NCBI RefSeq assembly: GCF_018919205.1
Contig: NZ_JAHLQN010000001.1
Coordinates: 1,426,001-1,490,000 of the forward strand
DNA from: Dysosmobacter acutus
GTDB lineage: Bacteria > Bacillota > Clostridia > Oscillospirales > Oscillospiraceae
Direction of reading: 5' to 3'
Length of the DNA stretch: 64,000 bases
Below are positions 1 to 64,000 of this stretch, one piece after another. The notes below the pieces were generated by a model, which made no database searches, had not been told where the DNA came from, and was given only the letters and a program-made list of their open reading frames with translations. Within the stretch, counting starts at the first letter, position 1; each line of letters starts with the position of its first letter. The translations under genes and the position numbers were made by a program.

Positions 1-486
1 AACGGCCGCAGCGGACAGCTCTACGGCTACATGAACTTCGGCCTGAAGCCGGACATTGTGTCCACGGCCAAGGGCCTCTGCGGCGGCCTGCCCCTGGGCG
101 CCACGCTGCTGGGGGAGAAGCTTCAGGACACCCTCACCGCCGGCACCCACGGCTCCACCTTCGGCGGAAACCCCATCTGCTGCGCTGGCGCCATCTCCAC
201 CATCAGCCGCATTGACGAAAAGCTCCTGGCCGAGGTACGGGAGAAGTCCGCCTACATCAAAGAGTCGCTGACGGGGAAGAAAGGCATCCTGGGCGTCAGC
301 GGCATGGGATTGATGGTAGGCGTGGCAACGGAGAAGAGCGCCGCCGAGGTGATCAGCGGCTGCCTAAAAAAGGGTGTGCTGGTGCTCAATGCCCACGGCA
401 AGGTCCGGCTGCTGCCGGCGCTGAATATTCCCATGGAACAGCTGAAGCAGGCCATCGACATTTTGGTGGAGGTCTGCGGCGCGTAA
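1..486 (+). CDS. argD: acetylornithine aminotransferase, C-terminal part (5' end outside window)
   Basis: The reading frame is open from base 1 and ends in TAA at 484-486, giving the last 161 residues of a class III PLP-dependent aminotransferase. The motif KPDIVSTAKGLCGG contains the lysine expected to bind PLP (AKG), and HGSTFGGNP follows as in ArgD. ArgD transfers an amino group between N-acetylornithine and 2-oxoglutarate in arginine synthesis. Other class III enzymes share the fold, but the short C-terminal region and the THGSTFGGNP motif fit ArgD best. A strong terminator follows at once, so this is probably the last gene of an arg operon lying to the left. Confidence 0.82.
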   Translation, partial: NGRSGQLYGYMNFGLKPDIVSTAKGLCGGLPLGATLLGEKLQDTLTAGTHGSTFGGNPICCAGAISTISRIDEKLLAEVREKSAYIKESLTGKKGILGVSGMGLMVGVATEKSAAEVISGCLKKGVLVLNAHGKVRLLPALNIPMEQLKQAIDILVEVCGA

Positions 487-497
487 CGGAAAAATGG

Positions 498-532
498 AAA
501 AAGCCCCGCGGCTTAAAAAGCGGGGCTTTTTT
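498..532 (+). terminator. rho-independent terminator after argD
   Basis: GCCCCGC (503-509) pairs with GCGGGGC (520-526), flanked by an A run and a run of six T. It starts 12 bases after the argD stop. Confidence 0.9.
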
Positions 533-624
533 CTGCTCTGGGGCGTCGGGCACTGCGGTCGGTCTTCATGGGACAAATGCTGACTTTAGCACTGAGAGCA
601 GCGTCAAAACAATAAAAAGACATC

Positions 625-665
625 AAAAAAGAGGACCGGTTCCACGGAACCGGTCCTCTTTTTTG
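625..665. terminator. bidirectional terminator, mainly for the rpiR-type gene
   Basis: The 13-bp arms GAGGACCGGTTCC (631-643) and its complement (646-658) are flanked by A6 and T6, so it can act on both strands. It lies just beyond the minus-strand regulator stop at 670. Confidence 0.85.
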
Positions 666-669
666 ATAC

Positions 670-1542
670 TCAGAGCGTGCCGTCGTGCATGTCGTAAGAC
701 AGGAAGGAGTTGAACTCCTGAAAGGCGTCCTCCAGACGGTGGAGGTGCTGGGTGGTCTCCTCCTTGCGGCGCTTGGCGGAGGCGGTGATGATTGCGTCGA
801 TCAGCGCCGCGCAGGCCACATAGGAGCCCTGGTAACTGAAGGATTTGGTCTCGCAGATGAAGGAGATGTCGGCCAGACCATAGGCCGGGCTGGTGGTGGA
901 ATCGGTGATGGCGGCGCAGGGCACCTTCCGGGTGGAGAGGTACTGCAGGGCCTTGACGGTGTTGGTGGAGTAACGGGAGAAGGTGACGGCGATGAACAGG
1001 TCGTCCGGGGTGACCTGGCACAGCTGATCCACGAAGTGCCCGTTGTTGGGGAAGGTGAACACCTTGCGGTTTTGTACCCGCAGGCTGGAGGCCAGATATT
1101 CCGCCTGCATGGAGGCGGTCCGCAGGCCAAGGACATAGATATGATTCGCTTTGTCCAGGGCATCCAAAAAGCGGTCAAAATTCTCGTGGTTGATAGGGTT
1201 ACTGAGCGTGGCCTCCAGATTGCCGATGTCGCAGGCCAGTACCTGCTCCAGCGTATTGTTGCCGGTCATGGTGTCCAACTGCTGCTCCAGCTTGTTGTAC
1301 ATGGTGACCTCCGACTGAACATGGTCGGCCAGCATCTTTTTAAAACTGGAATAACCGTCAAATCCCTGCTGAATGCAGAACTTGATGATGGTGGTGTCGC
1401 TAACCCCAATGGCCCGCGCCAAACTGGTGACGGACATAAAGGGGATGTCCATATAATGGGTCAGAACATATTCCGCCACAGCCCGCTGGGCCTGCGGAAG
1501 GTCCTGGCTGGACTGCTGGATCTGTTTCAATAGCTTTTGCAC
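670..1542 (-). CDS. MurR/RpiR family transcriptional regulator
   Basis: This 290-residue protein has the RpiR architecture. An N-terminal helix-turn-helix (about residues 1-80, with SVTSLARAIGVSDTTIIKFC) is followed by a C-terminal SIS sugar-phosphate-type sensor domain (about 120-250, with HIYVLGLRTASMQAEYLASS). The GTG at 1542 lies 7 bases after AGGAGG and is preferred to the ATG at 1548, which has only one base of spacing. The gene diverges from the opine dehydrogenase/cyclodeaminase pair across a 390-bp AT-rich region, so local control of that pair is likely. The ligand is unknown; SIS domains often bind phosphosugars, but the neighbouring genes point to amino-acid derivatives. Confidence 0.88.
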   Translation of the reverse strand: MQKLLKQIQQSSQDLPQAQRAVAEYVLTHYMDIPFMSVTSLARAIGVSDTTIIKFCIQQGFDGYSSFKKMLADHVQSEVTMYNKLEQQLDTMTGNNTLEQVLACDIGNLEATLSNPINHENFDRFLDALDKANHIYVLGLRTASMQAEYLASSLRVQNRKVFTFPNNGHFVDQLCQVTPDDLFIAVTFSRYSTNTVKALQYLSTRKVPCAAITDSTTSPAYGLADISFICETKSFSYQGSYVACAALIDAIITASAKRRKEETTQHLHRLEDAFQEFNSFLSYDMHDGTL

Positions 1543-1786
1543 GGACATCCCTCCTGAAAGGGTAAGAGATACTCTTATAAACCCTTAAAAAAGTTTTATT
1601 TCTGTTGGTCATTTTAGACCTTTTTCAACGCAATGGCAAGAAAAAATAAAATAATCTTTGCGGTAGAATTGGAAAATAATAGATTAATTTGTCAATTGTG
1701 GAAGAAATTTTATATGTTTCTCTGTTTTCACCAAAGAAATACATGGAAAATCTACGGACAGAATAAAAATTTTATAGAAAATTGTA

Positions 1787-1814
1787 TTGAAAAATATAAT
1801 TATTTCTATATAAT
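1787..1814 (+). promoter_or_regulatory. sigma-A-like promoter for the opine dehydrogenase operon
   Basis: TTGAAA (1787-1792), a 16-bp spacer and TATAAT (1809-1814) lie 120 bp before the start codon in the AT-rich divergent region 1549-1933. Two copies of AAATTTTATA (near 1706 and 1769) precede it and are possible RpiR operator elements. That last point is a guess. Confidence 0.55.
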
Positions 1815-1933
1815 ATAAATCACAATAATTTTCTTCCAAACAGAAGGGAAAAGAGTTGGAAATATTGCGGCGCGGTTGGCGCACCGATAAAACCGGGATA
1901 AATTCAGATTTTAAAATAGAAGGAGCGCGTAAC

Positions 1934-3025
1934 ATGAGTACATCAGTAGCAGTGATCGGAGCTGGAAACGGCGGCACCGCCATCGCGGCCCACATTGCCA
2001 GCCAGGGCGGCCAGGTGCGTCTGTGCGATCTGTTCCCTGAGTTTTTGGAGGGGATTCAGAAGAGCGGGAGCATTGAGCTCAATTGTGAGGGAAAGAAGCA
2101 GCAGGTGACGCCTGCGCTTGTGACCTCCGATGTAAAGGCGGCTGTCAGCGGCGCGAAGCTTGTGATGGTGGTCACCCCGGCATTCACCCATAAGATGATC
2201 GCCAAGGCCTGCGCCGACTCTCTTGAGGACGGCCAGATCGTGGTGCTCAACCCGGGCAGAACTGCGGGCGCGCTGGAGTTTTTGGAGACCATCCGCGCCT
2301 GCGGCTGCGAGAAGGATGTCATCGTCTCTGAGACCCAGACGCTGATCTACTCCTGCCGGAAGACCGGTCCGGCGTCGGTACATATTTACGGCGTAAAGAC
2401 CTCGGTGGAAATCAGCGCCTTTCCGGGCAACCGCATCCAGGAGGTTCTGGATGTTCTGGGGCCCTTTTATCCCCAGTTTACTCCGGCCCAGAGCGTGTTG
2501 GGCACCAGCCTGGCCAACATCGGCAGCATGTTCCATCCCACACCCGTGCTGCTGAATATCGGACGGATCGAAAATGATCCCCGGGGCTACCGCTATTATT
2601 GGGACGGTATCACCCCTTCCGTGGCTGGCCTGATCGAACGCTTAGACGCCGAGCGCGTGGCAGTGGGCAAGGCCTACGGCATTGAACTTCTCTCCGCCAT
2701 GGAGTGGCTGGTGCGCAGCTATGATACCCACGGTGACACGTTGTATGAGCGGATTCAGAACAACGACGCCTACGGCGACATCATGGCCCCCAAGACTATC
2801 CAGGCCCGCTACATGACGGAGGATGTGCCCAACGGACTGGTCCCCATCGCGGCGCTGGGCCGCGCGGCCGGGGTGGAGACCCCCAACATCGACGCGGTGA
2901 TCACCCTTGCCTGCAGCATCTACGGAAAGGACTTCCGCACGGAGGGCCGCTCCCTGAAGAATCTGGGCCTGGAGGGGCTGAGCAGGGATGAGATCATCGA
3001 GTACTTCAAAACCGGCAATAAGTAA
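1934..3025 (+). CDS. NAD(P)-dependent octopine/nopaline (opine) dehydrogenase family protein
   Basis: The 363-residue protein begins with a Rossmann dinucleotide fold (VAVIGAGNGGTAIAAHI, residues 5-21). The C-terminal helical domain carries the opine dehydrogenase catalytic histidine in MFHPTP (about residue 200). Family members reversibly condense an amino acid with a 2-oxoacid to give a secondary-amine dicarboxylate. The ATG at 1934 follows AGGAG by 8 bases; an upstream in-frame ATG at 1856 lacks a good site and adds sequence unlike the family. It is 30 bp before a cyclodeaminase-family gene and clearly co-transcribed with it. The substrate cannot be read from the sequence; synthesis and breakdown are both possible. 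Confidence 0.85.
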   Translation: MSTSVAVIGAGNGGTAIAAHIASQGGQVRLCDLFPEFLEGIQKSGSIELNCEGKKQQVTPALVTSDVKAAVSGAKLVMVVTPAFTHKMIAKACADSLEDGQIVVLNPGRTAGALEFLETIRACGCEKDVIVSETQTLIYSCRKTGPASVHIYGVKTSVEISAFPGNRIQEVLDVLGPFYPQFTPAQSVLGTSLANIGSMFHPTPVLLNIGRIENDPRGYRYYWDGITPSVAGLIERLDAERVAVGKAYGIELLSAMEWLVRSYDTHGDTLYERIQNNDAYGDIMAPKTIQARYMTEDVPNGLVPIAALGRAAGVETPNIDAVITLACSIYGKDFRTEGRSLKNLGLEGLSRDEIIEYFKTGNK

Positions 3026-3055
3026 AGTAAAAATTTTTATATGAGGTGGTAAAAA

Positions 3056-4075
3056 ATGAAACACGATATCCTGTTCATGAACGACGCGGTCGTCAACTCC
3101 CTGGTGGCCAACGATATGAGCCTTGTGATGGAGGATGTGGAAAAGTGCCTGTCCATCTTTGACAAGGGCGATGTGATCAATCCCAGCAAGTGCGTGATGC
3201 GCTGGGGCAATACGCCGGAGGATGAGAATGTCTACGGCCGCATCAACGCCATGCCCGGCTATGTGGGCGGCGACGTCAACATGGCCGGCATCAAGTGGAT
3301 CGGCAGCGGTCCTCAGAACTATAAGAAGGGCCTGCCCCGCGCCAGCGTCACCGTCATCCTCAACGATCCGGATACCAAGCTGCCCCTGGCGGTTTCCGAC
3401 GCCACCACCGTCAGCGCCAAGCGCACCGGCGCGGCCGGCGGCCTGGCTATCAAGTATCTGGCCCGCAAGGACGTGAAAACCGTCCTGATCTGCGGCGCCG
3501 GCGCCCAGGGCCGCACTCAGCTGGAGGCCGCTCTGCTGGTTCGCCCCGGCATTGAGCAGGTGTACATCTACGACCTGTTCCTGGATCGCGCCCAGGCCTT
3601 TGCCGACGAGATGTCCGCTAAGTTCGGCGTCAAGGTGACCGCTACTGAAACCGTGGAGCCCGCCGCCCGGGAAGCCGATGTCATCATCACCGTCACACTG
3701 GCCAACGAGCCCTTTGTGGAGGCCGAATGGCTGAAGAAGGGCTGCTTGATGGTCCAGATGGCCGACTACGAGGTGACCTATGACTGCGTTCGCAAGGCCA
3801 GTAAGATCGTCTGCGACACCTGGGACGGCATCAAGCACCGCATGATCAGCCCCATCGCCCTGATGTACAGCCAGGGCCTGCTGAAGGATGAGGACATCTA
3901 TTCCGAGCTTGGCGGAATCATCAACGGTAAGAAGCCCGGTCGTGAGAACGACGATGAAATCATCTACTTCAACGCCGTCGGTATGGGCATCGAGGACCTG
4001 TGCGTGGTTGCCCACGCCTATAAGCTGGCCGTGGAGCAGAACAAGGGCGTCCAGGTCAACTACTGGGAGAAATAA
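3056..4075 (+). CDS. ornithine cyclodeaminase/mu-crystallin family protein
   Basis: The 339-residue protein has the family signature DATTVSAKRTGAAGG (about residues 115-129) followed by the Rossmann motif VLICGAGAQGRTQLEA (about 141-156). Family members include ornithine cyclodeaminase, alanine dehydrogenase and ketimine reductases, and SbnB, which oxidises an opine-like conjugate in staphyloferrin B precursor synthesis. Pairing with an opine dehydrogenase suggests sequential action on an N-substituted amino acid or its imine. The gene has a GAGGTGG site before ATG and is followed by a strong terminator, so it closes a two-gene operon. Confidence 0.82.
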   Translation: MKHDILFMNDAVVNSLVANDMSLVMEDVEKCLSIFDKGDVINPSKCVMRWGNTPEDENVYGRINAMPGYVGGDVNMAGIKWIGSGPQNYKKGLPRASVTVILNDPDTKLPLAVSDATTVSAKRTGAAGGLAIKYLARKDVKTVLICGAGAQGRTQLEAALLVRPGIEQVYIYDLFLDRAQAFADEMSAKFGVKVTATETVEPAAREADVIITVTLANEPFVEAEWLKKGCLMVQMADYEVTYDCVRKASKIVCDTWDGIKHRMISPIALMYSQGLLKDEDIYSELGGIINGKKPGRENDDEIIYFNAVGMGIEDLCVVAHAYKLAVEQNKGVQVNYWEK

Positions 4076-4127
4076 GAGTACTCCATTCTTTCGCGTTCTA
4101 CATAAAAAGGCATTCATAACGGCAGAG

Positions 4128-4153
4128 ACCGGGGCAGCTGCGCCCCGGTTTTT
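4128..4153 (+). terminator. terminator of the opine operon
   Basis: ACCGGGGC (4128-4135), loop of six, GCCCCGGT (4142-4149), then a T run to 4153. Confidence 0.88.
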
Positions 4154-4261
4154 GCTGTCTTTGAGCCGGCTGCGGAGGGCGGCCCGGCCGGAACCGCTGA
4201 AAGCACTAAAAATCCGGATTTCGGCCGGAGGAATTTCGGCTTCTATGATAGGAGACTGTCG

Positions 4262-4290
4262 TTGACTTTTACACTTTGATGTGCTAAAAT
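4262..4290 (+). promoter_or_regulatory. sigma-A promoter of tyrA
   Basis: TTGACT (4262-4267), 17-bp spacer, TAAAAT (4285-4290), 50 bp before the start codon. Confidence 0.7.
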
Positions 4291-4339
4291 ACCTGCATTG
4301 TCAATTAGCGGAGTTTTCAAATCAGATGGGGGAATGGAT

Positions 4340-5200
4340 ATGAAAACAGTGGTCATTGCGGGGCTGGGCCTGATCGGCGGCTCCATGGCGAAGGCGTTTC
4401 GGGCCCACACCGACTGGCGGGTCCTGGGGTGGAACCGCACCCGGGCGGTGGCGGAGCAGGCGCTGGCGGAGGGGGCGATTGACGGCATTGCCGATGAGAG
4501 CGACATTGCGGCGTGCGACCTGCTGATCCCCGTGCTCTATCCCCGGAGCACCATTGCGTTTTTGCGCGCCAATATTCCCATGATGAAAAAAGGCGCTGTG
4601 ATCGTGGATCTGGTGGGCGTCAAGACGGCTGTGATCGACGCGGTGGAGCCTCTGGCCGTAGCGCACGGCCTGCGTTACACAGGCGGCCACCCCATGGCTG
4701 GTTTGGCAAAGGGCGGCTTCCAGCGGTCCTTTGCCGATTTGTATAAAGGGGCCAACATGATTCTGGTCCCGACGGCGGCCACGGCGGAGGGCGACCTGGA
4801 GAACTTGGGTGCCCTGTTCCAAAGCCTTGGGTTTGGGCGGATCAAGGTCTGTGACAAAAAGACCCATGACCGGATGATCGCCCACACCTCCCAGCTGGCC
4901 CACGTGGTGTCCAACGCCTATGTGAAGAGTCCGGTGTCCGCCAACTACGTGGGGTATACCGGCGGCAGCTATAAGGACATGACCCGGATTGCCTGCCTCA
5001 ATGAGATGATCTGGAAGGAGCTGTTCCTCTACAACCGGGAGGCGCTGCTTGCGGAGACCGACGCGCTGATCGCCCACATCGCCGAGGTGCGGGACGCCCT
5101 GCAGGACGGGGACGAGGTGAAACTGGAGGAGCTGCTGCGGCAGGGGCGCCTGTGTAAAGAGGAGATCGACCGGCTGAACAGTGAGGAACCTTCTGAGTAA
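4340..5200 (+). CDS. tyrA: prephenate dehydrogenase
   Basis: The 286-residue protein opens with the NAD-binding motif IAGLGLIGGSMAKAF and carries the prephenate dehydrogenase motif GGHPMAGLAKGG near residue 115 and HTSQLAHVVSNAY near 178. It oxidatively decarboxylates prephenate to 4-hydroxyphenylpyruvate in tyrosine synthesis. The ATG at 4340 sits 6 bases after GGGGGA; earlier in-frame ATGs at 4298 and 4334 are poorly placed. No C-terminal ACT domain is present at this length, so tyrosine feedback through such a domain is not expected. It is monocistronic, with its own promoter and a perfect terminator. Confidence 0.9.
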   Translation: MKTVVIAGLGLIGGSMAKAFRAHTDWRVLGWNRTRAVAEQALAEGAIDGIADESDIAACDLLIPVLYPRSTIAFLRANIPMMKKGAVIVDLVGVKTAVIDAVEPLAVAHGLRYTGGHPMAGLAKGGFQRSFADLYKGANMILVPTAATAEGDLENLGALFQSLGFGRIKVCDKKTHDRMIAHTSQLAHVVSNAYVKSPVSANYVGYTGGSYKDMTRIACLNEMIWKELFLYNREALLAETDALIAHIAEVRDALQDGDEVKLEELLRQGRLCKEEIDRLNSEEPSE

Positions 5201-5202
5201 TT

Positions 5203-5243
5203 GCAAAAGGCCGGCCGCCCCATTGGGGCGGCCGGCCTTTTGC
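5203..5243. terminator. terminator after tyrA
   Basis: A perfect 19-bp stem (5203-5221 with 5225-5243) with loop ATT; AAAA and TTTT lie within the outer stem. Confidence 0.85.
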
Positions 5244-5265
5244 GGCAGGGAATAGTTGATTGCCA

Positions 5266-5294
5266 TTGAAGACTGGGAAAAAGTGTGTTATAAT
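5266..5294 (+). promoter_or_regulatory. sigma-A promoter of the solute-binding protein/GGDEF-EAL operon
   Basis: TTGAAG (5266-5271), 17-bp spacer, consensus TATAAT (5289-5294). Confidence 0.75.
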
Positions 5295-5382
5295 AAATCA
5301 ATTTTAATGCAAAAATCCAGACGGCTGGTTACTATGCCTCTGGCCCGTGGAGGGCAAAAGAGGCAAAAAGGAGAAGTTACAT

Positions 5383-6816
5383 ATGAGACGGTACGTGCGT
5401 ATGGCTGTTGCTGCGCTGGCGGCATTGATGCTTGGAGGCTGCGGCAATGAGACGCAGCAGCTGCTGGACCCGGAGAATCCTGTCACGATCAGTGTGTGGA
5501 CCTACTATAACGGCGACCAGCTGGCCTCGTTCAACGCGCTGGTGGATGAATTCAATGAGACCGAGGGCAAAGAGCAGGGCATCTATGTGGAGGGCTTCAG
5601 CCAGGGCAGCGTCAACGACCTGGAGGCCAACGTGATGGCCGCGGCCCAGGGTAAGGTGGGGGCCGGTGAGGTGCCCAATATTTTTGCCGCCTACGCCGAT
5701 ACGGCCTATGCGCTGGACCAGATGGGACAGGCGGCGGACCTGAGCGCCTACCTCAGCGAGGAGGAGCAGGCAAAGTACGTGGACAGCTACCTGGAGGAAG
5801 GCCGCTTTTCCAAGGACGGGGGATTGAAGATTTTTCCAACCGCCAAGTCCACGGAAATCTTTATGCTCAACGAGACGGACTGGGAGGAGTTTGCAGACGC
5901 CACCGGAGCCAGTTACAGCGATCTGGCCACGGTGGAGGGGCTGGTTGCCACGGCCCAGGCGTATTATGAGTGGACGGATGCACAGACGCCGGAAAAAAAC
6001 GATGGAAAGGCATTTTTTGGAAGAGACGCCATGGCCAACTATTTCCTCATCGGGGCCATGCAGCTTGGCTGTGAGCTCTTTGCGGTGGAGGACGGCAGGA
6101 TGACGCTGCACTTTGATGAGAATGTGGTGCGCAAGCTGTGGGACAACTTTTATGTGCCTTATGTGAAGGGATACTTTGCCTCCTCCGGCCGGTTCCGCAG
6201 CGACGACATCAAGACCGGAAACATCGTCTCCTTTGTGGGCTCCTGCTCCGGCGCCACCTTTTTCCCCAACCAGGTGATCATCAGCGACACTGAGAGCTAT
6301 CCCATTGAGATGATGGTTCTGCCCTGCCCCTCTTTTGAAGGCGGAGAAGCTTACGCGGTTCAGCAGGGCGCCGGCATGGTGGTGACCACCGCCTCCGAGG
6401 CGGAAGTCTATGCTTCCGTGCAATTTCTCAAGTGGTTTACCAGCGACGAGCGGAACATCCAGTTCTCCGTCAATTCCGGGTATCTGCCGGTGACGAAAAG
6501 CGCCAACGACATGGAGGCCATTGTGAGCAGCGGCGCCCAGGTGGACGATGTGATGGAGCGAATCCTCACGGTGGCGGTGGATACGGTCAACAACAATATG
6601 CTCTATACGCCCCGGGCCTTTTCCAACGGGACAACGGCCCGCAGCATCCTTGAGTATTCCATGAGCGACCTGGCCGCGGCCGACCGGCAGACGGTGGAAG
6701 AGCGGCTGGAGGCGGGGCAGGACCTGGAGGAAGCCTGCGCAGAATTCATCTCTGAGGAGTATTTCCAGCATTGGTATACCCAGACCCTGACCCAGCTCAA
6801 GGCGTTGGAAGGGTAA
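5383..6816 (+). CDS. extracellular solute-binding lipoprotein, family 1 (ABC-type), without transporter genes
   Basis: The 477-residue protein has a lipoprotein signal peptide (MRRYVRMAVAALAALMLGGC, lipobox LGGC with the acylated cysteine at about 20) and a family 1 binding-protein body (VTISVWTYYNGDQLASF, a late AVQQGAGMVVTT and FLKWFTSDERNIQFSV). Such proteins bind sugars or similar solutes outside the membrane. The ATG at 5383 follows AAGGAG. No permease or ATPase gene lies nearby; the next gene, 43 bp on, is a membrane c-di-GMP enzyme. A sensing role, presenting ligand to that partner, is therefore more likely than transport. This is inference from context. Confidence 0.85.
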   Translation: MRRYVRMAVAALAALMLGGCGNETQQLLDPENPVTISVWTYYNGDQLASFNALVDEFNETEGKEQGIYVEGFSQGSVNDLEANVMAAAQGKVGAGEVPNIFAAYADTAYALDQMGQAADLSAYLSEEEQAKYVDSYLEEGRFSKDGGLKIFPTAKSTEIFMLNETDWEEFADATGASYSDLATVEGLVATAQAYYEWTDAQTPEKNDGKAFFGRDAMANYFLIGAMQLGCELFAVEDGRMTLHFDENVVRKLWDNFYVPYVKGYFASSGRFRSDDIKTGNIVSFVGSCSGATFFPNQVIISDTESYPIEMMVLPCPSFEGGEAYAVQQGAGMVVTTASEAEVYASVQFLKWFTSDERNIQFSVNSGYLPVTKSANDMEAIVSSGAQVDDVMERILTVAVDTVNNNMLYTPRAFSNGTTARSILEYSMSDLAAADRQTVEERLEAGQDLEEACAEFISEEYFQHWYTQTLTQLKALEG

Positions 6817-6859
6817 TTCCATCCGGCACCAATCCATCAGAAAGGGGGCGGGGCGTCCA

Positions 6860-9823
6860 ATGAAGAAAAGCAGGTCGGTTTTTCGCACAATTTTGATTCC
6901 CCTGATTCTGATCCTGCTGTTGGAGGCCTGTCTGCTGTTAGGCGGTATCCGGGCCAGCGGGGTTGTGGATAAGCTGGATCAGAATGCCGGGGATATTCTG
7001 AGTAAGCAGGCGGAAAACAGGCGGGGATATTTGGAGGGGTCCATGGTGGGCACTTGGTCAGACCTCTCCCTGCTTGCCGCCGACATCAACGAGACCACCC
7101 GGCGGATGCTGAGCAGCGGGGAGGTGTCCCTTGAAACGCTGGACAGCAAATCGGAGGAGTGCGCCCAATTGGTGCTGAACATCAGCGACGAGCTGATCAC
7201 TACGCTTTACAGCAAGAAGGTATCAGGCATCTTTGTGGTGTTTAACACCCGGGACCTGGACGGTAAGAGCAGATCTCCCCGCACCGGGTTTTATATCCGC
7301 GACCTGGACCCGGCATCCACACCTTCTTACCGCAATGCCGATCTTTTGCTGGAGCGTGCGCCCATTGCTGTGGTAAAGGGACTGAACATCTCCACGGACA
7401 ACGCATGGCAGCCCCTGTTCAACTTTGAGGAGGAGTATCCCAGGTTCCTCTATGATCCGTTTCAGGCGGCCTTTCATGCGGAGGAAGTCTCCAATGCCCA
7501 GGACTATGGATACTGGAACCCGGAGCCCTACATCCTCCCAGGAGACGACCGGTGGGCGGTATCGTATTCCATCCCGCTGATTTTGGAGGATGGGACGATT
7601 TACGGCGTATTAGGGGTAGACCTGCTGACCGACTATCTCAAATCCCTGTTGCCTTCCGCCGAGCTCTTTGACGATAAGCAGGGCTCTTACCTGTTGGCTG
7701 TGGAAGAGGACGGCAGATATACCACGGTCTTAAGCACCGGGCCGATCCTTCCCCAGAACGGAATGGGAGAGACGTTTGCTCTGGAGCAAAAGGAGGATGG
7801 GCACCTCTATTTTGACATGGAGGGAGAGCGTTACTTTGCGGCTATGCAGCCGCTGAACCTCTATAATTCCAACACGCCCTTTGCGCACCAGCGCTGGGTG
7901 CTGATCGGCGCTGTCCGGGAGGACCAGCTCTACAGCTTCTCCAACCAGGTGCTGGAGGTTTTGACCACGGTGGTACTGATGTGTCTGGCGGCGGGGCTGC
8001 TTGGCAGCGTTTTGGTGAGCCGGAGGCTCTCCGCCCCCATCCGGGAGCTCTCTGAAGAGGTGGCTCTTGCCCAGCGGGACCGGGGAGGCCTGCCTCAGCT
8101 TTCACATACCGGTATCACGGAGATCGACCGGTTTTCCGGCGCCATCACAAACCTGAGCCGGGAGGTGTTGGACGCCTCCACCAAATTCCTGCGGATCATG
8201 GAGATGGCCAGCGTGGAGATGGGCGGCTTTGAGCTCCGTCAAAACGAGGACCTGGTCTATGTGACGGATAATTTCTTCCCGCTGATGGGCCTGGATGACA
8301 TCCTGGTGCCGGAGCTGACCGTCCAGCGGTTCCGGGAGCTGATGGAGGAGAGAAATCAGACGCTGGAGCACCATCCGTCACCGGATGGAAGCGAGCTGTA
8401 CCGCATCCCCGTGCCGCGGGGAGGAGTGCGCTATCTGCGCTATGAGACGACCCGGGAGGGGGAGCGGCACGTAGGGCTGGTGGAGGATGTCACGGCCAGC
8501 ACATTGGAGCGGCTGCGCATCGAACACGAGCGGGACTACGACCTGCTGACCGGGCTCTATAACCGGCCGGCCTTCCAGCGCACGGCGGCGGAGCTGTTTG
8601 CCCATCCGGAGACGCTGAAACACGCGGCCATGATCATGCTGGACCTGGACAATCTGAAAACCACCAACGACCGGTTTGGGCACGACTGGGGAGATCAGTA
8701 CATCCGCAGGGCAGGCCAGTGCTTTGCCGCCAACGCGCCGGCCGGCACGCTCTGCGCCAGAGTGTCCGGAGACGAGTTTTTCCTGCTGTACCACGGATAT
8801 GAGAGCCGTGAGGAGATTCGAGAGGCGATCCGCAGCCTGCGAGAGGCGATCCGCGGCACTGCGCTGACGCTGCCCAGCGGCGAGGTGCTCCACATCAGCG
8901 CCTCCGGCGGCGTGGCATGGTATCCCGAGGACAGCACAAGCATGAATGAGCTGACCAAGTTTGCCGACTTTGCCATGTATCAGGTCAAGCAGTCCCGCAA
9001 GGGAGAGCTGGCGGATTTTGACCTGGGCGTGTACAGCAGGGAGGAGTTCCTGCTTCAGAACAAGCGGGAATTCCATCAGTTCATAGAGCAGGAGCTGGTC
9101 ACGTATTTCTTTCAACCCATTGTCAGCGCCAAAACCGGCAGGGCGGTGGCCTACGAGGCGCTGATGCGGGTGGATCTGCCCACGCTGCGCTCCCCCGAGG
9201 CAGTGCTCCGGATTGCCCGGGAGGAGGGAAAGCTCTCTGAGATCGAGCGTATGACCTGGTACAAGGCCTCCGAGGCATTCTGCAAGCTGCAGGAGAACCA
9301 ACTGGTGACCAATGACTCGCTGCTGTTTCTCAACTCCATTGCCAACCAGTGCATGAGCCAAGAGGACTGGGAGGCATATAAGAAGGAGTTCCTGCTGCTC
9401 CAGCCCCGGGTCGTGGTGGAGATCACCGAATCGGAGCATCTGGATCAGGAGTCCACCCGGGCAAAGCGGAGGATGTTAGGGGTGTCCGGCATGTTTGCTC
9501 TGGACGATTATGGAAGCGGATACAACAGCGAGAAGAATTTGCTGGAGCTGACGCCCCAGTTCATCAAAGTCGACATCTCCATCATCCGGGACATCGACAC
9601 GGACCGGAACAAGCAGCAGATTGTGGCCAACATCGTGGCCTATGCCCATGAGCGGGAGATGTACATCATCGCGGAGGGGCTGGAGACCGCGGCAGAGGTG
9701 AAGAAGGTCCTGGATCTGGATGTGGATCTGCTCCAGGGCTATTACCTGGCCCGTCCGGCGGCGGTACCACCTCAGATCTCGCAGGCGGCGGTGGAGCTGC
9801 TGCGATCTCACAGCGGGAAGTAG
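6860..9823 (+). CDS. membrane sensor with GGDEF and EAL domains (c-di-GMP synthesis/hydrolysis)
   Basis: The 987-residue protein has an N-terminal membrane helix (about 7-27), a large extracytoplasmic Cache-like sensor region (30-365), a second helix (about 368-390), a linker with a PAS-like part (450-550), then GGDEF (about 560-715) and EAL (about 735-980). The synthase motif reads SGDEF, an accepted active variant; no RxxD inhibitory site is seen in front of it. EAL residues look intact: YEALMR, EITESEH, ALDDYGSGY, FIKVD, AEGLET, QGYYLARP. It probably sets c-di-GMP level in response to an external signal, perhaps through the binding lipoprotein encoded just upstream. Whether synthase or phosphodiesterase dominates cannot be told. 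Confidence 0.9.
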   Translation: MKKSRSVFRTILIPLILILLLEACLLLGGIRASGVVDKLDQNAGDILSKQAENRRGYLEGSMVGTWSDLSLLAADINETTRRMLSSGEVSLETLDSKSEECAQLVLNISDELITTLYSKKVSGIFVVFNTRDLDGKSRSPRTGFYIRDLDPASTPSYRNADLLLERAPIAVVKGLNISTDNAWQPLFNFEEEYPRFLYDPFQAAFHAEEVSNAQDYGYWNPEPYILPGDDRWAVSYSIPLILEDGTIYGVLGVDLLTDYLKSLLPSAELFDDKQGSYLLAVEEDGRYTTVLSTGPILPQNGMGETFALEQKEDGHLYFDMEGERYFAAMQPLNLYNSNTPFAHQRWVLIGAVREDQLYSFSNQVLEVLTTVVLMCLAAGLLGSVLVSRRLSAPIRELSEEVALAQRDRGGLPQLSHTGITEIDRFSGAITNLSREVLDASTKFLRIMEMASVEMGGFELRQNEDLVYVTDNFFPLMGLDDILVPELTVQRFRELMEERNQTLEHHPSPDGSELYRIPVPRGGVRYLRYETTREGERHVGLVEDVTASTLERLRIEHERDYDLLTGLYNRPAFQRTAAELFAHPETLKHAAMIMLDLDNLKTTNDRFGHDWGDQYIRRAGQCFAANAPAGTLCARVSGDEFFLLYHGYESREEIREAIRSLREAIRGTALTLPSGEVLHISASGGVAWYPEDSTSMNELTKFADFAMYQVKQSRKGELADFDLGVYSREEFLLQNKREFHQFIEQELVTYFFQPIVSAKTGRAVAYEALMRVDLPTLRSPEAVLRIAREEGKLSEIERMTWYKASEAFCKLQENQLVTNDSLLFLNSIANQCMSQEDWEAYKKEFLLLQPRVVVEITESEHLDQESTRAKRRMLGVSGMFALDDYGSGYNSEKNLLELTPQFIKVDISIIRDIDTDRNKQQIVANIVAYAHEREMYIIAEGLETAAEVKKVLDLDVDLLQGYYLARPAAVPPQISQAAVELLRSHSGK

Positions 9824-9833
9824 AAAAAACGAC

Positions 9834-9866
9834 AAGCGGAGGCGCAAACTGCGCCTCCGCTTTATT
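9834..9866. terminator. terminator between convergent GGDEF/EAL and phosphatase genes
   Basis: AAGCGGAGGCGC (9834-9845) pairs with GCGCCTCCGCTT (9851-9862), followed by TTATTTT; on the minus strand the stem is followed by GTCGTTTTTT. Confidence 0.85.
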
Positions 9867-9879
9867 TTCGTTGCAGCAG

Positions 9880-10323
9880 CTATTTTAAGGCCTGCAGGAG
9901 GGCGATGCAGCCCTCCCGGATGTCTTCATAGGTGACGTCAAAGTCCCCGGTATACCAGGGGTCTGCAATGTCCCTTGGCCGCTTGGAAAAGTCCAGCAGC
10001 CGCCGAACCTTCTCTTTGGGGTCTCCGCCGGTGATGCGGAGGATGTTTCGGATGTTGGCGGAGTCCATGCCTAAGATCCAGTCATAGAGCCCATAGTCCC
10101 GGGGCGTGAGCTGAACGGCCCGGTGGCCGCAGAGCGGGACGCCCATCTCCTTCAATTTCCGCCGGGTGCCCGGGTGGATGGGATTGCCGATCTCCTCGGT
10201 GCTGGTGGCGGCGGAGGAGATGAGGAAGTCGCCGGACCGGTTGCGGACCATGTCCTTCAGCAGACATTCCGCCATGGGAGAGCGGCAGATATTGCCGTGG
10301 CAGACAAATAAAATACGGTGCAG
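9880..10323 (-). CDS. low-molecular-weight protein-tyrosine phosphatase
   Basis: The catalytic P-loop FVCHGNICRSPMAE (C-x5-R-S) lies at the N-terminus and the general-acid motif DPWYTGDFDVTYEDI near the C-terminus, as in LMW-PTPs. From a CTG at 10323 the protein is 147 residues, the usual family length. No ATG fits: the frame stays open upstream into the antiporter gene, but AGAAGGGA lies about 10 bases before this CTG and homologous sequence starts here. The start codon is therefore tentative. It lies 53 bp after the antiporter stop and may be co-transcribed with it. Substrates are probably tyrosine- or arginine-phosphorylated proteins. Confidence 0.82.
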   Translation of the reverse strand: MHRILFVCHGNICRSPMAECLLKDMVRNRSGDFLISSAATSTEEIGNPIHPGTRRKLKEMGVPLCGHRAVQLTPRDYGLYDWILGMDSANIRNILRITGGDPKEKVRRLLDFSKRPRDIADPWYTGDFDVTYEDIREGCIALLQALK

Positions 10324-10375
10324 TTGAATCAGTCCCTTCTGATGAATACGATATGGTGCCGCAAAGCGTGCCTTG

Positions 10376-11668
10376 TTAATCGGTCTGCTTGCGGCCGCTC
10401 TCCAGACTCTTCCGGTTTTCCTCCAGAAGCTGTTCAGACACATAGTCCAGCTGCTCCGTCTCCTGATAGTGGTCCAGAAGGGAGCTGGCCTCCGGCTTGG
10501 AGGGAGTCCGGAAGGCGATTTTCAGCAGCACCGGCGTCAAAATAGTGCCTCCGATCACGGTGATGATCACCGGCGTCATCATGGCGGAGCTGAGAACGCC
10601 CAGGGCAAGGCCGCGGTTTGCAACAATCAGGGCCACCTCGCCGCGGCAGACCATGCCCACGCCCACCTGCAGAGACTCCTTCTTGTCAAACCGGCAAAAA
10701 CGGGCGCCGAGCCCGCAGCCCACCAGTTTGGAGAGGACCGACACGACCAACAGCAGCAGGGAAAACAAAATCATCGAACCGCTCATCTGCGGCAGCTGCA
10801 CATTGATGCCGATGCCGGCGAAAAAGACGGGAGTGAGCAGCAGGTAAGAAAGCGGCTCAAATTTGGACTCGATGTATTTGGCCTTTGGCGTGCAGGAGAT
10901 CATCAGCCCGGCGGCATAAGCGCCGGTGATATCCGCAACGCCGAAAAACTCCTCGGAACAGTAGGCCATCAAAAGGCACAGGACAAAGGCCAAAACCGGA
11001 TAGCGGCGGAGATTTTTCCCTTTTCCGCAATACACCAGCCAGCGGAAGAACCACAGTACCACAAGACTGACCACCGCGACGAAAAGGAAGAACAGCAGTA
11101 TTTTCACAAGGACCAAGGCAATGCTCTCCCCGCTGCCCGCCAGAGAGCTGACCAGAGTCAGGGCGATCAGTCCCAAAACGTCGTCGATCAGCGCTGCCGC
11201 AAGAATGGTGTTGCCCACCGTGGTCTCCAACTTTCCCAGTTCCCGGAGAGTCTCCACCGTAATGCTCACCGAGGTGGCGGTGAGGATGGTGCCCACAAAC
11301 ACAGCCTCAAGGAACCCGCCGTAAGCGATTACCCCGCTCCGCCCGGCCAGCCAAGCAAGGCATGTACCCATCGCCAGCGGGACCAGCACGCCAAGCAGGG
11401 CCACTAAGAAGCCCGCCTTTCCGCTGTGCTTAAGCTCCTGTACGTCCGTGCCCAGGCCGGCGGTGAACATCAGGACAATGACGCCCATTTCCGAAAGCTG
11501 CGTGAGAAACGCGGTCTCACCCAGGATGTTCAGGCAGGCGGGGCCTAAAATCAGGCCCGCCAGCAGCGCGCCCACCACCTGGGGCATCTGAATCCGCTGG
11601 GTTACCAACCCCAGAAGCTTTGTGCTGAGAATGATGAGAGCCAGATCCAACAAATAGTGATACGACAT
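10376..11668 (-). CDS. monovalent cation:proton antiporter (CPA2/KefB type)
   Basis: The 430-residue protein is an integral membrane antiporter with about 12 hydrophobic helices. Motifs include MPQVVGALLAGLILGP near the N-terminus, ALIDDVLGLIALTLVSS with the acidic pair expected for transport, and FFAGIGINVQLPQM. It lacks the C-terminal TrkA-N/RCK domain of full-length KefB and ends in a short hydrophilic tail (ETEQLDYVSEQLLEENRKS). The ATG at 11668 has AAAGGGG upstream. It exchanges Na+ or K+ for protons. The neighbouring c-di-AMP receptor gene is notable because c-di-AMP controls potassium balance in Firmicutes, although a terminator separates the two. Confidence 0.87.
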   Translation of the reverse strand: MSYHYLLDLALIILSTKLLGLVTQRIQMPQVVGALLAGLILGPACLNILGETAFLTQLSEMGVIVLMFTAGLGTDVQELKHSGKAGFLVALLGVLVPLAMGTCLAWLAGRSGVIAYGGFLEAVFVGTILTATSVSITVETLRELGKLETTVGNTILAAALIDDVLGLIALTLVSSLAGSGESIALVLVKILLFFLFVAVVSLVVLWFFRWLVYCGKGKNLRRYPVLAFVLCLLMAYCSEEFFGVADITGAYAAGLMISCTPKAKYIESKFEPLSYLLLTPVFFAGIGINVQLPQMSGSMILFSLLLLVVSVLSKLVGCGLGARFCRFDKKESLQVGVGMVCRGEVALIVANRGLALGVLSSAMMTPVIITVIGGTILTPVLLKIAFRTPSKPEASSLLDHYQETEQLDYVSEQLLEENRKSLESGRKQTD

Positions 11669-11850
11669 ATCAAAACCCCTTTCCGAAGGGAGACGTGAAG
11701 CGCCTTCCAATCTACAAACCTCTCCTATCATAGTCATTTGACCATGGTTTGCAATGGTTAAATTGCATAAAAATAGAATTGAAAGGTTAGATAGTATTGC
11801 CAACAAATGATAGGAGCATTGGTGCCGTATGGATGCCGGCGCGACCTGCA

Positions 11851-11884
11851 AAAAAAGCCTGCGGGATTTTCCCGCAGGCTTTTT
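11851..11884 (-). terminator. terminator after darA
   Basis: AAAAAGCCTGCGGG (11852-11865) pairs with CCCGCAGGCTTTTT (11871-11884), four bases beyond the minus-strand stop. Confidence 0.9.
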
Positions 11885-11887
11885 CCA

Positions 11888-12241
11888 TCAATATTTTTCC
11901 ATCTGCTGAATGTCCAGTACGAATACCGCGGCTCCGCCGACCTCCACATCCACCGGAATCAGGGGCATGGCGCTCAGCTCCCCAGTGTGGGGCACCGTGA
12001 CCTCCCGGTAGATGGTCCGCTTCCGCCGGCCCGCGCATCGCTTGAGGATTGTCAGTGCTTCGTTCAGCTTTTCCCTTGGGACGCCGATCATCACAGTGGT
12101 GCTCTTTTTTTTCAGAAATCCGCCAGTAGAACTGAGCAGCGTTGCGGAAAACCCGTTCCGGTTCAGCTCCGACACGGTTTCGGCATAGTCGTCTCCCTGC
12201 AAGACCGCCAGGATCAGCTTGTCAGTTGCATGTTCATTCAT
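11888..12241 (-). CDS. darA: PII-like cyclic-di-AMP receptor
   Basis: The 117-residue protein matches the DarA/PstA family in length and motifs: TDKLILAVLQGDDYAETVSEL at the start, the glycine-rich nucleotide-binding segment STGGFLKKKSTTVMIGVP, and the C-terminal GGAAVFVLDIQQMEKY. The family forms PII-like trimers that bind c-di-AMP; its output is poorly known. The ATG at 12241 is preceded by GAGGTGA. It is monocistronic with a good promoter and a terminator. Confidence 0.88.
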   Translation of the reverse strand: MNEHATDKLILAVLQGDDYAETVSELNRNGFSATLLSSTGGFLKKKSTTVMIGVPREKLNEALTILKRCAGRRKRTIYREVTVPHTGELSAMPLIPVDVEVGGAAVFVLDIQQMEKY

Positions 12242-12303
12242 CGCATGTCACCTCGCAAATAAGATGGGCCATTGGAAGTAGTCCGCTGCGCTGTAATAGT
12301 TTT

Positions 12304-12331
12304 ATTTTAGAGGAATGCGATGGAATGTCAA
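12304..12331 (-). promoter_or_regulatory. sigma-A promoter of darA
   Basis: On the minus strand: TTGACA (12331-12326), 16-bp spacer, TAAAAT (12309-12304), 62 bp before the start. Confidence 0.75.
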
Positions 12332-12378
12332 GAAAATTTCCGCTTTTTTAACAAAAATTGGCGCGGCGGCGCGGCGTT

Positions 12379-12684
12379 CTACTGCTTTGCGGAGGAGCTT
12401 GCGGAAGAGGCGGAGCTCTCCGGAGCGGTTTCCGGCGCGGCCTGGACAGGTAGCTGCTTGCCGGTGTGGTCGATGGTATAGTCGGTACCGCATTGCCCCT
12501 TGATGATGAGCTGAGAGATGGGAAGGATGGTGTAGCCCTGGGAGATCAGGTTTTCCAAAATGGAGGGCAGGGCCTCCGGAGTGTGCTTGGCGGCATTGTG
12601 GAACAAAACGATGCTGCCGGGCTGGACCTTGGAGGTGACCCGCTGGGTGATCTCGGAGGCAGGAATTTCTTTCCAGTCCAGACT
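12379..12684 (-). CDS. 3' segment of a PdaB-like polysaccharide deacetylase gene split by an integrated element
   Basis: This minus-strand segment encodes the last 101 residues of the deacetylase whose first 175 codons lie at 24428-24952. It begins SLDWKEIPASEIT, continues with the NodB motif 5 region SIVLFHNAAKHTPEALPS, then ILPISQLIIKG, and ends in a Ser/Ala/Pro-rich tail with TAG. It has no start codon or ribosome site of its own at the break; the in-frame ATG-like start at 12606 would make only a fragment. Joined to the 5' part at ATCC (12685-12688 / 24428-24431) the frame is continuous and gives 276 residues. On its own it cannot make an active enzyme. Confidence 0.85.
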   Translation of the reverse strand, partial: SLDWKEIPASEITQRVTSKVQPGSIVLFHNAAKHTPEALPSILENLISQGYTILPISQLIIKGQCGTDYTIDHTGKQLPVQAAPETAPESSASSASSSAKQ

Positions 12685-12712
12685 ATCCCCACTGGAAACC
12701 CCTGCAAGTGAC
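12671..12712. other. attL of the serine-recombinase element
   Basis: The host half (TTCCAGT at 12671-12677) lies left of ATCC (12685-12688); the element half with CTGCAA (12702-12707) lies right. The CTGCAA arm is 13 bases from the core, exactly mirrored at the other end. Confidence 0.75.
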
Positions 12713-12837
12713 GGTGCGGCGGGCTGTTGAGATTTTACAAATATTTAGCGTGAGCACGGGGGAAAAGAAAACATTGCAGATGATAGAATCTGCCTGTAGG
12801 CAAATCGTGTGAAGCAGAAAATAACAGGAGGTTGAGT

Positions 12838-15800
12838 ATGGTACCCAGTTACATGAAAAAGTGGCGGGACCGGTGGGGCAGGCGGCTAATGAGCGCCCTG
12901 CTGGCATTGACACTGTCCGTCGGCCTTTTGCCGGGCATAGCCCTGGCGGAAGAGGCGGAGGAACCGTTCCCTGCCGAAATAGAGCAAGAAACCACATACT
13001 ACGGAAGCAATCTCTCCTTGCAGGAGCTCTTTGGAGGGCTTTCCTATGGGGAAGAGACCATTCAGACCACGGATGGGCAGGATGTAAACACCTTTGTGGT
13101 CACGGTGGACGGCAGCGACGATTCCCTGCAGGTCGTCACCGGCGTTCCCAACGATGAGATACCTCTGAAAGAGGGGCTGACACAGACCACCTCCGCTCAG
13201 GCGGCCGCCGCTCAGATGAACGGCAAGAATGTGCTGGCGGCAGTCAACGCGGATTTTTTCAACATCAACGACGCCACGATGATCCAGCCCGCGGGCGTGA
13301 CCATCAAGGACGGAGAGCTGCTGACCCCGTACTATGAAGGGGACAATGTGAACCGCTCCTATTTCTTCGGCGTTTTGCAGGACGGCACTGCTGTAATCGG
13401 AGACAAGGAGACCTTCCTCTCCGTGGAAAGCGACCTGCAGCAGGCCGTGGGCGGCGGCCCGTGGCTGGTGAAAGAGGGCGAGGTCCAGGAGGTGGAGGAC
13501 CAGCGCCATCCCCGCACCGCCGTGGGCATCAAAGAGGACGGGTCCATTTTGCTGGTGGTGGCTGATGGCCGCTCCAGCGTTTCCGCCGGACTGACCTTCG
13601 TGGAGCTTGCCCGGTATATGAAGGACCTGGGCGCCGTGGAGGCGCTGAACTTGGACGGCGGCGGCTCTTCCGCGGCTGTGGTGAAAAACCCCGACACCTA
13701 TGCCCTGGAGGTGAAAAACGTTCCCTCCGACGGCACGGAGCGCCCGGTGGGCAACACCCTGCTGGTGATCGACGCCGACAGCACCTCCGCGGGCGTGGAT
13801 CTGGAGCAGGACAGCGACGGATATTACCTGATTGAAGAGGCGGCCGACTTTATCCAGATCAACAAGCTGGCCAACGGCAGCTACCGCCTGAACAATGATA
13901 TTGTCCTGGATGGGGAGAGCATTCCCTCCGTCTCCGTGTTCAGCGGTGAGTTTGACGGCGCTGACCACACCATTTCCGGACTGAGCGTGGACTCCGGCGG
14001 CAGCTACGCCCTCTTTACCACGCTCTCAGCTACCGGCAGCATCCATAACCTCTCTTTGGAGGATGTGGACATCACCGCCTCCGGCAGCGCCGCCGCCCTG
14101 GTGGGCAGCTGCGCGGGAAAAGTGGAGTATGTCGCCGTCACCGGCAGCATCGCGGGAAAGCAGAGAGTCGGCGGCATAGTCAGCTATCTGGACAACGGCG
14201 GCCAGCTGCTGCGCTCCTCCGCCGGAGTTAGCATCACCGGGACAGAGCGGATGGGCGGATTGGTCGGAGAATGCACCGACAATTCCCTGATTGACAGCTG
14301 CTATGTAAATGCCCGGGTTTTGGGCGGAAATATGGCGGCGGGCCTGGTGGGCCGGGCGGTCTCCGACAGCACCCATGACGCGAACATCAAAAACTGCATC
14401 GTCACCGGCTCCGTCCAGGGTGCCATCGAACCCGGCGGCATCGGCGGACTGCTGAAGATCGGCGTTGCCAACTGTATTGTCCGCGACATGAGCATCAACG
14501 CCACCAGCACCGCCGGAACCAGCAGCGGCAATGTGACCGGCCTTTTGGGCGCCTGGATCAACGGAAGCCAGCCCTATACCGGTAATGTGATCCAGTCCGG
14601 CTCCATCATTGCCACGGCTCAGTGCACGGCGCACCGGATCGGCTATCAGTCCAACAACAAATCCTATAACTACGTCAATCCCGCAGTGACCATCAACGGC
14701 CAGCCGGAGACCGGCGGCACTCACGACAACAACATCGGCGCCGACGCGACGGAAGAGCAATTGGCCTCCAGGGACTTCTATGCGGGCCTGGGCTTTGATT
14801 TTGACACCGTTTTTGACTGGGACGACACGGCCAAGACCCCGGTGCTCGTCGGCGTGGATCAGAGCGTGAAGGCGCCTTCTTCCGGAGAGGACTCCGAACT
14901 GGAACAGGACAGCGAGGGCTATTATCTGATTAAAACCACCGCTGATCTGAGCGAACTCAACAAAGCTCCCCTGGAAAGATACCGTCTGAGCGGCGACCTG
15001 GATTTTGAAGGGGAGAAGGCAGTCTCCATCACCACCTTCGGCGGTGAATTCGACGGCGCCGGATATACCCTGTCCAATCTGAGCGCCGCACCTGAGAGCG
15101 GAAGCTATGCCCTGTTCGGTACGCTGCTCTCCGGCGGTAGCATCCACGATCTGAAGCTGGCGGATGTGGATATCCGCGCATCCGCCGACTATACGGCGGC
15201 CCTGGTGGGCAGCTGCGCGGGTACAGTGGAAGATGTCACCGTCACCGGCAAAATCTATGGCGGCGGCAAGACCGGCGCCGTGGCGGGCAGCCTTTCAAAC
15301 GGAGGCGTGATTCGCCGCTGCGCCGTGGGCGCGATGGTGGTGGGCACCGGCGCCCAGGTGGGCGGCGTCGCCGGGTTCAACGACGGAATCATCGAGGCCT
15401 GCTACGCCAATATAAACGTGCAGGGCGTCAACAATGTGGGCGGCATCGCCGGCTACTCCGATATCGACGACGCCACCCGGGCGGTGCGCAGCTGCATCGC
15501 CGAGGGAGCTGTGACGTCCACAGGCATTGAGGCCGGCGGCATCGGCGGATTGCTGAAAATGCGCACAACCAACAACCTTGTCAGGAACATGGCCGTGACC
15601 GCGACCAATGCCACCACCGCCGCCGGAAGCGGCAATGTGGCGGGCCTGCTGGGCGGCTGGATGAAGTATCAGCCGGGCGCAACCGGAAACGTCATCCTGT
15701 CCGGCACGGTACAGACCGCGGGTGTGGGCGAGGGCTACCGCCTGTGCTACAACGCGGGTCAGGGCACCCTGGCGGAGAACTACGTCAATCCCGCGGTTAC

Positions 15801-18800
15801 AGTGAATGGAAAAACCGTCGCCGGCGGTACTGCCTCCGACGGACAGGGCGGAGATATGACAGCGGAGCAAATGGTTTCCAGAGACTTCTATGCGGGCCTG
15901 GGATTTGACTTTGACACCGTCTTTGACTGGGACGATGCAGCCAAGACTCCGGTTCTGAAACAGGTGGACCAGACGGTCACGGCGCCTGAGGCTGGCCCCG
16001 CTCCCGGAGATGCGGACGTTAAAAACATTGCGCTGACCGTCGGCACCGATGAGACGGAACGCCGCCTGAGCTGGTACACCGATTCCACAAATGCCGGCGA
16101 GGTGCAGCTTGCCCCTGCCTCCGCCATGACCGGCGGGGAATTCCCCGGCCAGTGCGAGTCCTTTGCCTCTGTCGGCAAGCCATCCAGCCTGGCGGGCTAC
16201 TACTCCAACCAGGCCACGCTTACGGGCCTGGACGCCAATACGGAATATGTCTACCGGGTGGGCAACAGCGACGGCTGGTCTGATACCTATGCCTTTACCA
16301 CCGGCAGCTTTGACGAGGGCGACGTCAGTTTCCTCTTTGCCGGAGACCCCCAGATTGGCTCCAGCGGCAATGTGGGCAGCGACGTCACCGGCTGGACCAC
16401 CTCTTTGAACAAGGCCGCCAGCTGGTTTGACGATGTCAGCTTCCTGCTCAGCGCCGGAGACCAGGTGGAGACCTATAACAATGAGACCCAGTATGCCGGC
16501 TTCCTGCAGCCGGAGGCCCTGCGTTCCATGACTCTGGCCACCAATATCGGCAACCACGACAGCAAGGGCGTCAACTACCAGGAGCATTTCGATCTGCCCA
16601 ACGAAGCCGTCTCTCAGGACGATACGGCGGCGGGCGGGGACTACTGGTACTCCTATAACGGCGTGCTGTTCCTCTCTCTGAACTCCAACAACGTAAGCAC
16701 CGCCCAGCACAAGGCGTTTCTGAATTCCGCCATCCAGGCTTATCGGGACGCCAATGGCGGCGCGGACCCCCTGTGGAAAATCGTAACCTTCCACCATTCT
16801 GTGTACTCCACGGCTTCCCACACCAACGACGGCGACATCCTCCAACGCCGCGCAGAGCTGCCGCTGGTGTTCAGCGAATTGGGGATCGACGCGGTGCTGA
16901 TGGGCCACGACCACGTATACACCCGCTCCCTGATGATGCAGGGGACCACGCCGGTCACCACCGGCTATACCGCCGCGGGCGGCAACGCCTACGCGTCCTA
17001 TGAGGCTGCCGCAAACAGCGGGGAAGTGTTCTACCTCACTGCCAACTCTGCCTCCGGCAGCAAGTTCTACGCCATCAAGACCAATGTGGACTTCCCCTTC
17101 CTGGCGGCACAGAACCAGGAGAGCATACCCAACCTCACCAAGGTGGATGTCACTGCGGATGCGATCACCTTCACCACCTACCGCACGGGAGAAGACAGCG
17201 AAGTCACCGACGTGGTGGATACCTTTACCCTCATGCGCGGCGGCACACCGGCTGAAGAGCCGGTGGATCAGCTGACCACCGCCAACGCCGTGTGGAGCTA
17301 TCTGGACGACAACACGGACCCCGGTACCCAGGAAGACGCCAAGGCGTGGACGAAAGCCGGCTATGACGACAGCGGCTGGTCCTCCGCCAAGGGTTCCTTC
17401 GGCGCCAAGAACGGTCAGATTGTGGAGGGCGCTCACAGCGGCCTGACGGCCAACACCCTGCTGCGCCAGTATCAAAACGGAACCGGCGAACCCAATACTC
17501 CGGCATTTTTCTTCCGCGCCGCATTCAGCCTGTCCGATCCGGAGAAGGTCTCCGCGCTGAGCGGCAGCCTGCGCTATGACGACGGTGTGATTGTCTACAT
17601 CAACGGCGTCAGAGTGGCCGGCTTCAACGACGAAGCAATCACCGGAAATATGAGCTTTAACGGCGGCAAGAGTGCAAACGACGCGGCCCTGGGGACCTTT
17701 GCGGTTTCCGGTGACGCCCTGGACGCGCTGAATTTGAAGGCCACCGGCAACGTTTTGGCCGTGGAGCTGCACAACGACAGCGAAGATAGCTCCGACGTGT
17801 TCCTTGACTTTACGGAATTGAAGGCATCTTATCCCGGTAAAGCGGAGTTCAGCAATATCATTATGAATGTGGGCGCGGATGAAACCGAGCGGTATGTCAC
17901 CTGGTACTCCGACTCCGTGAATGATGACAAGCTGCAGCTGGCCTTTGCCGCAGAGCCCGACACCTTCTACGACTATCCGGCCACCCGAGCCGTCAGCAAA
18001 TACGTGGCCGGCTGCTGTTACTACCACTGCAAACTCACCGGTATTCCCTCAAACATGGACTTTGTCTACCGGGTGGGCAATGAGACCGACGGATGGTCCG
18101 ATACCTACTCGTTCACCTCCGGCACAGCGGGGGACAAGCGCTTCAGCTTCCTGCTGGCCGGCGATCCCCAGATCGGCAGCGGCGGCACGCCGGCCGACAC
18201 CGCCGGCTGGATTACCACCATGAACAAGGCGGAGGAGTGGTTCCCCGAGGCCGAATTCATCATCAGCGCCGGCGACCAGGTGGACAATAAGGCCGATGAG
18301 TCCCAGTTCTTGGGATTCACCGCGCCGGAGCAGCTCAAGTCATTGCCGATGGCGGTGAATGTGGGCAATCACGACAGCGGTCTGGACAGCTACAGCGAGC
18401 ATTACATCGTGCCCAACGGCGACAGCGGCACCGTGACGCTCACCGGAGCCTACGGTGGCGACTACTGGTACAGCTATGACGGCGTGCTGTTCCTGTCCAT
18501 CAACTCCAATGACACCTCCACTGCCAAGCACACGGCCTTCCTGAAGAGCGCCATCGCCGCCTACACCGCCCAGTACGGCGAGCCCGCCTGGAAGATCGTA
18601 ACCTTCCATCACTCTGTGTACTCCACAGCCAGCCATGAAAGCGACCGGGATATCATCCAGCGCCGCAACGAGCTGCCGGTGGTGTTCAGCGAATTGGGGA
18701 TCGACGCGGTGCTGATGGGCCACGACCATGTCTACACCCGGACCTTCCTGATGAGCGGCACTCAGCCCACCACCAACACAGTGACAGACAGCGTCACGGA

Positions 18801-21117
18801 CCCCGGATACGGCCAGGTGCTCTATCTCACCGCCAACTCCGCTTCCGGCAGTAAGTTCTATGCCATCCACGACAAGCAGTTCCCCTACAGCGCGGTGACC
18901 AACCAGGAGAGCGTGCCCAACCTGACCAAGGTGGATGTGACGGAGGACTCCCTGACCTTTACCACATACCGCACCGGCGAGGAGAACACCATCGACGACG
19001 TGGTGGACACCTTTACCATCCGGCGCACCCAGGATAAGCCGGAAAACCCCATCACCAAGGAAACCCTGATCTCTACCGCGGATACCACATGGAAGTACCT
19101 TGATGACAACACTGACCCGGGCACGGCGGAGGAACCCAGGGCCTGGACCGCCGCCGACTATGCCGATTCGGTCTGGAAGACGGGAAAAGGGCCTTTTGGA
19201 GCCAAGGACGGTGAAATCAAGGAAGGCGCCCATGAGGGCCGTTTGCCCGCCACGCTGCTGCGTCAGTATCAGGACGGGATCGGCGAACCCAACACCCCGG
19301 CCTTCTTCTTCCGCACCACCTTTGACCTTGCAGATCCCGGCGCCGTCACCTCCCTGGAAGGACAGCTGTATTATGACGATGCCGCGGTGGTGTATATCAA
19401 CGGAGTCAAGGTGGCGGGGTACAATGATCAAAACCTGGCGGGGAACATGAGCTTCAGCAATGCCCAAACCACCAGCAACGCAGATTCCGGCACCTTTACG
19501 GTGACGGGCGGCATGCTCCGGTCCCTGAACCTGAAGGAGAGCGGCAATATTTTGGCCGTAGAACTGCATAACACCGACGACCACAGCTCCGACATCTTCA
19601 TAGAGTTTGCATCCCTGAGCGCCGTCGTTGACTCCAGCAAGGACACTTTGCCTCCGGTTCTGACGGTGCCTGGTGAGATCACACTGGCCAAAGGCGAGGA
19701 CTTTGACTCCATGGAGGGTGTCAGCGCCAGCGACTTGAGAGACGGCGATGTGACGGCGAATATCAAGGTGACGGGCAAGGTCAATACCGCCAAGGCCGGA
19801 ACCTATGTCCTGACCTACACCGTCGCGGACTCTGCCGGCAATGTGGCCACCGTCAGGCGCACCGTAACGGTCAGGGAGATACAGACTCTGATCACCACGG
19901 CCCAGACCCAGTGGAAGTACCGGGACGACAATGTGGACCCCGCCGCTGGCAGCAGCGACCGGACCAGCTGGACCCGGCCCGAGTATGATGATTCCGACGG
20001 TACCTGGAAGAGCGCCAAGGGTTCCTTCGGCGCCAAGAACGGCCAGATATCCGACCTGGGCGGCGGATGCGTGCCTGCCACGCTGCTGCGTCAGTATCAG
20101 GACGGAACCAGCAAACCCAACACCCCGGCCTTTTTCTTCCGCACCACCGTTACGCTGAGCGACGCCGGCAAGGTGGAGGCGCTGAAGGGAACCGTGTGCT
20201 ATGACGACGGCGTGATCCTCTATGTCAACGGTGTGCGCGTTGCGGCCTTTGACGATCTGGCGTGCAATGAGGACGGCGACTCGCTGGGCCACGGATTTGA
20301 CGCCAATTTGCAGTACGGCGGTTCCAACGCGAGTGATCCCAAGACGGCTTCCTTCTCCGTTGCCGGCGACGCGCTGAAGGCGCTGAATCTGAAATCCGGA
20401 GAGAACACGGTTGCCGTGGAACTGCACAACGGCCGCGCCACCAGCTCCGATGTATACTTTGACCTCCTGTCTCTGACGGCGGAGATGAAGATAAGCTCCT
20501 CTGAAGGCAGCGACTCGGGTGATTCGGGTAATTCCGGCGGTTCCGGTTCCTCCGGCGCACCTGTGCAGAAAGAACGCTTCACCGATGTGCCCGCCGGCTA
20601 CTGGGCCCACGACGCCATTGAATTTGTGGCGGAGGAAGGCCTGTTCCAGGGCACCAGCGCCAGCCGCTTCTCCCCGGAGGCATCTATGACCCGGGCCATG
20701 GTGGCCGCGGTGCTCTACCGCATGGCGGGCGAGCCTGAGAGCGGCACGGCTGGGTTCCCCGATGTCCCTGCCGATGCTTGGTGCGCCGACGCTATCGCCT
20801 GGGCCAGTGAAAAGGGGATTGTCCTTGGGACAGACAGCGGCCTCTTCCTGCCGGATAACAGCGTCACCAGACAGGAACTGGCGGCCATGCTCTACCGTTA
20901 CGCTGCGGCCATGGGTGAGGATGTCAGCAAAACCGGTGCGCTGAGCGTCTTTACGGATTCCGCCGCCATTCCCCAGTGGTCTTCCGGGGCCCTTTCCTGG
21001 GCTGTGGGCAGCGGGATTCTGAACGGCAAGTCCGACGGCAGCCTGGACCCCTGCGGCACGGCAACCCGCGCCCAAGTGGCAACCATGCTTCAGCGCTTTG
21101 CCAACTTCTGCAAATAA
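12838..21117 (+). CDS. giant SLH-anchored surface protein with phosphodiester glycosidase and two metallophosphoesterase domains
   Basis: This 2759-residue secreted protein starts at ATG 12838, 6 bases after AGGAGG. Order: signal peptide (about 1-37, ending GIALA); NAGPA-type phosphodiester glycosidase (about 100-315, with NADFFNI and LNLDGGGSS); two GLUG-like repeat domains (about 323-681, 689-1051); two units of Fn3-like domain plus purple-acid-phosphatase-like metallophosphoesterase (about 1060-1470, 1670-2060). Each metallophosphoesterase has AGDPQIGS, GDQV, GNHDS, HHSVYSTASH and MGHDHVYTR. Three jelly-roll modules (about 1478-1671, 2075-2266, 2350-2551) and one DUF5011-like Ig domain (2268-2348) follow, then a Ser/Gly linker and three SLH domains (2580-2759). 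It probably removes phosphate from glycan or phosphodiester substrates at the cell surface; substrates are unknown. Confidence 0.88.
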   Translation: MVPSYMKKWRDRWGRRLMSALLALTLSVGLLPGIALAEEAEEPFPAEIEQETTYYGSNLSLQELFGGLSYGEETIQTTDGQDVNTFVVTVDGSDDSLQVVTGVPNDEIPLKEGLTQTTSAQAAAAQMNGKNVLAAVNADFFNINDATMIQPAGVTIKDGELLTPYYEGDNVNRSYFFGVLQDGTAVIGDKETFLSVESDLQQAVGGGPWLVKEGEVQEVEDQRHPRTAVGIKEDGSILLVVADGRSSVSAGLTFVELARYMKDLGAVEALNLDGGGSSAAVVKNPDTYALEVKNVPSDGTERPVGNTLLVIDADSTSAGVDLEQDSDGYYLIEEAADFIQINKLANGSYRLNNDIVLDGESIPSVSVFSGEFDGADHTISGLSVDSGGSYALFTTLSATGSIHNLSLEDVDITASGSAAALVGSCAGKVEYVAVTGSIAGKQRVGGIVSYLDNGGQLLRSSAGVSITGTERMGGLVGECTDNSLIDSCYVNARVLGGNMAAGLVGRAVSDSTHDANIKNCIVTGSVQGAIEPGGIGGLLKIGVANCIVRDMSINATSTAGTSSGNVTGLLGAWINGSQPYTGNVIQSGSIIATAQCTAHRIGYQSNNKSYNYVNPAVTINGQPETGGTHDNNIGADATEEQLASRDFYAGLGFDFDTVFDWDDTAKTPVLVGVDQSVKAPSSGEDSELEQDSEGYYLIKTTADLSELNKAPLERYRLSGDLDFEGEKAVSITTFGGEFDGAGYTLSNLSAAPESGSYALFGTLLSGGSIHDLKLADVDIRASADYTAALVGSCAGTVEDVTVTGKIYGGGKTGAVAGSLSNGGVIRRCAVGAMVVGTGAQVGGVAGFNDGIIEACYANINVQGVNNVGGIAGYSDIDDATRAVRSCIAEGAVTSTGIEAGGIGGLLKMRTTNNLVRNMAVTATNATTAAGSGNVAGLLGGWMKYQPGATGNVILSGTVQTAGVGEGYRLCYNAGQGTLAENYVNPAVTVNGKTVAGGTASDGQGGDMTAEQMVSRDFYAGLGFDFDTVFDWDDAAKTPVLKQVDQTVTAPEAGPAPGDADVKNIALTVGTDETERRLSWYTDSTNAGEVQLAPASAMTGGEFPGQCESFASVGKPSSLAGYYSNQATLTGLDANTEYVYRVGNSDGWSDTYAFTTGSFDEGDVSFLFAGDPQIGSSGNVGSDVTGWTTSLNKAASWFDDVSFLLSAGDQVETYNNETQYAGFLQPEALRSMTLATNIGNHDSKGVNYQEHFDLPNEAVSQDDTAAGGDYWYSYNGVLFLSLNSNNVSTAQHKAFLNSAIQAYRDANGGADPLWKIVTFHHSVYSTASHTNDGDILQRRAELPLVFSELGIDAVLMGHDHVYTRSLMMQGTTPVTTGYTAAGGNAYASYEAAANSGEVFYLTANSASGSKFYAIKTNVDFPFLAAQNQESIPNLTKVDVTADAITFTTYRTGEDSEVTDVVDTFTLMRGGTPAEEPVDQLTTANAVWSYLDDNTDPGTQEDAKAWTKAGYDDSGWSSAKGSFGAKNGQIVEGAHSGLTANTLLRQYQNGTGEPNTPAFFFRAAFSLSDPEKVSALSGSLRYDDGVIVYINGVRVAGFNDEAITGNMSFNGGKSANDAALGTFAVSGDALDALNLKATGNVLAVELHNDSEDSSDVFLDFTELKASYPGKAEFSNIIMNVGADETERYVTWYSDSVNDDKLQLAFAAEPDTFYDYPATRAVSKYVAGCCYYHCKLTGIPSNMDFVYRVGNETDGWSDTYSFTSGTAGDKRFSFLLAGDPQIGSGGTPADTAGWITTMNKAEEWFPEAEFIISAGDQVDNKADESQFLGFTAPEQLKSLPMAVNVGNHDSGLDSYSEHYIVPNGDSGTVTLTGAYGGDYWYSYDGVLFLSINSNDTSTAKHTAFLKSAIAAYTAQYGEPAWKIVTFHHSVYSTASHESDRDIIQRRNELPVVFSELGIDAVLMGHDHVYTRTFLMSGTQPTTNTVTDSVTDPGYGQVLYLTANSASGSKFYAIHDKQFPYSAVTNQESVPNLTKVDVTEDSLTFTTYRTGEENTIDDVVDTFTIRRTQDKPENPITKETLISTADTTWKYLDDNTDPGTAEEPRAWTAADYADSVWKTGKGPFGAKDGEIKEGAHEGRLPATLLRQYQDGIGEPNTPAFFFRTTFDLADPGAVTSLEGQLYYDDAAVVYINGVKVAGYNDQNLAGNMSFSNAQTTSNADSGTFTVTGGMLRSLNLKESGNILAVELHNTDDHSSDIFIEFASLSAVVDSSKDTLPPVLTVPGEITLAKGEDFDSMEGVSASDLRDGDVTANIKVTGKVNTAKAGTYVLTYTVADSAGNVATVRRTVTVREIQTLITTAQTQWKYRDDNVDPAAGSSDRTSWTRPEYDDSDGTWKSAKGSFGAKNGQISDLGGGCVPATLLRQYQDGTSKPNTPAFFFRTTVTLSDAGKVEALKGTVCYDDGVILYVNGVRVAAFDDLACNEDGDSLGHGFDANLQYGGSNASDPKTASFSVAGDALKALNLKSGENTVAVELHNGRATSSDVYFDLLSLTAEMKISSSEGSDSGDSGNSGGSGSSGAPVQKERFTDVPAGYWAHDAIEFVAEEGLFQGTSASRFSPEASMTRAMVAAVLYRMAGEPESGTAGFPDVPADAWCADAIAWASEKGIVLGTDSGLFLPDNSVTRQELAAMLYRYAAAMGEDVSKTGALSVFTDSAAIPQWSSGALSWAVGSGILNGKSDGSLDPCGTATRAQVATMLQRFANFCK
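16866..16913 (+). repeat. copy 1 of a 48-bp perfect internal repeat in the giant surface gene
   Basis: Identical to 18681-18728. It encodes VFSELGIDAVLMGHDH around the active-site histidines of the first metallophosphoesterase. Confidence 0.85.
18681..18728 (+). repeat. copy 2 of the 48-bp perfect internal repeat
   Basis: Identical to 16866-16913, in the second metallophosphoesterase. The surrounding domains are similar but diverged, which suggests duplication followed by local homogenisation or strong constraint. Confidence 0.85.
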
Positions 21118-21129
21118 GAACCATTGTAA

Positions 21130-21160
21130 GCCGCCCCGCGGAATTGTCCCGCGGGGCGGC
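21130..21160 (+). terminator. hairpin after the giant surface gene
   Basis: GCCGCCCCGCGG (21130-21141) pairs with CCGCGGGGCGGC (21149-21160). There is no T run, so termination may be partial. Confidence 0.6.
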
Positions 21161-21260
21161 TCATTGGATTTAACAGGAATTTTACTCCGGCGGGAGGGAA
21201 GACAGACTTATGAAATGGTACAATACAGTCTGAAGTACTGATTGAAACGGAGTGTTCAGA

Positions 21261-22442
21261 TTGCAGAAAAAGGCGGTAAAAATTGAAAGGCGGAACGCCG
21301 TTGTCACCGTCGCCGTCCTGGCGGTGCTGACGTCTTTGGTGGTGGGGATGCATCTTACGGCGCCTGAAAAGTACGTCATGTACAGCTCAGAAAGCATCAC
21401 ATACGAGCAGGGCAGGGTCACGGCGGTGCTGTCCGAACGGCTGGAGGAGGCGCCGGGTATGCCGGGCTGGAAACTGGGGGAGCAGGAAATCCGGGTGGAG
21501 TTCATGAGCGGCGCCTGGAAGGGCCAAGAAGTCCAGCTGACCAACAACCTCTCCACCACCCATAACATCCATGTCCGGGTGGGTCAGCGGGTGATCGTCA
21601 AGGCGGACTGCCCGGAACATGTGGAGCCCTACTATACGCTCTACAATTATGACCGGGCACCGGGACTGATGGCTGTGGGGCTGATTTTTGTGGCCATGAT
21701 GGCCTTGGTGGGCCGCGGCAAAGGACTCAAAAGTGTTCTGGGCCTGGGGATTTCCCTGTTTTTCATCCTGGGTTTTTTGCTGCCGGCCATCTATCGGGGC
21801 TGGTCGCCGGTGATGACGGCGTCCCTGACAGTGGTGGTGATCGCCGCTTTCTCCCTGATCCTGCTCAACGGGTTCAGCCGGAAAACCGCCACGGCCGTGA
21901 CGGCCACGGCGGCGGGCGTTGTGTTCTCGGCGGGATTTTTCCTGCTGCTTTCCGCCCTGCTGAGCCTTTCAGGCTATAACCAGCCCGAGGCGGAGGAGCT
22001 GATTCTGATCTCCCAGCACACCGGTCTGCGGATCGGTGAGGTGTTGTTCGCGGGAGTGCTGATCTCCTCCCTTGGCGCGGTGATGGATACCACCATGTCC
22101 ATCGCCTCCTCTCTGCACGAACTGCATGAGGTCCATCCGGACCGGAAGGGCTGGGATCTGTTCCGGTCCGGGATCGTCATTGGCCGCGATATGATCGGCA
22201 CCATGTGCCAGACGCTGGTATTGGCCTTTGTGGGCAGCTCCATTGCATCTCTTTTGGTGCTCTGCTCCTATGGGACCCGGCTGGACCAGTTCCTCAGCTC
22301 CGATTACGCGGCCATTGAGGTGGTGCATGCGGTTTCCGGCAGCCTGGCGGTGATTGTCTCCGTCCCGGTAACAGCCTTCCTGTGCGCCCTGGACAGTAGC
22401 CGGACAAACATCGTAAAGGAAAAAGGACAGAAAAAGCGCTGA
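21261..22442 (+). CDS. YibE/F family membrane protein
   Basis: The 393-residue protein has an N-terminal membrane helix (NAVVTVAVLAVLTSLVVGM), an extracytoplasmic beta-rich part, then seven or so helices with family-like motifs (KGLKSVLGLGISLFFILGF, LGAVMDTTMSIASSLHEL, GRDMIGTMCQTLVLAF). YibE/F proteins are widespread in Firmicutes and of uncertain function, possibly transport. A TTG at 21261 follows GGAG by 8 bases; a GTG at 21252 is an alternative with a poorer site. It lies inside the recombinase element, between the giant surface gene and the recombinase. Confidence 0.85.
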   Translation: MQKKAVKIERRNAVVTVAVLAVLTSLVVGMHLTAPEKYVMYSSESITYEQGRVTAVLSERLEEAPGMPGWKLGEQEIRVEFMSGAWKGQEVQLTNNLSTTHNIHVRVGQRVIVKADCPEHVEPYYTLYNYDRAPGLMAVGLIFVAMMALVGRGKGLKSVLGLGISLFFILGFLLPAIYRGWSPVMTASLTVVVIAAFSLILLNGFSRKTATAVTATAAGVVFSAGFFLLLSALLSLSGYNQPEAEELILISQHTGLRIGEVLFAGVLISSLGAVMDTTMSIASSLHELHEVHPDRKGWDLFRSGIVIGRDMIGTMCQTLVLAFVGSSIASLLVLCSYGTRLDQFLSSDYAAIEVVHAVSGSLAVIVSVPVTAFLCALDSSRTNIVKEKGQKKR

Positions 22443-22523
22443 CCCGGCGGCATACTTTTCTTGCCGCGCCATATAGATGTCATAGTGGACCATCCGAATA
22501 TCCCGCAGGGAGGAGAGAACGCT

Positions 22524-22667
22524 ATGACAATTGTGCATCTGTATGTCAACAGCCGCAGCCCCGCAAAGGACCTGATCCTGCAAAAGAACGCGCTGTGCCT
22601 GAGGAAGCTGCGCCGAATGCGCAAGAGTGAGGACGCCCCGCAGGCCCGGGAGATCGGCGGCCGCTGA
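22524..22667 (+). CDS. 47-residue basic protein coupled to the recombinase
   Basis: A small ORF with an excellent GGAGGAG site 8 bases before ATG encodes MTIVHLYVNSRSPAKDLILQ and a very basic middle (LRKLRRMRK). Its TGA overlaps the ATG of the recombinase (TGATG at 22665-22669), so the two are probably translationally coupled. I do not recognise a family. Size, charge and position fit a recombination directionality factor or another recombinase accessory protein, but this is inference; a leader ORF that only sets recombinase translation is also possible. Confidence 0.6.
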   Translation: MTIVHLYVNSRSPAKDLILQKNALCLRKLRRMRKSEDAPQAREIGGR

Positions 22668-24100
22668 TGGACGCGGTGTACGCCAGACAGTCGGTGGATA
22701 AACGGGACAGCGTCTCCATTGAAACCCAGATCGAATACTGCGCCCGGGCCATAGACGGCGGCTATACGGTTTACAAGGACCGGGGATTTTCCGGCAAAAA
22801 CACCAACCGTCCGGAGTTCATGCGCATGCTGGAGGACATCCGGCAGGGAAAGGTCTCAAAGGTGTGGGTGTACCGGCTGGATCGGTTCAGCCGATCCATT
22901 CTGGATTTTGGGCAGCTCTGGGCGCTCCTTGAGCAGCACCACGTGGAGTTTGAGAGCATCACGGAGAAGTTCGACACCTCCACACCAAGCGGACGGGCCA
23001 TGCTCAATATCATCATGACCTTTGCCCAGCTGGAGCGGGAAACCATCGCCCAGCGGGTGCAGGACAACTATTACCACCGCGTTGCATTGGGCAGCTGGCC
23101 AGGGGGGCCGGCGCCTCTTGGCTTTTCCATCGCAAAGACGCGGGATGATGCTGGACGCAGTGCGCCCACGCTGACAGCCAACGCCGACATGGAGATAGTG
23201 CGGCGGATTTTCTTGGAGTATCTAAAGCCGGGCGCCTCCCTTGCCGGCGTGGCCAGAAAGCTGACACGGGAGGGGATTTGCGGCATCCGCCGCAGAGGGT
23301 GGGACAGCGTGGCCATTTCCCGGATTCTGAAAAATCCGGTCTACGTCATGGCGGACCGGCAGGTTTATCTCCACTTTGCCGCCCAGGGCATCCTTATTGA
23401 ACAGCCAGCGGAGGCTTTCACAGGGAAAATGGCCTGCCACCTGGTGGGCAAGCGGAACCGGCCGGCTGGAGAGAAGGGGGAGGCCAGACTGTCCCTTGCA
23501 AACCACGCCGGCGTGATCCCTCCGGAGGTTTGGCTGGGGTGCCAGGAAAAGCTGTCCGCCAACCGGCAGATCGACCGCTCCGGCGTGGGCAGGCACAGCT
23601 GGCTGTCCGGGCTTTTGAAGTGCGGCGGCTGCGGCTACGCGGTGAAGATCAGCCGGTGCGGCGATACATATTACCTCCACTGCAGCGGCCATACAAACCT
23701 GGGAATCTGCGAAGAAAAGATAGAGGCAGATCTCAGGGAGCTGGAGGATGCGGTGGGCTCGTCCATTCAATCCATGCTTTCCCGGTGCCCGGATGAGGAG
23801 GAAGACTCTGACAGCACGGAGGCGGAGAAGCTTCGCAGGATAGACGGGCAGATCGAACGGCTGGTGGCCGCTTATGCAGGGAGCACGGAGATCACGGCGG
23901 CCTACCTCAACGAGGAGATATCACGGCTGGGTGAGGAGCGGCGGGCACTCGCTCAGATCAGGCGGCGCTCAGGCCGGGAAGCCTTGGCCCGCATTGAGTT
24001 TTCAAGTTTGAGCATGGCGGAAAAAAAAATGGTGGCGTCCGAGCTGATCGACCGCATCCTCCTCTCCGGCGACCGGGCGGAAATCCTCTGGAAGGTTTGA
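22667..24100 (+). CDS. large serine recombinase (site-specific integrase/excisionase)
   Basis: The 477-residue protein has the resolvase catalytic domain (about 1-140) with the nucleophile serine in VYARQSVDK (S9) and the arginine cluster VYRLDRFSRS. The recombinase domain (about 150-290, with PLGFSIAK and ISRILKNPVY) is followed by a zinc ribbon LKCGGCGYAVK...YYLHCSGH...C (about 320-350) and a coiled coil before the C-terminal domain, the standard large serine recombinase plan. It should catalyse attP x attB integration, and excision with a partner factor. It is the last gene of the element, about 330 bp from the right att site. Confidence 0.95.
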   Translation: MDAVYARQSVDKRDSVSIETQIEYCARAIDGGYTVYKDRGFSGKNTNRPEFMRMLEDIRQGKVSKVWVYRLDRFSRSILDFGQLWALLEQHHVEFESITEKFDTSTPSGRAMLNIIMTFAQLERETIAQRVQDNYYHRVALGSWPGGPAPLGFSIAKTRDDAGRSAPTLTANADMEIVRRIFLEYLKPGASLAGVARKLTREGICGIRRRGWDSVAISRILKNPVYVMADRQVYLHFAAQGILIEQPAEAFTGKMACHLVGKRNRPAGEKGEARLSLANHAGVIPPEVWLGCQEKLSANRQIDRSGVGRHSWLSGLLKCGGCGYAVKISRCGDTYYLHCSGHTNLGICEEKIEADLRELEDAVGSSIQSMLSRCPDEEEDSDSTEAEKLRRIDGQIERLVAAYAGSTEITAAYLNEEISRLGEERRALAQIRRRSGREALARIEFSSLSMAEKKMVASELIDRILLSGDRAEILWKV

Positions 24101-24259
24101 CCCGCGGGAAACCTGACCAAAGGCGGAGAAAGCCTGGACTGAAAAATGCTTGACAGGGAAAAGGGTTGCGCCGCACTTTAGAAAATTCAATCAGAAAACC
24201 GTTGAAGCGGAGAAAACGGCGATTACGAGCCTGCGGAGAGTCGGGCGACCGGAGGAGCG

Positions 24260-24952
24260 TCAAATGGACCGCTGAGGGCGCAGGGAAAGTGGGCGTTCCG
24301 GAAGATCAGGGTGCTTGTGGAGGCTGTCCGGAACAATGGCTGAAGGAGGGGAGGTACCATTTGGTACCTCCCCTCCTTCTTGTTGGGAAAGGACTGAGCG
24401 GACAGGAGTTGCAGCTGTTGCGCATACATCCACGTCCCACTGGATGGGTTCCATGCCGATGGAGCGGATGGCGGAGACCACGTGGTCGTCGTATTCCCCA
24501 TAGGGACAGCGGATCAGGGTGGGGCGCACGCCGGTGACGGCCTCCACTTTGTCGTTGCAGGTGTTGACGTCGGCCGTGATCTCATCGGCGGAGAGCTGGT
24601 TGTAGTGGGCGTGGGTTGCAGAGTGATTCATCACCTCGTGGCCGGCATCGGACAGGGCCTTCACAGACTCGGGGTACTTATCCACCCACTGGCCCACCAC
24701 GAAAAAGGTGGCCTTTACCTTGTACTGTTCGAGGATGTCGATGAGCATCTGGGTGTCCTCGTTGCCCCAGGCGGCGTCGAAGCTGATGGAGCAGACTTTC
24801 TGGTCCTTATCCACACAGTAGATGGGCAGCTGGCGGTCGGTGGCGTAGGCGCCAACGGCCGACGGATAGGAGACGGAATAGAAGATCGCGCAGACAGCCA
24901 GAAATCCGGCCAGCAAGGTGACGTTTTTGTGTTTGACAACAAATATTTTCAA
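24260..24952 (-). CDS. 5' segment of a PdaB-like polysaccharide deacetylase, read through into the element
   Basis: A TTG start at 24952 follows GAGGAGG. The product has an N-terminal membrane anchor (about 8-30), then a NodB deacetylase domain: CSISFDAAWGNEDTQ (motif 1), NHSATHAHYNQ (motif 2, H-x4-H type), RCPYGEYDD (motif 3) and EPIQWDVD (motif 4). Codon 175 (Asp, 24430-24428) is the last host codon. The following 55 residues (VCATAATPVRS onward) come from the element and resemble nothing. The enzyme lacks motif 5 and is probably inactive as it stands. FDAAWG in motif 1 resembles sporulation deacetylases of the PdaB group, so a cortex or spore-envelope role is likely. Confidence 0.85.
   Translation of the reverse strand: MKIFVVKHKNVTLLAGFLAVCAIFYSVSYPSAVGAYATDRQLPIYCVDKDQKVCSISFDAAWGNEDTQMLIDILEQYKVKATFFVVGQWVDKYPESVKALSDAGHEVMNHSATHAHYNQLSADEITADVNTCNDKVEAVTGVRPTLIRCPYGEYDDHVVSAIRSIGMEPIQWDVDVCATAATPVRSVLSQQEGGEVPNGTSPPSAIVPDSLHKHPDLPERPLSLRPQRSI
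24343..24378 (+). terminator. hairpin at the right end of the element
   Basis: A perfect 16-bp stem, AAGGAGGGGAGGTACC (24343-24358) with its complement (24363-24378) and loop ATTT. The T run is short. The stretch 24101-24342 before it shows no convincing gene. Confidence 0.65.
24405..24447. other. attR of the serine-recombinase element
   Basis: The element half with TTGCAG (24409-24414) lies 13 bases left of the ATCC core (24428-24431); the host half with ACTGG (24439-24443) lies 7 bases to its right. Confidence 0.75.
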
Positions 24953-24974
24953 GTGAGATCCCTCCTCGTAGGAG

Positions 24975-25001
24975 AAGTATGCCTGTCATGCCTCAATTAT
25001 G
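24975..25001 (-). promoter_or_regulatory. possible sigma-E-like promoter of the split deacetylase gene
   Basis: On the minus strand CATAATT (25001-24995), 13 bases, then CATACTT (24981-24975), 22 bp before the start codon. This is close to the sigma-E pattern (ATA ... CATACAnT); no sigma-A promoter is obvious here. Confidence 0.35.
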
Positions 25002-25037
25002 AATCGGAAGGGGGAACCCTGGCCGGCGAAGGCAAAA

Positions 25038-25072
25038 AATTCTCTCCCGGACAATCGCTCCGGGAGAGAATT
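25038..25072 (-). terminator. terminator of the fatty-acid operon after marR
   Basis: A 13-bp stem (25038-25050 with 25060-25072), followed on the minus strand by a T run. Confidence 0.88.
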
Positions 25073-25093
25073 CGACACTTTGCGCGCCATCAA

Positions 25094-25546
25094 TCAACCG
25101 CCCTTTTGGGGAAGCTCCACCTCCGGCATCAGTTCGCGGCTGATGATTTGAAGGATCCCGTCCAACTGCGCACACTCCTCCGGGGAAAAGCGCATGGCGA
25201 TGCGGTCCATGACCTCCACCAAATAGGAGGTGCTGATGTTGTAGTAGTCCGTATATTTCTGGGTGACCTCAAGATGATACTCCCGGCGGTCCTCCGGGGA
25301 CTGGCGCTTTCGGAGATAGCCCTTGCGGATCAGGCTGTTCACCTTGTAGGCCGCGTTGGGGGAGGAGATGCGCATAAAGGCGGCGAACTCGTTGACAGTG
25401 GGCGCGCCCAAGGCCTGGATGGTCTCCATGCAGAAGGTCTCCACCGTGGTGAGGCTGGCCTCCCGGTTCTGAAAGCGCTGAAAAATCTCCTGATAAAAAT
25501 GCAGCTTGAATTTGGTGAACACTTCAAAAAACGATTGTTTGAGCAA
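25094..25546 (-). CDS. MarR family regulator of the fatty-acid operon (FabT-like)
   Basis: The 150-residue protein has a winged helix-turn-helix (about 45-105; TVNEFAAFMRISSPNAAYKVNSL and the wing SPEDRREYHLEV). It starts at TTG 25546, with GGGG about 12 bases before. It is the last gene of the acc/fab cluster. In streptococci and enterococci the MarR protein FabT, bound to acyl-ACP, represses fab genes; the position here suggests the same job. A 20-bp palindrome in front of it suggests self-regulation. Confidence 0.8.
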   Translation of the reverse strand: MLKQSFFEVFTKFKLHFYQEIFQRFQNREASLTTVETFCMETIQALGAPTVNEFAAFMRISSPNAAYKVNSLIRKGYLRKRQSPEDRREYHLEVTQKYTDYYNISTSYLVEVMDRIAMRFSPEECAQLDGILQIISRELMPEVELPQKGG

Positions 25547-25568
25547 AGAGACCGACCCCTTTTGTGAA

Positions 25569-25588
25569 TGATATATTTTAGTATATCA
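25569..25588 (-). promoter_or_regulatory. palindromic candidate operator before marR
   Basis: TGATATA (25569-25575), six bases, TATATCA (25582-25588): a perfect 7+7 inverted repeat at the end of fabZ, just upstream of the marR start. Confidence 0.55.
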
Positions 25589-26041
25589 AGTCTCGGGGGA
25601 AACGGCAAGCCCATTCGCTCCTATGGCAAAGCTCATCTCCGCCGTGGCCACCAGGGTTCCGTTTACGCTGGCCTTGGCTGAGCCGATACCCACCGGGCCG
25701 CGCCGGGCCGTGAGAACGCACTCCAGCTCCAGCACGTCCCCGGGCGTGACCCTGGCCTTGAACCGGGCATTTTTAATGCCGCCGAAATAGGCGGTTTTAC
25801 CCCTGTTTTCCGGCGCTGACAAAATGGCCACCGCACCCACCTGGGCCATGGCCTCCACGATCAGCACGCCGGGCATCACGTGCTCTTGAGGAAAGTGACC
25901 GCAGAATACCGCCTCTCCCGCGCTGACGCATTTGATGCCCTTTGCCCACCGGCCGGGCTCGCCGCCGGTGATGCGGTCCACCAGGGCAAAGGGGTAGCGG
26001 TGGGGCAGAATCTCTGCGATTTCATTGGAATTGAGCTGCAT
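25586..26041 (-). CDS. fabZ: 3-hydroxyacyl-ACP dehydratase
   Basis: The 151-residue hotdog-fold protein has the FabZ signatures EILPHRYPFALVDRI (catalytic His) and GHFPQEHVMPGVLIVEAMAQ (catalytic Glu). It dehydrates 3-hydroxyacyl-ACP to trans-2-enoyl-ACP. The ATG at 26041 lies two bases after the fabF stop. No separate FabA/FabN isomerase is seen here, so the source of unsaturated fatty acids is not shown by this operon. Confidence 0.93.
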   Translation of the reverse strand: MQLNSNEIAEILPHRYPFALVDRITGGEPGRWAKGIKCVSAGEAVFCGHFPQEHVMPGVLIVEAMAQVGAVAILSAPENRGKTAYFGGIKNARFKARVTPGDVLELECVLTARRGPVGIGSAKASVNGTLVATAEMSFAIGANGLAVSPET

Positions 26042-26042
26042 G

Positions 26043-27284
26043 TCAACCCTCCCAGTTCCGCAGCAAAATGCTGCCGTTGTGGCCGCCGAACCCAAGGGAA
26101 TTGGACAGGGCGCAGCGCAGCGCGGCCCGCCTGCCCTTGTTGGGCACCACGTCCAGATCGCACTGCGGATCGGGTACGGCGTAGTGAATGGTGGCGGGCA
26201 AAAAGCCGTCCCGCAGCGCAAGGGCGGAGAAAATGGCCTCCACGGCTCCGGCCGCTCCCAACATGTGCCCTGTCATGGATTTGGTGGAGCTGACGGCAAG
26301 GCGCCGGGCCCAGCTGCCGAAAACCGAGTGGATGGCCGCGGTCTCACAGGCGTCGTTTAAGGGCGTGGAGGTGCCGTGGGCGTTGATGTAGTCCACCTCC
26401 TCCAGCGCGGCGCCGGCGTCCGCAAGGGCCATTGCCATGGCTTTTGCGCCGCCGCTGCCGTCGGGACGGGGCGCCGTGATGTGATAGGCGTCGCAGGTGG
26501 CCCCGTAGCCCACCACCTCCGCATAGGGTTTGGCGTTGCGCGCCAGGGCGTGATTCAGCTCCTCCAGCACCAGCACGCCCGCGCCCTCGCCCAACACAAA
26601 GCCGCTGCGCTGGGCGTCAAAGGGGATGGAGGCCCGGGCGACGTCTTCACCGGTGCAAAGAGCCTTCATGGAGGTGAAACCGCCCACCGCCAACGGCGTG
26701 ATGGAGGCCTCCGTGCCGCCGCAGAGCATGACCTCCGCATAGCCGTCCCGAATGTAGCGGAAGGCGTCGCCCACGGCATAGGTGCCGCCGGCGCAGGCTG
26801 TGACCGGACATGAGCACATGCCGCGGAAGCCGGCGTCAATGGCCACCTGTCCGGCGGCCATGTTGCAGATGGTGGAGGGGATGTAGAAAGGGGAGACCTT
26901 GTCAAAGCCCCGCTCCACGCCCCGGTCGTGCTCCCGCTCTATGTTGGAGAGGGAGCCGATGCCGCTGGAGAGGATGACTCCGCAGCGCTCCGCGTCTTCC
27001 CGCTCACTGGCCAGAGCGCTGTCAGAGAGGGCTTCCCGGGCGGCGATCAGCGCAAACTGGGTAAAGCGCTCCATGTGCTTTGCTTCCTTCTTGTCCAAAA
27101 AGTCCTCGGACCGGTAGTTCTTCACCTCCGCCGCCAGATTGACCTTCTGGCCGGAGGGATCGTAGGCTGTGATCGGCCCTATTCCGCAGACTCCCCGGCG
27201 GACGGCGTCCCAGCTCTCTGGCGCGCTGTGGCCGATGGGGGTGATGGCGCCGATCCCGGTGATGACAACTCGTCGTTTCTCCAT
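26043..27284 (-). CDS. fabF: beta-ketoacyl-ACP synthase II
   Basis: 413 residues with the Cys-His-His triad in VTACAGGTYAVGDA, NAHGTSTPLND and SMTGHMLGAAGAVEA. It condenses malonyl-ACP with acyl-ACP in elongation. AAGGAGG precedes the ATG, and it lies 11 bp after fabG. Confidence 0.95.
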   Translation of the reverse strand: MEKRRVVITGIGAITPIGHSAPESWDAVRRGVCGIGPITAYDPSGQKVNLAAEVKNYRSEDFLDKKEAKHMERFTQFALIAAREALSDSALASEREDAERCGVILSSGIGSLSNIEREHDRGVERGFDKVSPFYIPSTICNMAAGQVAIDAGFRGMCSCPVTACAGGTYAVGDAFRYIRDGYAEVMLCGGTEASITPLAVGGFTSMKALCTGEDVARASIPFDAQRSGFVLGEGAGVLVLEELNHALARNAKPYAEVVGYGATCDAYHITAPRPDGSGGAKAMAMALADAGAALEEVDYINAHGTSTPLNDACETAAIHSVFGSWARRLAVSSTKSMTGHMLGAAGAVEAIFSALALRDGFLPATIHYAVPDPQCDLDVVPNKGRRAALRCALSNSLGFGGHNGSILLRNWEG

Positions 27285-27295
27285 TGCTGCCTCCT

Positions 27296-28039
27296 TTACA
27301 TACCCATGCCGCCGTCGATGCCCAACACCTGTCCAGTGATGTATCCGGCCTCGCTGCCGGAAAGAAAGGCCACAGCGGCGGCCACATCCTCCGCCCTGCC
27401 TAAGCGCCCCATGGGAATGGAGCGCGCCAGGGCGGATTTCGCATCCTCCGGCAATGAGGCGGTCATGTCCGTTTCGATGAAACCCGGCGCCACCGCGTTG
27501 ACGGTGATCCCCCGGGAAGCAAGCTCCCTGGCGGCGGATTTGGTCATGCCGATGATGCCGGCCTTGCTGGCGGCGTAGTTGACCTGGCCCGCGTTGCCGT
27601 GGAGGCCCACCACGGAGCTCACGTTGACAATGCGGCCGGAGCGCTGGCGCAGCATGATGCGGGAGACGGCTTTCATGGTGAGAAATGCCCCCCGGAGATT
27701 GGTGTCCACCACCGCGTCAAAGTCCGGCTCCTTCATGGTCATCAGCAATCCGTCCCGGGTGATTCCGGCGTTATTGACCAGAATGTCAACGCGTCCAAAG
27801 AAATCCATGGCGGCGTCCACCAGCTCCTTGACGCAAATGCTTTGGGACACGTCTCCCCGGACGGCGGCGCAGGCAGCGCCCAGGCCGCGGACGGCGGAAA
27901 CGGTTTCCTCCGCGGCGGCCGTGTTCCCGGCATAGCAAAAAACGATATTGGCGCCGCCCCGGGCCAGCGTTAAGCAGACCGCCCGGCCGATGCCCCGGCT
28001 TCCGCCGGTGACGACGGCGGTTTGATTGGCAAAGCTCAT
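27296..28039 (-). CDS. fabG: 3-oxoacyl-ACP reductase
   Basis: The 247-residue short-chain dehydrogenase has the NADP motif VTGGSRGIGRAV, NNAG, and the catalytic Ser and YxxxK (NVSSVVG, NYAASKAG). It reduces 3-oxoacyl-ACP. Its ATGA overlaps the fabD stop. Confidence 0.94.
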   Translation of the reverse strand: MSFANQTAVVTGGSRGIGRAVCLTLARGGANIVFCYAGNTAAAEETVSAVRGLGAACAAVRGDVSQSICVKELVDAAMDFFGRVDILVNNAGITRDGLLMTMKEPDFDAVVDTNLRGAFLTMKAVSRIMLRQRSGRIVNVSSVVGLHGNAGQVNYAASKAGIIGMTKSAARELASRGITVNAVAPGFIETDMTASLPEDAKSALARSIPMGRLGRAEDVAAAVAFLSGSEAGYITGQVLGIDGGMGM

Positions 28040-28971
28040 CGGCTCACTCCTTTCAGCTGTTCCGGCAGGTTCGGCACATCCTCCGCGGTCTCCACGCTGA
28101 AACAGGGGAGGCCGGGCACGGTTTTGCGGACAAACCCGGCCAGTGTTTTACCGGGACCGATCTCCACCACGGCGTCCACCTCCAGCTGGGCCATGCGGCG
28201 GATGCATTCCTCCAGGTAGACCGGGCTTTGCACCTGACGCTCCAGAAGAGCGGGGATGGAGTCCCCGGGCCCCATCTCCCGGCCCAGGCAGTTGAAGAGC
28301 ACGGGGATGGCGGGCGGCGCGAATGGGACGGTCTCAAAATAGGAGCGCAGGGCGTCCCCCGCGCCGCGCAGCAGCGAGGTGTGGAAGGGACCGCTGACCT
28401 TCAGGGGCAGGCAGCGCCTGGCGCCCTTTTCTTTGCACAGTTTCGCCGCCCGGACCACGGCGGCCGCCTCGCCGCTGATGACGACCTGACCGGGACAGTT
28501 GAAGTTGCAGGCCTCCGCCACACCAAGCCGGCTTGCTTGGGCGCAGGCCTCCGCCACGCCGGAGCGGTCCAGCCCCAGCACCGCCACCATGGCGCATTCA
28601 ACTCCCCGGGCGGCATCGGCCATGGCAGCGCCCCGGAAGGCGGCGGTGGAGACGGCGGCCTGTGCGTCCAGAACTCCGGCCGCGTGGAGCGCGGAGTATT
28701 CTCCAAGGGAGAGTCCGGCGGTGACGGAGGGCGCTATGCCCAGCCGGCGCAGCACGGCGGTGAGCCCGGCGGCAAAGGCCACCATACAGGGCTGGGTGTA
28801 CCGGGTCTGGTTCAGCAGCTCCTCAGGGCCATCAAAGGAGACGGCCCTGAGGTCAAAGCCCGGGCGGGAGGCATCGATCACGGTCCGGAACTCCGGATAG
28901 AGCGCATAGAGGTCCGCTCCCATGCCGACGTGCTGGACGCCCTGGCCGGCGTATAAAAATCCAAGCTTCAT
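28036..28971 (-). CDS. fabD: malonyl-CoA:ACP transacylase
   Basis: 311 residues with the N-terminal GQGVQHVGMG, the nucleophile motif GLSLGEYSAL (Ser) and a downstream catalytic His in SGPFHTSLL. It loads malonyl groups onto ACP. It overlaps fabK and fabG by four bases each. Confidence 0.93.
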   Translation of the reverse strand: MKLGFLYAGQGVQHVGMGADLYALYPEFRTVIDASRPGFDLRAVSFDGPEELLNQTRYTQPCMVAFAAGLTAVLRRLGIAPSVTAGLSLGEYSALHAAGVLDAQAAVSTAAFRGAAMADAARGVECAMVAVLGLDRSGVAEACAQASRLGVAEACNFNCPGQVVISGEAAAVVRAAKLCKEKGARRCLPLKVSGPFHTSLLRGAGDALRSYFETVPFAPPAIPVLFNCLGREMGPGDSIPALLERQVQSPVYLEECIRRMAQLEVDAVVEIGPGKTLAGFVRKTVPGLPCFSVETAEDVPNLPEQLKGVSR

Positions 28972-29900
28972 CGCCGCGCCACCAGCTCATCCAGACGGGC
29001 CTGATAGCCGCTGTACAGCTCCTCAAAGATCCGGCGCAGGGGGCGGATCTCGTGAAGCATGCCTGCCACCTGGCCGGCCATCAGGCTGCCGCCCTCCACG
29101 TCGCCCTCCAGTACGGCCCGGCGCAAAGAGCCAAGGGTCAGCTTTTCCAGCTCCTCAAGGGGCAGATTTTCCCGCTCCATCCTGAGATAGGCCCTGGCCA
29201 TTTTGTTCTTCAGCACCCGCACGGGCGCGCCGCCGGAGCGGCCGGTGACCATGGTGTCGCTGTCCTTGGCCTCTATCAGCGCCTGCTTATAATTCTGGTG
29301 GATGGGGCATTCCCTGCTGACCAACAGGCAGGTGCCCATCTGAACGCCGCAGGCGCCAAGGGCAAAGGCGGCGGTGAGCTGTCGGCCGTCGGCGATGCCG
29401 CCGGCCGCCACCACCGGCACGCCCACCGCGTCCACCACCTGGGGAACCAGGGCCATGGTGTTCATTTCACCGATGTGGCCGCCGGACTCACACCCCTCGG
29501 CGATGAAGGCGTCCACGCCATAGCGCTCCAGCCGTTTGGCCAGCACTGCCGCGGCCACCACCGGCAGCACCTTAATGCCCGCCTCTTTCCAGGCGGGGAT
29601 GTACTTTCCCGGATTGCCGGCGCCGGTGGTGACCACCTGTACCCGCTCCTTGATGAGGATGCGGGCGATTTCCTCCACATGGGGGCTCATCAGCATCAAA
29701 TTGACGCCAAAGGGCTTGTCGGTCAGGTCCCTGGCTCGGCGGATTTCCCGGCGGACCCGTTCGCCGTCCCAGCCGCCGGTGGCGATCATGCCCAATGCCC
29801 CGGCGTTGGACACGGCGGCGGCAAACTCGCCGGTGGCGATGTTGGCCATGCCGCCCTGGATAAAGGGGAACTCCGTCCCCAGCAGTTCATTCAGCAACAT
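28968..29900 (-). CDS. fabK: enoyl-ACP reductase II (FMN-dependent)
   Basis: The 310-residue protein matches the NPD/FabK flavoprotein family from its first residues (NELLGTEFPFIQGGMANIA), with VTTGAGNPGKYIPAWKEAG and the FMN-site segments AEGCESGGHIG and AAGGIADGRQL. It reduces enoyl-ACP in the last step of elongation; FabK enzymes are known to be less sensitive to triclosan than FabI. The ATG at 29900 is preferred to 29933, whose ribosome site is too close. Confidence 0.9.
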   Translation of the reverse strand: MLLNELLGTEFPFIQGGMANIATGEFAAAVSNAGALGMIATGGWDGERVRREIRRARDLTDKPFGVNLMLMSPHVEEIARILIKERVQVVTTGAGNPGKYIPAWKEAGIKVLPVVAAAVLAKRLERYGVDAFIAEGCESGGHIGEMNTMALVPQVVDAVGVPVVAAGGIADGRQLTAAFALGACGVQMGTCLLVSRECPIHQNYKQALIEAKDSDTMVTGRSGGAPVRVLKNKMARAYLRMERENLPLEELEKLTLGSLRRAVLEGDVEGGSLMAGQVAGMLHEIRPLRRIFEELYSGYQARLDELVARR

Positions 29901-29948
29901 ATCGTTCAAACGCTTCCCTTGAAGGGAAGGCATTCCTCCATTCTTTGT

Positions 29949-30896
29949 TCAGGCAAACTCCACCATCGCGCCGCCCCAGGTGAGACCGCCGCCAAAGCCC
30001 ACTACCAGCACCCGGCTTCCGGAGCGGACCTTGCCCAGGTCCCACAGCTCGCTGATGACAAGGGGGATGCTGGCCGCGGAGGTGTTGCCGTATTCGCTGA
30101 TGTTTTTGTAGTACTTTTCCGGAGGGATGCGGTACCTGCGCACCACCAGATCGATGATGCGGGCGTTGGCCTGGTGGAACACAAAAAAGTCCACATCCTC
30201 CACGTTCCTGCCGGTCTTGGAAAGCACCGCGTCCATACAGAAGGGCACCGCCTCCACGGCAAATTTGAACACGCTCTGCCCCTCCATGGAGATCAGCTGC
30301 TCCCTGCCCGGCCCCACGCCGCCCACATGGAGCAGCTCTTCGTTGCCATGACAGCCCAGACAGGCATGGATGGACTGATAGGCGGGGTCGAATTCCACCA
30401 CCGCCGCCCCGGCGCCGTCGCCGAAAAGAATGCAGGTGGAGCGGTCGGCCCAGTTGGTGATCCTGCTCAGGCACTCCGCTCCAAGGACCAGACCGTATTT
30501 TCTGGACGAGGCGCGCAGAAGGCACTCCATGGTGTGCAGGGCGAAGAGAAAGCCGGTGCAGGCGGCGTTCAGATCAAAGCAGACGCTCTCGTGGGGTAGG
30601 CCCAGGTCCCGCTGAAGCGCGCAGGCGGCGGAGGGCACCAGGGTGTCCGCGGTCAGCGTGGCTACAATGCACCCGCCGATCTCCTCCGGAGAGATTCCGG
30701 CGTTTTCGATGGCCTGGCGGGCCGCTCCCACGCAGAGGTCCCTGTGGGTCTCCGTGGTCAGGTGGCGGCGGCGCTGGATGCCGGTGCGGCTGGCAATCCA
30801 CTCCTCGTTCGTGTCCACTATGGCGGTCATGTCATGGTTGGTGACGATGCGGGCGGGGACACAGCGGCCTGTGCCCCGGATTTTGATTCCATTCAT
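29949..30896 (-). CDS. fabH: beta-ketoacyl-ACP synthase III
   Basis: 315 residues with Cys in LNAACTGFLFAL, His in FVFHQANARI and Asn in SEYGNTSAASIP. It starts fatty-acid synthesis by condensing an acyl-CoA with malonyl-ACP. The ATG at 30896 overlaps the accA stop (ATGA); the frame extends upstream without homology. Confidence 0.94.
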   Translation of the reverse strand: MNGIKIRGTGRCVPARIVTNHDMTAIVDTNEEWIASRTGIQRRRHLTTETHRDLCVGAARQAIENAGISPEEIGGCIVATLTADTLVPSAACALQRDLGLPHESVCFDLNAACTGFLFALHTMECLLRASSRKYGLVLGAECLSRITNWADRSTCILFGDGAGAAVVEFDPAYQSIHACLGCHGNEELLHVGGVGPGREQLISMEGQSVFKFAVEAVPFCMDAVLSKTGRNVEDVDFFVFHQANARIIDLVVRRYRIPPEKYYKNISEYGNTSAASIPLVISELWDLGKVRSGSRVLVVGFGGGLTWGGAMVEFA

Positions 30897-31708
30897 GGCG
30901 TCTCCTTTCGGACGGAGCCCATCCGTCTGAACTTTTGGCGGCGCGATTCGGCCAGCGCGCCGCCGCTCTCCTTTGAAAGGGCTTCCAGATGCTCCTGAAG
31001 GCAGCGGTCCAGCCGCTCCATCATGCGCCGTGGGTCCGCCTGGGCGCCGCCCTCCGGTTCCCGGATCACGCCGTCGACGACGCCGGCGGCCTTCAGATCG
31101 GCGGCGGTGAGCTTCATCAGCTTGCAGGCCTCGCCGGACCGTGCGGCGTCCTTCCACAAAATGGAGGCGAATCCCTCCGGTGAGAGGATGGAGTAAACCG
31201 CGTTTTCCAGCATCAGCACCCGGTTTGCCACGGCCAGGGCCAAAGCCCCGCCGCTGTTTCCCTCGCCGATGACCACGGCGATCACCGGGACGCGCAGGCG
31301 GCTCATCTCAAAAAGGCACCGGGCGATGGCCTCACCTTGGCCCCGGGACTCCGCCTCCACTCCGGGATAGGCTCCCGGCGTATCGATGAAGGTGAGGACC
31401 GGCCGGCCGAACTTTTCAGCCTGGCGCATGAGCCGCAGCGCCTTGCGATAGCCCTCCGGGCCGGGCATTCCGAAATTGTATTTGAGATTTTCCTCCAAAG
31501 TCTTGCCCTTGCGGGTGCCGATGAGCGTGATGCTGCGGCCGTGGAAGCGGGCGATGCCGCCTAAGATGCCGGGGTCCTCACCGCACAGCCGGTCGCCCCG
31601 CTGTGGGAAGAAGTCGGTGAACAGGGCCCCAATGTAGTCCGCTGTGCCGGGGCGGTCCGGGGCGCGGGCCAGGCTCAGCCGCTGGGAAGGAGTCAGGGAA
31701 GAGGTCAT
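30893..31708 (-). CDS. accA: acetyl-CoA carboxylase, carboxyltransferase alpha subunit
   Basis: 271 residues with the alpha-subunit motifs LIGTRKGKTLEENLKYNFGM, FIDTPGAYPGVEAESRGQ and GEGNSGGALAL. With AccD it transfers carboxyl from biotin to acetyl-CoA. It is shorter at the N-terminus than E. coli AccA (about 319), as in other Firmicutes. It overlaps accD by four bases. Confidence 0.93.
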   Translation of the reverse strand: MTSSLTPSQRLSLARAPDRPGTADYIGALFTDFFPQRGDRLCGEDPGILGGIARFHGRSITLIGTRKGKTLEENLKYNFGMPGPEGYRKALRLMRQAEKFGRPVLTFIDTPGAYPGVEAESRGQGEAIARCLFEMSRLRVPVIAVVIGEGNSGGALALAVANRVLMLENAVYSILSPEGFASILWKDAARSGEACKLMKLTAADLKAAGVVDGVIREPEGGAQADPRRMMERLDRCLQEHLEALSKESGGALAESRRQKFRRMGSVRKETP

Positions 31709-32565
31709 GGACGGCCTCCTCTCCCGTGGAGCGACAGGAGACGGCTCAGCGTCCGGCGCAGTTCGCTCCGCTCCACAATGGCGTCCACAAAGCCGTGCTC
31801 GACCAGGAACTCCGAGCGCTGAAATCCCTCCGGCAGGGACTGGCCGATGGTCTGCTCAATAACTCGGGGGCCGGCAAAGCCGATCAAAGCGCCCGGCTCC
31901 GCAAGAATGATGTCTCCTAAGGAGGCAAAGCTGGCGGTAACGCCGCCGGTGGTGGGGTCGGTGAGGACGGAGAGAAAGAGCCCGCCCTTTTCGTCCAGCC
32001 GGGCCAAGGCGGCGCTGGTTTTTGCCATCTGCATCAAAGAGAAAATTCCCTCCTGCATCCTGGCTCCGCCGCTGGCGGAGAATATGATGAGCGGCAGCTT
32101 CTGTTTGACCGCGTATTCAATGGCCAGCGTGACCTTTTCCCCCACGGCGGCGCTCATGCTGCCCATGAGAAAGCGGCTGTCCAACACGGCAAACACCGCC
32201 CGCTGTCCGTCAATGCTGCCCACGGCGGTGACAACCGCCTCGGTGAGCCCGGTCCGCCGCCGGGCGTCCTCCAACTTTTCCCGATAGCCCGGAAAATCAA
32301 GGGGGTCGGAGGAGGTGAGTTTCCCGTTCAGCTCATGGAACGAACCGCCGTCCAGCAAAAAGCTGAGCCGGTAGTAGGCGCCGATGGGGTGGTGGTAGCC
32401 GCACTGGGGACAGACATACAGACACTCAGAGAGCTTGCGGAGGGAAAAGCGCCCTCCGCAGCGCCGGCAGGCCCGCTCCTCCGCCGTTGAGGAGGGGCTG
32501 TGGCTGTCCCGCAGGGCCTTCATGGCCAGAAGCTTTTGGCGGCGCTTGGTAAAGACAGAGTTCAT
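31705..32565 (-). CDS. accD: acetyl-CoA carboxylase, carboxyltransferase beta subunit
   Basis: 286 residues with the N-terminal four-cysteine zinc ribbon (CRRCGGRFS...CPQCGYH) and the carboxyltransferase core (FSASGGARMQEGIFSLMQMA). The ATG at 32565 follows GGAGG by 7 bases and overlaps the accC stop; the upstream ATG at 32580 is poorly placed. Confidence 0.93.
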   Translation of the reverse strand: MNSVFTKRRQKLLAMKALRDSHSPSSTAEERACRRCGGRFSLRKLSECLYVCPQCGYHHPIGAYYRLSFLLDGGSFHELNGKLTSSDPLDFPGYREKLEDARRRTGLTEAVVTAVGSIDGQRAVFAVLDSRFLMGSMSAAVGEKVTLAIEYAVKQKLPLIIFSASGGARMQEGIFSLMQMAKTSAALARLDEKGGLFLSVLTDPTTGGVTASFASLGDIILAEPGALIGFAGPRVIEQTIGQSLPEGFQRSEFLVEHGFVDAIVERSELRRTLSRLLSLHGRGGRP

Positions 32566-33950
32566 AGGGTTTCCTCCCATTCCCCGGCTCTGCGGTCCCA
32601 GGACAGCAGAGCGTCAAGCTGCGCCTCTAAGAACGAGGTGGTGTACGCGCCCCGGAGAAACTCCGGGTGATACAGTATCAGATGGGACAGCTCCGCGTTG
32701 GTGGGAAAACCTTCGATGGTCAGCTCCTCCAGACAGCGGCGCATCCGCCGGATGGCCTCCAGCCGGGTGGGGGCGTGGACAAGAAGCTTTGCCGCCAGCG
32801 AATCGTAGTAGGGAGGCAGAACCCAGCCGGTGTACAGACAGGAGTCCACCCGGACGCCGCAGCCGCCGGGGAAGTGGACGAACCCGGCCCTGCCGGGGCA
32901 GGGGCGAAAGCCCGCGCCGGGGTCCTCGGCATTGACGCGGCATTCGATGGCGTGGCCCCGCAGGGGAACCTCCTCTTGGGTGCAGGGCAGGGGGAGGCCC
33001 GCGGCAATGCGCAGCTGCTGGCGCACCAGGTCGATCCCGGTGATCAGCTCAGTGACGCCGTGCTCCACCTGAATTCTGGTGTTGATCTCCATGAAGTAGA
33101 AGCGGCTGCTCTCATCCAGGAGAAATTCCACCGTTCCGGCGTTCTCGTAGCCCACGGCTTTGGCCGCCCGCACCGCCGCCGCGCCCATCTCCCGGCGCAG
33201 CTCCGCCGTCAGGCACCGGGCGGGGGCCTCTTCGATCAGCTTTTGGTTTCGCCGCTGAACGGAGCAGTCCCGGTCGTAGAGGTGGATGATACGGCCCTCC
33301 CGGTCGGCCAGGATCTGCACTTCGATGTGGCGGGGGTTTACAATGCACTTTTCAAGGTACATCTCCCCGTCGCCAAAGCAGGAAAGAGCCTCCGCCCGGG
33401 CCTCATCAAAGGCGGAGATCAGCTGCTCCGGACTGTCGCAGCGGCGGATTCCCCGTCCGCCTCCTCCGGCAGAGGCTTTCACCAGCACCGGATACCCCAC
33501 CTGCTCCGCCACGGCAAGGGCCGATTCGGCATCGGCCACCGCTCCGTCGGAGCCGGGCACCGTGGGCACGCCGGCCTGGCGCATCAGGGCGCAGGCGGAG
33601 GCCTTGCTGCCGGCTCTGCGGATGCAGTCGCCGGAGGGACCGATGAAGACAAGTCCCGCCTCCTTGCAGCGGTCGGCGAACCCGGCGCTTTCGGAGAGAA
33701 AGCCGTAGCCGGGATGGATGGCATCACAGCCGGTGCCAATCGCCGCCGTCAGCAGGGCGTCCTGGTTGAGATAGCTCTCCGATGCCCGGGCCGGGCCGAT
33801 GCACACGGCCTCGGTGGCAAGCTGGACGGGAAGGGATTCAGCGTCCGCCTGGGAGTACGCCGCAACCGTCTCAATGTCCATCTCCCGGCAGGCGCGCAGG
33901 ATTCGAAGGGCAATTTCACCCCGGTTGGCAATCAAAACGCGCTTGAACAT
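32562..33950 (-). CDS. accC: biotin carboxylase subunit of acetyl-CoA carboxylase
   Basis: The 462-residue ATP-grasp enzyme has KRVLIANRGEIALRI at the N-terminus, the glycine-rich ATP loop ASAGGGGRGIRRC, the metal/active-site segment EINTRIQVEHGVTE and GHAIECRVNAEDP. It carboxylates biotin on AccB. The ATG at 33950 is 7 bases after GGAGG, better than the ATG at 33956. Confidence 0.94.
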   Translation of the reverse strand: MFKRVLIANRGEIALRILRACREMDIETVAAYSQADAESLPVQLATEAVCIGPARASESYLNQDALLTAAIGTGCDAIHPGYGFLSESAGFADRCKEAGLVFIGPSGDCIRRAGSKASACALMRQAGVPTVPGSDGAVADAESALAVAEQVGYPVLVKASAGGGGRGIRRCDSPEQLISAFDEARAEALSCFGDGEMYLEKCIVNPRHIEVQILADREGRIIHLYDRDCSVQRRNQKLIEEAPARCLTAELRREMGAAAVRAAKAVGYENAGTVEFLLDESSRFYFMEINTRIQVEHGVTELITGIDLVRQQLRIAAGLPLPCTQEEVPLRGHAIECRVNAEDPGAGFRPCPGRAGFVHFPGGCGVRVDSCLYTGWVLPPYYDSLAAKLLVHAPTRLEAIRRMRRCLEELTIEGFPTNAELSHLILYHPEFLRGAYTTSFLEAQLDALLSWDRRAGEWEETL

Positions 33951-33952
33951 AC

Positions 33953-34363
33953 TCATTCCTCCCGATACCGGAAGATGGGCGCATCATAGGAGAGCAGCTG
34001 GCCGTTTTGCGCCGCCGCCTCCTCAACGATTAAGTCGCAGGGCGCGCAGACCTCGCTCATCATCTTCATGGCCTCAATGAGGCAGAGCGTCTGTCCCTTT
34101 GCGACGTGGCTGCCGGGCTGGACAAAGGGCGGCTGGTCAGGGCCGGGAGCGGCGTAAAAGGTGCCCACCAGCGGCGCCCTGACCCACTTGCCGCCGCACC
34201 CGGAATCCTCCGCCGCTGCGGGCTGCGGAACAGAAGAGACAGGCGCCTCTCCGCTTCCCCTGCGGTCCAGTTCCAGGGAAAACCCCTCTTCGGAGAGTTT
34301 CATGGTCAATGCGGTGCTGCGGTCAAAAAGAGCAATCAGCTCAGAGAGTTCTTGGTTGGTCAT
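33953..34363 (-). CDS. accB: biotin carboxyl carrier protein
   Basis: 136 residues: N-terminal region, a Ser/Pro/Ala linker (about 45-60), and a biotinyl domain with the biotinylated lysine in CLIEAMKMMSEV. It carries carboxybiotin between AccC and AccAD. Confidence 0.93.
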   Translation of the reverse strand: MTNQELSELIALFDRSTALTMKLSEEGFSLELDRRGSGEAPVSSVPQPAAAEDSGCGGKWVRAPLVGTFYAAPGPDQPPFVQPGSHVAKGQTLCLIEAMKMMSEVCAPCDLIVEEAAAQNGQLLSYDAPIFRYREE

Positions 34364-34417
34364 GTGATTTCCTTTCCCGTGAGGAAGGCGGCGCCCGGAA
34401 GCGGCCGCCGCTTTGCA

Positions 34418-34648
34418 TCAGGACTGATGGGCATTGAGGTACTGGACAATGTCGCCTACGGTTTTCAGCTTGGCCGTGGCTTCGTCGTCGATGGTGATGC
34501 CGCTCTTTTCCTCCAGCGCCATGGTCAGCTCCACAATGGACAGCGAGTCGGCCGACAGGTCCTCCATCAGCGTGGCGTCAAGGGTCACCTGCTCCGCGTC
34601 GCAGGCCAGCGTGTCGACGATTACCCCGCGGACTTCTTCAAAAGACAT
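34418..34648 (-). CDS. acpP: acyl carrier protein
   Basis: The 76-residue acidic protein has the phosphopantetheine serine in EDLSADSLSIVEL. It is the first gene of the twelve-gene cluster, with GGAG before ATG and a strong promoter. Whether it is the only ACP cannot be told from this window. Confidence 0.93.
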   Translation of the reverse strand: MSFEEVRGVIVDTLACDAEQVTLDATLMEDLSADSLSIVELTMALEEKSGITIDDEATAKLKTVGDIVQYLNAHQS

Positions 34649-34681
34649 ATGAGATACTCCTTCACTTTGTATTCAAAAATA

Positions 34682-34703
34682 TTAGCTAAAAATATTTAAC
34701 TAA
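34682..34703 (-). promoter_or_regulatory. palindromic candidate operator upstream of acpP
   Basis: A 22-bp imperfect palindrome, outer arms TTAG/CTAA and inner arms TAAA/TTTA (9 of 11 pairs match), lies between the promoter and the acpP start. It is a likely site for a regulator of the fatty-acid operon. Confidence 0.5.
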
Positions 34704-34715
34704 ATTTTTAAAAGT

Positions 34716-34743
34716 ATAATAGCATGATATTTTTATTTGTCAA
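34716..34743 (-). promoter_or_regulatory. sigma-A promoter of the acp-acc-fab operon
   Basis: On the minus strand: TTGACA (34743-34738), 16-bp spacer, TATTAT (34721-34716). Confidence 0.75.
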
Positions 34744-34801
34744 GTGGAAATTCAGGCAGAACAAAGAAAATGCCGTAAGCGGTAAGGCCGTTTGGACCAT
34801 A

Positions 34802-34834
34802 AAAAACCCCGTCTGCCTAAAAAAGCAGACGGGG
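34802..34834 (-). terminator. terminator of the MMPL operon
   Basis: CCCCGTCTGC (34807-34816) pairs with GCAGACGGGG (34825-34834), with a T run following on the minus strand. Confidence 0.9.
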
Positions 34835-34850
34835 CACATGGCGGCAGATG

Positions 34851-36953
34851 CTATCTGACGGAGGAGAGCTCCGATTTTTCCGATTTGGACCGGGGCCTCC
34901 ATTTGAGGCTGGTTTTGGCGATCAGAGGCTCACAGACGCACAGCACGGAGGGAAGGATGAAGATGCTGACCACGGCGGAGATCAGCGCGCCCCGGGCCAG
35001 CATGATGCAGATGGAGCTGATGATCTCGATCCTGGAGATCATCCCCACGCCAAGGGTGGCGCAGAACAGGACCAGGGAGCTGGTGATGATGGAGGAATCG
35101 GAAGCGGTGGCGGCCACCGCGATGGCCGCCTTGCGGTCCAGTCCCCGGTTCAGCTCCTCCCGGAACCGGGTGGTCATCAAAATGGCGTAATCCACCGTGG
35201 CGCCTAACTGCACGCAGCCGATGATGGTGGGGGAGACAAAGGGGATGACGGAGCCGGTGAAATAGGGGATGCCCTGGTTGATGAAAATGGCCAGCTCAAT
35301 GGTGGACACCAGCACAAGCGGTACGGACAGAGAGCCGAACAGCACGGCGATGATGAGAAAGATGGCGGCGATGGAGATGTAGCTGGTGACTTTGAAGTCC
35401 ACGCTGGAGGTGGAGATCAGGTCGGCGGTCAGGGCCGCCTCGCCGGTGATTTTGGCCTCCGGGTCGTAGCGCTTGACCACCTCCCCTAACTGCCGGAGCT
35501 GCTCGGAAACCTGATTGGACGCGGTTGCATAGCGGGAGTTGATCATCATCAGCTGATAGCCGTCCTGCTTGAGCATGCCGGTCACCGCCTCGGGAATGAA
35601 AAAATCGGGGATGCCGGTGCCAAGCAAACTGGAGCAGGAGACCACCGCGTCGATGCCGGCAAGGTCCTTGACCTGGGATTCAAGGGCGTTCATCTCCGTG
35701 GCGGAGAGGTCGCTGCGCAGCACCACAAAATGGGTGGAGGCCATATTGTAGTCGCTTTTCAGCTTGTTGTTAGCCACGATGGAGGCCATGTCCTGAGGCA
35801 GGGCCTCATCTAACTTGTAGTAGACGCCGGCGTGGTTCTGGGCGTAGACAAAGGGGATAAACAGCAGCAGGAACAGCGCCACATACCGCTTGCTGCGGCG
35901 GACAATGTGGCTGTTGACCTTTTCAAAGCGGGGGAGAAAGGCCCTGTGGCGAAAGCGGTTGATGGGTCCGTCAAAGATCAGCAGCAGAGCGGGCAGCACC
36001 AAAATCACGGAGGCCACGCCCAGTACCACGCCCTTTGCCATGACGATGCCGATGTCGCGGCCTAACGTCAGCTGCATGAAGCACAGGGCCAGAAAGCCGG
36101 CGATCGTGGTGAGGCTGCTGCCGGAGAGGGAGGTGAAGGCCGCCTCGATGGCCTGGGCCATGGCGTCCCGGTTGTCCTCATAGCTGCTGCGCTCCTCCTC
36201 GTAGCGGCGGTAGAGGAAGATGGAATAGTCCATGGTTACGCCCAGCTGGAGTACGGCGGCAATGGCCTTGGTGATGTAGGAGATTTCCCCCAGGAAGATG
36301 TTGGTGCCAAAATTGTAAAGAATGGCGATGCCGATGTCAGAAAGAAACACCAGCGGCAGAATCCAGGAATCCATGGTCAGCGACATGGCCGCAAAGGCCA
36401 GCACCACCGCCAACAGCACATAGAGGGGCAGCTCCTCGTCCACCAGGTCCTTGGTGTCCTTGATGACCACGGAGAACCCGGCCAGAAAGCAGTGCTCGTT
36501 GCACACGGACCGGACCTGGTCGATGGCGGCCATGGTCTCCTTGGAGGCGCCGGGCTTTTCATACTGGATGATCATCATGGTGGAGTCCCCGGAGTAGAAC
36601 ATGTTCCGGATATCGGCGGGGATCATGTCGATGGGAATCTGAATGCCCACCAGGTTGGATACCCATATGGCGTTGCTGACGCCGGGAACCCTCTGGATGT
36701 CCTGGATCAGGCGGTCGGTGTAGCCGGAGGGCATATCCTCCACGATCAGCATGCTGATGGCCGCGTCGTGAAAGGGGTCCTCCAGCAGAGCCTCGCCCTG
36801 GGTGGATTCCAGATCCTCCGGCAGGTAGGTCAAAATGTCGTAGTTGATGCGGGTGGCCACGGCGCCAAGGACGGAGGGGACCAGCAGCGCCACCGCGATC
36901 AGCGCCACCAATTTGGGCTTGCGGGTCAGGGTATGGGCGATCTTTTCAATCAA
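34851..36953 (-). CDS. MMPL/RND-family membrane transporter
   Basis: The 700-residue protein has the twofold RND plan: one helix, a large outer loop and a block of five to six helices, repeated. Sensory/transport segments include GVTMDYSIFLYRRYEEER in the first half and LGATVDYAILMTTRFREEL in the second. Such proteins export lipids, glycolipids or drugs using the proton gradient. A TTG at 36953 lies 8 bases after GAGGTG; a GTG at 36968 is possible. It is 25 bp after the coiled-coil gene and surely co-transcribed, so the two products probably form one export complex. Confidence 0.88.
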   Translation of the reverse strand: MIEKIAHTLTRKPKLVALIAVALLVPSVLGAVATRINYDILTYLPEDLESTQGEALLEDPFHDAAISMLIVEDMPSGYTDRLIQDIQRVPGVSNAIWVSNLVGIQIPIDMIPADIRNMFYSGDSTMMIIQYEKPGASKETMAAIDQVRSVCNEHCFLAGFSVVIKDTKDLVDEELPLYVLLAVVLAFAAMSLTMDSWILPLVFLSDIGIAILYNFGTNIFLGEISYITKAIAAVLQLGVTMDYSIFLYRRYEEERSSYEDNRDAMAQAIEAAFTSLSGSSLTTIAGFLALCFMQLTLGRDIGIVMAKGVVLGVASVILVLPALLLIFDGPINRFRHRAFLPRFEKVNSHIVRRSKRYVALFLLLFIPFVYAQNHAGVYYKLDEALPQDMASIVANNKLKSDYNMASTHFVVLRSDLSATEMNALESQVKDLAGIDAVVSCSSLLGTGIPDFFIPEAVTGMLKQDGYQLMMINSRYATASNQVSEQLRQLGEVVKRYDPEAKITGEAALTADLISTSSVDFKVTSYISIAAIFLIIAVLFGSLSVPLVLVSTIELAIFINQGIPYFTGSVIPFVSPTIIGCVQLGATVDYAILMTTRFREELNRGLDRKAAIAVAATASDSSIITSSLVLFCATLGVGMISRIEIISSICIMLARGALISAVVSIFILPSVLCVCEPLIAKTSLKWRPRSKSEKSELSSVR

Positions 36954-36978
36954 GGGAATGCACCTCACCTTTCACTGT

Positions 36979-39234
36979 TCAGCGGAAAATCCGGGTCAGG
37001 CCCACCCAGAGGTCGCTGAACATCCGGCCCAGACGGCTCCAGAAGGTGCCCTTGTTCGCGGCTTTTTCCTCCTGCTCGGTCTCCTCCTGCTCCGCCTCCT
37101 TGATCTCCTGAGAGCGGATCAGCACCTGGATGCTGGAAGGGGCTGGGTTTTGCTCCGAGGTCATGGAGACTGCCTCCGCGTCGGCGTCCATCAGAAGGAG
37201 GTTGCTGGTCTCGCCCCGGTATTCGTTCCAGGTGTCCTTGATGATGTCGCTGATGCTGTCCTTGGCGGAGCGGATGTCCCGGGTGGAGGAGACGCTGCCC
37301 GCGGCTTTTCGCAGCGTGGCCGCCAGTCCCTCAAGGGTCTTCCGGGTGCCTTCGTCCAGCAACGAGCCGCTCTGCTTCAAAAGGGCCTGGGCGTCTTCGG
37401 CAAAGGTCTTCATGGCGCTGAGGCTGTTTGTCATGGCGTCCAACAGAGCGGCGGCGTCGCCGAGGGCCTCCTGGGCCCTGGGCTCGGCTTCGTCCAGAAC
37501 CCTGTAGAGTTCATCCGCCTCGGTGATGAGCGCTCCGGCCCGGTCGGCCAGCGTTGTGCCCAGGTTGGCGGCGTTCTCTCCGTGCTTCAAGACAGCCTCC
37601 AGCAGGTCGTCGGCATAGGAGGAGCGAAAGCCCTGAAGCTTATCCAGAAGATCGGATGTATCGGAGGCGATCTGGGACAGGCCTGACTTCAGCGTTCCGG
37701 CGGAGGCCATCTCCTGCTCAAACTCATCCCGCATGGTCCAGAGCTGATAGAGCTGCGCGCTTTGGCCGGAGACGGCGGCTACGGCCTGCTCCAGGGTGAT
37801 CTCCTGACCGGCCGCGGCGGCTTCCGCCATGGCCTTCTGGGCCAGGTAGTAGGTGATGAATTCGCTGAATTCCCCTGTGAACGGGACGTCCGGATTGGCC
37901 TGGGCCTGGAGATAGGCCTGATAGAGCTGGGCGGCGCTGCCCAGCGTCTCCTGAAGCTCCGCCACCGTCACCTTCACGGTGCCGCCGGCGGTGGGTAGCT
38001 CCACCACCTGCTGGCCGATGGCGGTATCGGCCATGGAGCCCACGCTGTTGAGGGAGGTCTTCAGTTTGGAGATGCTGCGGTCCAGCCGGTTCAGGTCGGT
38101 CTTTAGGTCATCGGCCAGATTCTGAGCGTCGCTGAAGTCGCCTTTCAGGTCGCTGAGCAGGGATTTGATATCCTTCAGATCCCCCTGAACCTCCAACATG
38201 GTCTTGTCCAGATCAGAAAGGCTGCCCTTTGCCTTGCTCAGCGTGTCCCTGGCATAGGTGATGTGGCCGGAGGCCGGCGTGAGGGAGGTTTCCAGATCTC
38301 CCAGGCTTGCGATCACGCCGTCTAAATCGTCGTAGACCTGGCCCTTGCCGGAGGAGATAACATCCCTTGCGGAATTGAGCTCATCCAGGCCCTCGGCCGT
38401 GGCATAGAGGCTGCCGCTCATGCCATCCAGCGCGCCTAACAGGGTGTCCAGGCCCGCGTTGAGCTTGTTGTAGGAGTCCTCCAGGTCGTCGGCCTTGCCG
38501 CTTAAGTCCGCAATCTGAGAGAGCTGGGAAAGGGTGGCGGGCACCATCAAAAAGGTCATGCCGTCAAAGGAAAAGTCCTCCGCGCCCACCCGGATGGTGA
38601 AGTGCTGCTCCTCGCCGGGCAGGGCCAGAAACAGCACCGCCCGCAGATTGCCGATCAGCTGTACCTGGGCCCCGGGCGCCTCAAGGGAGAGAATGTCGTC
38701 CTGATTGAAAAGGGCCATGGCCTCCAGGGTGTAGTTGTTGCGGGCGTACTCGCTGGCGGAACCGTTGGGGATGGCGTCCACATTGATCTCCACCTCGCCG
38801 GTCCTGCCGCAGAGCTCCTCGGCCCGGGTGGGGACGCCGTTGAGCCGGTAGCTGATGGTAAGCGTCCAGGGGAGCTGATTGAAGGGCGCTGTGGTTTTGC
38901 CCTCAAAGTAGAAGTGGCTGGGGACGCTGGAGCCAAAGTCGAAGGTGGTCTTGCCGTCCCGGCTCACCGCCTCCACATCGTTGGTCAGGTTTTTGATCTC
39001 GTCATACTGACCGTAGTCCGTCAGAGTGGACACGCCGTTTGTGATATAGCTTTTCACCATGCTGCCCTTGGTGAGATTCCCGTAGTAGTCCACCGTGGCG
39101 TAGTAGGCCTCATCATAGGTGGGGGCGACGCCGTCGCCGATGGGCTCCGCCGCGGCCGCGGGTACGACGGAAAGGGCCAGGGCGGCGGCGGTGGCTGCCG
39201 CCAGTATCCGGCTGGGCTTGTATTGTGTATTCAT
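36979..39234 (-). CDS. secreted or membrane-bound coiled-coil protein, partner of the MMPL transporter
   Basis: The 751-residue protein starts at ATG 39234 after GGAAGGAG. It has a signal peptide (about 1-29, AALALSVVPAAAA), a beta-rich N-terminal domain (about 35-260), long helical/coiled-coil segments (270-400, 400-470, 560-690; many D-L-x-x-L patterns) and an amphipathic basic C-terminus (FWSRLGRMFSDLW). The helical part resembles YhgE/Pip-type proteins seen beside MMPL transporters. I cannot assign a precise family. A periplasm-like scaffold or adaptor for the transporter is likely. Confidence 0.7.
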   Translation of the reverse strand: MNTQYKPSRILAAATAAALALSVVPAAAAEPIGDGVAPTYDEAYYATVDYYGNLTKGSMVKSYITNGVSTLTDYGQYDEIKNLTNDVEAVSRDGKTTFDFGSSVPSHFYFEGKTTAPFNQLPWTLTISYRLNGVPTRAEELCGRTGEVEINVDAIPNGSASEYARNNYTLEAMALFNQDDILSLEAPGAQVQLIGNLRAVLFLALPGEEQHFTIRVGAEDFSFDGMTFLMVPATLSQLSQIADLSGKADDLEDSYNKLNAGLDTLLGALDGMSGSLYATAEGLDELNSARDVISSGKGQVYDDLDGVIASLGDLETSLTPASGHITYARDTLSKAKGSLSDLDKTMLEVQGDLKDIKSLLSDLKGDFSDAQNLADDLKTDLNRLDRSISKLKTSLNSVGSMADTAIGQQVVELPTAGGTVKVTVAELQETLGSAAQLYQAYLQAQANPDVPFTGEFSEFITYYLAQKAMAEAAAAGQEITLEQAVAAVSGQSAQLYQLWTMRDEFEQEMASAGTLKSGLSQIASDTSDLLDKLQGFRSSYADDLLEAVLKHGENAANLGTTLADRAGALITEADELYRVLDEAEPRAQEALGDAAALLDAMTNSLSAMKTFAEDAQALLKQSGSLLDEGTRKTLEGLAATLRKAAGSVSSTRDIRSAKDSISDIIKDTWNEYRGETSNLLLMDADAEAVSMTSEQNPAPSSIQVLIRSQEIKEAEQEETEQEEKAANKGTFWSRLGRMFSDLWVGLTRIFR

Positions 39235-39398
39235 CGGACATGCTCCTTCCATAGAAGTTCTATCAACGCTGTTGATTTTAGCGGCGGGCGGAGTGAAAAA
39301 CAACCGACAAACGGCCTTTGGTGTCCGTGAATCAGACACCGGGGGGCCAATGTCCGAATGAGACGCGCCGCGTGCGAAAACCACAGGGCCTGAAAAAG

Positions 39399-39430
39399 GG
39401 GAAGAGACACCGAACACGGCGTCTCTTCCC
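39399..39430 (-). terminator. terminator of the LRR-VWA-MoxR operon
   Basis: GGGAAGAGAC (39399-39408) pairs with GTCTCTTCCC (39421-39430), with an inner CCG/CGG pairing; an AAAAAGGGG-complement T run follows on the minus strand. Confidence 0.75.
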
Positions 39431-39490
39431 GACAAAAATGGCAGTATGGCGTTAATGGGCAGTATGACGTTTATAGGAGCGCCGCGCTGC

Positions 39491-40999
39491 TTACGGCGCC
39501 TGCTCCGCGGAGCGGGCGGCCTCGATCTCCAAGTGGATGCGGCGGCGGGTGGAGTCGAACATCAGCTCCTTGTTGTGGCGGAAATAGGCGTCGCAGCCAA
39601 AGGTCTCCACGAACCAGGAGGTATCGTAGCCGGCGGTGATCTCCGTCACAAAGATCACCAGCTCCTGGCTGGGGCCAAAGGCATCCTCCAGGAAGGAGAA
39701 GGCGTGGTCAAAGAATCCGGAGGCCTCCTCCGCCAGAGCCTTCCGCTCGTCCACCTCCGTTTGAAGGAGGGGGCGGACCGCGTCCATGGGACTGCTGTTC
39801 TCTCCGGCCAGCGCCTGGCGGCAGGAGTCCAGGGCCTGAATCCGGCGTGCCGTCAGCGCGCGGAGCTCTCTGTTCTCCTGCCCGGCCTCCCTCCTGCGTT
39901 TGCCCTCCGCCTGGAGCCGATGGGTCAAATCCCGGAGGACCGCGTCAGGCGCCTCGGCGCCGATCCGCTCCCGGAATTGCAGCAGGTCACCGTGGAGCGA
40001 TTGGGTAAGCTGATCCTGCATCCGCACCTTGCGGGCGGCCTCCGACAAACGGGACATCATCAGCCCCATGACAGAGAGGCGCTCGTCAAAGGGCGCGGAG
40101 CGCAGCTCGGAGGCTGTGGAGGCCGGATACGTGCCCCGGAGAATCTCCTCCACGTGATAGGTGCGCTGGTACTTGTAGTAAAGGGCCAGATAGCCGGCGA
40201 AATCCTTTGCGATCCGGGGCAGCTGGATATACTGGCCGATGACCTCCCGGGTGACGGGGATTCCAAGGCGCTCATAGACCTGCATCAGCTCGCTCAGGTC
40301 CTCCCAGCCTCTTGCGGTGGCAAACTGAAGGCCGTCCACCGAGGTTTCCACCTGGTAGAAGTTTTCCTTTTTGATGTCCAGGTAGGAGATGACGGCCCCG
40401 TGGAGGCCGCGGCGGTGGGCGTACTCCTTCCACACGCCGAAGTCCTCGGTGACGTCGATCCGCTTGACCCGGTCCAGCGTCACCACGTCAAAGTCCCGGA
40501 CGGACTTGTTGTACTCCGGCGGGTTGCCCGCCGCCACGATCATCCAGCCCTCCGGCAGAGGCTGGTTGCCGAAGGTCTTGCACTGGAGGAACTGGAGCAT
40601 CATGGGGGCCAGGGTTTCGGAGACGCAGTTGATCTCATCCAAAAAGAGAATGCCCTCCCGGATGCCGGTCCGCTCCATCAGCTCGTGGACCGAGGCCAGG
40701 ATTTCGCTCATGGTGTACTCGGTGACCGAGCGCTCTTGGCCGCCGTAGGTGCGCTGACGGATGAAGGGCAGGCCCATGGCGCTTTGGCGGGTGTGGTGGG
40801 TGATGGTGTAGGACACCAGCCCCACATCGGTCTCGGCGGCGATCTGCTCCATGATCTGGGTTTTTCCGATCCCCGGGGGGCCCATCAGCAAAATGGGCCG
40901 CTGGCGGATGGCGGGGATGAGATAGCCGCCCAACTCGTCCCGGGTGAGATAGGCCCGCAGCGTGTTGGAGATTTCCTGTTTTGCCTCTTTGATATTCAT
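39491..40999 (-). CDS. MoxR-type AAA+ ATPase
   Basis: The 502-residue protein has Walker A GPPGIGKTQIMEQ (about 43-50), Walker B ILFLDEINCVSETLAPMM, sensor 1 VAAGNPPEYNKSVRDFD and a MoxR-like order of motifs. The C-terminal 200 residues are helical and rich in charged residues, with no recognised domain. MoxR ATPases usually act with a VWA protein as chaperones or in metal insertion, and here the VWA gene is directly upstream. GGAGG precedes the ATG. Confidence 0.88.
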   Translation of the reverse strand: MNIKEAKQEISNTLRAYLTRDELGGYLIPAIRQRPILLMGPPGIGKTQIMEQIAAETDVGLVSYTITHHTRQSAMGLPFIRQRTYGGQERSVTEYTMSEILASVHELMERTGIREGILFLDEINCVSETLAPMMLQFLQCKTFGNQPLPEGWMIVAAGNPPEYNKSVRDFDVVTLDRVKRIDVTEDFGVWKEYAHRRGLHGAVISYLDIKKENFYQVETSVDGLQFATARGWEDLSELMQVYERLGIPVTREVIGQYIQLPRIAKDFAGYLALYYKYQRTYHVEEILRGTYPASTASELRSAPFDERLSVMGLMMSRLSEAARKVRMQDQLTQSLHGDLLQFRERIGAEAPDAVLRDLTHRLQAEGKRRREAGQENRELRALTARRIQALDSCRQALAGENSSPMDAVRPLLQTEVDERKALAEEASGFFDHAFSFLEDAFGPSQELVIFVTEITAGYDTSWFVETFGCDAYFRHNKELMFDSTRRRIHLEIEAARSAEQAP

Positions 41000-41016
41000 A
41001 TTGTCCTCCGTTTCGG

Positions 41017-42363
41017 TTACAGGATGGGAAGGTCGTCCAAAGGGAGACTGTCCTCCTCCCAGACGCCCTCCTCCCGGGCGGCGCGCTCCAGGTCCGGAGC
41101 GGTCAGCACCATGCGGATGGCCCAGGGGGGAACCGGCACGTCGATGGCCGACTCCTCCATCAAAATGAAGGCCGTGTCGTAGGGGGGCCGCTTTTTGGGA
41201 TAGATGCCCATGCCGTCGGTAAAATACAAAAGGCCCCGCAGGCGGCGCAGGACCCCCTGCTCCTGGAGGCTGGCCACATGGGCGAAGACGGGGCGGAAAT
41301 CCGTGGCGCTGCCGCCCGCCAGTTCAAAGTCCTCCATATACTCCCTCAGTTCCTCCAGGGTGTGGAGTGTTCGGTCGGAGCGGAGCTGGTCGTCGCACTG
41401 CAAAATCCGCAGGTTCATCTTCCGGGTGAAGGTCTCCGTGCTCTTCAGTATGGAGTAGGTGGTGGAGAGAAATTGGCGGACCAGGCCGCCGGAGGTGGAC
41501 ATGGACGTGTCGATGGCGATGACGAAGTCCTCGATACGCCTGTCCTCCCGAGTCTCCGGGGGCTCAATCAGGGGCATGTTGCCGTACAGGCGTAGGCCAT
41601 AGCTGTAAAACCCGTACTCAAAGGCGTCGCCGTCCACGGCGGCGATCTCCCGCACAGCGGCAAAGCGGCGGAGGAAGGAACGGTAGTCCGGGCTCTCCCG
41701 GTTGGCCACCTTCACCTGCTCGTAGACGGCTTCGCCGCCCTGAGCCGTCCCGGCCAGCACGGTCTCCAGCCCGGTCTGGGTCCGCTGGGAGATGTCCTCC
41801 CAGCGCTGGCGCTGCTTTTGGCTGTCCTCCCGGGGCGGATCCCAGAGGGAATGGTCATCGGCGAAAAATTCCCGGGCCAGGCGGCTCTGGTCGTACTCGC
41901 TGAGCGTCCGCCGGGAGAGGGAGCGGTAGATTCCCTCCGCGGTGAGGACCGCCATCTCGCGGCGCAGCTGGCCGTAGAGGCTTTGGCGCAGGGGGAGGGA
42001 GCCGGAAGCGCCCAGGCAGGGATAGTCCAGCGAGTCAAGGATGCTCTCCACCGCGATGTCGCAGCTTAAGTCCCAGAGAGCGCTGTCCCTGCCCTCACGG
42101 CGCCAGGGGTGGCGGAGCATGCAGTGCAGGATGACATGGAGGTACGTCCGGTTGACCAGCGTCCGGGACCGGAGGAAGCGGTCGCTGAGATAGGCGCCGC
42201 TGTAGACCAGCTTCTGCCCATCGGTGGCGACGAACTGGGTTTCGTTCCCGGGCGTAAAGGCCAGGGAGCAGAGGGCCGCGTCCAGATAGGGCAGGTTGAC
42301 ATAGAGCTCGTTGCGGGCGGTCTCCAGAATTTCCCGGCCGATCGCCGTCAGGTCCTTTTCCAA
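41017..42363 (-). CDS. VWA-like protein with putative metallopeptidase domain (DUF2201)
   Basis: The 448-residue protein starts at TTG 42363, 7 bases after AAAGGAGG. The N-terminal half has the DUF2201 putative metallopeptidase segment LHVILHCMLRHPWRR (His-rich). The C-terminal half has a VWA-like fold with the MIDAS-type FVIAIDTSMSTSGG and ELAGGSATDFRPVF, and YFTDGMG. It is the partner of the downstream MoxR ATPase. The frame is open far upstream but overlaps the LRR gene there, so the long version is not credible. Confidence 0.82.
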   Translation of the reverse strand: MEKDLTAIGREILETARNELYVNLPYLDAALCSLAFTPGNETQFVATDGQKLVYSGAYLSDRFLRSRTLVNRTYLHVILHCMLRHPWRREGRDSALWDLSCDIAVESILDSLDYPCLGASGSLPLRQSLYGQLRREMAVLTAEGIYRSLSRRTLSEYDQSRLAREFFADDHSLWDPPREDSQKQRQRWEDISQRTQTGLETVLAGTAQGGEAVYEQVKVANRESPDYRSFLRRFAAVREIAAVDGDAFEYGFYSYGLRLYGNMPLIEPPETREDRRIEDFVIAIDTSMSTSGGLVRQFLSTTYSILKSTETFTRKMNLRILQCDDQLRSDRTLHTLEELREYMEDFELAGGSATDFRPVFAHVASLQEQGVLRRLRGLLYFTDGMGIYPKKRPPYDTAFILMEESAIDVPVPPWAIRMVLTAPDLERAAREEGVWEEDSLPLDDLPIL

Positions 42364-42379
42364 GCGGGTCCCTCCTTTC

Positions 42380-43327
42380 CTACAGATCGAATGTGGCCTC
42401 GCTGCCCGCGTTGAAGCGGCGGTGATGCTCTTCAAGCAGCAGGGCAAGGGCTTCTGTGGCGCCTCTTTTTCGGGCCAGGGCGGAGGCTGACAAGAGGGCG
42501 TCCCGGTCCGGCTGGAGCAGCGGCAGCGCCCAGCAGAGGCCGTCCGTGTCCCGCTGATCGATGAGCCACCGTATGGCCTCGCCGCTGTGGGCGCGGAGAT
42601 AGCGCAGGTACTCCGCTCCCGCCTCCTCCGACAGCTCCTTTGGGTGGCGCAGCCGGCAGCAGGCCAGCCGCAGCGCGCAGTCCGGCTCGTGATCCATCTG
42701 GAGAAAGGGCTGCCAGAGGCTGTCAAAGCGGAAGAAGGAGAAGTGCTTGTCCTCGAAGCAGTGGTGGTAGGGGTAGCCGGCTCCGTGGATGAAGTAGTCG
42801 AAGTGATGGGCCGGGGAGTTCTCCTCATAGGACTCCCGGTAGCCAGGAAAGATCAGCCGGGCCGTCTGGCCGTCGGGGTAGGAGAGGGTCATATCCAGCT
42901 CCCAGGGCAGTTCGTCGGCAAAATAGGCCATGGCGGAGGAGGACTCCCCGTATAGATGGATGTGGAGGGAGCGCAGCTCCGTGCAGTTCATCAGGGCGCA
43001 TCCTCCCCAGCGCTCCGTGTTCCCGGAGAGGGTGAGGGAGCGGAGGGCGGTGCAGTTATAAAAGGCGTAGTCCCCCACGGAGCGGACGCTCCGGGGCAGC
43101 GTGACGCTAATGATGCGCCGGTTGTCCGTCTCTGCCGGGGGGCCGAATACCACCAGCTCGCCATCCCCCGTATCGCAGCCGGGGGCAAAGGCGTGTCCTG
43201 CAATGGACGTCACCGGCAGGCCCCAGAGCTCCTCCGGCAGCACCACCGAGGAGGCGGAGGAGAGAAGCCGCAGTATGGTGACGCCGCGTTCCTCTCTGCG
43301 GCAGCGCAGCAGCATGGTGCCGCTCAT
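42380..43327 (-). CDS. leucine-rich-repeat (BspA-like) protein, first gene of the VWA/MoxR triad
   Basis: The 315-residue protein has no signal peptide. Residues about 20-120 hold BspA-type repeats (VVLPEELWGLPVTSIAGHAF, SVTLPRSVRSVGDYAFYNC, LRSLTLSGN, LRSLHIHLYG). The rest is helical with an ankyrin-like C-terminus (DALLSASALARKRGATEAL). It is cytoplasmic by sequence and probably serves as a binding or recognition partner of the VWA/MoxR pair, 16 bp downstream. AGGAGG lies 7 bases before ATG. Confidence 0.72.
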   Translation of the reverse strand: MSGTMLLRCRREERGVTILRLLSSASSVVLPEELWGLPVTSIAGHAFAPGCDTGDGELVVFGPPAETDNRRIISVTLPRSVRSVGDYAFYNCTALRSLTLSGNTERWGGCALMNCTELRSLHIHLYGESSSAMAYFADELPWELDMTLSYPDGQTARLIFPGYRESYEENSPAHHFDYFIHGAGYPYHHCFEDKHFSFFRFDSLWQPFLQMDHEPDCALRLACCRLRHPKELSEEAGAEYLRYLRAHSGEAIRWLIDQRDTDGLCWALPLLQPDRDALLSASALARKRGATEALALLLEEHHRRFNAGSEATFDL

Positions 43328-43537
43328 AAAAGAGCCTCCTCTCTACAGGCGCGGACAAGTTGCCGCGCGATGAAAAAATGGTCATTTCCGGCTGTGATGG
43401 ATAGACGCGCGGTGCGGCTGCAGCATCTTGATGAAATCAAATAAAACAGCCGTTCCCGGCTATTTTACCACGTCGGGAGCCGTTTGTGCACTGTTTCTTC
43501 ACGCGGGAACAAAAAAGTGGTACACTGAAAAAAAGAC

Positions 43538-43568
43538 TTGACTCTGACGCCGCGTCAGGGCGTAAGCT
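43538..43568 (+). promoter_or_regulatory. MerR-type promoter/operator with 19-bp spacer
   Basis: TTGACT (43538-43543), a 19-bp spacer, TAAGCT (43563-43568). The spacer holds the palindrome CTGACGC-C-GCGTCAG (43544-43558). A long spacer with a central dyad is the hallmark of promoters that MerR proteins activate by twisting DNA. Confidence 0.75.
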
Positions 43569-43587
43569 GAGTATGAGGTGAGGAAAG

Positions 43588-44316
43588 ATGCGCTATTCCA
43601 TCGGACAGGCCGCGGAGCGGTGCGGCGTGAGCGTACGCACGCTGCGCTATTATGACCAGATCGGACTGCTGAAACCGGCGGACACCGGAGCGTCCGGCTA
43701 CCGCTGCTACGACGAGTCCAGCCTCCTTCGCCTGCGGGAGATTTTATTTTACCGGGAGCTGGATTTTTCGCTGGAGGAGATCCGGCGCATGCTGGATACA
43801 CCGGCTTACGACCGCGCCCGGGCCATGGAGCGGCAGCGCCGGCTTCTCACACTCAAGTGTGAGCGGCTGATGGGGCTGATCGCCCTGCTGGAGCGGAATT
43901 TGAAAGGAGAGGATACCATGAATTTGAGCGCCTTTGATGACAGCGCTTATCAGGCGGAAAAAGAGCGTTACGCCGCCGAGGCAAAAGAACGCTGGGGCCA
44001 GACGGAGGCCTATGCCCAGAGTGAAGAAAAACGACGCACCCATGTTCAGGAGCAGGGGCTCCAGCGCCGGATGGAGGAGCTGTTTGCCCGCTTTGCCGCC
44101 CTGAGGGAACCGGAGTCCCGTGAGGGACGGGAACTGGTGGAGCAGTGGAGGCGGTTCATCAGCGAAAACTACTACGAGTGCACGCCGGAGATTCTTTCGG
44201 ACCTGGGGCGGATGTATGCGGAGGACAGACGGTTTCAGGAAAACATAGACCGCTTTGGACCGGGCACGGCCCGGCGGATGAGCCAGGCCATCGAGGCCTA
44301 CTGCAATAAAGCGTGA
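43588..44316 (+). CDS. MerR family regulator with TipAS-type ligand domain
   Basis: The 242-residue protein has a MerR winged helix (YSIGQAAERCGVSVRTLRYYD, residues 3-23), the linking coiled coil (about 75-110) and a C-terminal TipAS-like helical domain (about 115-240; RWGQTEAYAQSEEK, FISENYYECTPEIL). TipAS domains bind drugs such as thiopeptides. The palindrome-bearing promoter in front implies self-activation. No obvious resistance gene adjoins it, so its targets lie elsewhere or it acts mainly on itself. Confidence 0.88.
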   Translation: MRYSIGQAAERCGVSVRTLRYYDQIGLLKPADTGASGYRCYDESSLLRLREILFYRELDFSLEEIRRMLDTPAYDRARAMERQRRLLTLKCERLMGLIALLERNLKGEDTMNLSAFDDSAYQAEKERYAAEAKERWGQTEAYAQSEEKRRTHVQEQGLQRRMEELFARFAALREPESREGRELVEQWRRFISENYYECTPEILSDLGRMYAEDRRFQENIDRFGPGTARRMSQAIEAYCNKA

Positions 44317-44319
44317 GAG

Positions 44320-44346
44320 AGCGGCCGGGGAAACCCGGCCGCTTTT
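44320..44346 (+). terminator. terminator after the MerR gene
   Basis: AGCGGCCGGG (44320-44329), loop GAAA, CCCGGCCGCT (44334-44343), TTTT. Confidence 0.88.
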
Positions 44347-44379
44347 CGACGCCAACTGGCAAAGTTTATGGAATGTTCA

Positions 44380-44408
44380 TTGTATTTCAGAGGGGGCCGG
44401 GGTATAAT
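44380..44408 (+). promoter_or_regulatory. sigma-A promoter upstream of the PAP2 gene
   Basis: TTGTAT (44380-44385), 17-bp spacer, TATAAT (44403-44408). Confidence 0.7.
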
Positions 44409-44414
44409 ACCCGC

Positions 44415-44590
44415 AGAGCGGCTGTGCTGTCCGACCGCTGCCATTGGGCCGGAATTTGATGCGGACCCTGCGTATCGGGACAGCTGATATATGCCTGCGG
44501 CACACAATTCTGATGACTGCTTGCATCAAAACGGCCGCGCGGCGCCCCCCGGCTTCCGCTGTGAGCGGACGCAAATCGCCTGAGAGTTGG
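44415..44590 (+). other. long, possibly structured 5' leader of the PAP2 gene
   Basis: About 180 bases separate the promoter from the start codon. Complementary segments include CTGTCC (44427-44432) with GGACAG (44478-44483), TGTGC (44423-44427, partly exclusive) with GCACA (44500-44504), TGATG with CATCA (about 44511-44527) and TCCGCT/AGCGGA near 44555-44569. No known riboswitch class is recognised. Confidence 0.35.
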
Positions 44591-44594
44591 GATC

Positions 44595-45137
44595 ATGTAC
44601 ATGACTGCCATTGAACTTTCCATATTGGACTGGATTCAGACCGCCCGCTGCGGCTTTTTGGACGCGGTGATGCCAGTCGTCACGGCCCTGGGAGACTCCG
44701 GGATAATCTGGATTCTTCTGACCCTTGTCCTCCTCTGCATTCCCAGGTATCGCCGCACCGGCATGTGTCTTGCCTGCGCCCTGGTGCTGGACGTGGTGTG
44801 CTGTAATCTGATGCTCAAGCCCCTGGTGGCCCGGGTCAGGCCCTTTGACGCAAACCCGGTTGTGGAGCTGATTGTGGGCCGTCCCACGGACTGGTCCTTT
44901 CCCTCCGGCCATACGGCGGCTTCCTTTGCCTCCACGGCGGCGCTGTATGCCAGCGGGGAGAGGCTGTGGATTCCGGCGGCGGTGCTGTCGGTGCTGATTG
45001 CCTTCTCCCGGCTGTACCTCTATGTCCATTACCCCACCGATGTGATAGCGGGGCTGATCCTGGGGACCGTTCTGGGCGTGTTGGGCAGAAAACTGTTCCT
45101 CTTTCTGGAGCGTAAGGCGGGGAGGAGGGCGTCGTGA
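44595..45137 (+). CDS. PAP2 family membrane phosphatase
   Basis: The 180-residue membrane protein has the three PAP2 motifs: K-x6-RP (KPLVARVRPF), PSGH (WSFPSGHTAAS) and SR-x5-H-x3-D (SRLYLYVHYPTD). Such enzymes dephosphorylate lipid phosphates such as undecaprenyl pyrophosphate or phosphatidate at the outer membrane face. Its stop overlaps the GTG of the next membrane protein gene. Confidence 0.9.
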   Translation: MYMTAIELSILDWIQTARCGFLDAVMPVVTALGDSGIIWILLTLVLLCIPRYRRTGMCLACALVLDVVCCNLMLKPLVARVRPFDANPVVELIVGRPTDWSFPSGHTAASFASTAALYASGERLWIPAAVLSVLIAFSRLYLYVHYPTDVIAGLILGTVLGVLGRKLFLFLERKAGRRAS

Positions 45138-45610
45138 CGGAGTTTTTGGGAACCCATCTTGGAAAGCTGCTCTCCACCGCGTTCATCTCCCTTGTCCCTG
45201 TGATCGAGCTGCGGGGCGGCATCCCCTATGGAATTGCCTGCGGACTGGGCGCGGGAGAGGCCTTTTGGGCGGCGGTGATCGGCAATATGCTGCCGGTGCC
45301 CTTCATCATCTTGCTGGTGCGGCGGGTGTTTGACTGGCTGCGCTCAGGCAGGTACTGGGGGCCGAAGATCGGGTGGCTGGAGCGCAAGGCCCACATCAAG
45401 GGGCGGATGGTGCGTAAATACCGGGTGATTGGACTGTGCATCCTGGTGGCCATTCCACTGCCGGGCACAGGGGCCTGGACCGGGGCGCTGGTGGCCGGAG
45501 TGCTGGGAATCCGGCTCCGTTCATCTCTGCCGGCCATCTTCCTTGGCGTGCTCATCGCCGGAGCGATTGTCACCGCCATCACCTGCGGCGCGCTCAGCGC
45601 GTTTCAATAG
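45134..45610 (+). CDS. small multidrug export family membrane protein (COG2426)
   Basis: The 158-residue protein has four to five membrane helices and the family motif VIELRGGIPYGIA near the N-terminus and PLPGTGAWTGALVA in the middle. The family is called small multi-drug export, but its substrates are not established. A GTG start overlaps the PAP2 stop by four bases, so the two are translationally coupled. Confidence 0.85.
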   Translation: MTEFLGTHLGKLLSTAFISLVPVIELRGGIPYGIACGLGAGEAFWAAVIGNMLPVPFIILLVRRVFDWLRSGRYWGPKIGWLERKAHIKGRMVRKYRVIGLCILVAIPLPGTGAWTGALVAGVLGIRLRSSLPAIFLGVLIAGAIVTAITCGALSAFQ

Positions 45611-46019
45611 GCGCCAGGAGCGGCCTTTGGGTTCTCCGATGTTCAGCGTGGCTGGGATGGGAAAATAGGGCGAAAAATCACCGCTCTATAACTTTCAGTG
45701 CAGTCGATTTTTAGAAGTCAAGGATACAGCCCTGATGGGCTGTCATCAAATAAGAAACGGGATAACGAAAGAAGGACTATCAGCTTGCCGCCGATAGTCC
45801 TTCTTTTGCGTTGAGTGAGAACAGGCGAAATCGTGACGCCCCCAACAGGGTCTCCAAAGGAGTTTGCGCCAGGCCTTGCCCACCACTGCCCATCTTCGCG
45901 GCCTCCCCAATAAATGGAAATGTTTGCAAAGACGCATTATACCAATAAGGCGCAGTTCAATCAGCCCGACAAATCGCAGATTTTGAGGTTTGAACTGTAC
46001 CCCAAAAGGCAGGGCAGTT
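45611..46019. other. gene-free stretch with a terminator
   Basis: No supported gene. It holds the hairpin at 45768-45806 and low-GC sequence towards the XRE gene. Its look differs from the GC-rich neighbours, which suggests the remains of an insertion, but no ends can be identified. Confidence 0.5.
45768..45806. terminator. bidirectional hairpin terminator
   Basis: GAAGGACTATC (45771-45781) pairs with GATAGTCCTTC (45793-45803), flanked by A and T runs. Confidence 0.75.
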
Positions 46020-46529
46020 TTATACTTTCTTCCGTGTCAAGGAAAATCCAACGATTGCCCCAATAAGGATAATCGGCGCTAACCTGACAAACAGCCATTC
46101 AAATGCGTGAAAAGCTGCTCCGAAAACAGTAGTTTCAGGTTCACTATAATCCCAACCTAAGTAAGGACTATTTAATACTATTAAGACAGCAAAAATTGTT
46201 ACCATTACCACACTCACTGAGATGAACAGCCAATGAAGCATATTCCTTCTCGCGGTTTTCCTTTGTGCAAGCTGCAAGTTTATAACCTCCAGTTTTTCGG
46301 AAATCGCTTTTAGATCATCAACTTTCGACTCAACAACAGTTTCTCCAAGCAAAGTGTTTACTGGTGTTTCAAGCACTTCCGATATGGAGAGCAGTATATC
46401 AGAATCAGGAACTGACAATCCTTGCTCCCATTTTGAGATTGTTTGTCGTACAACATTCAGCTTGATAGCAAGCTCTTCTTGCGAAAGCCCTTTTGATTTC
46501 CTAATTGCTTTAATGTTTTCGTTTAACAT
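46020..46529 (-). CDS. XRE family regulator with membrane helices
   Basis: The 169-residue protein has a Cro/CI-type helix-turn-helix (IRKSKGLSQEELAIKLNVVRQTISKWEQG, residues about 9-37), a short linker helix, and two membrane helices (about 98-122, 148-166). Such membrane-bound XRE proteins may sense envelope or small-molecule signals. Its codon use is much more AT-rich than its neighbours, so it was probably acquired by transfer. Confidence 0.82.
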   Translation of the reverse strand: MLNENIKAIRKSKGLSQEELAIKLNVVRQTISKWEQGLSVPDSDILLSISEVLETPVNTLLGETVVESKVDDLKAISEKLEVINLQLAQRKTARRNMLHWLFISVSVVMVTIFAVLIVLNSPYLGWDYSEPETTVFGAAFHAFEWLFVRLAPIILIGAIVGFSLTRKKV

Positions 46530-46709
46530 CGGGGATGACCTCCTTTCTTTCAGTCATTGACACTATTGTATGGGAAACTGCCCATTGCTACAAGCAACGC
46601 ATATTAACATTCAAGTTTTATGTCGCAGAACCGGCCTTTGGCCGCTCTTGCTTTTTTACCTGATTTTAGGGTATACTATTTTATTATTGTGCAGTCGGGA
46701 GGCAATCCC

Positions 46710-49367
46710 ATGAAACTCATGGTTTTAGACGGAAACAGCATCATCAACCGGGCCTATTACGGCATCCGGCCCCTATCCACCAGGGACGGGCTCTACACCC
46801 ACGCGGTGTACGGCTTTCTGACCACGCTCCAGCGCCTGACGGAGGAGGAGCGCCCCGACGCGCTGTGCGTCACCTTTGACATGCATGCGCCCACCTTCCG
46901 CCACAAGGCGGCGGAGAGCTACAAGGCCACCCGCAAGGGGATGCCGGAGGAGCTGGCCATGCAGATGCCGGTGCTCAAAGAGGTGCTGGATGACATGAAC
47001 GTCCCCCGATATGAGATGGAGGGATATGAGGCCGACGATCTTTTGGGCACCATCTCCCGCAGGTGCGAACGCCAGGGCTGGGACTGCGTGGTGGTCACCG
47101 GGGACAAGGACTCGCTCCAGCTGATTACGGAGCACACCAAGGTGAAGCTGGTCTCCACCCGGATGGGCCAGACCACCACAAAGGATATGACTCCGGAGTC
47201 GTTTCGGGAGCAGTATGGATTCGAGCCTGTCCACATGATCGATCTGAAGGCGCTGATGGGCGACACGTCCGACAACATCCCCGGCGTCCGGGGCATCGGT
47301 GAGAAGACCGCCATGGGCCTTGTGCAGGTGTATGGCTCCATCGACGAGCTCTACGCTCACCTGCCGGAGATCTTCACGGCTCCGGAGACGCCGGCCAAGC
47401 CGGGCGTGGTGAAAAAGCTGACCGAGGGGAAAGCGGACGCGGAGCAGTCCCGGTTTTTAGCCACCATTGTAACCGACGCGCCGCTGGAGTTTGCCCCGGA
47501 GGAGAATCTCTGCCGCCCGCCCAAGCCCAAGCTGTACGACCTTTTTCTGCGCCTGGAGTTTTCCAAGCTGATCGAGAAGTGGGGTCTGCGGCCGGAAGAG
47601 ACCGGCGCCGGGGAGAAGCGGCAGGGCGACGTGGCCTTTGAGACCGTCACAGACTTCTCCAAAGCCGATGAGCTGTTGGAGCTGTGGCGCCGGGAGGAGT
47701 ACGTGGCGGTGCTGACGCTGCCGGACCTCTCCGCCGTGGCGGTGTGCCGCGGAGAAGGAGAGCCGGTCAGTGAATTCTTTTTCAGCAGCTTTGAAGGTGA
47801 TTGGAACGCCTTTCTCCGGGGGCTCTTCTCCGCAGAGGTGAAGAAGGTCTCCCACAACGTGAAGGATCTGATGCGCCTTCTGCTTGAAAACGGATTGGGC
47901 ACGGAGGGCTTCCTCTTTGACACGGCGCTGGCCGCCTATCTTCTGGACGCCACCGCCGGCAGCTATGACCTGGGCCGGCTCTGCATGACCTATTATAATG
48001 AGGAGCTCCCCAAGGCGCTGCATCTGGAGCCGGACGCATTCTCCCTCCTTGGAGACACGCAGCAGGCAAAGGCCTCCTTTTCCCGGTATGCCGCCGCCGT
48101 CGCCGCGCTGTACGGCACGCTGCGGCCCCAGCTGGAGAAGGAGGGGCTTTGGGAGCTCTTTGAGACGGCGGAACTGCCCCTTTGTCCGGTGCTGGCGGAG
48201 ATGGAGCAAACCGGCTTCCGGGTGGACGGCGGCGAGCTCAAGCGCTTTGGCCAGACCATGGACCAGCGGATCCGGGAGCTGGAGGCGGCCATCTATCAGA
48301 TGGCGGGCATGGAGTTCAACATCAATTCCCCCAAGCAGTTGGGGGAGGTGCTTTTTGAGCGGCTGGGGCTTCCTCCGGCGAAAAAGACCAAGACCGGCTA
48401 CTCCACCAACGCGGACGTACTGGAGAAGCTGCGTTTCCAGCACCCCATTGTGGAGGCGGTGCTGGACTACCGCCAGTACGCCAAGCTGAAGTCCACCTAT
48501 GCCGACGGCCTCTTGAAGGTCATCGGGCCGGACGGCAGGATCCACACCAATTTCCAGATGACCGTCACCGCCACCGGACGGCTCTCCTCCACGGAGCCGA
48601 ATCTTCAGAATATCCCGACCCGCACGGATTTGGGCAGCGAAATCCGTCGGATGTTCATTCCCGGCGAAGGGAATGTCCTGGTGGACGCGGACTACTCCCA
48701 GATCGAGCTGCGGCTGCTGGCCCACATTGCCGGCGACAAGGCCATGCAGGACGCCTTCCTCCACCATGCCGACATCCACACCGCCACGGCGGCCCAGGTG
48801 TTTGGGGTGGCGCCGGAGGAGGTGAGCCATGAGATGCGCCGCCGGGCAAAAGCGGTAAACTTCGGCATCGTCTATGGCATCTCGCCCTTTTCCCTGGCTC
48901 AGGACATCGGCGTGGCCCAGTGGGAGGCGAAGGAGTATATGGAACAGTACTTTGCCACCTACTCCGGAGTGAAGCGGTATATGGAGGAGATTGTGGAGAG
49001 GGCCCGGGAAAAAGGGGTGGTGGAGACGCTCTACCACCGCCGGCGCGCTCTGCCGGAGCTCAAGTCCTCCAATTACAACATGCGCTCTTTTGGAGAGCGT
49101 GTGGCGCTGAATATGCCCATCCAGGGAACTGCAGCGGATATCATGAAGCTGGCCATGGTGGCCGTCTGGCGCCGCCTGAAGCGGGAGAAACTCCGCTCCA
49201 GACTGGTGCTCCAGGTACACGACGAGCTGATTGTGGAGTGTCCTGTCCAGGAATCGGAGACGGTGGAGCGGCTGGTGAAAGAGGAGATGGAGGCGGTTGC
49301 CCACCTGGCCGTGCCGCTGACCGCCGAGGCCCACACGGGGAAGAACTGGCTGGATGCAAAAGAGTAA
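46710..49367 (+). CDS. polA: DNA polymerase I
   Basis: 885 residues. The 5'-3' exonuclease domain (1-290; VLDGNSIINRAYYG, YEADDLLGT, ALMGDTSDNIPGVRGIGEKT) is followed by an exonuclease-like domain (about 310-480) lacking the first D-x-E, so proofreading is probably absent as in Bacillus enzymes. The polymerase has motif A DYSQIELRLLAHI, motif B RRRAKAVNFGIVYGIS and motif C LQVHDELIVE. It processes Okazaki fragments and fills repair gaps. The ATG at 46710 follows GGGAGG; the frame is open from 46620 without homology. Confidence 0.96.
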   Translation: MKLMVLDGNSIINRAYYGIRPLSTRDGLYTHAVYGFLTTLQRLTEEERPDALCVTFDMHAPTFRHKAAESYKATRKGMPEELAMQMPVLKEVLDDMNVPRYEMEGYEADDLLGTISRRCERQGWDCVVVTGDKDSLQLITEHTKVKLVSTRMGQTTTKDMTPESFREQYGFEPVHMIDLKALMGDTSDNIPGVRGIGEKTAMGLVQVYGSIDELYAHLPEIFTAPETPAKPGVVKKLTEGKADAEQSRFLATIVTDAPLEFAPEENLCRPPKPKLYDLFLRLEFSKLIEKWGLRPEETGAGEKRQGDVAFETVTDFSKADELLELWRREEYVAVLTLPDLSAVAVCRGEGEPVSEFFFSSFEGDWNAFLRGLFSAEVKKVSHNVKDLMRLLLENGLGTEGFLFDTALAAYLLDATAGSYDLGRLCMTYYNEELPKALHLEPDAFSLLGDTQQAKASFSRYAAAVAALYGTLRPQLEKEGLWELFETAELPLCPVLAEMEQTGFRVDGGELKRFGQTMDQRIRELEAAIYQMAGMEFNINSPKQLGEVLFERLGLPPAKKTKTGYSTNADVLEKLRFQHPIVEAVLDYRQYAKLKSTYADGLLKVIGPDGRIHTNFQMTVTATGRLSSTEPNLQNIPTRTDLGSEIRRMFIPGEGNVLVDADYSQIELRLLAHIAGDKAMQDAFLHHADIHTATAAQVFGVAPEEVSHEMRRRAKAVNFGIVYGISPFSLAQDIGVAQWEAKEYMEQYFATYSGVKRYMEEIVERAREKGVVETLYHRRRALPELKSSNYNMRSFGERVALNMPIQGTAADIMKLAMVAVWRRLKREKLRSRLVLQVHDELIVECPVQESETVERLVKEEMEAVAHLAVPLTAEAHTGKNWLDAKE

Positions 49368-49379
49368 GGAGCGGAGCAA

Positions 49380-49874
49380 ATGAAGATTGTACCCATGACG
49401 GCAGACCATCTGGACGCGGTGGCGGATTTAGAGCGCATCTGCTTCTCCACTCCCTGGTCCCGGAACATGCTGGCGGAGGAGCTTGAAAACGCATGCGCCG
49501 CCTTTCTGGTGGCGTTGGACGGCGATGAGAACGTCATCGGCTATGCCGGGCTTCAGGTGGTGGTGGACGAGGGCTATATCACCAACGTCGCCGTACATCC
49601 CGATCACCGCCAGCAGGGGGTTGCCTCCCGGCTGGTCCAGGTGTTTGTGGACTTTGCCCAGGCCAATGGGCTTGCCTTTTTGACGCTGGAGGTGCGACCG
49701 TCCAACACGGCGGCCATTGTCCTCTACGGGCACCATGGCTTTCGGAGCGCCGGAAGGCGGAAAAATTACTATGAGCATCCAAGAGAGGATGCGCTCATTA
49801 TGACACGGGAGTTTCATCATGAATCTGAGAATCTTGACAAGCAGGGAAGAACTGCGGGAACTATACGAAGCTGA
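49380..49874 (+). CDS. rimI: ribosomal protein S18-alanine N-acetyltransferase
   Basis: The 164-residue GNAT protein has YITNVAVHPDHRQQGVASRLV (acetyl-CoA loop) and the RimI C-terminal pattern VRPSNTAAIVLYGHHGF...RRKNYYEHPREDALIM. It lies 12 bp after polA and in the same run as tsaD, a common rimI context. The last 18 residues overlap the next gene. Confidence 0.88.
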   Translation: MKIVPMTADHLDAVADLERICFSTPWSRNMLAEELENACAAFLVALDGDENVIGYAGLQVVVDEGYITNVAVHPDHRQQGVASRLVQVFVDFAQANGLAFLTLEVRPSNTAAIVLYGHHGFRSAGRRKNYYEHPREDALIMTREFHHESENLDKQGRTAGTIRS

Positions 49875-50421
49875 TCTGAAGCGGGCGTTCCCGCCGGAGG
49901 AGCTCAGGCCTTTTTCCGCCATGGAACGGCTGATGGACAAGGGTATTTATACGGTGTATGTCCTGGAGGAGGACGGCCAGCGGCTGGGCGAGCTGCTGTT
50001 GCTGCGCGGCTTTGACGGCTGCGGCCTCATCGACTATCTGGCGGTGTGCGAGGAGCACAGAAACCGGGGAGCCGGCGCGGAGCTGCTGCGCCGCTGCCTG
50101 GAGCTCTATGACGGCCAGGTGCTGTTAGGGGAGTCAGAGGCCCCCACGGGGGATCCGGCCAGGGACGGGCTGATCCACCGGCGGTTGGGATTTTACGAGC
50201 GGAACAACGCACGCTGCGCGGGCTATGACTGCGGCGAATTCGGCGTGCGCTACAAGACTCTCTACTGGGCTGAGGAGAACCTGCCGGATTCGGTGCTGAT
50301 CCGCTACCACCAGGCGCTCTACCGCAGTCAATTCACACCGGAAACTTATGAGCGGTATATTCAGATCCCGCTGGCTGAGGGCGAAGCCCTCAAACCCTGC
50401 GCCCCCTGGGCGGAGAAATGA
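49819..50421 (+). CDS. GNAT family N-acetyltransferase
   Basis: The 200-residue protein has a GNAT core with IDYLAVCEEHRNRGAGAELL (acetyl-CoA binding) and RLGFYERN. The substrate is unknown. It overlaps rimI by 56 bases and precedes tsaD by 13 bp. Confidence 0.8.
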   Translation: MNLRILTSREELRELYEADLKRAFPPEELRPFSAMERLMDKGIYTVYVLEEDGQRLGELLLLRGFDGCGLIDYLAVCEEHRNRGAGAELLRRCLELYDGQVLLGESEAPTGDPARDGLIHRRLGFYERNNARCAGYDCGEFGVRYKTLYWAEENLPDSVLIRYHQALYRSQFTPETYERYIQIPLAEGEALKPCAPWAEK

Positions 50422-50434
50422 GAGGGGAGCGTCC

Positions 50435-51442
50435 ATGAAGATACTGGCAGTTGAGAGCTCCTGCGACGAAACCGCGGTAGCGGTGGTGGAGAACGGGCGC
50501 AAAGTCCTGTCCGACGCCATTTTGTCCCAGGCGGATATGCATGCCGTCTACGGCGGCGTGGTGCCGGAGATTGCCTCCCGCAAGCACGTGGAGGCCATTG
50601 CCGGCCTGGCGGAGCAGGCCCTGAAGGAGGCGGGCATCACCCGGACTGAGGTGGACGCGGTGGCGGTGACCTATGCGCCCGGACTCATCGGTGCGGTGCT
50701 GGTGGGCTTAAGCTTTGCCAAGTCCGTGGCCTACGCACTGGGCGTTCCTCTGATCCCCGTCCACCACGTCCGGGGACACATCGCTGCAAACTATCTGGCT
50801 TTTCCGGAGCTGGAGCCCCCGTTTCTGGCCCTGTGCATCTCCGGAGGCAATACGCTGCTGGTGGATGTCAGGGATTACACGGACCTCAAGATTATGGGGG
50901 CCACCCGGGACGATGCCGCCGGGGAGTGCTTTGACAAAGCCGCCCGCGTGCTGGACCTGCCCTATCCCGGTGGAAAGCCCATGGACGACCTGGCTCAGCA
51001 GTCCTCCGGCGGCGTATACGCGCTGCCCAGGACCAAAGTCGGCGGCTGCGACCTGGATATGAGTTTTTCCGGTCTGAAAACCGCGGTTGTCAACCTGGCC
51101 CACAACGCGGCCCAGAAGGGGGAAACGATAGACCGGGCCGCGCTGGCGGCGGACTTTACCGCCGCCGTCAGCGGTGAGTTGGTGCCCCGCACCATAGAGG
51201 CCGCCAGACGCTCGGGCCGAAACGTTATTGTGGCGGCCGGCGGCGTGGCCGCCAATTCCCGTATCCGCGGCGATCTGGAGCGCGTCTGTGAGCAGGAGGG
51301 GTACAAGCTCTACCTGCCGCCCATGCGCTGGTGCGGCGACAATGGAGCGATGATCGGCTCCCAGGGCTACTATGAGTACCTGGCGGGACATGTGGCGGAC
51401 ATGGCGCTCAATGCCTATGCGACCCGCGACATATCGCAATAA
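50435..51442 (+). CDS. tsaD: tRNA N6-adenosine threonylcarbamoyltransferase
   Basis: 335 residues of the Kae1/TsaD family: AVESSCDETAVAVVENG at the N-terminus, the metal-binding histidines in PVHHVRGHIAANY, and late GGVAANSRIR and MRWCGDNGAMIG. It transfers threonylcarbamoyl to A37 of ANN-decoding tRNAs with TsaB and TsaE. The ATG at 50435 follows GAGGGGAG. No tsaB or tsaE gene lies in the window. Confidence 0.95.
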   Translation: MKILAVESSCDETAVAVVENGRKVLSDAILSQADMHAVYGGVVPEIASRKHVEAIAGLAEQALKEAGITRTEVDAVAVTYAPGLIGAVLVGLSFAKSVAYALGVPLIPVHHVRGHIAANYLAFPELEPPFLALCISGGNTLLVDVRDYTDLKIMGATRDDAAGECFDKAARVLDLPYPGGKPMDDLAQQSSGGVYALPRTKVGGCDLDMSFSGLKTAVVNLAHNAAQKGETIDRAALAADFTAAVSGELVPRTIEAARRSGRNVIVAAGGVAANSRIRGDLERVCEQEGYKLYLPPMRWCGDNGAMIGSQGYYEYLAGHVADMALNAYATRDISQ

Positions 51443-51453
51443 ATGATAACAGA

Positions 51454-51503
51454 GAGGAAATTTGCCGGGCTGCCTTATGACAGCGGCAAACTTCCTCTTT
51501 TTT
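51454..51503 (+). terminator. terminator after tsaD
   Basis: A 14-bp stem with one mismatch (51454-51467 with 51484-51497), then six T. Confidence 0.88.
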
Positions 51504-51748
51504 CCATATGCATATTGGGCCATAAGAAAAACAGCGTTGTAAAGGGACGAAACTTGTCGAAATGAATGAGGAGGGGGGTGTACCTTCATAAATCGGTCTT
51601 GTCTTGCATAATATGGGAAGAAGTGCGGGGAAAATAAAATTTATGTAAAGTGATATCGAAGGGGGAGAAATCTGTATAATAGAGTTCTGGGAACTGTAAA
51701 TAAAAGGAAAAATGCGATGAAACTGCTGAAAACAAACGAAAAATAGCA

Positions 51749-51869
51749 TGTGGAAAACACTGTGGAAACTGTGGATAACTATTTGTAGTGATAAGTTATG
51801 GAAAGAATTATGTAAAAATAAAGAGAAAGTTTGTTTGAGTGAAAAAAAGGAGAGAAACGTTGTGGAAAT
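51749..51869 (+). other. cluster of DnaA-box-like sequences in an AT-rich, gene-free stretch
   Basis: The 51504-52049 stretch has no credible gene and is much richer in A and T than its surroundings. It holds four same-strand boxes: TGTGGAAAA (51749-51757), TGTGGAAAC (51761-51769), the perfect TGTGGATAA (51770-51778) and TGTGGAAAT (51861-51869). TAGTGATAA follows the perfect box at a short distance. An origin or DnaA-binding site is possible. Confidence 0.45.
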
Positions 51870-52049
51870 TTGATGTTTGTCGAAAAAAGGAGAAGAAAAA
51901 GGGAAAAGGCCGATGCGGCGCCTGCAGAAAAAACAGAGAATATCCGCAGGATCGGTCGAATTTGGAATTTCGTTTTGCAGGAGGGATTGCGAAAATACAA
52001 TCCGTATTATACGGGCGGATTGCATACCTTGACTTTCCAAGAGAAGGTG

Positions 52050-52078
52050 TTGACGTTGCAGCAAAAATATGGTATGAT
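52050..52078 (+). promoter_or_regulatory. sigma-A promoter upstream of tRNA-Thr
   Basis: TTGACG (52050-52055), 17-bp spacer, TATGAT (52073-52078), about 100 bp before the tRNA. Confidence 0.7.
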
Positions 52079-52180
52079 GACACCCGTGTGATAGAGTTGT
52101 GTTTTCCCATGGCACAAGCTGCGTTGTGTCAGAACGGTTGATTTACGGCCGATCGTCCTCCGCCGCGAATAAGTTTATAT

Positions 52181-52256
52181 GCTACTGTAGCTCAGTTGGT
52201 AGAGCAGCTGATTCGTAATCAGCAGGTCGTGTGTTCGAGTCACATCAGTAGCTCCA
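52181..52256 (+). tRNA. tRNA-Thr (anticodon CGT)
   Basis: The cloverleaf is complete: acceptor GCTACTG/CAGTAGC, D-arm with AGCTCAGTTGGTAGAGC, anticodon arm GCTGA-TTCGTAA-TCAGC with anticodon CGT, T-arm GTGTTCGAGTCACAT and encoded CCA (52254-52256). Plasmid-like genes start just downstream, so its 3' end is a plausible integration site. Confidence 0.95.
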
Positions 52257-52287
52257 AAATGTGTTGATGAAAGATGCAGCACAGAAA

Positions 52288-52313
52288 ACGCCGCACGAAA
52301 GTGCGGTGTTTTT
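52288..52313 (+). terminator. terminator after tRNA-Thr
   Basis: CGCCGCAC, loop GAAA, GTGCGGTG (with one G-T pair), followed by a T run. Confidence 0.85.
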
Positions 52314-52478
52314 GCATCTTTACAGGCTTTTTCTGGCGGAAAAGTTAGAAAAAACGAGTTTTTCGGAAAATCAGTTTTTCCACGCGAGAGGCGACATTTC
52401 AGAGATGCAGCAGAGCGCTCTTATGGACTGGTGTGACTTGAACACCGAGGCTAAAAAAGAATAAAGCATAAGAAGGCA

Positions 52479-52523
52479 GGCCGCCGTTCGGCTCCCCATG
52501 TGGGAGAGAACGGCGGCCTTTTT
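52479..52523 (+). terminator. second hairpin terminator downstream of the tRNA
   Basis: GGCCGCCGTTC (52479-52489) pairs with GAACGGCGGCC (52508-52518), then TTTTT. Confidence 0.82.
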
Positions 52524-52649
52524 CGTTACATTGGTGCTTATGTTGCTTTCGCCTTGTTTGTCTATCATTCCTTGGTGGTGTTGGTAATAGCTTTCTCATA
52601 ACCTTTCGGGTATGCTTGCGTTACAAAAATACGAAGGAGGTATCCGAGA

Positions 52650-53081
52650 ATGGCAACCACCAAAAATTTGTGCGCTCAGATCCCCATTGATCTGCATGAG
52701 CGGGTCAGCGAAGAACGGGAACGGCTGGGCCAGACCACCAGCGAGTACATCGCCAACCTCATCCAAGACTATTACAACATGATGAAAAATCAGAAAGGCG
52801 GCATTCAAATGACTGAAAAAGGCAGAACCATGGCATTCCAGATCCCCGAAGAACTCTTCCAGCGCATCAAGCGTCATCTGGAGCGCGAGACGCTCCGAAC
52901 CGGCAAAAAGCTCACCCAGCGAGACTTCGTGCTGAACCTGATCACGCAGGCGCTGGACGAAGCGGACACTGAGAACGCCACGGAGCAGAACACCCCCACT
53001 GAGGCCCCTGTCGCGCCCCGTGTGGCCGACGTGACCGCTCCAGCGAACACGGACACCCCCAACGAAGATAACGCCGTGTAA
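52650..53081 (+). CDS. tandem ribbon-helix-helix-like DNA-binding protein
   Basis: The 143-residue protein shows two related modules: LCAQIPIDLHERVSEERERL...EYIANLIQDYY (residues 7-43) and MAFQIPEELFQRIKRHLERE...FVLNLITQALDEA (about 60-110), each a beta strand followed by two helices as in RHH repressors. The C-terminus is Ala/Pro/Thr-rich. AAGGAGG lies 8 bases before ATG. It is probably a transcriptional regulator or accessory DNA-binding protein of the mobile element. Confidence 0.72.
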   Translation: MATTKNLCAQIPIDLHERVSEERERLGQTTSEYIANLIQDYYNMMKNQKGGIQMTEKGRTMAFQIPEELFQRIKRHLERETLRTGKKLTQRDFVLNLITQALDEADTENATEQNTPTEAPVAPRVADVTAPANTDTPNEDNAV

Positions 53082-53123
53082 GCCCGCACGAAAGCCAAAC
53101 AAAAGAACACGATTTAGGGAAAA

Positions 53124-53167
53124 GCCACCCAGGGCATCCGAACCTCGGATGCCCTGGGTGGCTTTTT
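53124..53167 (+). terminator. terminator after the RHH gene
   Basis: A perfect 17-bp stem (53124-53140 with 53146-53162), then TTTTT. Confidence 0.92.
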
Positions 53168-53195
53168 GCGTTTCGCCAGAAAGGAGGTCATCACC

Positions 53196-54119
53196 ATGGC
53201 AAGCGAGATCAAAAGACGCTTTACAGACACAGAAATGCAGATCGCCAAGGAAACGGATCTGCCGGAGCTGCTGACCCATTTGGGCTATCAGGTGCGGCGG
53301 ATCGGCAGATACCATACCACAGCGGAAATGGACAGCCTGCGGATCAAGGACCGCCGCAAGTGGTTTCGGTACTCGCAGAATACCGGCGGGGACGCCATTA
53401 CCTTCCTGCAGCAATTCTGCGGCAAGAGCTTTTCGGAGGCTGTGGAGTACCTACTGGCCTTTCACGGCAGGGCAAGAGACTCCCCCGCCAAAGCGGCGTC
53501 TTCCGTCAAGCGGGACGAGGTGCAAAAGCCCTTTACCCTGCCGCCCCGGAATACGGATGACCGCAGGGTGTTTGCCTACCTGCACAAGCGCGGCATCGCC
53601 CCACAGGTGATCCGCCAGTTTTTGAACAGCGGCCTGGTGTATGAGGACGCCGAGCATCACAACTGCGTGTTCGTCGGAAAGAACAGCGCGGGGCAGGCAA
53701 AATACGCGGCTCTGCGTGGAACCTATGACCGGGATGGCAAGGGCTTCCGCGGAGATGTGGCAGGCAGCGATAAACGCGTTGGCTTCGCACTCCCGTATGA
53801 CCGCAGCTCAGATCAGGTTTTCGTATTCGAGGCGCCCATCGACCTGATGAGCTATCTCACACTCCACCGGAACACACCGAACGCGCTGGCCCTCTGCGGC
53901 CTTTATGACGGCGCGCTGCAAGCCTATCTGGCAGATCATCCGCAGATCAAACGGATCGAATTGTGCCTGGACGCAGATGGGCCGGGACGGGAGGCGGCTC
54001 GGCAATTACAGGACAAATACGCAGCCTTGGGCTACGCCGTGACCGTGGAGGAACCCCGCAGCGGCAAGGACTGGAATGAGTATCTGCAAAAAAGAAAAAC
54101 ACCTGAGAGGGGGCGGTAA
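53196..54119 (+). CDS. DUF3991 and TOPRIM domain protein (primase-like)
   Basis: The 307-residue protein has an N-terminal zinc-less primase-like region (WFRYSQNTGGDAITFLQQF), DUF3991 (about 115-185; YLHKRGIAPQVIRQFLNSG) and a TOPRIM domain (about 205-300; VFVFEAPIDLMSYLTL with the Glu, and LCLDADGPGREAA with the D-x-D). Such proteins are typical of ICEs and plasmids and are thought to prime or process DNA after transfer. The ATG at 53196 follows AAAGGAGG. Confidence 0.86.
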   Translation: MASEIKRRFTDTEMQIAKETDLPELLTHLGYQVRRIGRYHTTAEMDSLRIKDRRKWFRYSQNTGGDAITFLQQFCGKSFSEAVEYLLAFHGRARDSPAKAASSVKRDEVQKPFTLPPRNTDDRRVFAYLHKRGIAPQVIRQFLNSGLVYEDAEHHNCVFVGKNSAGQAKYAALRGTYDRDGKGFRGDVAGSDKRVGFALPYDRSSDQVFVFEAPIDLMSYLTLHRNTPNALALCGLYDGALQAYLADHPQIKRIELCLDADGPGREAARQLQDKYAALGYAVTVEEPRSGKDWNEYLQKRKTPERGR

Positions 54120-54183
54120 CCAAGTAATCAACAAGAAAGATCCAAAGAAACCTATTCGGAAAATATAAGGAGGAAGTTCGCAT

Positions 54184-57100
54184 TTGAATAAAAAATATTT
54201 CTTTTCTCACCGTGTACTGGCCATGCTTCTGACACTGGCCCTGTGCCTTGGCATGATCCCCACGGCATCAGCCGCCCAGCAGAACAGCTACCATGATCCC
54301 GTCGAGCATTGGCAGCAGGCCAGCAACCGGACGAATGAACTGGATGTCAACGCCATCGTCACCCATGAGACCTTCTACTGCGCCACCTGCCGGGAAAACA
54401 CGGATTTCACCGTCTGGCGTGTTCCGGAGTATACTCGCTCCGGTGAGACGGCCCTGAACCGCAACGTCAAGTATTCCAACGGGATGTGTATTGACGAAGT
54501 AACGGTAGGTAGTCTGGATGCCGGTGTCCCCGGCGAGAACGCCTATTACACCGGCTACCACTGGACCAAATCCGTATGCAGCCGCTGTGGAGACTGGAAC
54601 AGTAACGAGACCAACGGCGCCCCCTACGCATGGGACAAGAACATCTACGTTCTGCATGACTGCGCCGCCAAATTTTATCTGGGTCTGCCGGAGACCGTTA
54701 CCCATGAATATGTAGACAGCAAGTACCACCGCACTGTCACCAAGGGCGGCACCTACTGCTGCTTCTGTTACGGTACGAATTACGAGAAATCCTCTGTGCT
54801 GGAACGGCATGATATGGAAACAGAGACTCTGCCCCAGCCCGCTCATGGCCGTTTCGCTGCCGTGGAGAAGTGCCGCCTGTGCGACTATACCTGCTATGAC
54901 TACACGGCGGCCAAGGCCGTTGTTGCCAGCTACTACGGCGTGGTAGACGGACAGCCCCATACCATCAGCGTCACGGATCTGTCCGAGTCCGGTGTCCGTA
55001 CCGCCATCCGCTACGGCAATACCGCAGATAGTTGCACCATGACCACCGCACCCAACTATACGGACGAGGGTCAGTACACTGTCTATTACGAGATCACCTA
55101 CACCTGTGACGGTGTGGATATGACGGAAAACGGTGTGGCCTATGTCTGGCTGCGGGATGATACCATAGATGAAAACGGCAACTGCGGCTGTGGCTGCTCT
55201 AACCCCAACTGTGGCTGTCAGAACAAGCATTGCAACGGAAATTGCTGCACCGACAAGGGCTGCGGTGAAAACCACAAGTATATTCTGCTGGACAGCACCA
55301 AAGCCGGCTGCACCACCCTGGGCTATGACCGCTATCTCTGCACGGAGTGCGGTAAGATCGAAAAGCGTGACTATGTGGACTCTCTGGGTCACGCATGGCA
55401 GAGCACCGTCATCCGTGACGCCACCTGCGAAACGGACGGCAAACTGCTGGAACTTTGCGCCCGCTGTGGACAGATGAAGCAGACTGCCACCCCCAAGGGC
55501 GAGCATACCTATGAGACCTACACCGTGGCCGCCACCTGCACCAATCCCGGCTACACCGTCCGCGAGTGCTCCGTCTGCGGGGATCGTCACATTGAGGACA
55601 TCACGGCGGCGCTGCCTCACAATTACGAATCCCATGTGATTTCCGCCACCTGCGAAAACGGCGGCAAGACCATCCACCGCTGTGACGGCTGCGGCAGCAG
55701 CTTTGTCACGGATTACACTTCTCCGCTGGGGCATAGCTGGGACGAGGGTACGCTTGTCACCAACGCCACCTGCACCGGCGAGGGCGTGATGGAATACCGC
55801 TGCACCCGCTGCGGCTATCACCGTCTGGATGCCGACCCCGCGGATGGCCACATCCCCGGCGCTCCTGCTACCTGCACGGAACCCCAGCTCTGCACCCGCT
55901 GCGGCGCAGTGCTGAAAAACGCGCTGGGACACGATTACAAGTCCGAAGTGACCGCCCCTACTTGCACCGAGATGGGTTACACCACCAACACCTGCACCCG
56001 CTGTGGCGACACTACCAAGACCGACTATACCGAGCCTGCCGGTCATAAACCCGGCGACTGGATCATCGACAAGGAGCCGACTACCGATTCCGAGGGCAGC
56101 AAGCACAAGGAGTGTACCGTGTGCGGTGAAAAGCTGGAGGCGCAGCCCATTGAGAAAATCTACAACAGCGCCACCACGGACAGTAAGGGTGAGGCCATTG
56201 TGGGCGGATACCTTGTGACCGTCACCGATACCGACACCAAAAATCCCGTGGCAAACGCCGCCGTTGCGCTCCACAAGGATAACAGCATCTCCATCCGCCT
56301 GCCCAATAGCCGCCTGCTGGACTACGATGACCAGACCACCGTGACCGTGCAGCTTGTCAAGGACAAGTCCGCTGTGCCGGACATGAGCATCGCTGTCACG
56401 GACAAGAACGACAACTATGCCGCAGACAAAACGAACAAGGCAGGTCAGATCACCGTCCCCACCGGCAGCGGTAAGACCAACGAGGACGGCAAGGTCACTA
56501 CTGGCTATGAGGATGCGGACGGCGACCGCTGGACGCTGACCGTCAAGGTCATCCGCACGGACACGAAGCGCCCCATCTCCGGCAGTGCAGTGTCCATCGG
56601 CAAGACCGGCAATATCACGGTGAATCTGCCGGACGGCACAGATCTGGACGCCAAGCATCAGGTGACGGTCATCGTGGCCGACCACAAGAAGGCTCCCCAG
56701 CAGGGCAAAAATGTTACGGTCAAGGGTGATCTCGGCCAGTCTGCCGCAGGCAAGACCGACAAAAACGGTGAGCTGACCGTCCCCGAAGTGGAGCAGACCG
56801 AGCGCCACGGCGTTTACATCGTCGGCTACACGGACGGCACCTTCGGCCCCAGCCACAGCATGACCCGCGCGGAAGCCGCCGCTATCTTCGCCCGCCTGCT
56901 TGCCGAGAAGAACGGCGATACCATTTCCACGGCGGCAAATACCAAATTTGCGGATATTCCCGCCCATGCATGGTATAGCGGCTATGTGAAGTATCTGAGC
57001 AACAACGGAATTACCTACGGTAAGAGCAAGACCATCTTTGCCCCCAACGATGCCATTACCCGTGCTGAGTTTACCACGATGGCTGTCCGTTTCTTTGATG

Positions 57101-57450
57101 TGTACGGTGATGGCGACGCTAAGATCATGGAGCAGTTCAGCGGCTTCAACGATGTTTCTTCCGGCTATTGGGCGGCAGAATACATCAAGTACGCCGCGCT
57201 CCACGGCTGGATCAACGGCTACGGGGACGGCTCGTTCCACGCAGACCGCGAGATCAACCGCGCTGAGGTCGTCACCATTGTCAACCGCCTGCTGGGACGC
57301 GAAGCGGATGAGGACTACATTGCGGACAACCTCCGCAAGCTCAACACCTTCCCGGATGTGAGCCGCAAGCATTGGGCGTATTACGCCGTCATGGAAGCTG
57401 CCAACGCCCACACCGCCGTGCTGGGCGAGAACGAAAGCTGGAGCAAGTAA
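54184..57450 (+). CDS. SLH-anchored, cysteine-rich surface protein carried by the mobile element
   Basis: The 1088-residue protein starts at TTG 54184 after AGGAGG. It has a signal peptide (1-31), a region with paired cysteines (about 60-230), and a run of CxxCG zinc-ribbon-like repeats about 40 residues apart (about 380-660; CTECGK, CARCGQ, CSVCGD, CDGCGS, CTRCGY, CTRCGA, CTRCGD, CTVCGE). Two beta-rich modules (about 670-870) and three SLH domains (about 880-1080) follow. It should sit on the cell surface. Genes between replication and partition functions of a mobile element are often related to transfer, so adhesion or surface exclusion is possible; this is not shown. Confidence 0.82.
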   Translation: MNKKYFFSHRVLAMLLTLALCLGMIPTASAAQQNSYHDPVEHWQQASNRTNELDVNAIVTHETFYCATCRENTDFTVWRVPEYTRSGETALNRNVKYSNGMCIDEVTVGSLDAGVPGENAYYTGYHWTKSVCSRCGDWNSNETNGAPYAWDKNIYVLHDCAAKFYLGLPETVTHEYVDSKYHRTVTKGGTYCCFCYGTNYEKSSVLERHDMETETLPQPAHGRFAAVEKCRLCDYTCYDYTAAKAVVASYYGVVDGQPHTISVTDLSESGVRTAIRYGNTADSCTMTTAPNYTDEGQYTVYYEITYTCDGVDMTENGVAYVWLRDDTIDENGNCGCGCSNPNCGCQNKHCNGNCCTDKGCGENHKYILLDSTKAGCTTLGYDRYLCTECGKIEKRDYVDSLGHAWQSTVIRDATCETDGKLLELCARCGQMKQTATPKGEHTYETYTVAATCTNPGYTVRECSVCGDRHIEDITAALPHNYESHVISATCENGGKTIHRCDGCGSSFVTDYTSPLGHSWDEGTLVTNATCTGEGVMEYRCTRCGYHRLDADPADGHIPGAPATCTEPQLCTRCGAVLKNALGHDYKSEVTAPTCTEMGYTTNTCTRCGDTTKTDYTEPAGHKPGDWIIDKEPTTDSEGSKHKECTVCGEKLEAQPIEKIYNSATTDSKGEAIVGGYLVTVTDTDTKNPVANAAVALHKDNSISIRLPNSRLLDYDDQTTVTVQLVKDKSAVPDMSIAVTDKNDNYAADKTNKAGQITVPTGSGKTNEDGKVTTGYEDADGDRWTLTVKVIRTDTKRPISGSAVSIGKTGNITVNLPDGTDLDAKHQVTVIVADHKKAPQQGKNVTVKGDLGQSAAGKTDKNGELTVPEVEQTERHGVYIVGYTDGTFGPSHSMTRAEAAAIFARLLAEKNGDTISTAANTKFADIPAHAWYSGYVKYLSNNGITYGKSKTIFAPNDAITRAEFTTMAVRFFDVYGDGDAKIMEQFSGFNDVSSGYWAAEYIKYAALHGWINGYGDGSFHADREINRAEVVTIVNRLLGREADEDYIADNLRKLNTFPDVSRKHWAYYAVMEAANAHTAVLGENESWSK

Positions 57451-57463
57451 ATTGTATCCCCCT

Positions 57464-57498
57464 GCGGGTGGTCTGAGAGCAGACCACCCGCACTTTTT
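57464..57498 (+). terminator. terminator after the SLH gene
   Basis: GCGGGTGGTCTG (57464-57475), loop AGAG, CAGACCACCCGC (57480-57491), T run to 57498. Confidence 0.92.
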
Positions 57499-57534
57499 AA
57501 CTAAACCTAACCATTAAAAAAAGGAGCACTGAAT

Positions 57535-57909
57535 ATGCTGAAAATTACTGCCATTGGCAATCTGACCCACGAAGTGGAACTGAAGATGAACGAGGCCACC
57601 GGCAAACCCTACGCTATCCTGCGCATCGCCTCGGACCGCCGCTATAAGGATAAGGACGGCAACAAGCTCACCGATTATATCTCCATCAAGGTGCGCGGCC
57701 CTCTGGCCGAGCGCTGTGCGGCGTTTGCGTGGAAGGGCTGTAAGCTGGCAGCTACCGGCGATTTCGAGACCATCACCTTCGCGGACGATCCCCAGCGCCA
57801 GCCCGGTTTCCTCATCAAAGCCAGCGATGTGGAATTCCTGTCTCCCCGCAAGGCGGAGGAAACGGCGCAGGAATTGGAAGATGAGTCTGTCCGCGAGGTC
57901 GCTGCCTGA
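57535..57909 (+). CDS. ssb: single-stranded DNA-binding protein of the mobile element
   Basis: The 124-residue protein has an OB fold (ITAIGNLTHEVELKMNEATG, ILRIASDRRYKDKDGNKLTDYI) and an acidic tail without the usual DDDIPF-like end. It is shorter than chromosomal SSB and typical of ICE-borne SSBs that protect transferred single strands. AAAGGAG precedes the ATG. Its stop overlaps the next ATG. Confidence 0.86.
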   Translation: MLKITAIGNLTHEVELKMNEATGKPYAILRIASDRRYKDKDGNKLTDYISIKVRGPLAERCAAFAWKGCKLAATGDFETITFADDPQRQPGFLIKASDVEFLSPRKAEETAQELEDESVREVAA

Positions 57910-58859
57910 TGAAAAATACCGGGATCACATACACCAGCGCAGAGCGCAGTCCTGTGATCCTGCCTGAGATGGCCGAGCTGCTCCCGCCTTTGAGCGCGGA
58001 GCAGTCTGCCGCTCTGGAAGAGGATCTGCTGCGAAACGGCTGTTACTCCCCTATCATCGTCAATGAGGACATGGTGATCGTGGACGGGCATAACCGTCAG
58101 GCACTGTGCGAAAAGCATGGCCTGCCCTATACGATGGCGGTATTCTCCTTCGAGGATCTGCTGGAAGCCAAGCAGTGGGCGCTGGACACGCAGAAAAATC
58201 GCAGAAATCTGGAAAAGTGGGAGCTGGGTAAGATCGCGCTGAAGCTGAAGCCGGAGATCGAGGCAAAAGCCAGGGCAAACCAAGGGACACGCACAGACCT
58301 TTCGGCAACATTGCCGGAAAGTTCCGATACTGTGGACACCCGCAAGGAGCTGGCAGAAGCAGTCGGCCTGGGTGAGCGCACCATGGGCAAGGTCATGCAG
58401 ATCGATGAGAATGCCCCGGAGGTCATCAAGGAGGCGCTGGACAAAAAGGAACTGTCCATCAACAAGGGCTATGACCTGACCCGGCAGCTTCAGGACCTTC
58501 CGGAAGAGCAGCGGGAGCAGGCGGCCGCCGAAGCGCTGGAATACGAAAAAGCGAAAAAAGAACTGAAAAAGCAGGATGCCGAGATCGACCGGAAAGGAAA
58601 GATCGCGGCGCTTTTCTGCAAAGCGTATGAAAAAGCCGTCCTGCTGACGCCGTCCGAAGAAAATATCCGCTGCTGGACGGACGGGACGCGGATGACCCCG
58701 GAGGAAATGCAGGATACCGTGAAGGAATCCCGCGAGCTGGCGGAGGTGTTCCGGACGATTGCGGATATCATCGAGCAGAAGATCCTGCCCGCGGATTGGA
58801 GGTGTGCCGATGCAGAAAGTGAAGAAAACAATGCCCAGTCGGACGGGAATCCCGCCTGA
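57909..58859 (+). CDS. ParB/RepB N-terminal domain protein
   Basis: The 316-residue protein has a ParB-like nuclease/CTPase domain (about 15-110; LLRNGCYSPIIVNEDMVIVDGHNRQALCEKHG), a helix-turn-helix-like region (about 140-180; RKELAEAVGLGERTMGKV) and a helical tail. It probably acts in partition or regulation of the element. No ParA gene lies in the window. Confidence 0.83.
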   Translation: MKNTGITYTSAERSPVILPEMAELLPPLSAEQSAALEEDLLRNGCYSPIIVNEDMVIVDGHNRQALCEKHGLPYTMAVFSFEDLLEAKQWALDTQKNRRNLEKWELGKIALKLKPEIEAKARANQGTRTDLSATLPESSDTVDTRKELAEAVGLGERTMGKVMQIDENAPEVIKEALDKKELSINKGYDLTRQLQDLPEEQREQAAAEALEYEKAKKELKKQDAEIDRKGKIAALFCKAYEKAVLLTPSEENIRCWTDGTRMTPEEMQDTVKESRELAEVFRTIADIIEQKILPADWRCADAESEENNAQSDGNPA

Positions 58860-59238
58860 CGCGCAGGCGGAGATTTTGCAAAAGCTGTCTGCCGAGACGA
58901 AGATCACTTCCTGTGAGATCGCGGAGATCTTGAAAAAGCATGATGTCTGCGGAGATATGGATGCGCTCCAGGACGCCTACCGGAAACGGCTGGGACAGCG
59001 TCTCCTGTCCGGCATCCGGGACGAGAACGGCAAGCGGGAAATCCTCTCCACCAGCGGCGGCGAGTATGTCATCGTAGACTGCTGCAATGACCCGCAGAAG
59101 TTGAAAGCCATCCAGCGCCGCATTCAGGCGCAGATGAATGGGCTGGATGTGTCTGCCGGGAAGGTGCATGGGCGCGTTCACTTTTTAGAGCGTTTTGCGG
59201 GCTGGGTAAGAAAGGAGCGGTCAGATGGAGCAGCATGA
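58810..59238 (+). CDS. conserved mobile-element protein of unknown function
   Basis: 142 residues from ATG 58810, after GGAGGTG, overlapping the ParB-like gene by 50 bases in another frame. It is helical at the start (EILQKLSAETKITSCEIAEIL) with the later segment GEYVIVDCCNDPQKLKAIQRR. No family recognised. It sits in a tight run of overlapping genes. Confidence 0.62.
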   Translation: MQKVKKTMPSRTGIPPDAQAEILQKLSAETKITSCEIAEILKKHDVCGDMDALQDAYRKRLGQRLLSGIRDENGKREILSTSGGEYVIVDCCNDPQKLKAIQRRIQAQMNGLDVSAGKVHGRVHFLERFAGWVRKERSDGAA

Positions 59239-60280
59239 CAAAATGCTGTCCCCGGAGGAACAGTACGCGCAGCTTGCGCCGACGCTGGACGCAGACGGTT
59301 TCTCGCTGTATGCCGCCGCGGAAGAAGCCACCGGGCTCAAGGTCTATGAAGAATTTCCCTATGAGGATAACCGGGGAATGTTTGAGCTGGCAGACGGACA
59401 CACGCTGCTGCGGTATCTGGAAGCGGCATACTTTGGGACCGTTACCTGGGAGCTCGTCCCCGGCACACCCTATGAGCGTGCTGTTCTCGGTGAAGTGGAT
59501 AAGACCACGCCGGAGTATCGTGCGTTTTATCAAAAGGTCTGCGCGGGTGCGGCAGCGCACATCAAAAAACGTATTGGAAAGGAGATGAAGAATGTGAAGG
59601 AACCGATCACAGAGATCAACAAAGAATCCTTCTGGGACCTGATCCATGAGGCAAAAAACGTCTGCGGGCAGGATATGGACGCCATGCTGGCCTATCTGAA
59701 AGACCGGCTGGTTTCTATGGGCTCCGTACAGGCGCAGAATTTCCACGACATCATCCACGCCTATGAAGATCTCGCGGACAAGTACGGTCTGTGGGACGCG
59801 GCAGGGATCATGAAGGAATACGGCTGCAGCGATGATGGGTTTATCGACTTCCGCGCCTGGCTTATCGCACAGGGGCGCGAGGTCTATTTTGCCGCACTGT
59901 CAGACCCGGACAGCCTTGCGGATGTCGTTTCCTACGGCGATTGCTGCTTTGAGCAGTTGAGCTATGTCGGGGACTATGCCTACGAGCAGCTCACCGGGAA
60001 AAGCGCCTATGATCAGACAGATTGGAGCGCATATGAAGCGCTTTTGATGAAGCTGGAACAGGATATCGTCTATAAGGGCGGCATCGAGTTTCCCAGAGAG
60101 AGTGCGGATCTGAAGAAATATCTGCCCCGGCTCTGCGCGAAGCATCCGAAGTGGGACGGTCAAACACGCTGGAATCCGCAGCTGAAGGAGATCCGGGATC
60201 TGATCCATGCCGGAAAGGACTATGACCGGCGCCAGACATCAAATAAGAAGAAACGCAGCCGTGGAGGTGAGGCAAGATGA
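59225..60280 (+). CDS. DUF4240 domain protein
   Basis: The 351-residue protein has an N-terminal acidic domain (1-115) and a DUF4240-like domain (about 125-260) with ESFWDLIHEAKNVCGQDMDAM and WDAAGIMKEYGCSDDGFIDFRAWLIAQG. Its function is unknown. It ends in a basic tail and its TGA overlaps the ParM ATG. Confidence 0.7.
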   Translation: MEQHDKMLSPEEQYAQLAPTLDADGFSLYAAAEEATGLKVYEEFPYEDNRGMFELADGHTLLRYLEAAYFGTVTWELVPGTPYERAVLGEVDKTTPEYRAFYQKVCAGAAAHIKKRIGKEMKNVKEPITEINKESFWDLIHEAKNVCGQDMDAMLAYLKDRLVSMGSVQAQNFHDIIHAYEDLADKYGLWDAAGIMKEYGCSDDGFIDFRAWLIAQGREVYFAALSDPDSLADVVSYGDCCFEQLSYVGDYAYEQLTGKSAYDQTDWSAYEALLMKLEQDIVYKGGIEFPRESADLKKYLPRLCAKHPKWDGQTRWNPQLKEIRDLIHAGKDYDRRQTSNKKKRSRGGEAR

Positions 60281-61203
60281 GCGAGTCCATGATTGTTGGT
60301 GTCGACCACGGCTATGCCGCTATGAAAACAGCCCATTTCTCGTTCCCCTCCGGCCTGGTAGCGTATGAGCATGAGCCATATACGCTGAAGGACGTGCTGG
60401 AATACGGCGGAAAATTCTATGTGGTGGGCAGCGGGCGTCAGGCGCTGCAGAAGAACAAAACGCAGACAGAGGATTATTACCTCCTCACGCTGGCGGCCAT
60501 TGCAAAGGAACTCTCCTTCCGTCATGCGGAGCCTGCGGCAGAGATCCATCTGGCGGCAGGACTACCCCTCACCAGCTTCGGGCGGGAGAAAAACGTATTC
60601 CGGGACTATCTGCTCCGGGATGGGAAAGCGGTGAATTTCCGCTATGAGGGACAGGAATATTCCATCGCCATCCGCAAGGTGTCACTGTTCCCGCAGGGCT
60701 ATGCCGCAGTTTTGACCCAGAGCATCCTGCTGGATGAGCCTTCTGTGATCGTGGCGGATATTGGCGGATGGACAGTGGATCTGATGCGCCTGGACAACCG
60801 TATCCCCAATGCATCGACCTGCCGCAGTCTGGAACTCGGTATGATCCGCTGTCTGGATGAGATCGGTGAGCAGATCCGCCGCGCACTGGGCCTGTCTATG
60901 ACGGCGGCACAGATGGAAAGCGTGTTGCGCGGCGATGCTGTCCATATCAACGAGGATGCCAGAAAAATTATTGACCGGCAGGCAGACGCCTATGTCCATC
61001 GCCTGCTCTCCGCCATTACGGAGAGCGGACTGGATACCCGTGCCATGCCTGCTGTTTTTCTGGGCGGCGGCGCGGCGCTGCTGAAGCGGAATGTATCCGC
61101 TGCGGACGGCCTTTGCCGTCCAGTCATCCTTGACGATGTGTCCCTCAACGCCAAAGGCTATGAGCGGCTGGCGGAACGTCTCTCCAAGAACGATGAGCAG
61201 TAA
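60277..61203 (+). CDS. ParM/StbA-like actin-fold partition protein
   Basis: The 308-residue protein has the actin/Hsp70 fold signatures: phosphate-1 IVGVDHGYAAMKTAHF, phosphate-2 VIVADIGGWTVDLMRL, and the adenosine motif AVFLGGGAALLKRN. ParM polymers push plasmid copies apart. GGAGGTGAGG precedes ATG. A ParR-like gene overlaps its end, as in type II par operons. Confidence 0.86.
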   Translation: MSESMIVGVDHGYAAMKTAHFSFPSGLVAYEHEPYTLKDVLEYGGKFYVVGSGRQALQKNKTQTEDYYLLTLAAIAKELSFRHAEPAAEIHLAAGLPLTSFGREKNVFRDYLLRDGKAVNFRYEGQEYSIAIRKVSLFPQGYAAVLTQSILLDEPSVIVADIGGWTVDLMRLDNRIPNASTCRSLELGMIRCLDEIGEQIRRALGLSMTAAQMESVLRGDAVHINEDARKIIDRQADAYVHRLLSAITESGLDTRAMPAVFLGGGAALLKRNVSAADGLCRPVILDDVSLNAKGYERLAERLSKNDEQ

Positions 61204-61495
61204 CAAAAAGCGGATCAATCTGTCCTTTTCCATGTCCTCACCCATACAGCGCAGGGCGTGGAAGAAGCTGACGGAGATCCCCGCGGGGCAGCGCACCGCC
61301 GCGGTCTGCCGCATGGTCTGTGAGTATAAAGGGCAGCAGGAACTGCTGGACGCCGTTCGCCAGACCATCCGGCAGGAACTGCGGGGAGTGCAGCTCACCA
61401 AAGAAGAAGCGCAGGATAGCGTCAGAGTTAGGGATGTAGATGAAAGCGTCCTCGGCTTTTTGCTTGCCCTGCAGGAAGGAGATGAGATGACCTGA
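61193..61495 (+). CDS. ParR-like partner of ParM
   Basis: The 100-residue protein begins KKRINLSFSMSSPIQRRAWK, a beta strand plus helix like the RHH of ParR, and continues with PAGQRTAAVCRMVCEY. It overlaps parM by 11 bases. ParR proteins bind centromere repeats and link them to ParM. The assignment rests on size, position and this motif. Confidence 0.62.
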   Translation: MSSNKKRINLSFSMSSPIQRRAWKKLTEIPAGQRTAAVCRMVCEYKGQQELLDAVRQTIRQELRGVQLTKEEAQDSVRVRDVDESVLGFLLALQEGDEMT

Positions 61496-62745
61496 TCCGA
61501 TATTTTGATATGTTCGCCGGCATCGGCGGCTTCCGCACGGGATTGACCCGCGCGGGCGGTTTCCGGTGTGTAGGACACTGCGAGATCGACAAATACGCCA
61601 ATGCCAGCTATGAGGCCATTTATGAGCCGGGAAAGGAGGAACGATATTATCACGATGCCACAAAAATCGACCCCGCAGACCTGCCGGACTTCGACCTTCT
61701 GTGCGGAGGATTCCCTTGTCAGGCATTTTCAATCGCTGGCAGAAGAAGGGGCTTTGACGACACCCGTGGCACTCTCTTCTTTGAAATTGCCCGATTGGCT
61801 CAATCCAAACGACCTTCGTATCTTCTGCTCGAAAACGTTCCGGGACTGCTGTCGCATGACAAAGGCCGGACGTTTTCTGTCATCCTCGCCACGCTTAATG
61901 ACCTGGGGTACCGCGTGGAATGGATGGTGCTTAACAGCAAACATTTTGGAGTCCCGCAATCCAGAAGGCGGCTGCTCCTTATCTGCTATCTTGATCCCCG
62001 ATGCGCCGGAAAAATATTTCCTATCTTCGGCACAGGTGGAAAAGCTCTTATACAAGTCCTCGGAGGCTCGCAAGGCTCCCGTGTCTACGACGCAGACGGA
62101 ATAGCCTGCACGCAGACTGCCGGCGCTGGAGGTGTGGGCGGCAAAACAGGATTATATCTGGTGGGCTTTAATCGGAAAGATGGGATCGTCGGAAAGAGGG
62201 ATACGGCAATTTCACTGAACGCCAGCGATTTCAGAGGCATCAACCGGAATCAAACGCAAAACGCTGTGCTGATAGACCTTTGCGGCGGGCATCCAAAGCA
62301 AACGGACACCGCCCGCTGCCTCACTGCCCGTTATGGTCAGACAACGCTGTCCAATCATAGAGCAGAGCGTTCCGGCGTTCTGCTCATCAAGGAAGCCACG
62401 AAAAAGGGCTATAAGGAGGCGAATCCCGGTGACAGCGTCGATCTCGGCTTTTCCGGGAGCAATACCCGCCGTGGTCGTGTGGGACAGAATATCGCCCACA
62501 CATTGGAGACGAGCTGTATCCAGGGCATCGTGGAACGTGGCGGACGCATCCGGCGTCTGATGCCGCGGGAGTGTCTGCGGCTGCAGGGCTTCGATGAGTG
62601 GCAGATCGACCGCATCCTCGCCATCCAGTCCGACGCGCAGGCATATAAGCAGGCAGGCAACAGCGTCACCGCCAATGTCATTGAAGCCATCGGACGCCGT
62701 ATCCGGGAGGTGGATGCGGAACTGAAAGCCGGTGCTGCCGCATGA
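61492..62745 (+). CDS. DNA (cytosine-5-)-methyltransferase
   Basis: The 417-residue enzyme has motif I FDMFAGIGGFRTGL, motif IV GGFPCQAFSIAG with the catalytic Cys, motif VI LLENVPGL, motif VIII QSRRRLLLI, a target-recognition region (about 180-330) and motif X QAGNSVTANV. The first ATG (61510) would remove the beta strand before motif I. A CTG at 61492, about 10 bases after AGGAG and overlapping the parR stop, restores IRYFDMFAGIGG and is the likely start. No partner restriction gene is seen, so it is probably a solitary protector against host restriction. Confidence 0.88.
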   Translation: MIRYFDMFAGIGGFRTGLTRAGGFRCVGHCEIDKYANASYEAIYEPGKEERYYHDATKIDPADLPDFDLLCGGFPCQAFSIAGRRRGFDDTRGTLFFEIARLAQSKRPSYLLLENVPGLLSHDKGRTFSVILATLNDLGYRVEWMVLNSKHFGVPQSRRRLLLICYLDPRCAGKIFPIFGTGGKALIQVLGGSQGSRVYDADGIACTQTAGAGGVGGKTGLYLVGFNRKDGIVGKRDTAISLNASDFRGINRNQTQNAVLIDLCGGHPKQTDTARCLTARYGQTTLSNHRAERSGVLLIKEATKKGYKEANPGDSVDLGFSGSNTRRGRVGQNIAHTLETSCIQGIVERGGRIRRLMPRECLRLQGFDEWQIDRILAIQSDAQAYKQAGNSVTANVIEAIGRRIREVDAELKAGAAA

Positions 62746-63704
62746 TCGGGCTGAAGGATCAGTGCTTCGGCGTGGAAGTGGAAATGACCGGCATCACCCG
62801 TGAGCAGGCGGCAACAGCGCTGGCTTCGTATTTTGCAACGGACGCCCGCTATGTGGGCGGCGCTTACGATAAATGGTGTGTGACGGATCGGGACGGCAAA
62901 GAGTGGACGGTCATGAGCGACTCCAGCATCCACGGGGAGCAGAAGATCGGCAGCGGCTATCGTGCAACGGGTGACTACAGATACCGCGTGGAGATGGTAA
63001 CGCCAAAGCTCACCTATGCGGAACTGCCCAAGCTGCAGGAATGTGTCCGGCAGGTACGCCATGCCGGGGCCAAGGCCAACAGCTCCTGCGGCATCCATGT
63101 CCATGTGGACGCCGCAAACCATAATCGGCAGAGTCTAAAAAACCTCATCGGCATCATGTACTCCAAGGAGGATATCCTGTTCAAAGCGCTGCAGGTCAAT
63201 GAAAGCCGGGCGTCCCGCTGGTGTCAGAAGGTGCGGGAACCCATGCTGAAGCAGGCACGCAGGCTCTCGTCGGATGAGACCAGGGACCTGACGCAACTGG
63301 AGAATATCTGGTACGAGGGAGATAACGGCAGCGCAGACCACTATAACTGGACCCGCTATTACGCGCTGAACCTGCATTCGGTCTTTTACCGGGGGACGGT
63401 GGAATGGCGCTGTTTCAATTCCACGCTCCACGCGGGAAAAGTCGCCGCCTATGTGAATCTGTGCCTTGCCATCTCCGCCCAGGCTATCGCCCAGCGCAGC
63501 ACGGTCATGCGCAAGACCCACAGTGACAATGAGTTGTTCACCTTCCGGGTCTGGTTGGTGCGGCTGGGGCTCAACGGCGAGGAATTCAAGCATACCCGTG
63601 ACCACCTGTTGGCAAATTTATCTGGTGACCGCGCATGGCGTTTCGATAAGGACAGCTATACAGTCAATCAAAAGAAGAAAAGATCCAGAGAAATGGAGAG
63701 GTGA
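62742..63704 (+). CDS. amidoligase family protein
   Basis: The 320-residue protein has the amidoligase (COOH-NH2 ligase, GCS-like) pattern: FGVEVEMTGI at the start, VTPKLTYAEL, SSCGIHVHVDAA with the metal-site histidines and VEWRCFNSTLHAGKV. The family is predicted to join amino acids to peptides or proteins with ATP. The ATG overlaps the methyltransferase stop. Two genes on, a gamma-glutamylcyclotransferase starts; this pairing is described for amidoligase systems. Confidence 0.86.
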   Translation: MIGLKDQCFGVEVEMTGITREQAATALASYFATDARYVGGAYDKWCVTDRDGKEWTVMSDSSIHGEQKIGSGYRATGDYRYRVEMVTPKLTYAELPKLQECVRQVRHAGAKANSSCGIHVHVDAANHNRQSLKNLIGIMYSKEDILFKALQVNESRASRWCQKVREPMLKQARRLSSDETRDLTQLENIWYEGDNGSADHYNWTRYYALNLHSVFYRGTVEWRCFNSTLHAGKVAAYVNLCLAISAQAIAQRSTVMRKTHSDNELFTFRVWLVRLGLNGEEFKHTRDHLLANLSGDRAWRFDKDSYTVNQKKKRSREMER

Positions 63705-63709
63705 AGCCT

Positions 63710-63958
63710 TTGAAGATTCAAATTGAAGATACCGTGTACGAAGGAACCGCAGCCGGGATCATGGAACAGCTTCGGAATCTCAGCTTTGATCCCACAGAGT
63801 TCCCGGATGTGGAGACCTACATCTGGTTTGTACAGAATAATGTCATGCGCACCACGGGAATGGACTGCCCGCTGCCGGATGGCGATGCGGAGACACAGGC
63901 GGCAGCCCTGCTCCGTCATCTGGAACGCTTTGGCGCTCTGACGATGCTGGAGGTGTGA
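63710..63958 (+). CDS. small acidic protein between amidoligase and cyclotransferase genes
   Basis: 82 residues from a TTG at 63710, 8 bases after GGAGAGG (a GTG at 63701 is too close to the site). It begins KIQIEDTVYEGTAAGIMEQL and is acidic overall. No family recognised. Its position suggests it could be a substrate or helper of the amidoligase. Confidence 0.6.
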   Translation: MKIQIEDTVYEGTAAGIMEQLRNLSFDPTEFPDVETYIWFVQNNVMRTTGMDCPLPDGDAETQAAALLRHLERFGALTMLEV

Positions 63959-63959
63959 T

Positions 63960-64000
63960 ATGGAGGAAAACCTGTATTTTGCCTACGGCAGCAACCTTGA
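63960..64000 (+). CDS. gamma-glutamylcyclotransferase-like protein, N-terminal start (3' end outside window)
   Basis: The 13 complete codons read MEENLYFAYGSNL, the AIG2/GGCT signature YxAYGSNL at the N-terminus. The enzyme releases gamma-glutamyl groups as 5-oxoproline. It begins two bases after the previous stop. Only this start is visible. Confidence 0.75.
   Translation, partial: MEENLYFAYGSNL

Follow-up and report, generated by a model that had tools for sequence, protein, structure and literature searches.

The window analysed here is a stretch of 64,000 nucleotides from Dysosmobacter acutus, belonging to a 3.16-Mb genome in two contigs. It contains a pdaB-like gene that is divided by an intervening element, which encodes a large serine recombinase (LSR) along with two large cargo genes and a small open reading frame (ORF) directly before the LSR (Table 1). 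The gene starts on the minus strand with a TTG codon at 24952, and the match of its N-terminal piece to relatives ends after codon 174 plus the dinucleotide GA (core 24430-24429).

Table 1. Features of the divided pdaB-like gene and of the element that separates its pieces (positions in the window)
Feature	Position	Strand	Description
Intervening element	12688..24430		11,743 bp core to core
pdaB-like gene, N-terminal part	24429..24952	-	Codons 1-174 and GA core; TIGR02764 model positions 1-129
pdaB-like gene, C-terminal part	12379..12687	-	GA core to stop; TIGR02764 model positions 130-191
attL (from attL/attR comparison)	24387..24450	-	pdaB half-site, GA core 24430-24429, element arm
attR (from attL/attR comparison)	12663..12728	-	Element arm, GA core 12687-12686, pdaB half-site
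Large serine recombinase (LSR), type B	22667..24100	+	Pfam Resolvase, Recombinase, Zn ribbon
Candidate recombination directionality factor	22524..22667	+	47-residue ORF overlapping the LSR start; position matches conserved family
Cargo, YibE/F-like membrane protein	21252..22442	+	PF07907
Cargo, 2761-residue surface protein	12832..21117	+	Phosphodiester glycosidase, purple acid phosphatase/metallophosphatase repeats, SLH
Sigma-E-like promoter before pdaB	24974..25002	-	TCATAAT-N14-CATACTTC; matrix score, also scores with sigma-G
Weak sigma-E-like site before small ORF and LSR	22430..22458	+	GAAAAAG-N14-CATACTTT; shuffle p 0.049

The initial annotation had proposed that a serine-recombinase element of 11.74 kb interrupts a deacetylase gene at codon 175, and it had named an assignment of the pieces to different genes as an outcome that would speak against this. 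The two pieces cover complementary positions of the NCBIfam model TIGR02764 (PdaB) and are thus parts of one gene, which agrees with the existence of relatives that are contiguous across the break, and the LSR between them has Resolvase, Recombinase and Zn-ribbon domains. Joining at the core gives, on paper, a stop-free product of 276 residues containing ...PIQWDVDSLDWK... in one frame, and the predicted stretch WDVDSLDW, also present in relatives, is rebuilt. The proposed PdaB-like identity of the target holds as well. An intact orthologue (L012), used as a stand-in for the joined protein of the window, has PdaB as its best family with 213.4 bits, and because this is under the curated cut-off of 237.4 bits, PdaB-like is the right strength of name. 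A search of the genome with the N-terminal piece found no second close copy of pdaB, the next match being 26% identical.

Its genes characterise the element as a mobile one of the serine-recombinase kind and not as a phage. Phage structural and replication genes were not found among its three main ORFs (LSR, YibE/F-like protein and surface protein), nor was a relaxase domain. A relative of the surface-protein gene is present in the element of genome G459. A phage origin was considered and rejected: no match to the LSR in phage records reaches 60% identity, with a maximum of 32% in the eight listed, and among the 80 viral contigs kept from 227 relatives the identity to the LSR is at most 46%. 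The top NCBIfam match of the LSR is XisF (NF041201) with 139.4 bits, below the curated cut-off of 375 bits. Three LSR paralogues of 34-40% identity are located among other genes in the same genome; they were rejected as further interruptions of sporulation genes, as no sporulation gene was recognised among the neighbouring ORFs read. One of these paralogues adjoins a probable mobilization gene, according to a reading of the ORFs.

Breaks at codon 175 and their attachment sites

By record titles, the relatives are Flavonifractor, Pseudoflavonifractor, Lawsonibacter and other Oscillospiraceae. Comparison of the best 80 of 241 relatives shows both parts contiguous at the break in 64, and an N-terminal part ending at the same codon in 16. 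Pseudoflavonifractor sp. Marseille-P3106 (L045) likewise has pdaB split at this codon. The LSRs of ten relatives interrupted at this codon are 47-54% identical to the LSR of the window. A profile of eleven LSRs from this site (codon ~175, site B), used on 398 family genomes with E 1e-160 or better, finds the type-B LSR in 37 genomes, one per genome. The ends of the pdaB pieces fall at codon ~175 in 36 of the 37 genomes, among them that of the window, a count that takes in genomes with one side of the break found, such as G332, G334 and G190. Breakage of the same codon in so many of the genomes having this LSR is beyond chance. Within the 37 genomes, 16 of 17 pairs of pieces that flank codon ~175 on the same contig enclose an LSR, and the exception is a second pair in G360 (contig C26) with no LSR above the threshold in between. 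From these comparisons the type-B LSR appears nearly dedicated to one attB inside pdaB.

Just the first 76 codons of pdaB were found in G427, and G312 (a bin with 9% contamination) additionally holds a contiguous copy. The C-terminal piece is located upstream of the N-terminal piece in G047, and extra C-terminal copies are present in G039 and G360. No conserved gene order was found around the empty site. In the window a P-II-like gene lies next to the C-terminal piece, and no homologue of it was found at any of the 64 intact loci, many of which are truncated where their contig stops. The eight intact loci examined for them also lack the remaining neighbours. Among the window neighbours, just a phosphatase-like gene is found at the G399 locus, ~10 kb from the C-terminal piece, and none is nearby at the G459 locus.

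In 37 pairs of attachment sites, attL tracks pdaB up to GA and attR tracks it from GA onward, which places the crossover at this dinucleotide. The ATCC shared by both ends, at which the initial annotation joined the pieces, reads GGAT on the gene strand and is narrowed by the relatives to GA. The attB site is by eye partly palindromic around GA (CCAGT ... ACTGG). The attP arms at site B have a mean complementarity of 0.687 over 22 positions in the GA-centred register (37 pairs), and values of 0.205-0.317 at shifts 1-6. Random pairing of arms from different genomes gives 0.487, with a maximum of 0.556 in 500 shuffles, so that the two arms of one element co-vary. The arms of the window element are 0.55 complementary.

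Split genes were joined at their att cores in 49 genomes, with pieces on different contigs in several of them assumed to belong together and with one of two C-terminal copies used for G360, and 48 give one open frame, ten from three pieces. The joined set includes G465, G468, G399, G182, G411 and seven site-A genes. Genomes with a piece missing or unfetched were left out, among others G190, G257, G332, G334, G427, G463, G471 and G472. The exception among the joined genes is G407, which has a frameshift in the N-terminal part.

A second site at codon 62 and the sequences upstream of the recombinases

Other relatives have the break in pdaB at codon ~62 (site A), where it is made by elements with an unrelated type of LSR (type A), which is 24-27% identical to the LSR of the window. 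By eye, the arms at site A form a near-perfect inverted repeat. At a threshold of E 1e-190 or better, the type-A profile finds 36 of the 398 genomes, and 30 of the 36 have pdaB pieces broken at codon ~62; in one of the 30, G280, there is in addition a copy that is contiguous from codon 35. As for the other carriers, pdaB is contiguous across codon ~62 in G325, G423, G036 and G360, G410 has a contiguous copy together with a stray N-terminal piece, and no pdaB was found in G318.

One or both LSR types are present in 61 of the 398 genomes of this gut family, and they occur together in 12 genomes compared with about 3.3 expected (Fisher p 2e-5, uncorrected for relatedness). Searches recovered all three pdaB pieces (about 1-65, 60-176 and 170-256) from 11 genomes, namely G399, G182, G150, G201, G213, G237, G308, G312, G411, G430 and G257, and they lie on one contig and strand in G399, G150 and G430. 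G399 belongs to the same genus as the window; the LSR at its site B shares 41% identity with that of the window and lies outside the type-B threshold, as does whatever occupies site B in G257. On this basis pdaB might be regarded as a gene with two DNA introns, served by two unrelated recombinase lineages that are each nearly confined to their site and have their own small partner. Both recombinases would then have to act in the mother cell, where pdaB would be put together from up to three segments in a two-step DNA-splicing gate. The chances of this joint proposal are considered evenly balanced.

The LSR and frames antisense to it are the sole ORF families common to all 11 site-B elements compared. 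Of 13 elements read, 12 have an ORF of ~40 codons ahead of the LSR (G399 is doubtful), and 11 of the 12 small ORFs are recovered at 5e-6 or better in leave-one-out profile searches. The small ORF of the window is a weak match to the family, with an E value of 0.26, or 0.27 when a larger profile leaving it out is used. At E 0.0042 or better, the family is found ahead of the type-B LSR in 28 of 29 loci, and six of the 29 had served to build the profile. Searches with the peptides gave no match in Pfam (three peptides) or PHROGs (two), and a different small ORF precedes the type-A LSR at 10 of 10 loci, as judged by eye. Direction-setting excision factors are known for such LSRs, as stated in the available text of two studies (PMC5025042, PMC5595907), and by analogy the small ORFs before the LSRs may act as direction factors.

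Scored with sigma matrices that are simple consensus forms (shuffle p <= 0.05), sigma-E-like sites stand out upstream of pdaB in 31 of 88 regions, and the sigma-K, sigma-G, sigma-F and sigma-A matrices give 5, 4, 3 and 0. Upstream of the LSR, sigma-E-like sites stand out in 11 of 36 regions, and among 103 control stretches in one (Fisher p 9e-7). The corresponding numbers for LSR regions and controls are 2 and 2 for sigma-K, 2 and 1 for sigma-G, 5 and 2 for sigma-F, and 1 and 6 for sigma-A. The pdaB gene of B. subtilis (spoVIE) is listed in the sigma-E regulon in the accessible part of a published source (PMC4703394).

Possible explanations for the divided gene

The explanation that is considered likely as a whole is an element with a dedicated LSR, the excision of which rejoins pdaB in the mother cell. 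Probably under the direction of the small protein, the LSR would recombine attL with attR at the GA dinucleotide, releasing a circle of 11.74 kb and rejoining pdaB in frame. Excision would take place in the mother cell and the unexcised copy would stay with the spore. In the part of the family where the second, unrelated LSR type is found at codon ~62, pdaB would be assembled from three DNA segments. Because the splits are nearly always repairable by precise removal, pdaB probably needs reassembly at the DNA level at spore formation, and the GA crossover, the palindromic attP arms, the ~40-residue ORF and the sigma-E-like sites point to excision in the mother cell. Neither an excised circle nor a restored gene was seen in this genome. 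Further points that speak against this explanation are the frameshift in G407, the second pair of pieces in G360 that encloses no LSR above the threshold, the weak small ORF and weak LSR-side sigma-E-like site of the window, and the gene order around the empty site, which is not conserved at the loci compared.

It is also conceivable, with a small probability, that pdaB is a mere docking site where the element comes and goes in growing cells with no tie to sporulation, so that carriers are PdaB-negative until it is lost. The histories of the LSRs and their hosts do not match, which is what would be expected of such an element. LSRs are 67-69% identical where the host PdaBs are 93-95% identical, and the split state changes 16 times on the tree for 18 site-B tips and 8 times for 9 site-A tips, about as often as with shuffled labels (averages of 16.9 and 8.8). 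These observations do not support co-descent of host and element, and the insertions look mostly independent and perhaps recent. The divergence of the LSRs and the scattered split state imply that the sites have been colonised repeatedly and that the intact halves partly reflect recent insertion.

A docking site also agrees with the MobA/VirD2-like relaxase carried by the site-B element of G473, and with the metagenome bin G471, which holds a split and an intact allele. These share exactly 140 nt, after which two SNPs separate them before the joint; the SNPs indicate different strains, and the intact allele was rejected as an excision product. Furthermore, 15 of 16 other genomes of the genus that were examined survive without a close pdaB and have distant NodB proteins alone (at most 33% identity), though SpoIVA, a marker of sporulation, was detected in 20 of 21 genomes of the genus. 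The gene is thus not indispensable in the genus of the window, which weakens the argument from need. Against a docking site without a link to sporulation stand the sigma-E-like sites before both the LSR and pdaB, the in-frame rejoining in 48 of 49 genes, and the terminal branches of 25 split PdaBs, which are no longer than those of 75 intact ones (median 0.089 versus 0.078, p 0.30).

The alternative in the initial annotation, a simple insertion that inactivated pdaB and left the pieces as remnants, is disfavoured and appears very improbable. It would fit the frameshift in G407 and the lack of pdaB in most congeners examined, but both halves are open and conserved in 48 of 49 cases, their coverage of TIGR02764 is complementary, and dN/dS in the 14 closest split-gene pairs is well below 1 in both halves (0.037-0.176 in the N-terminal and 0.030-0.251 in the C-terminal part). 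Even less probable is a split protein with two separately expressed pieces, which is compatible with the persistence of both open frames but not readily with relatives in which the gene is broken at different codons, always where an LSR has its att site, and into as many as three pieces, or with a C-terminal piece that in the window opens only with element sequence in front.

Comparison with known interrupted genes

The sporulation genes named as interrupted in the available text of PMC10747680 are sigK, spsM, spoVFB, gerE and yabG. An element that leaves pdaB in the mother cell, as preferred here, would be similar to skin in sigK of B. subtilis and C. difficile, where an LSR element also lies in a mother-cell sporulation gene with the frame restored. 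The direction of recombination of the C. difficile skin is set under sigma-E by a separate factor, CD1234, according to the accessible part of PMC5025042. The present case differs from skin in having pdaB as its target, in the absence of any phage gene among those found, in a candidate small ORF directly before the LSR, and in the two att sites that this one gene offers within the family. SP-beta in spsM, vfbin in spoVFB and yin in yabG are likewise elements with a site-specific recombinase that interrupt a sporulation gene, but these are prophages or prophage-like as far as described in the available text (PMC10747680), whereas the pdaB element has another target and no phage gene was found in it.

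The gin element in gerE of B. cereus ATCC10987 is also non-phage and is excised in sporulation by an LSR together with GirX. It has three serine recombinases and 31 genes, as given in the part of the article available (PMC5595907), in contrast to the single LSR with two large cargo genes of the pdaB element, and its host is B. cereus whereas the pdaB elements are found in a commensal family of Clostridia. The heterocyst elements (fdxN/XisF) are comparable in being excised in a terminal cell type, and XisF is the best NCBIfam match of the window LSR. However, they interrupt heterocyst genes of cyanobacteria and not sporulation genes, and by the curated cut-off the LSR of the window is not XisF. 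In heterocyst-forming cyanobacteria, 10 of 87 interrupted genes have several elements, as reported in the accessible text of PMC4874684.

No report of pdaB interrupted by an intervening element was found in the literature searched, which has most subscription journals and preprints outside its range. The pdaB target, the non-phage elements and the use of a single sporulation gene by two recombinase types, each nearly dedicated to its site, are rated as new.

Programmed DNA excision in spore formers is known from a handful of genes. The pdaB-like gene would add the case of one gene as a repeated target, with two sites that can be occupied together. This opens to testing some questions that are out of reach with single cases: what draws such elements to mother-cell genes, by what route each of them acquires a developmental switch, and whether direction is set by the small ORFs. 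The numerous att pairs for which the LSR is known constitute a ready test set for the specificity of serine integrases. When sporulation is predicted from the presence of genes, surveys may overlook genes that are split in this way.

pdaB in the genus and strain polymorphism

Close pdaB genes, encoding PdaB-like sporulation deacetylases, were absent from 15 of the 16 other genomes examined in the genus of the window, and the sporulation marker SpoIVA was found in 20 of 21 genus genomes. Two species of the genus keep pdaB, in two pieces in the window and in three in genome G399.

Metagenome bin G471 contains both a contig with intact pdaB and a contig carrying attL, the element-pdaB junction (L164 and L165). 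The sequence common to these contigs is exactly 140 nt long; past it, two SNPs distinguish them ahead of the joint. Because the SNPs separate the intact and attL contigs before the joint, the sequences indicate that the pair represents strain polymorphism for the element.

Unusually arranged, extra and frameshifted pdaB copies

Several relatives carry unusual arrangements. In G047 (L142, L143) the expected order of the two pieces is swapped: both are on the same strand, with the C piece lying upstream of the N piece at a distance of about 42 kb. G039 (L149, L150) has an additional C piece alongside a contiguous 60-254 stretch. Two C pieces were found in G360 (L328-L331). One of them has a separate N-side fragment at a distance of 21 kb, and no type-B large serine recombinase (LSR) reaching the profile threshold (E 1e-160 or better) was found between that piece and its fragment. 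The N part of the split gene in G407 (L332) is frameshifted near codon 135, which is either real decay or an assembly error.

Type-A LSRs are present in four genomes (G325, G423, G036 and G360) in which pdaB is contiguous across site A, the type-A target at about codon 62. Either these LSRs are located elsewhere or the bins are mixed.

Cargo, neighbouring genes and a shared cassette

Features in and beside the window element
Feature	Position	Observation
Giant phosphatase/glycosidase surface protein	12832-21117	Element cargo; relative in G459 site-B element (L132)
MarR-like gene		Between pdaB and the fatty-acid synthesis genes
FabZ, FabF, FabG, FabD, FabK-like	25586-29933	Fatty-acid synthesis, upstream of pdaB; by reading of ORFs

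Across 3.9 kb, the surface-protein gene and its G459 relative are about 81% identical at the nucleotide level; they differ in module order and orientation.

A cassette of amidotransferase-like, amidoligase-like and resolvase genes is common to site-A and site-B elements (L134, L138, L124, L145-L146), some of which also carry a relaxase-like gene. It looks as if a single backbone bore either LSR module.
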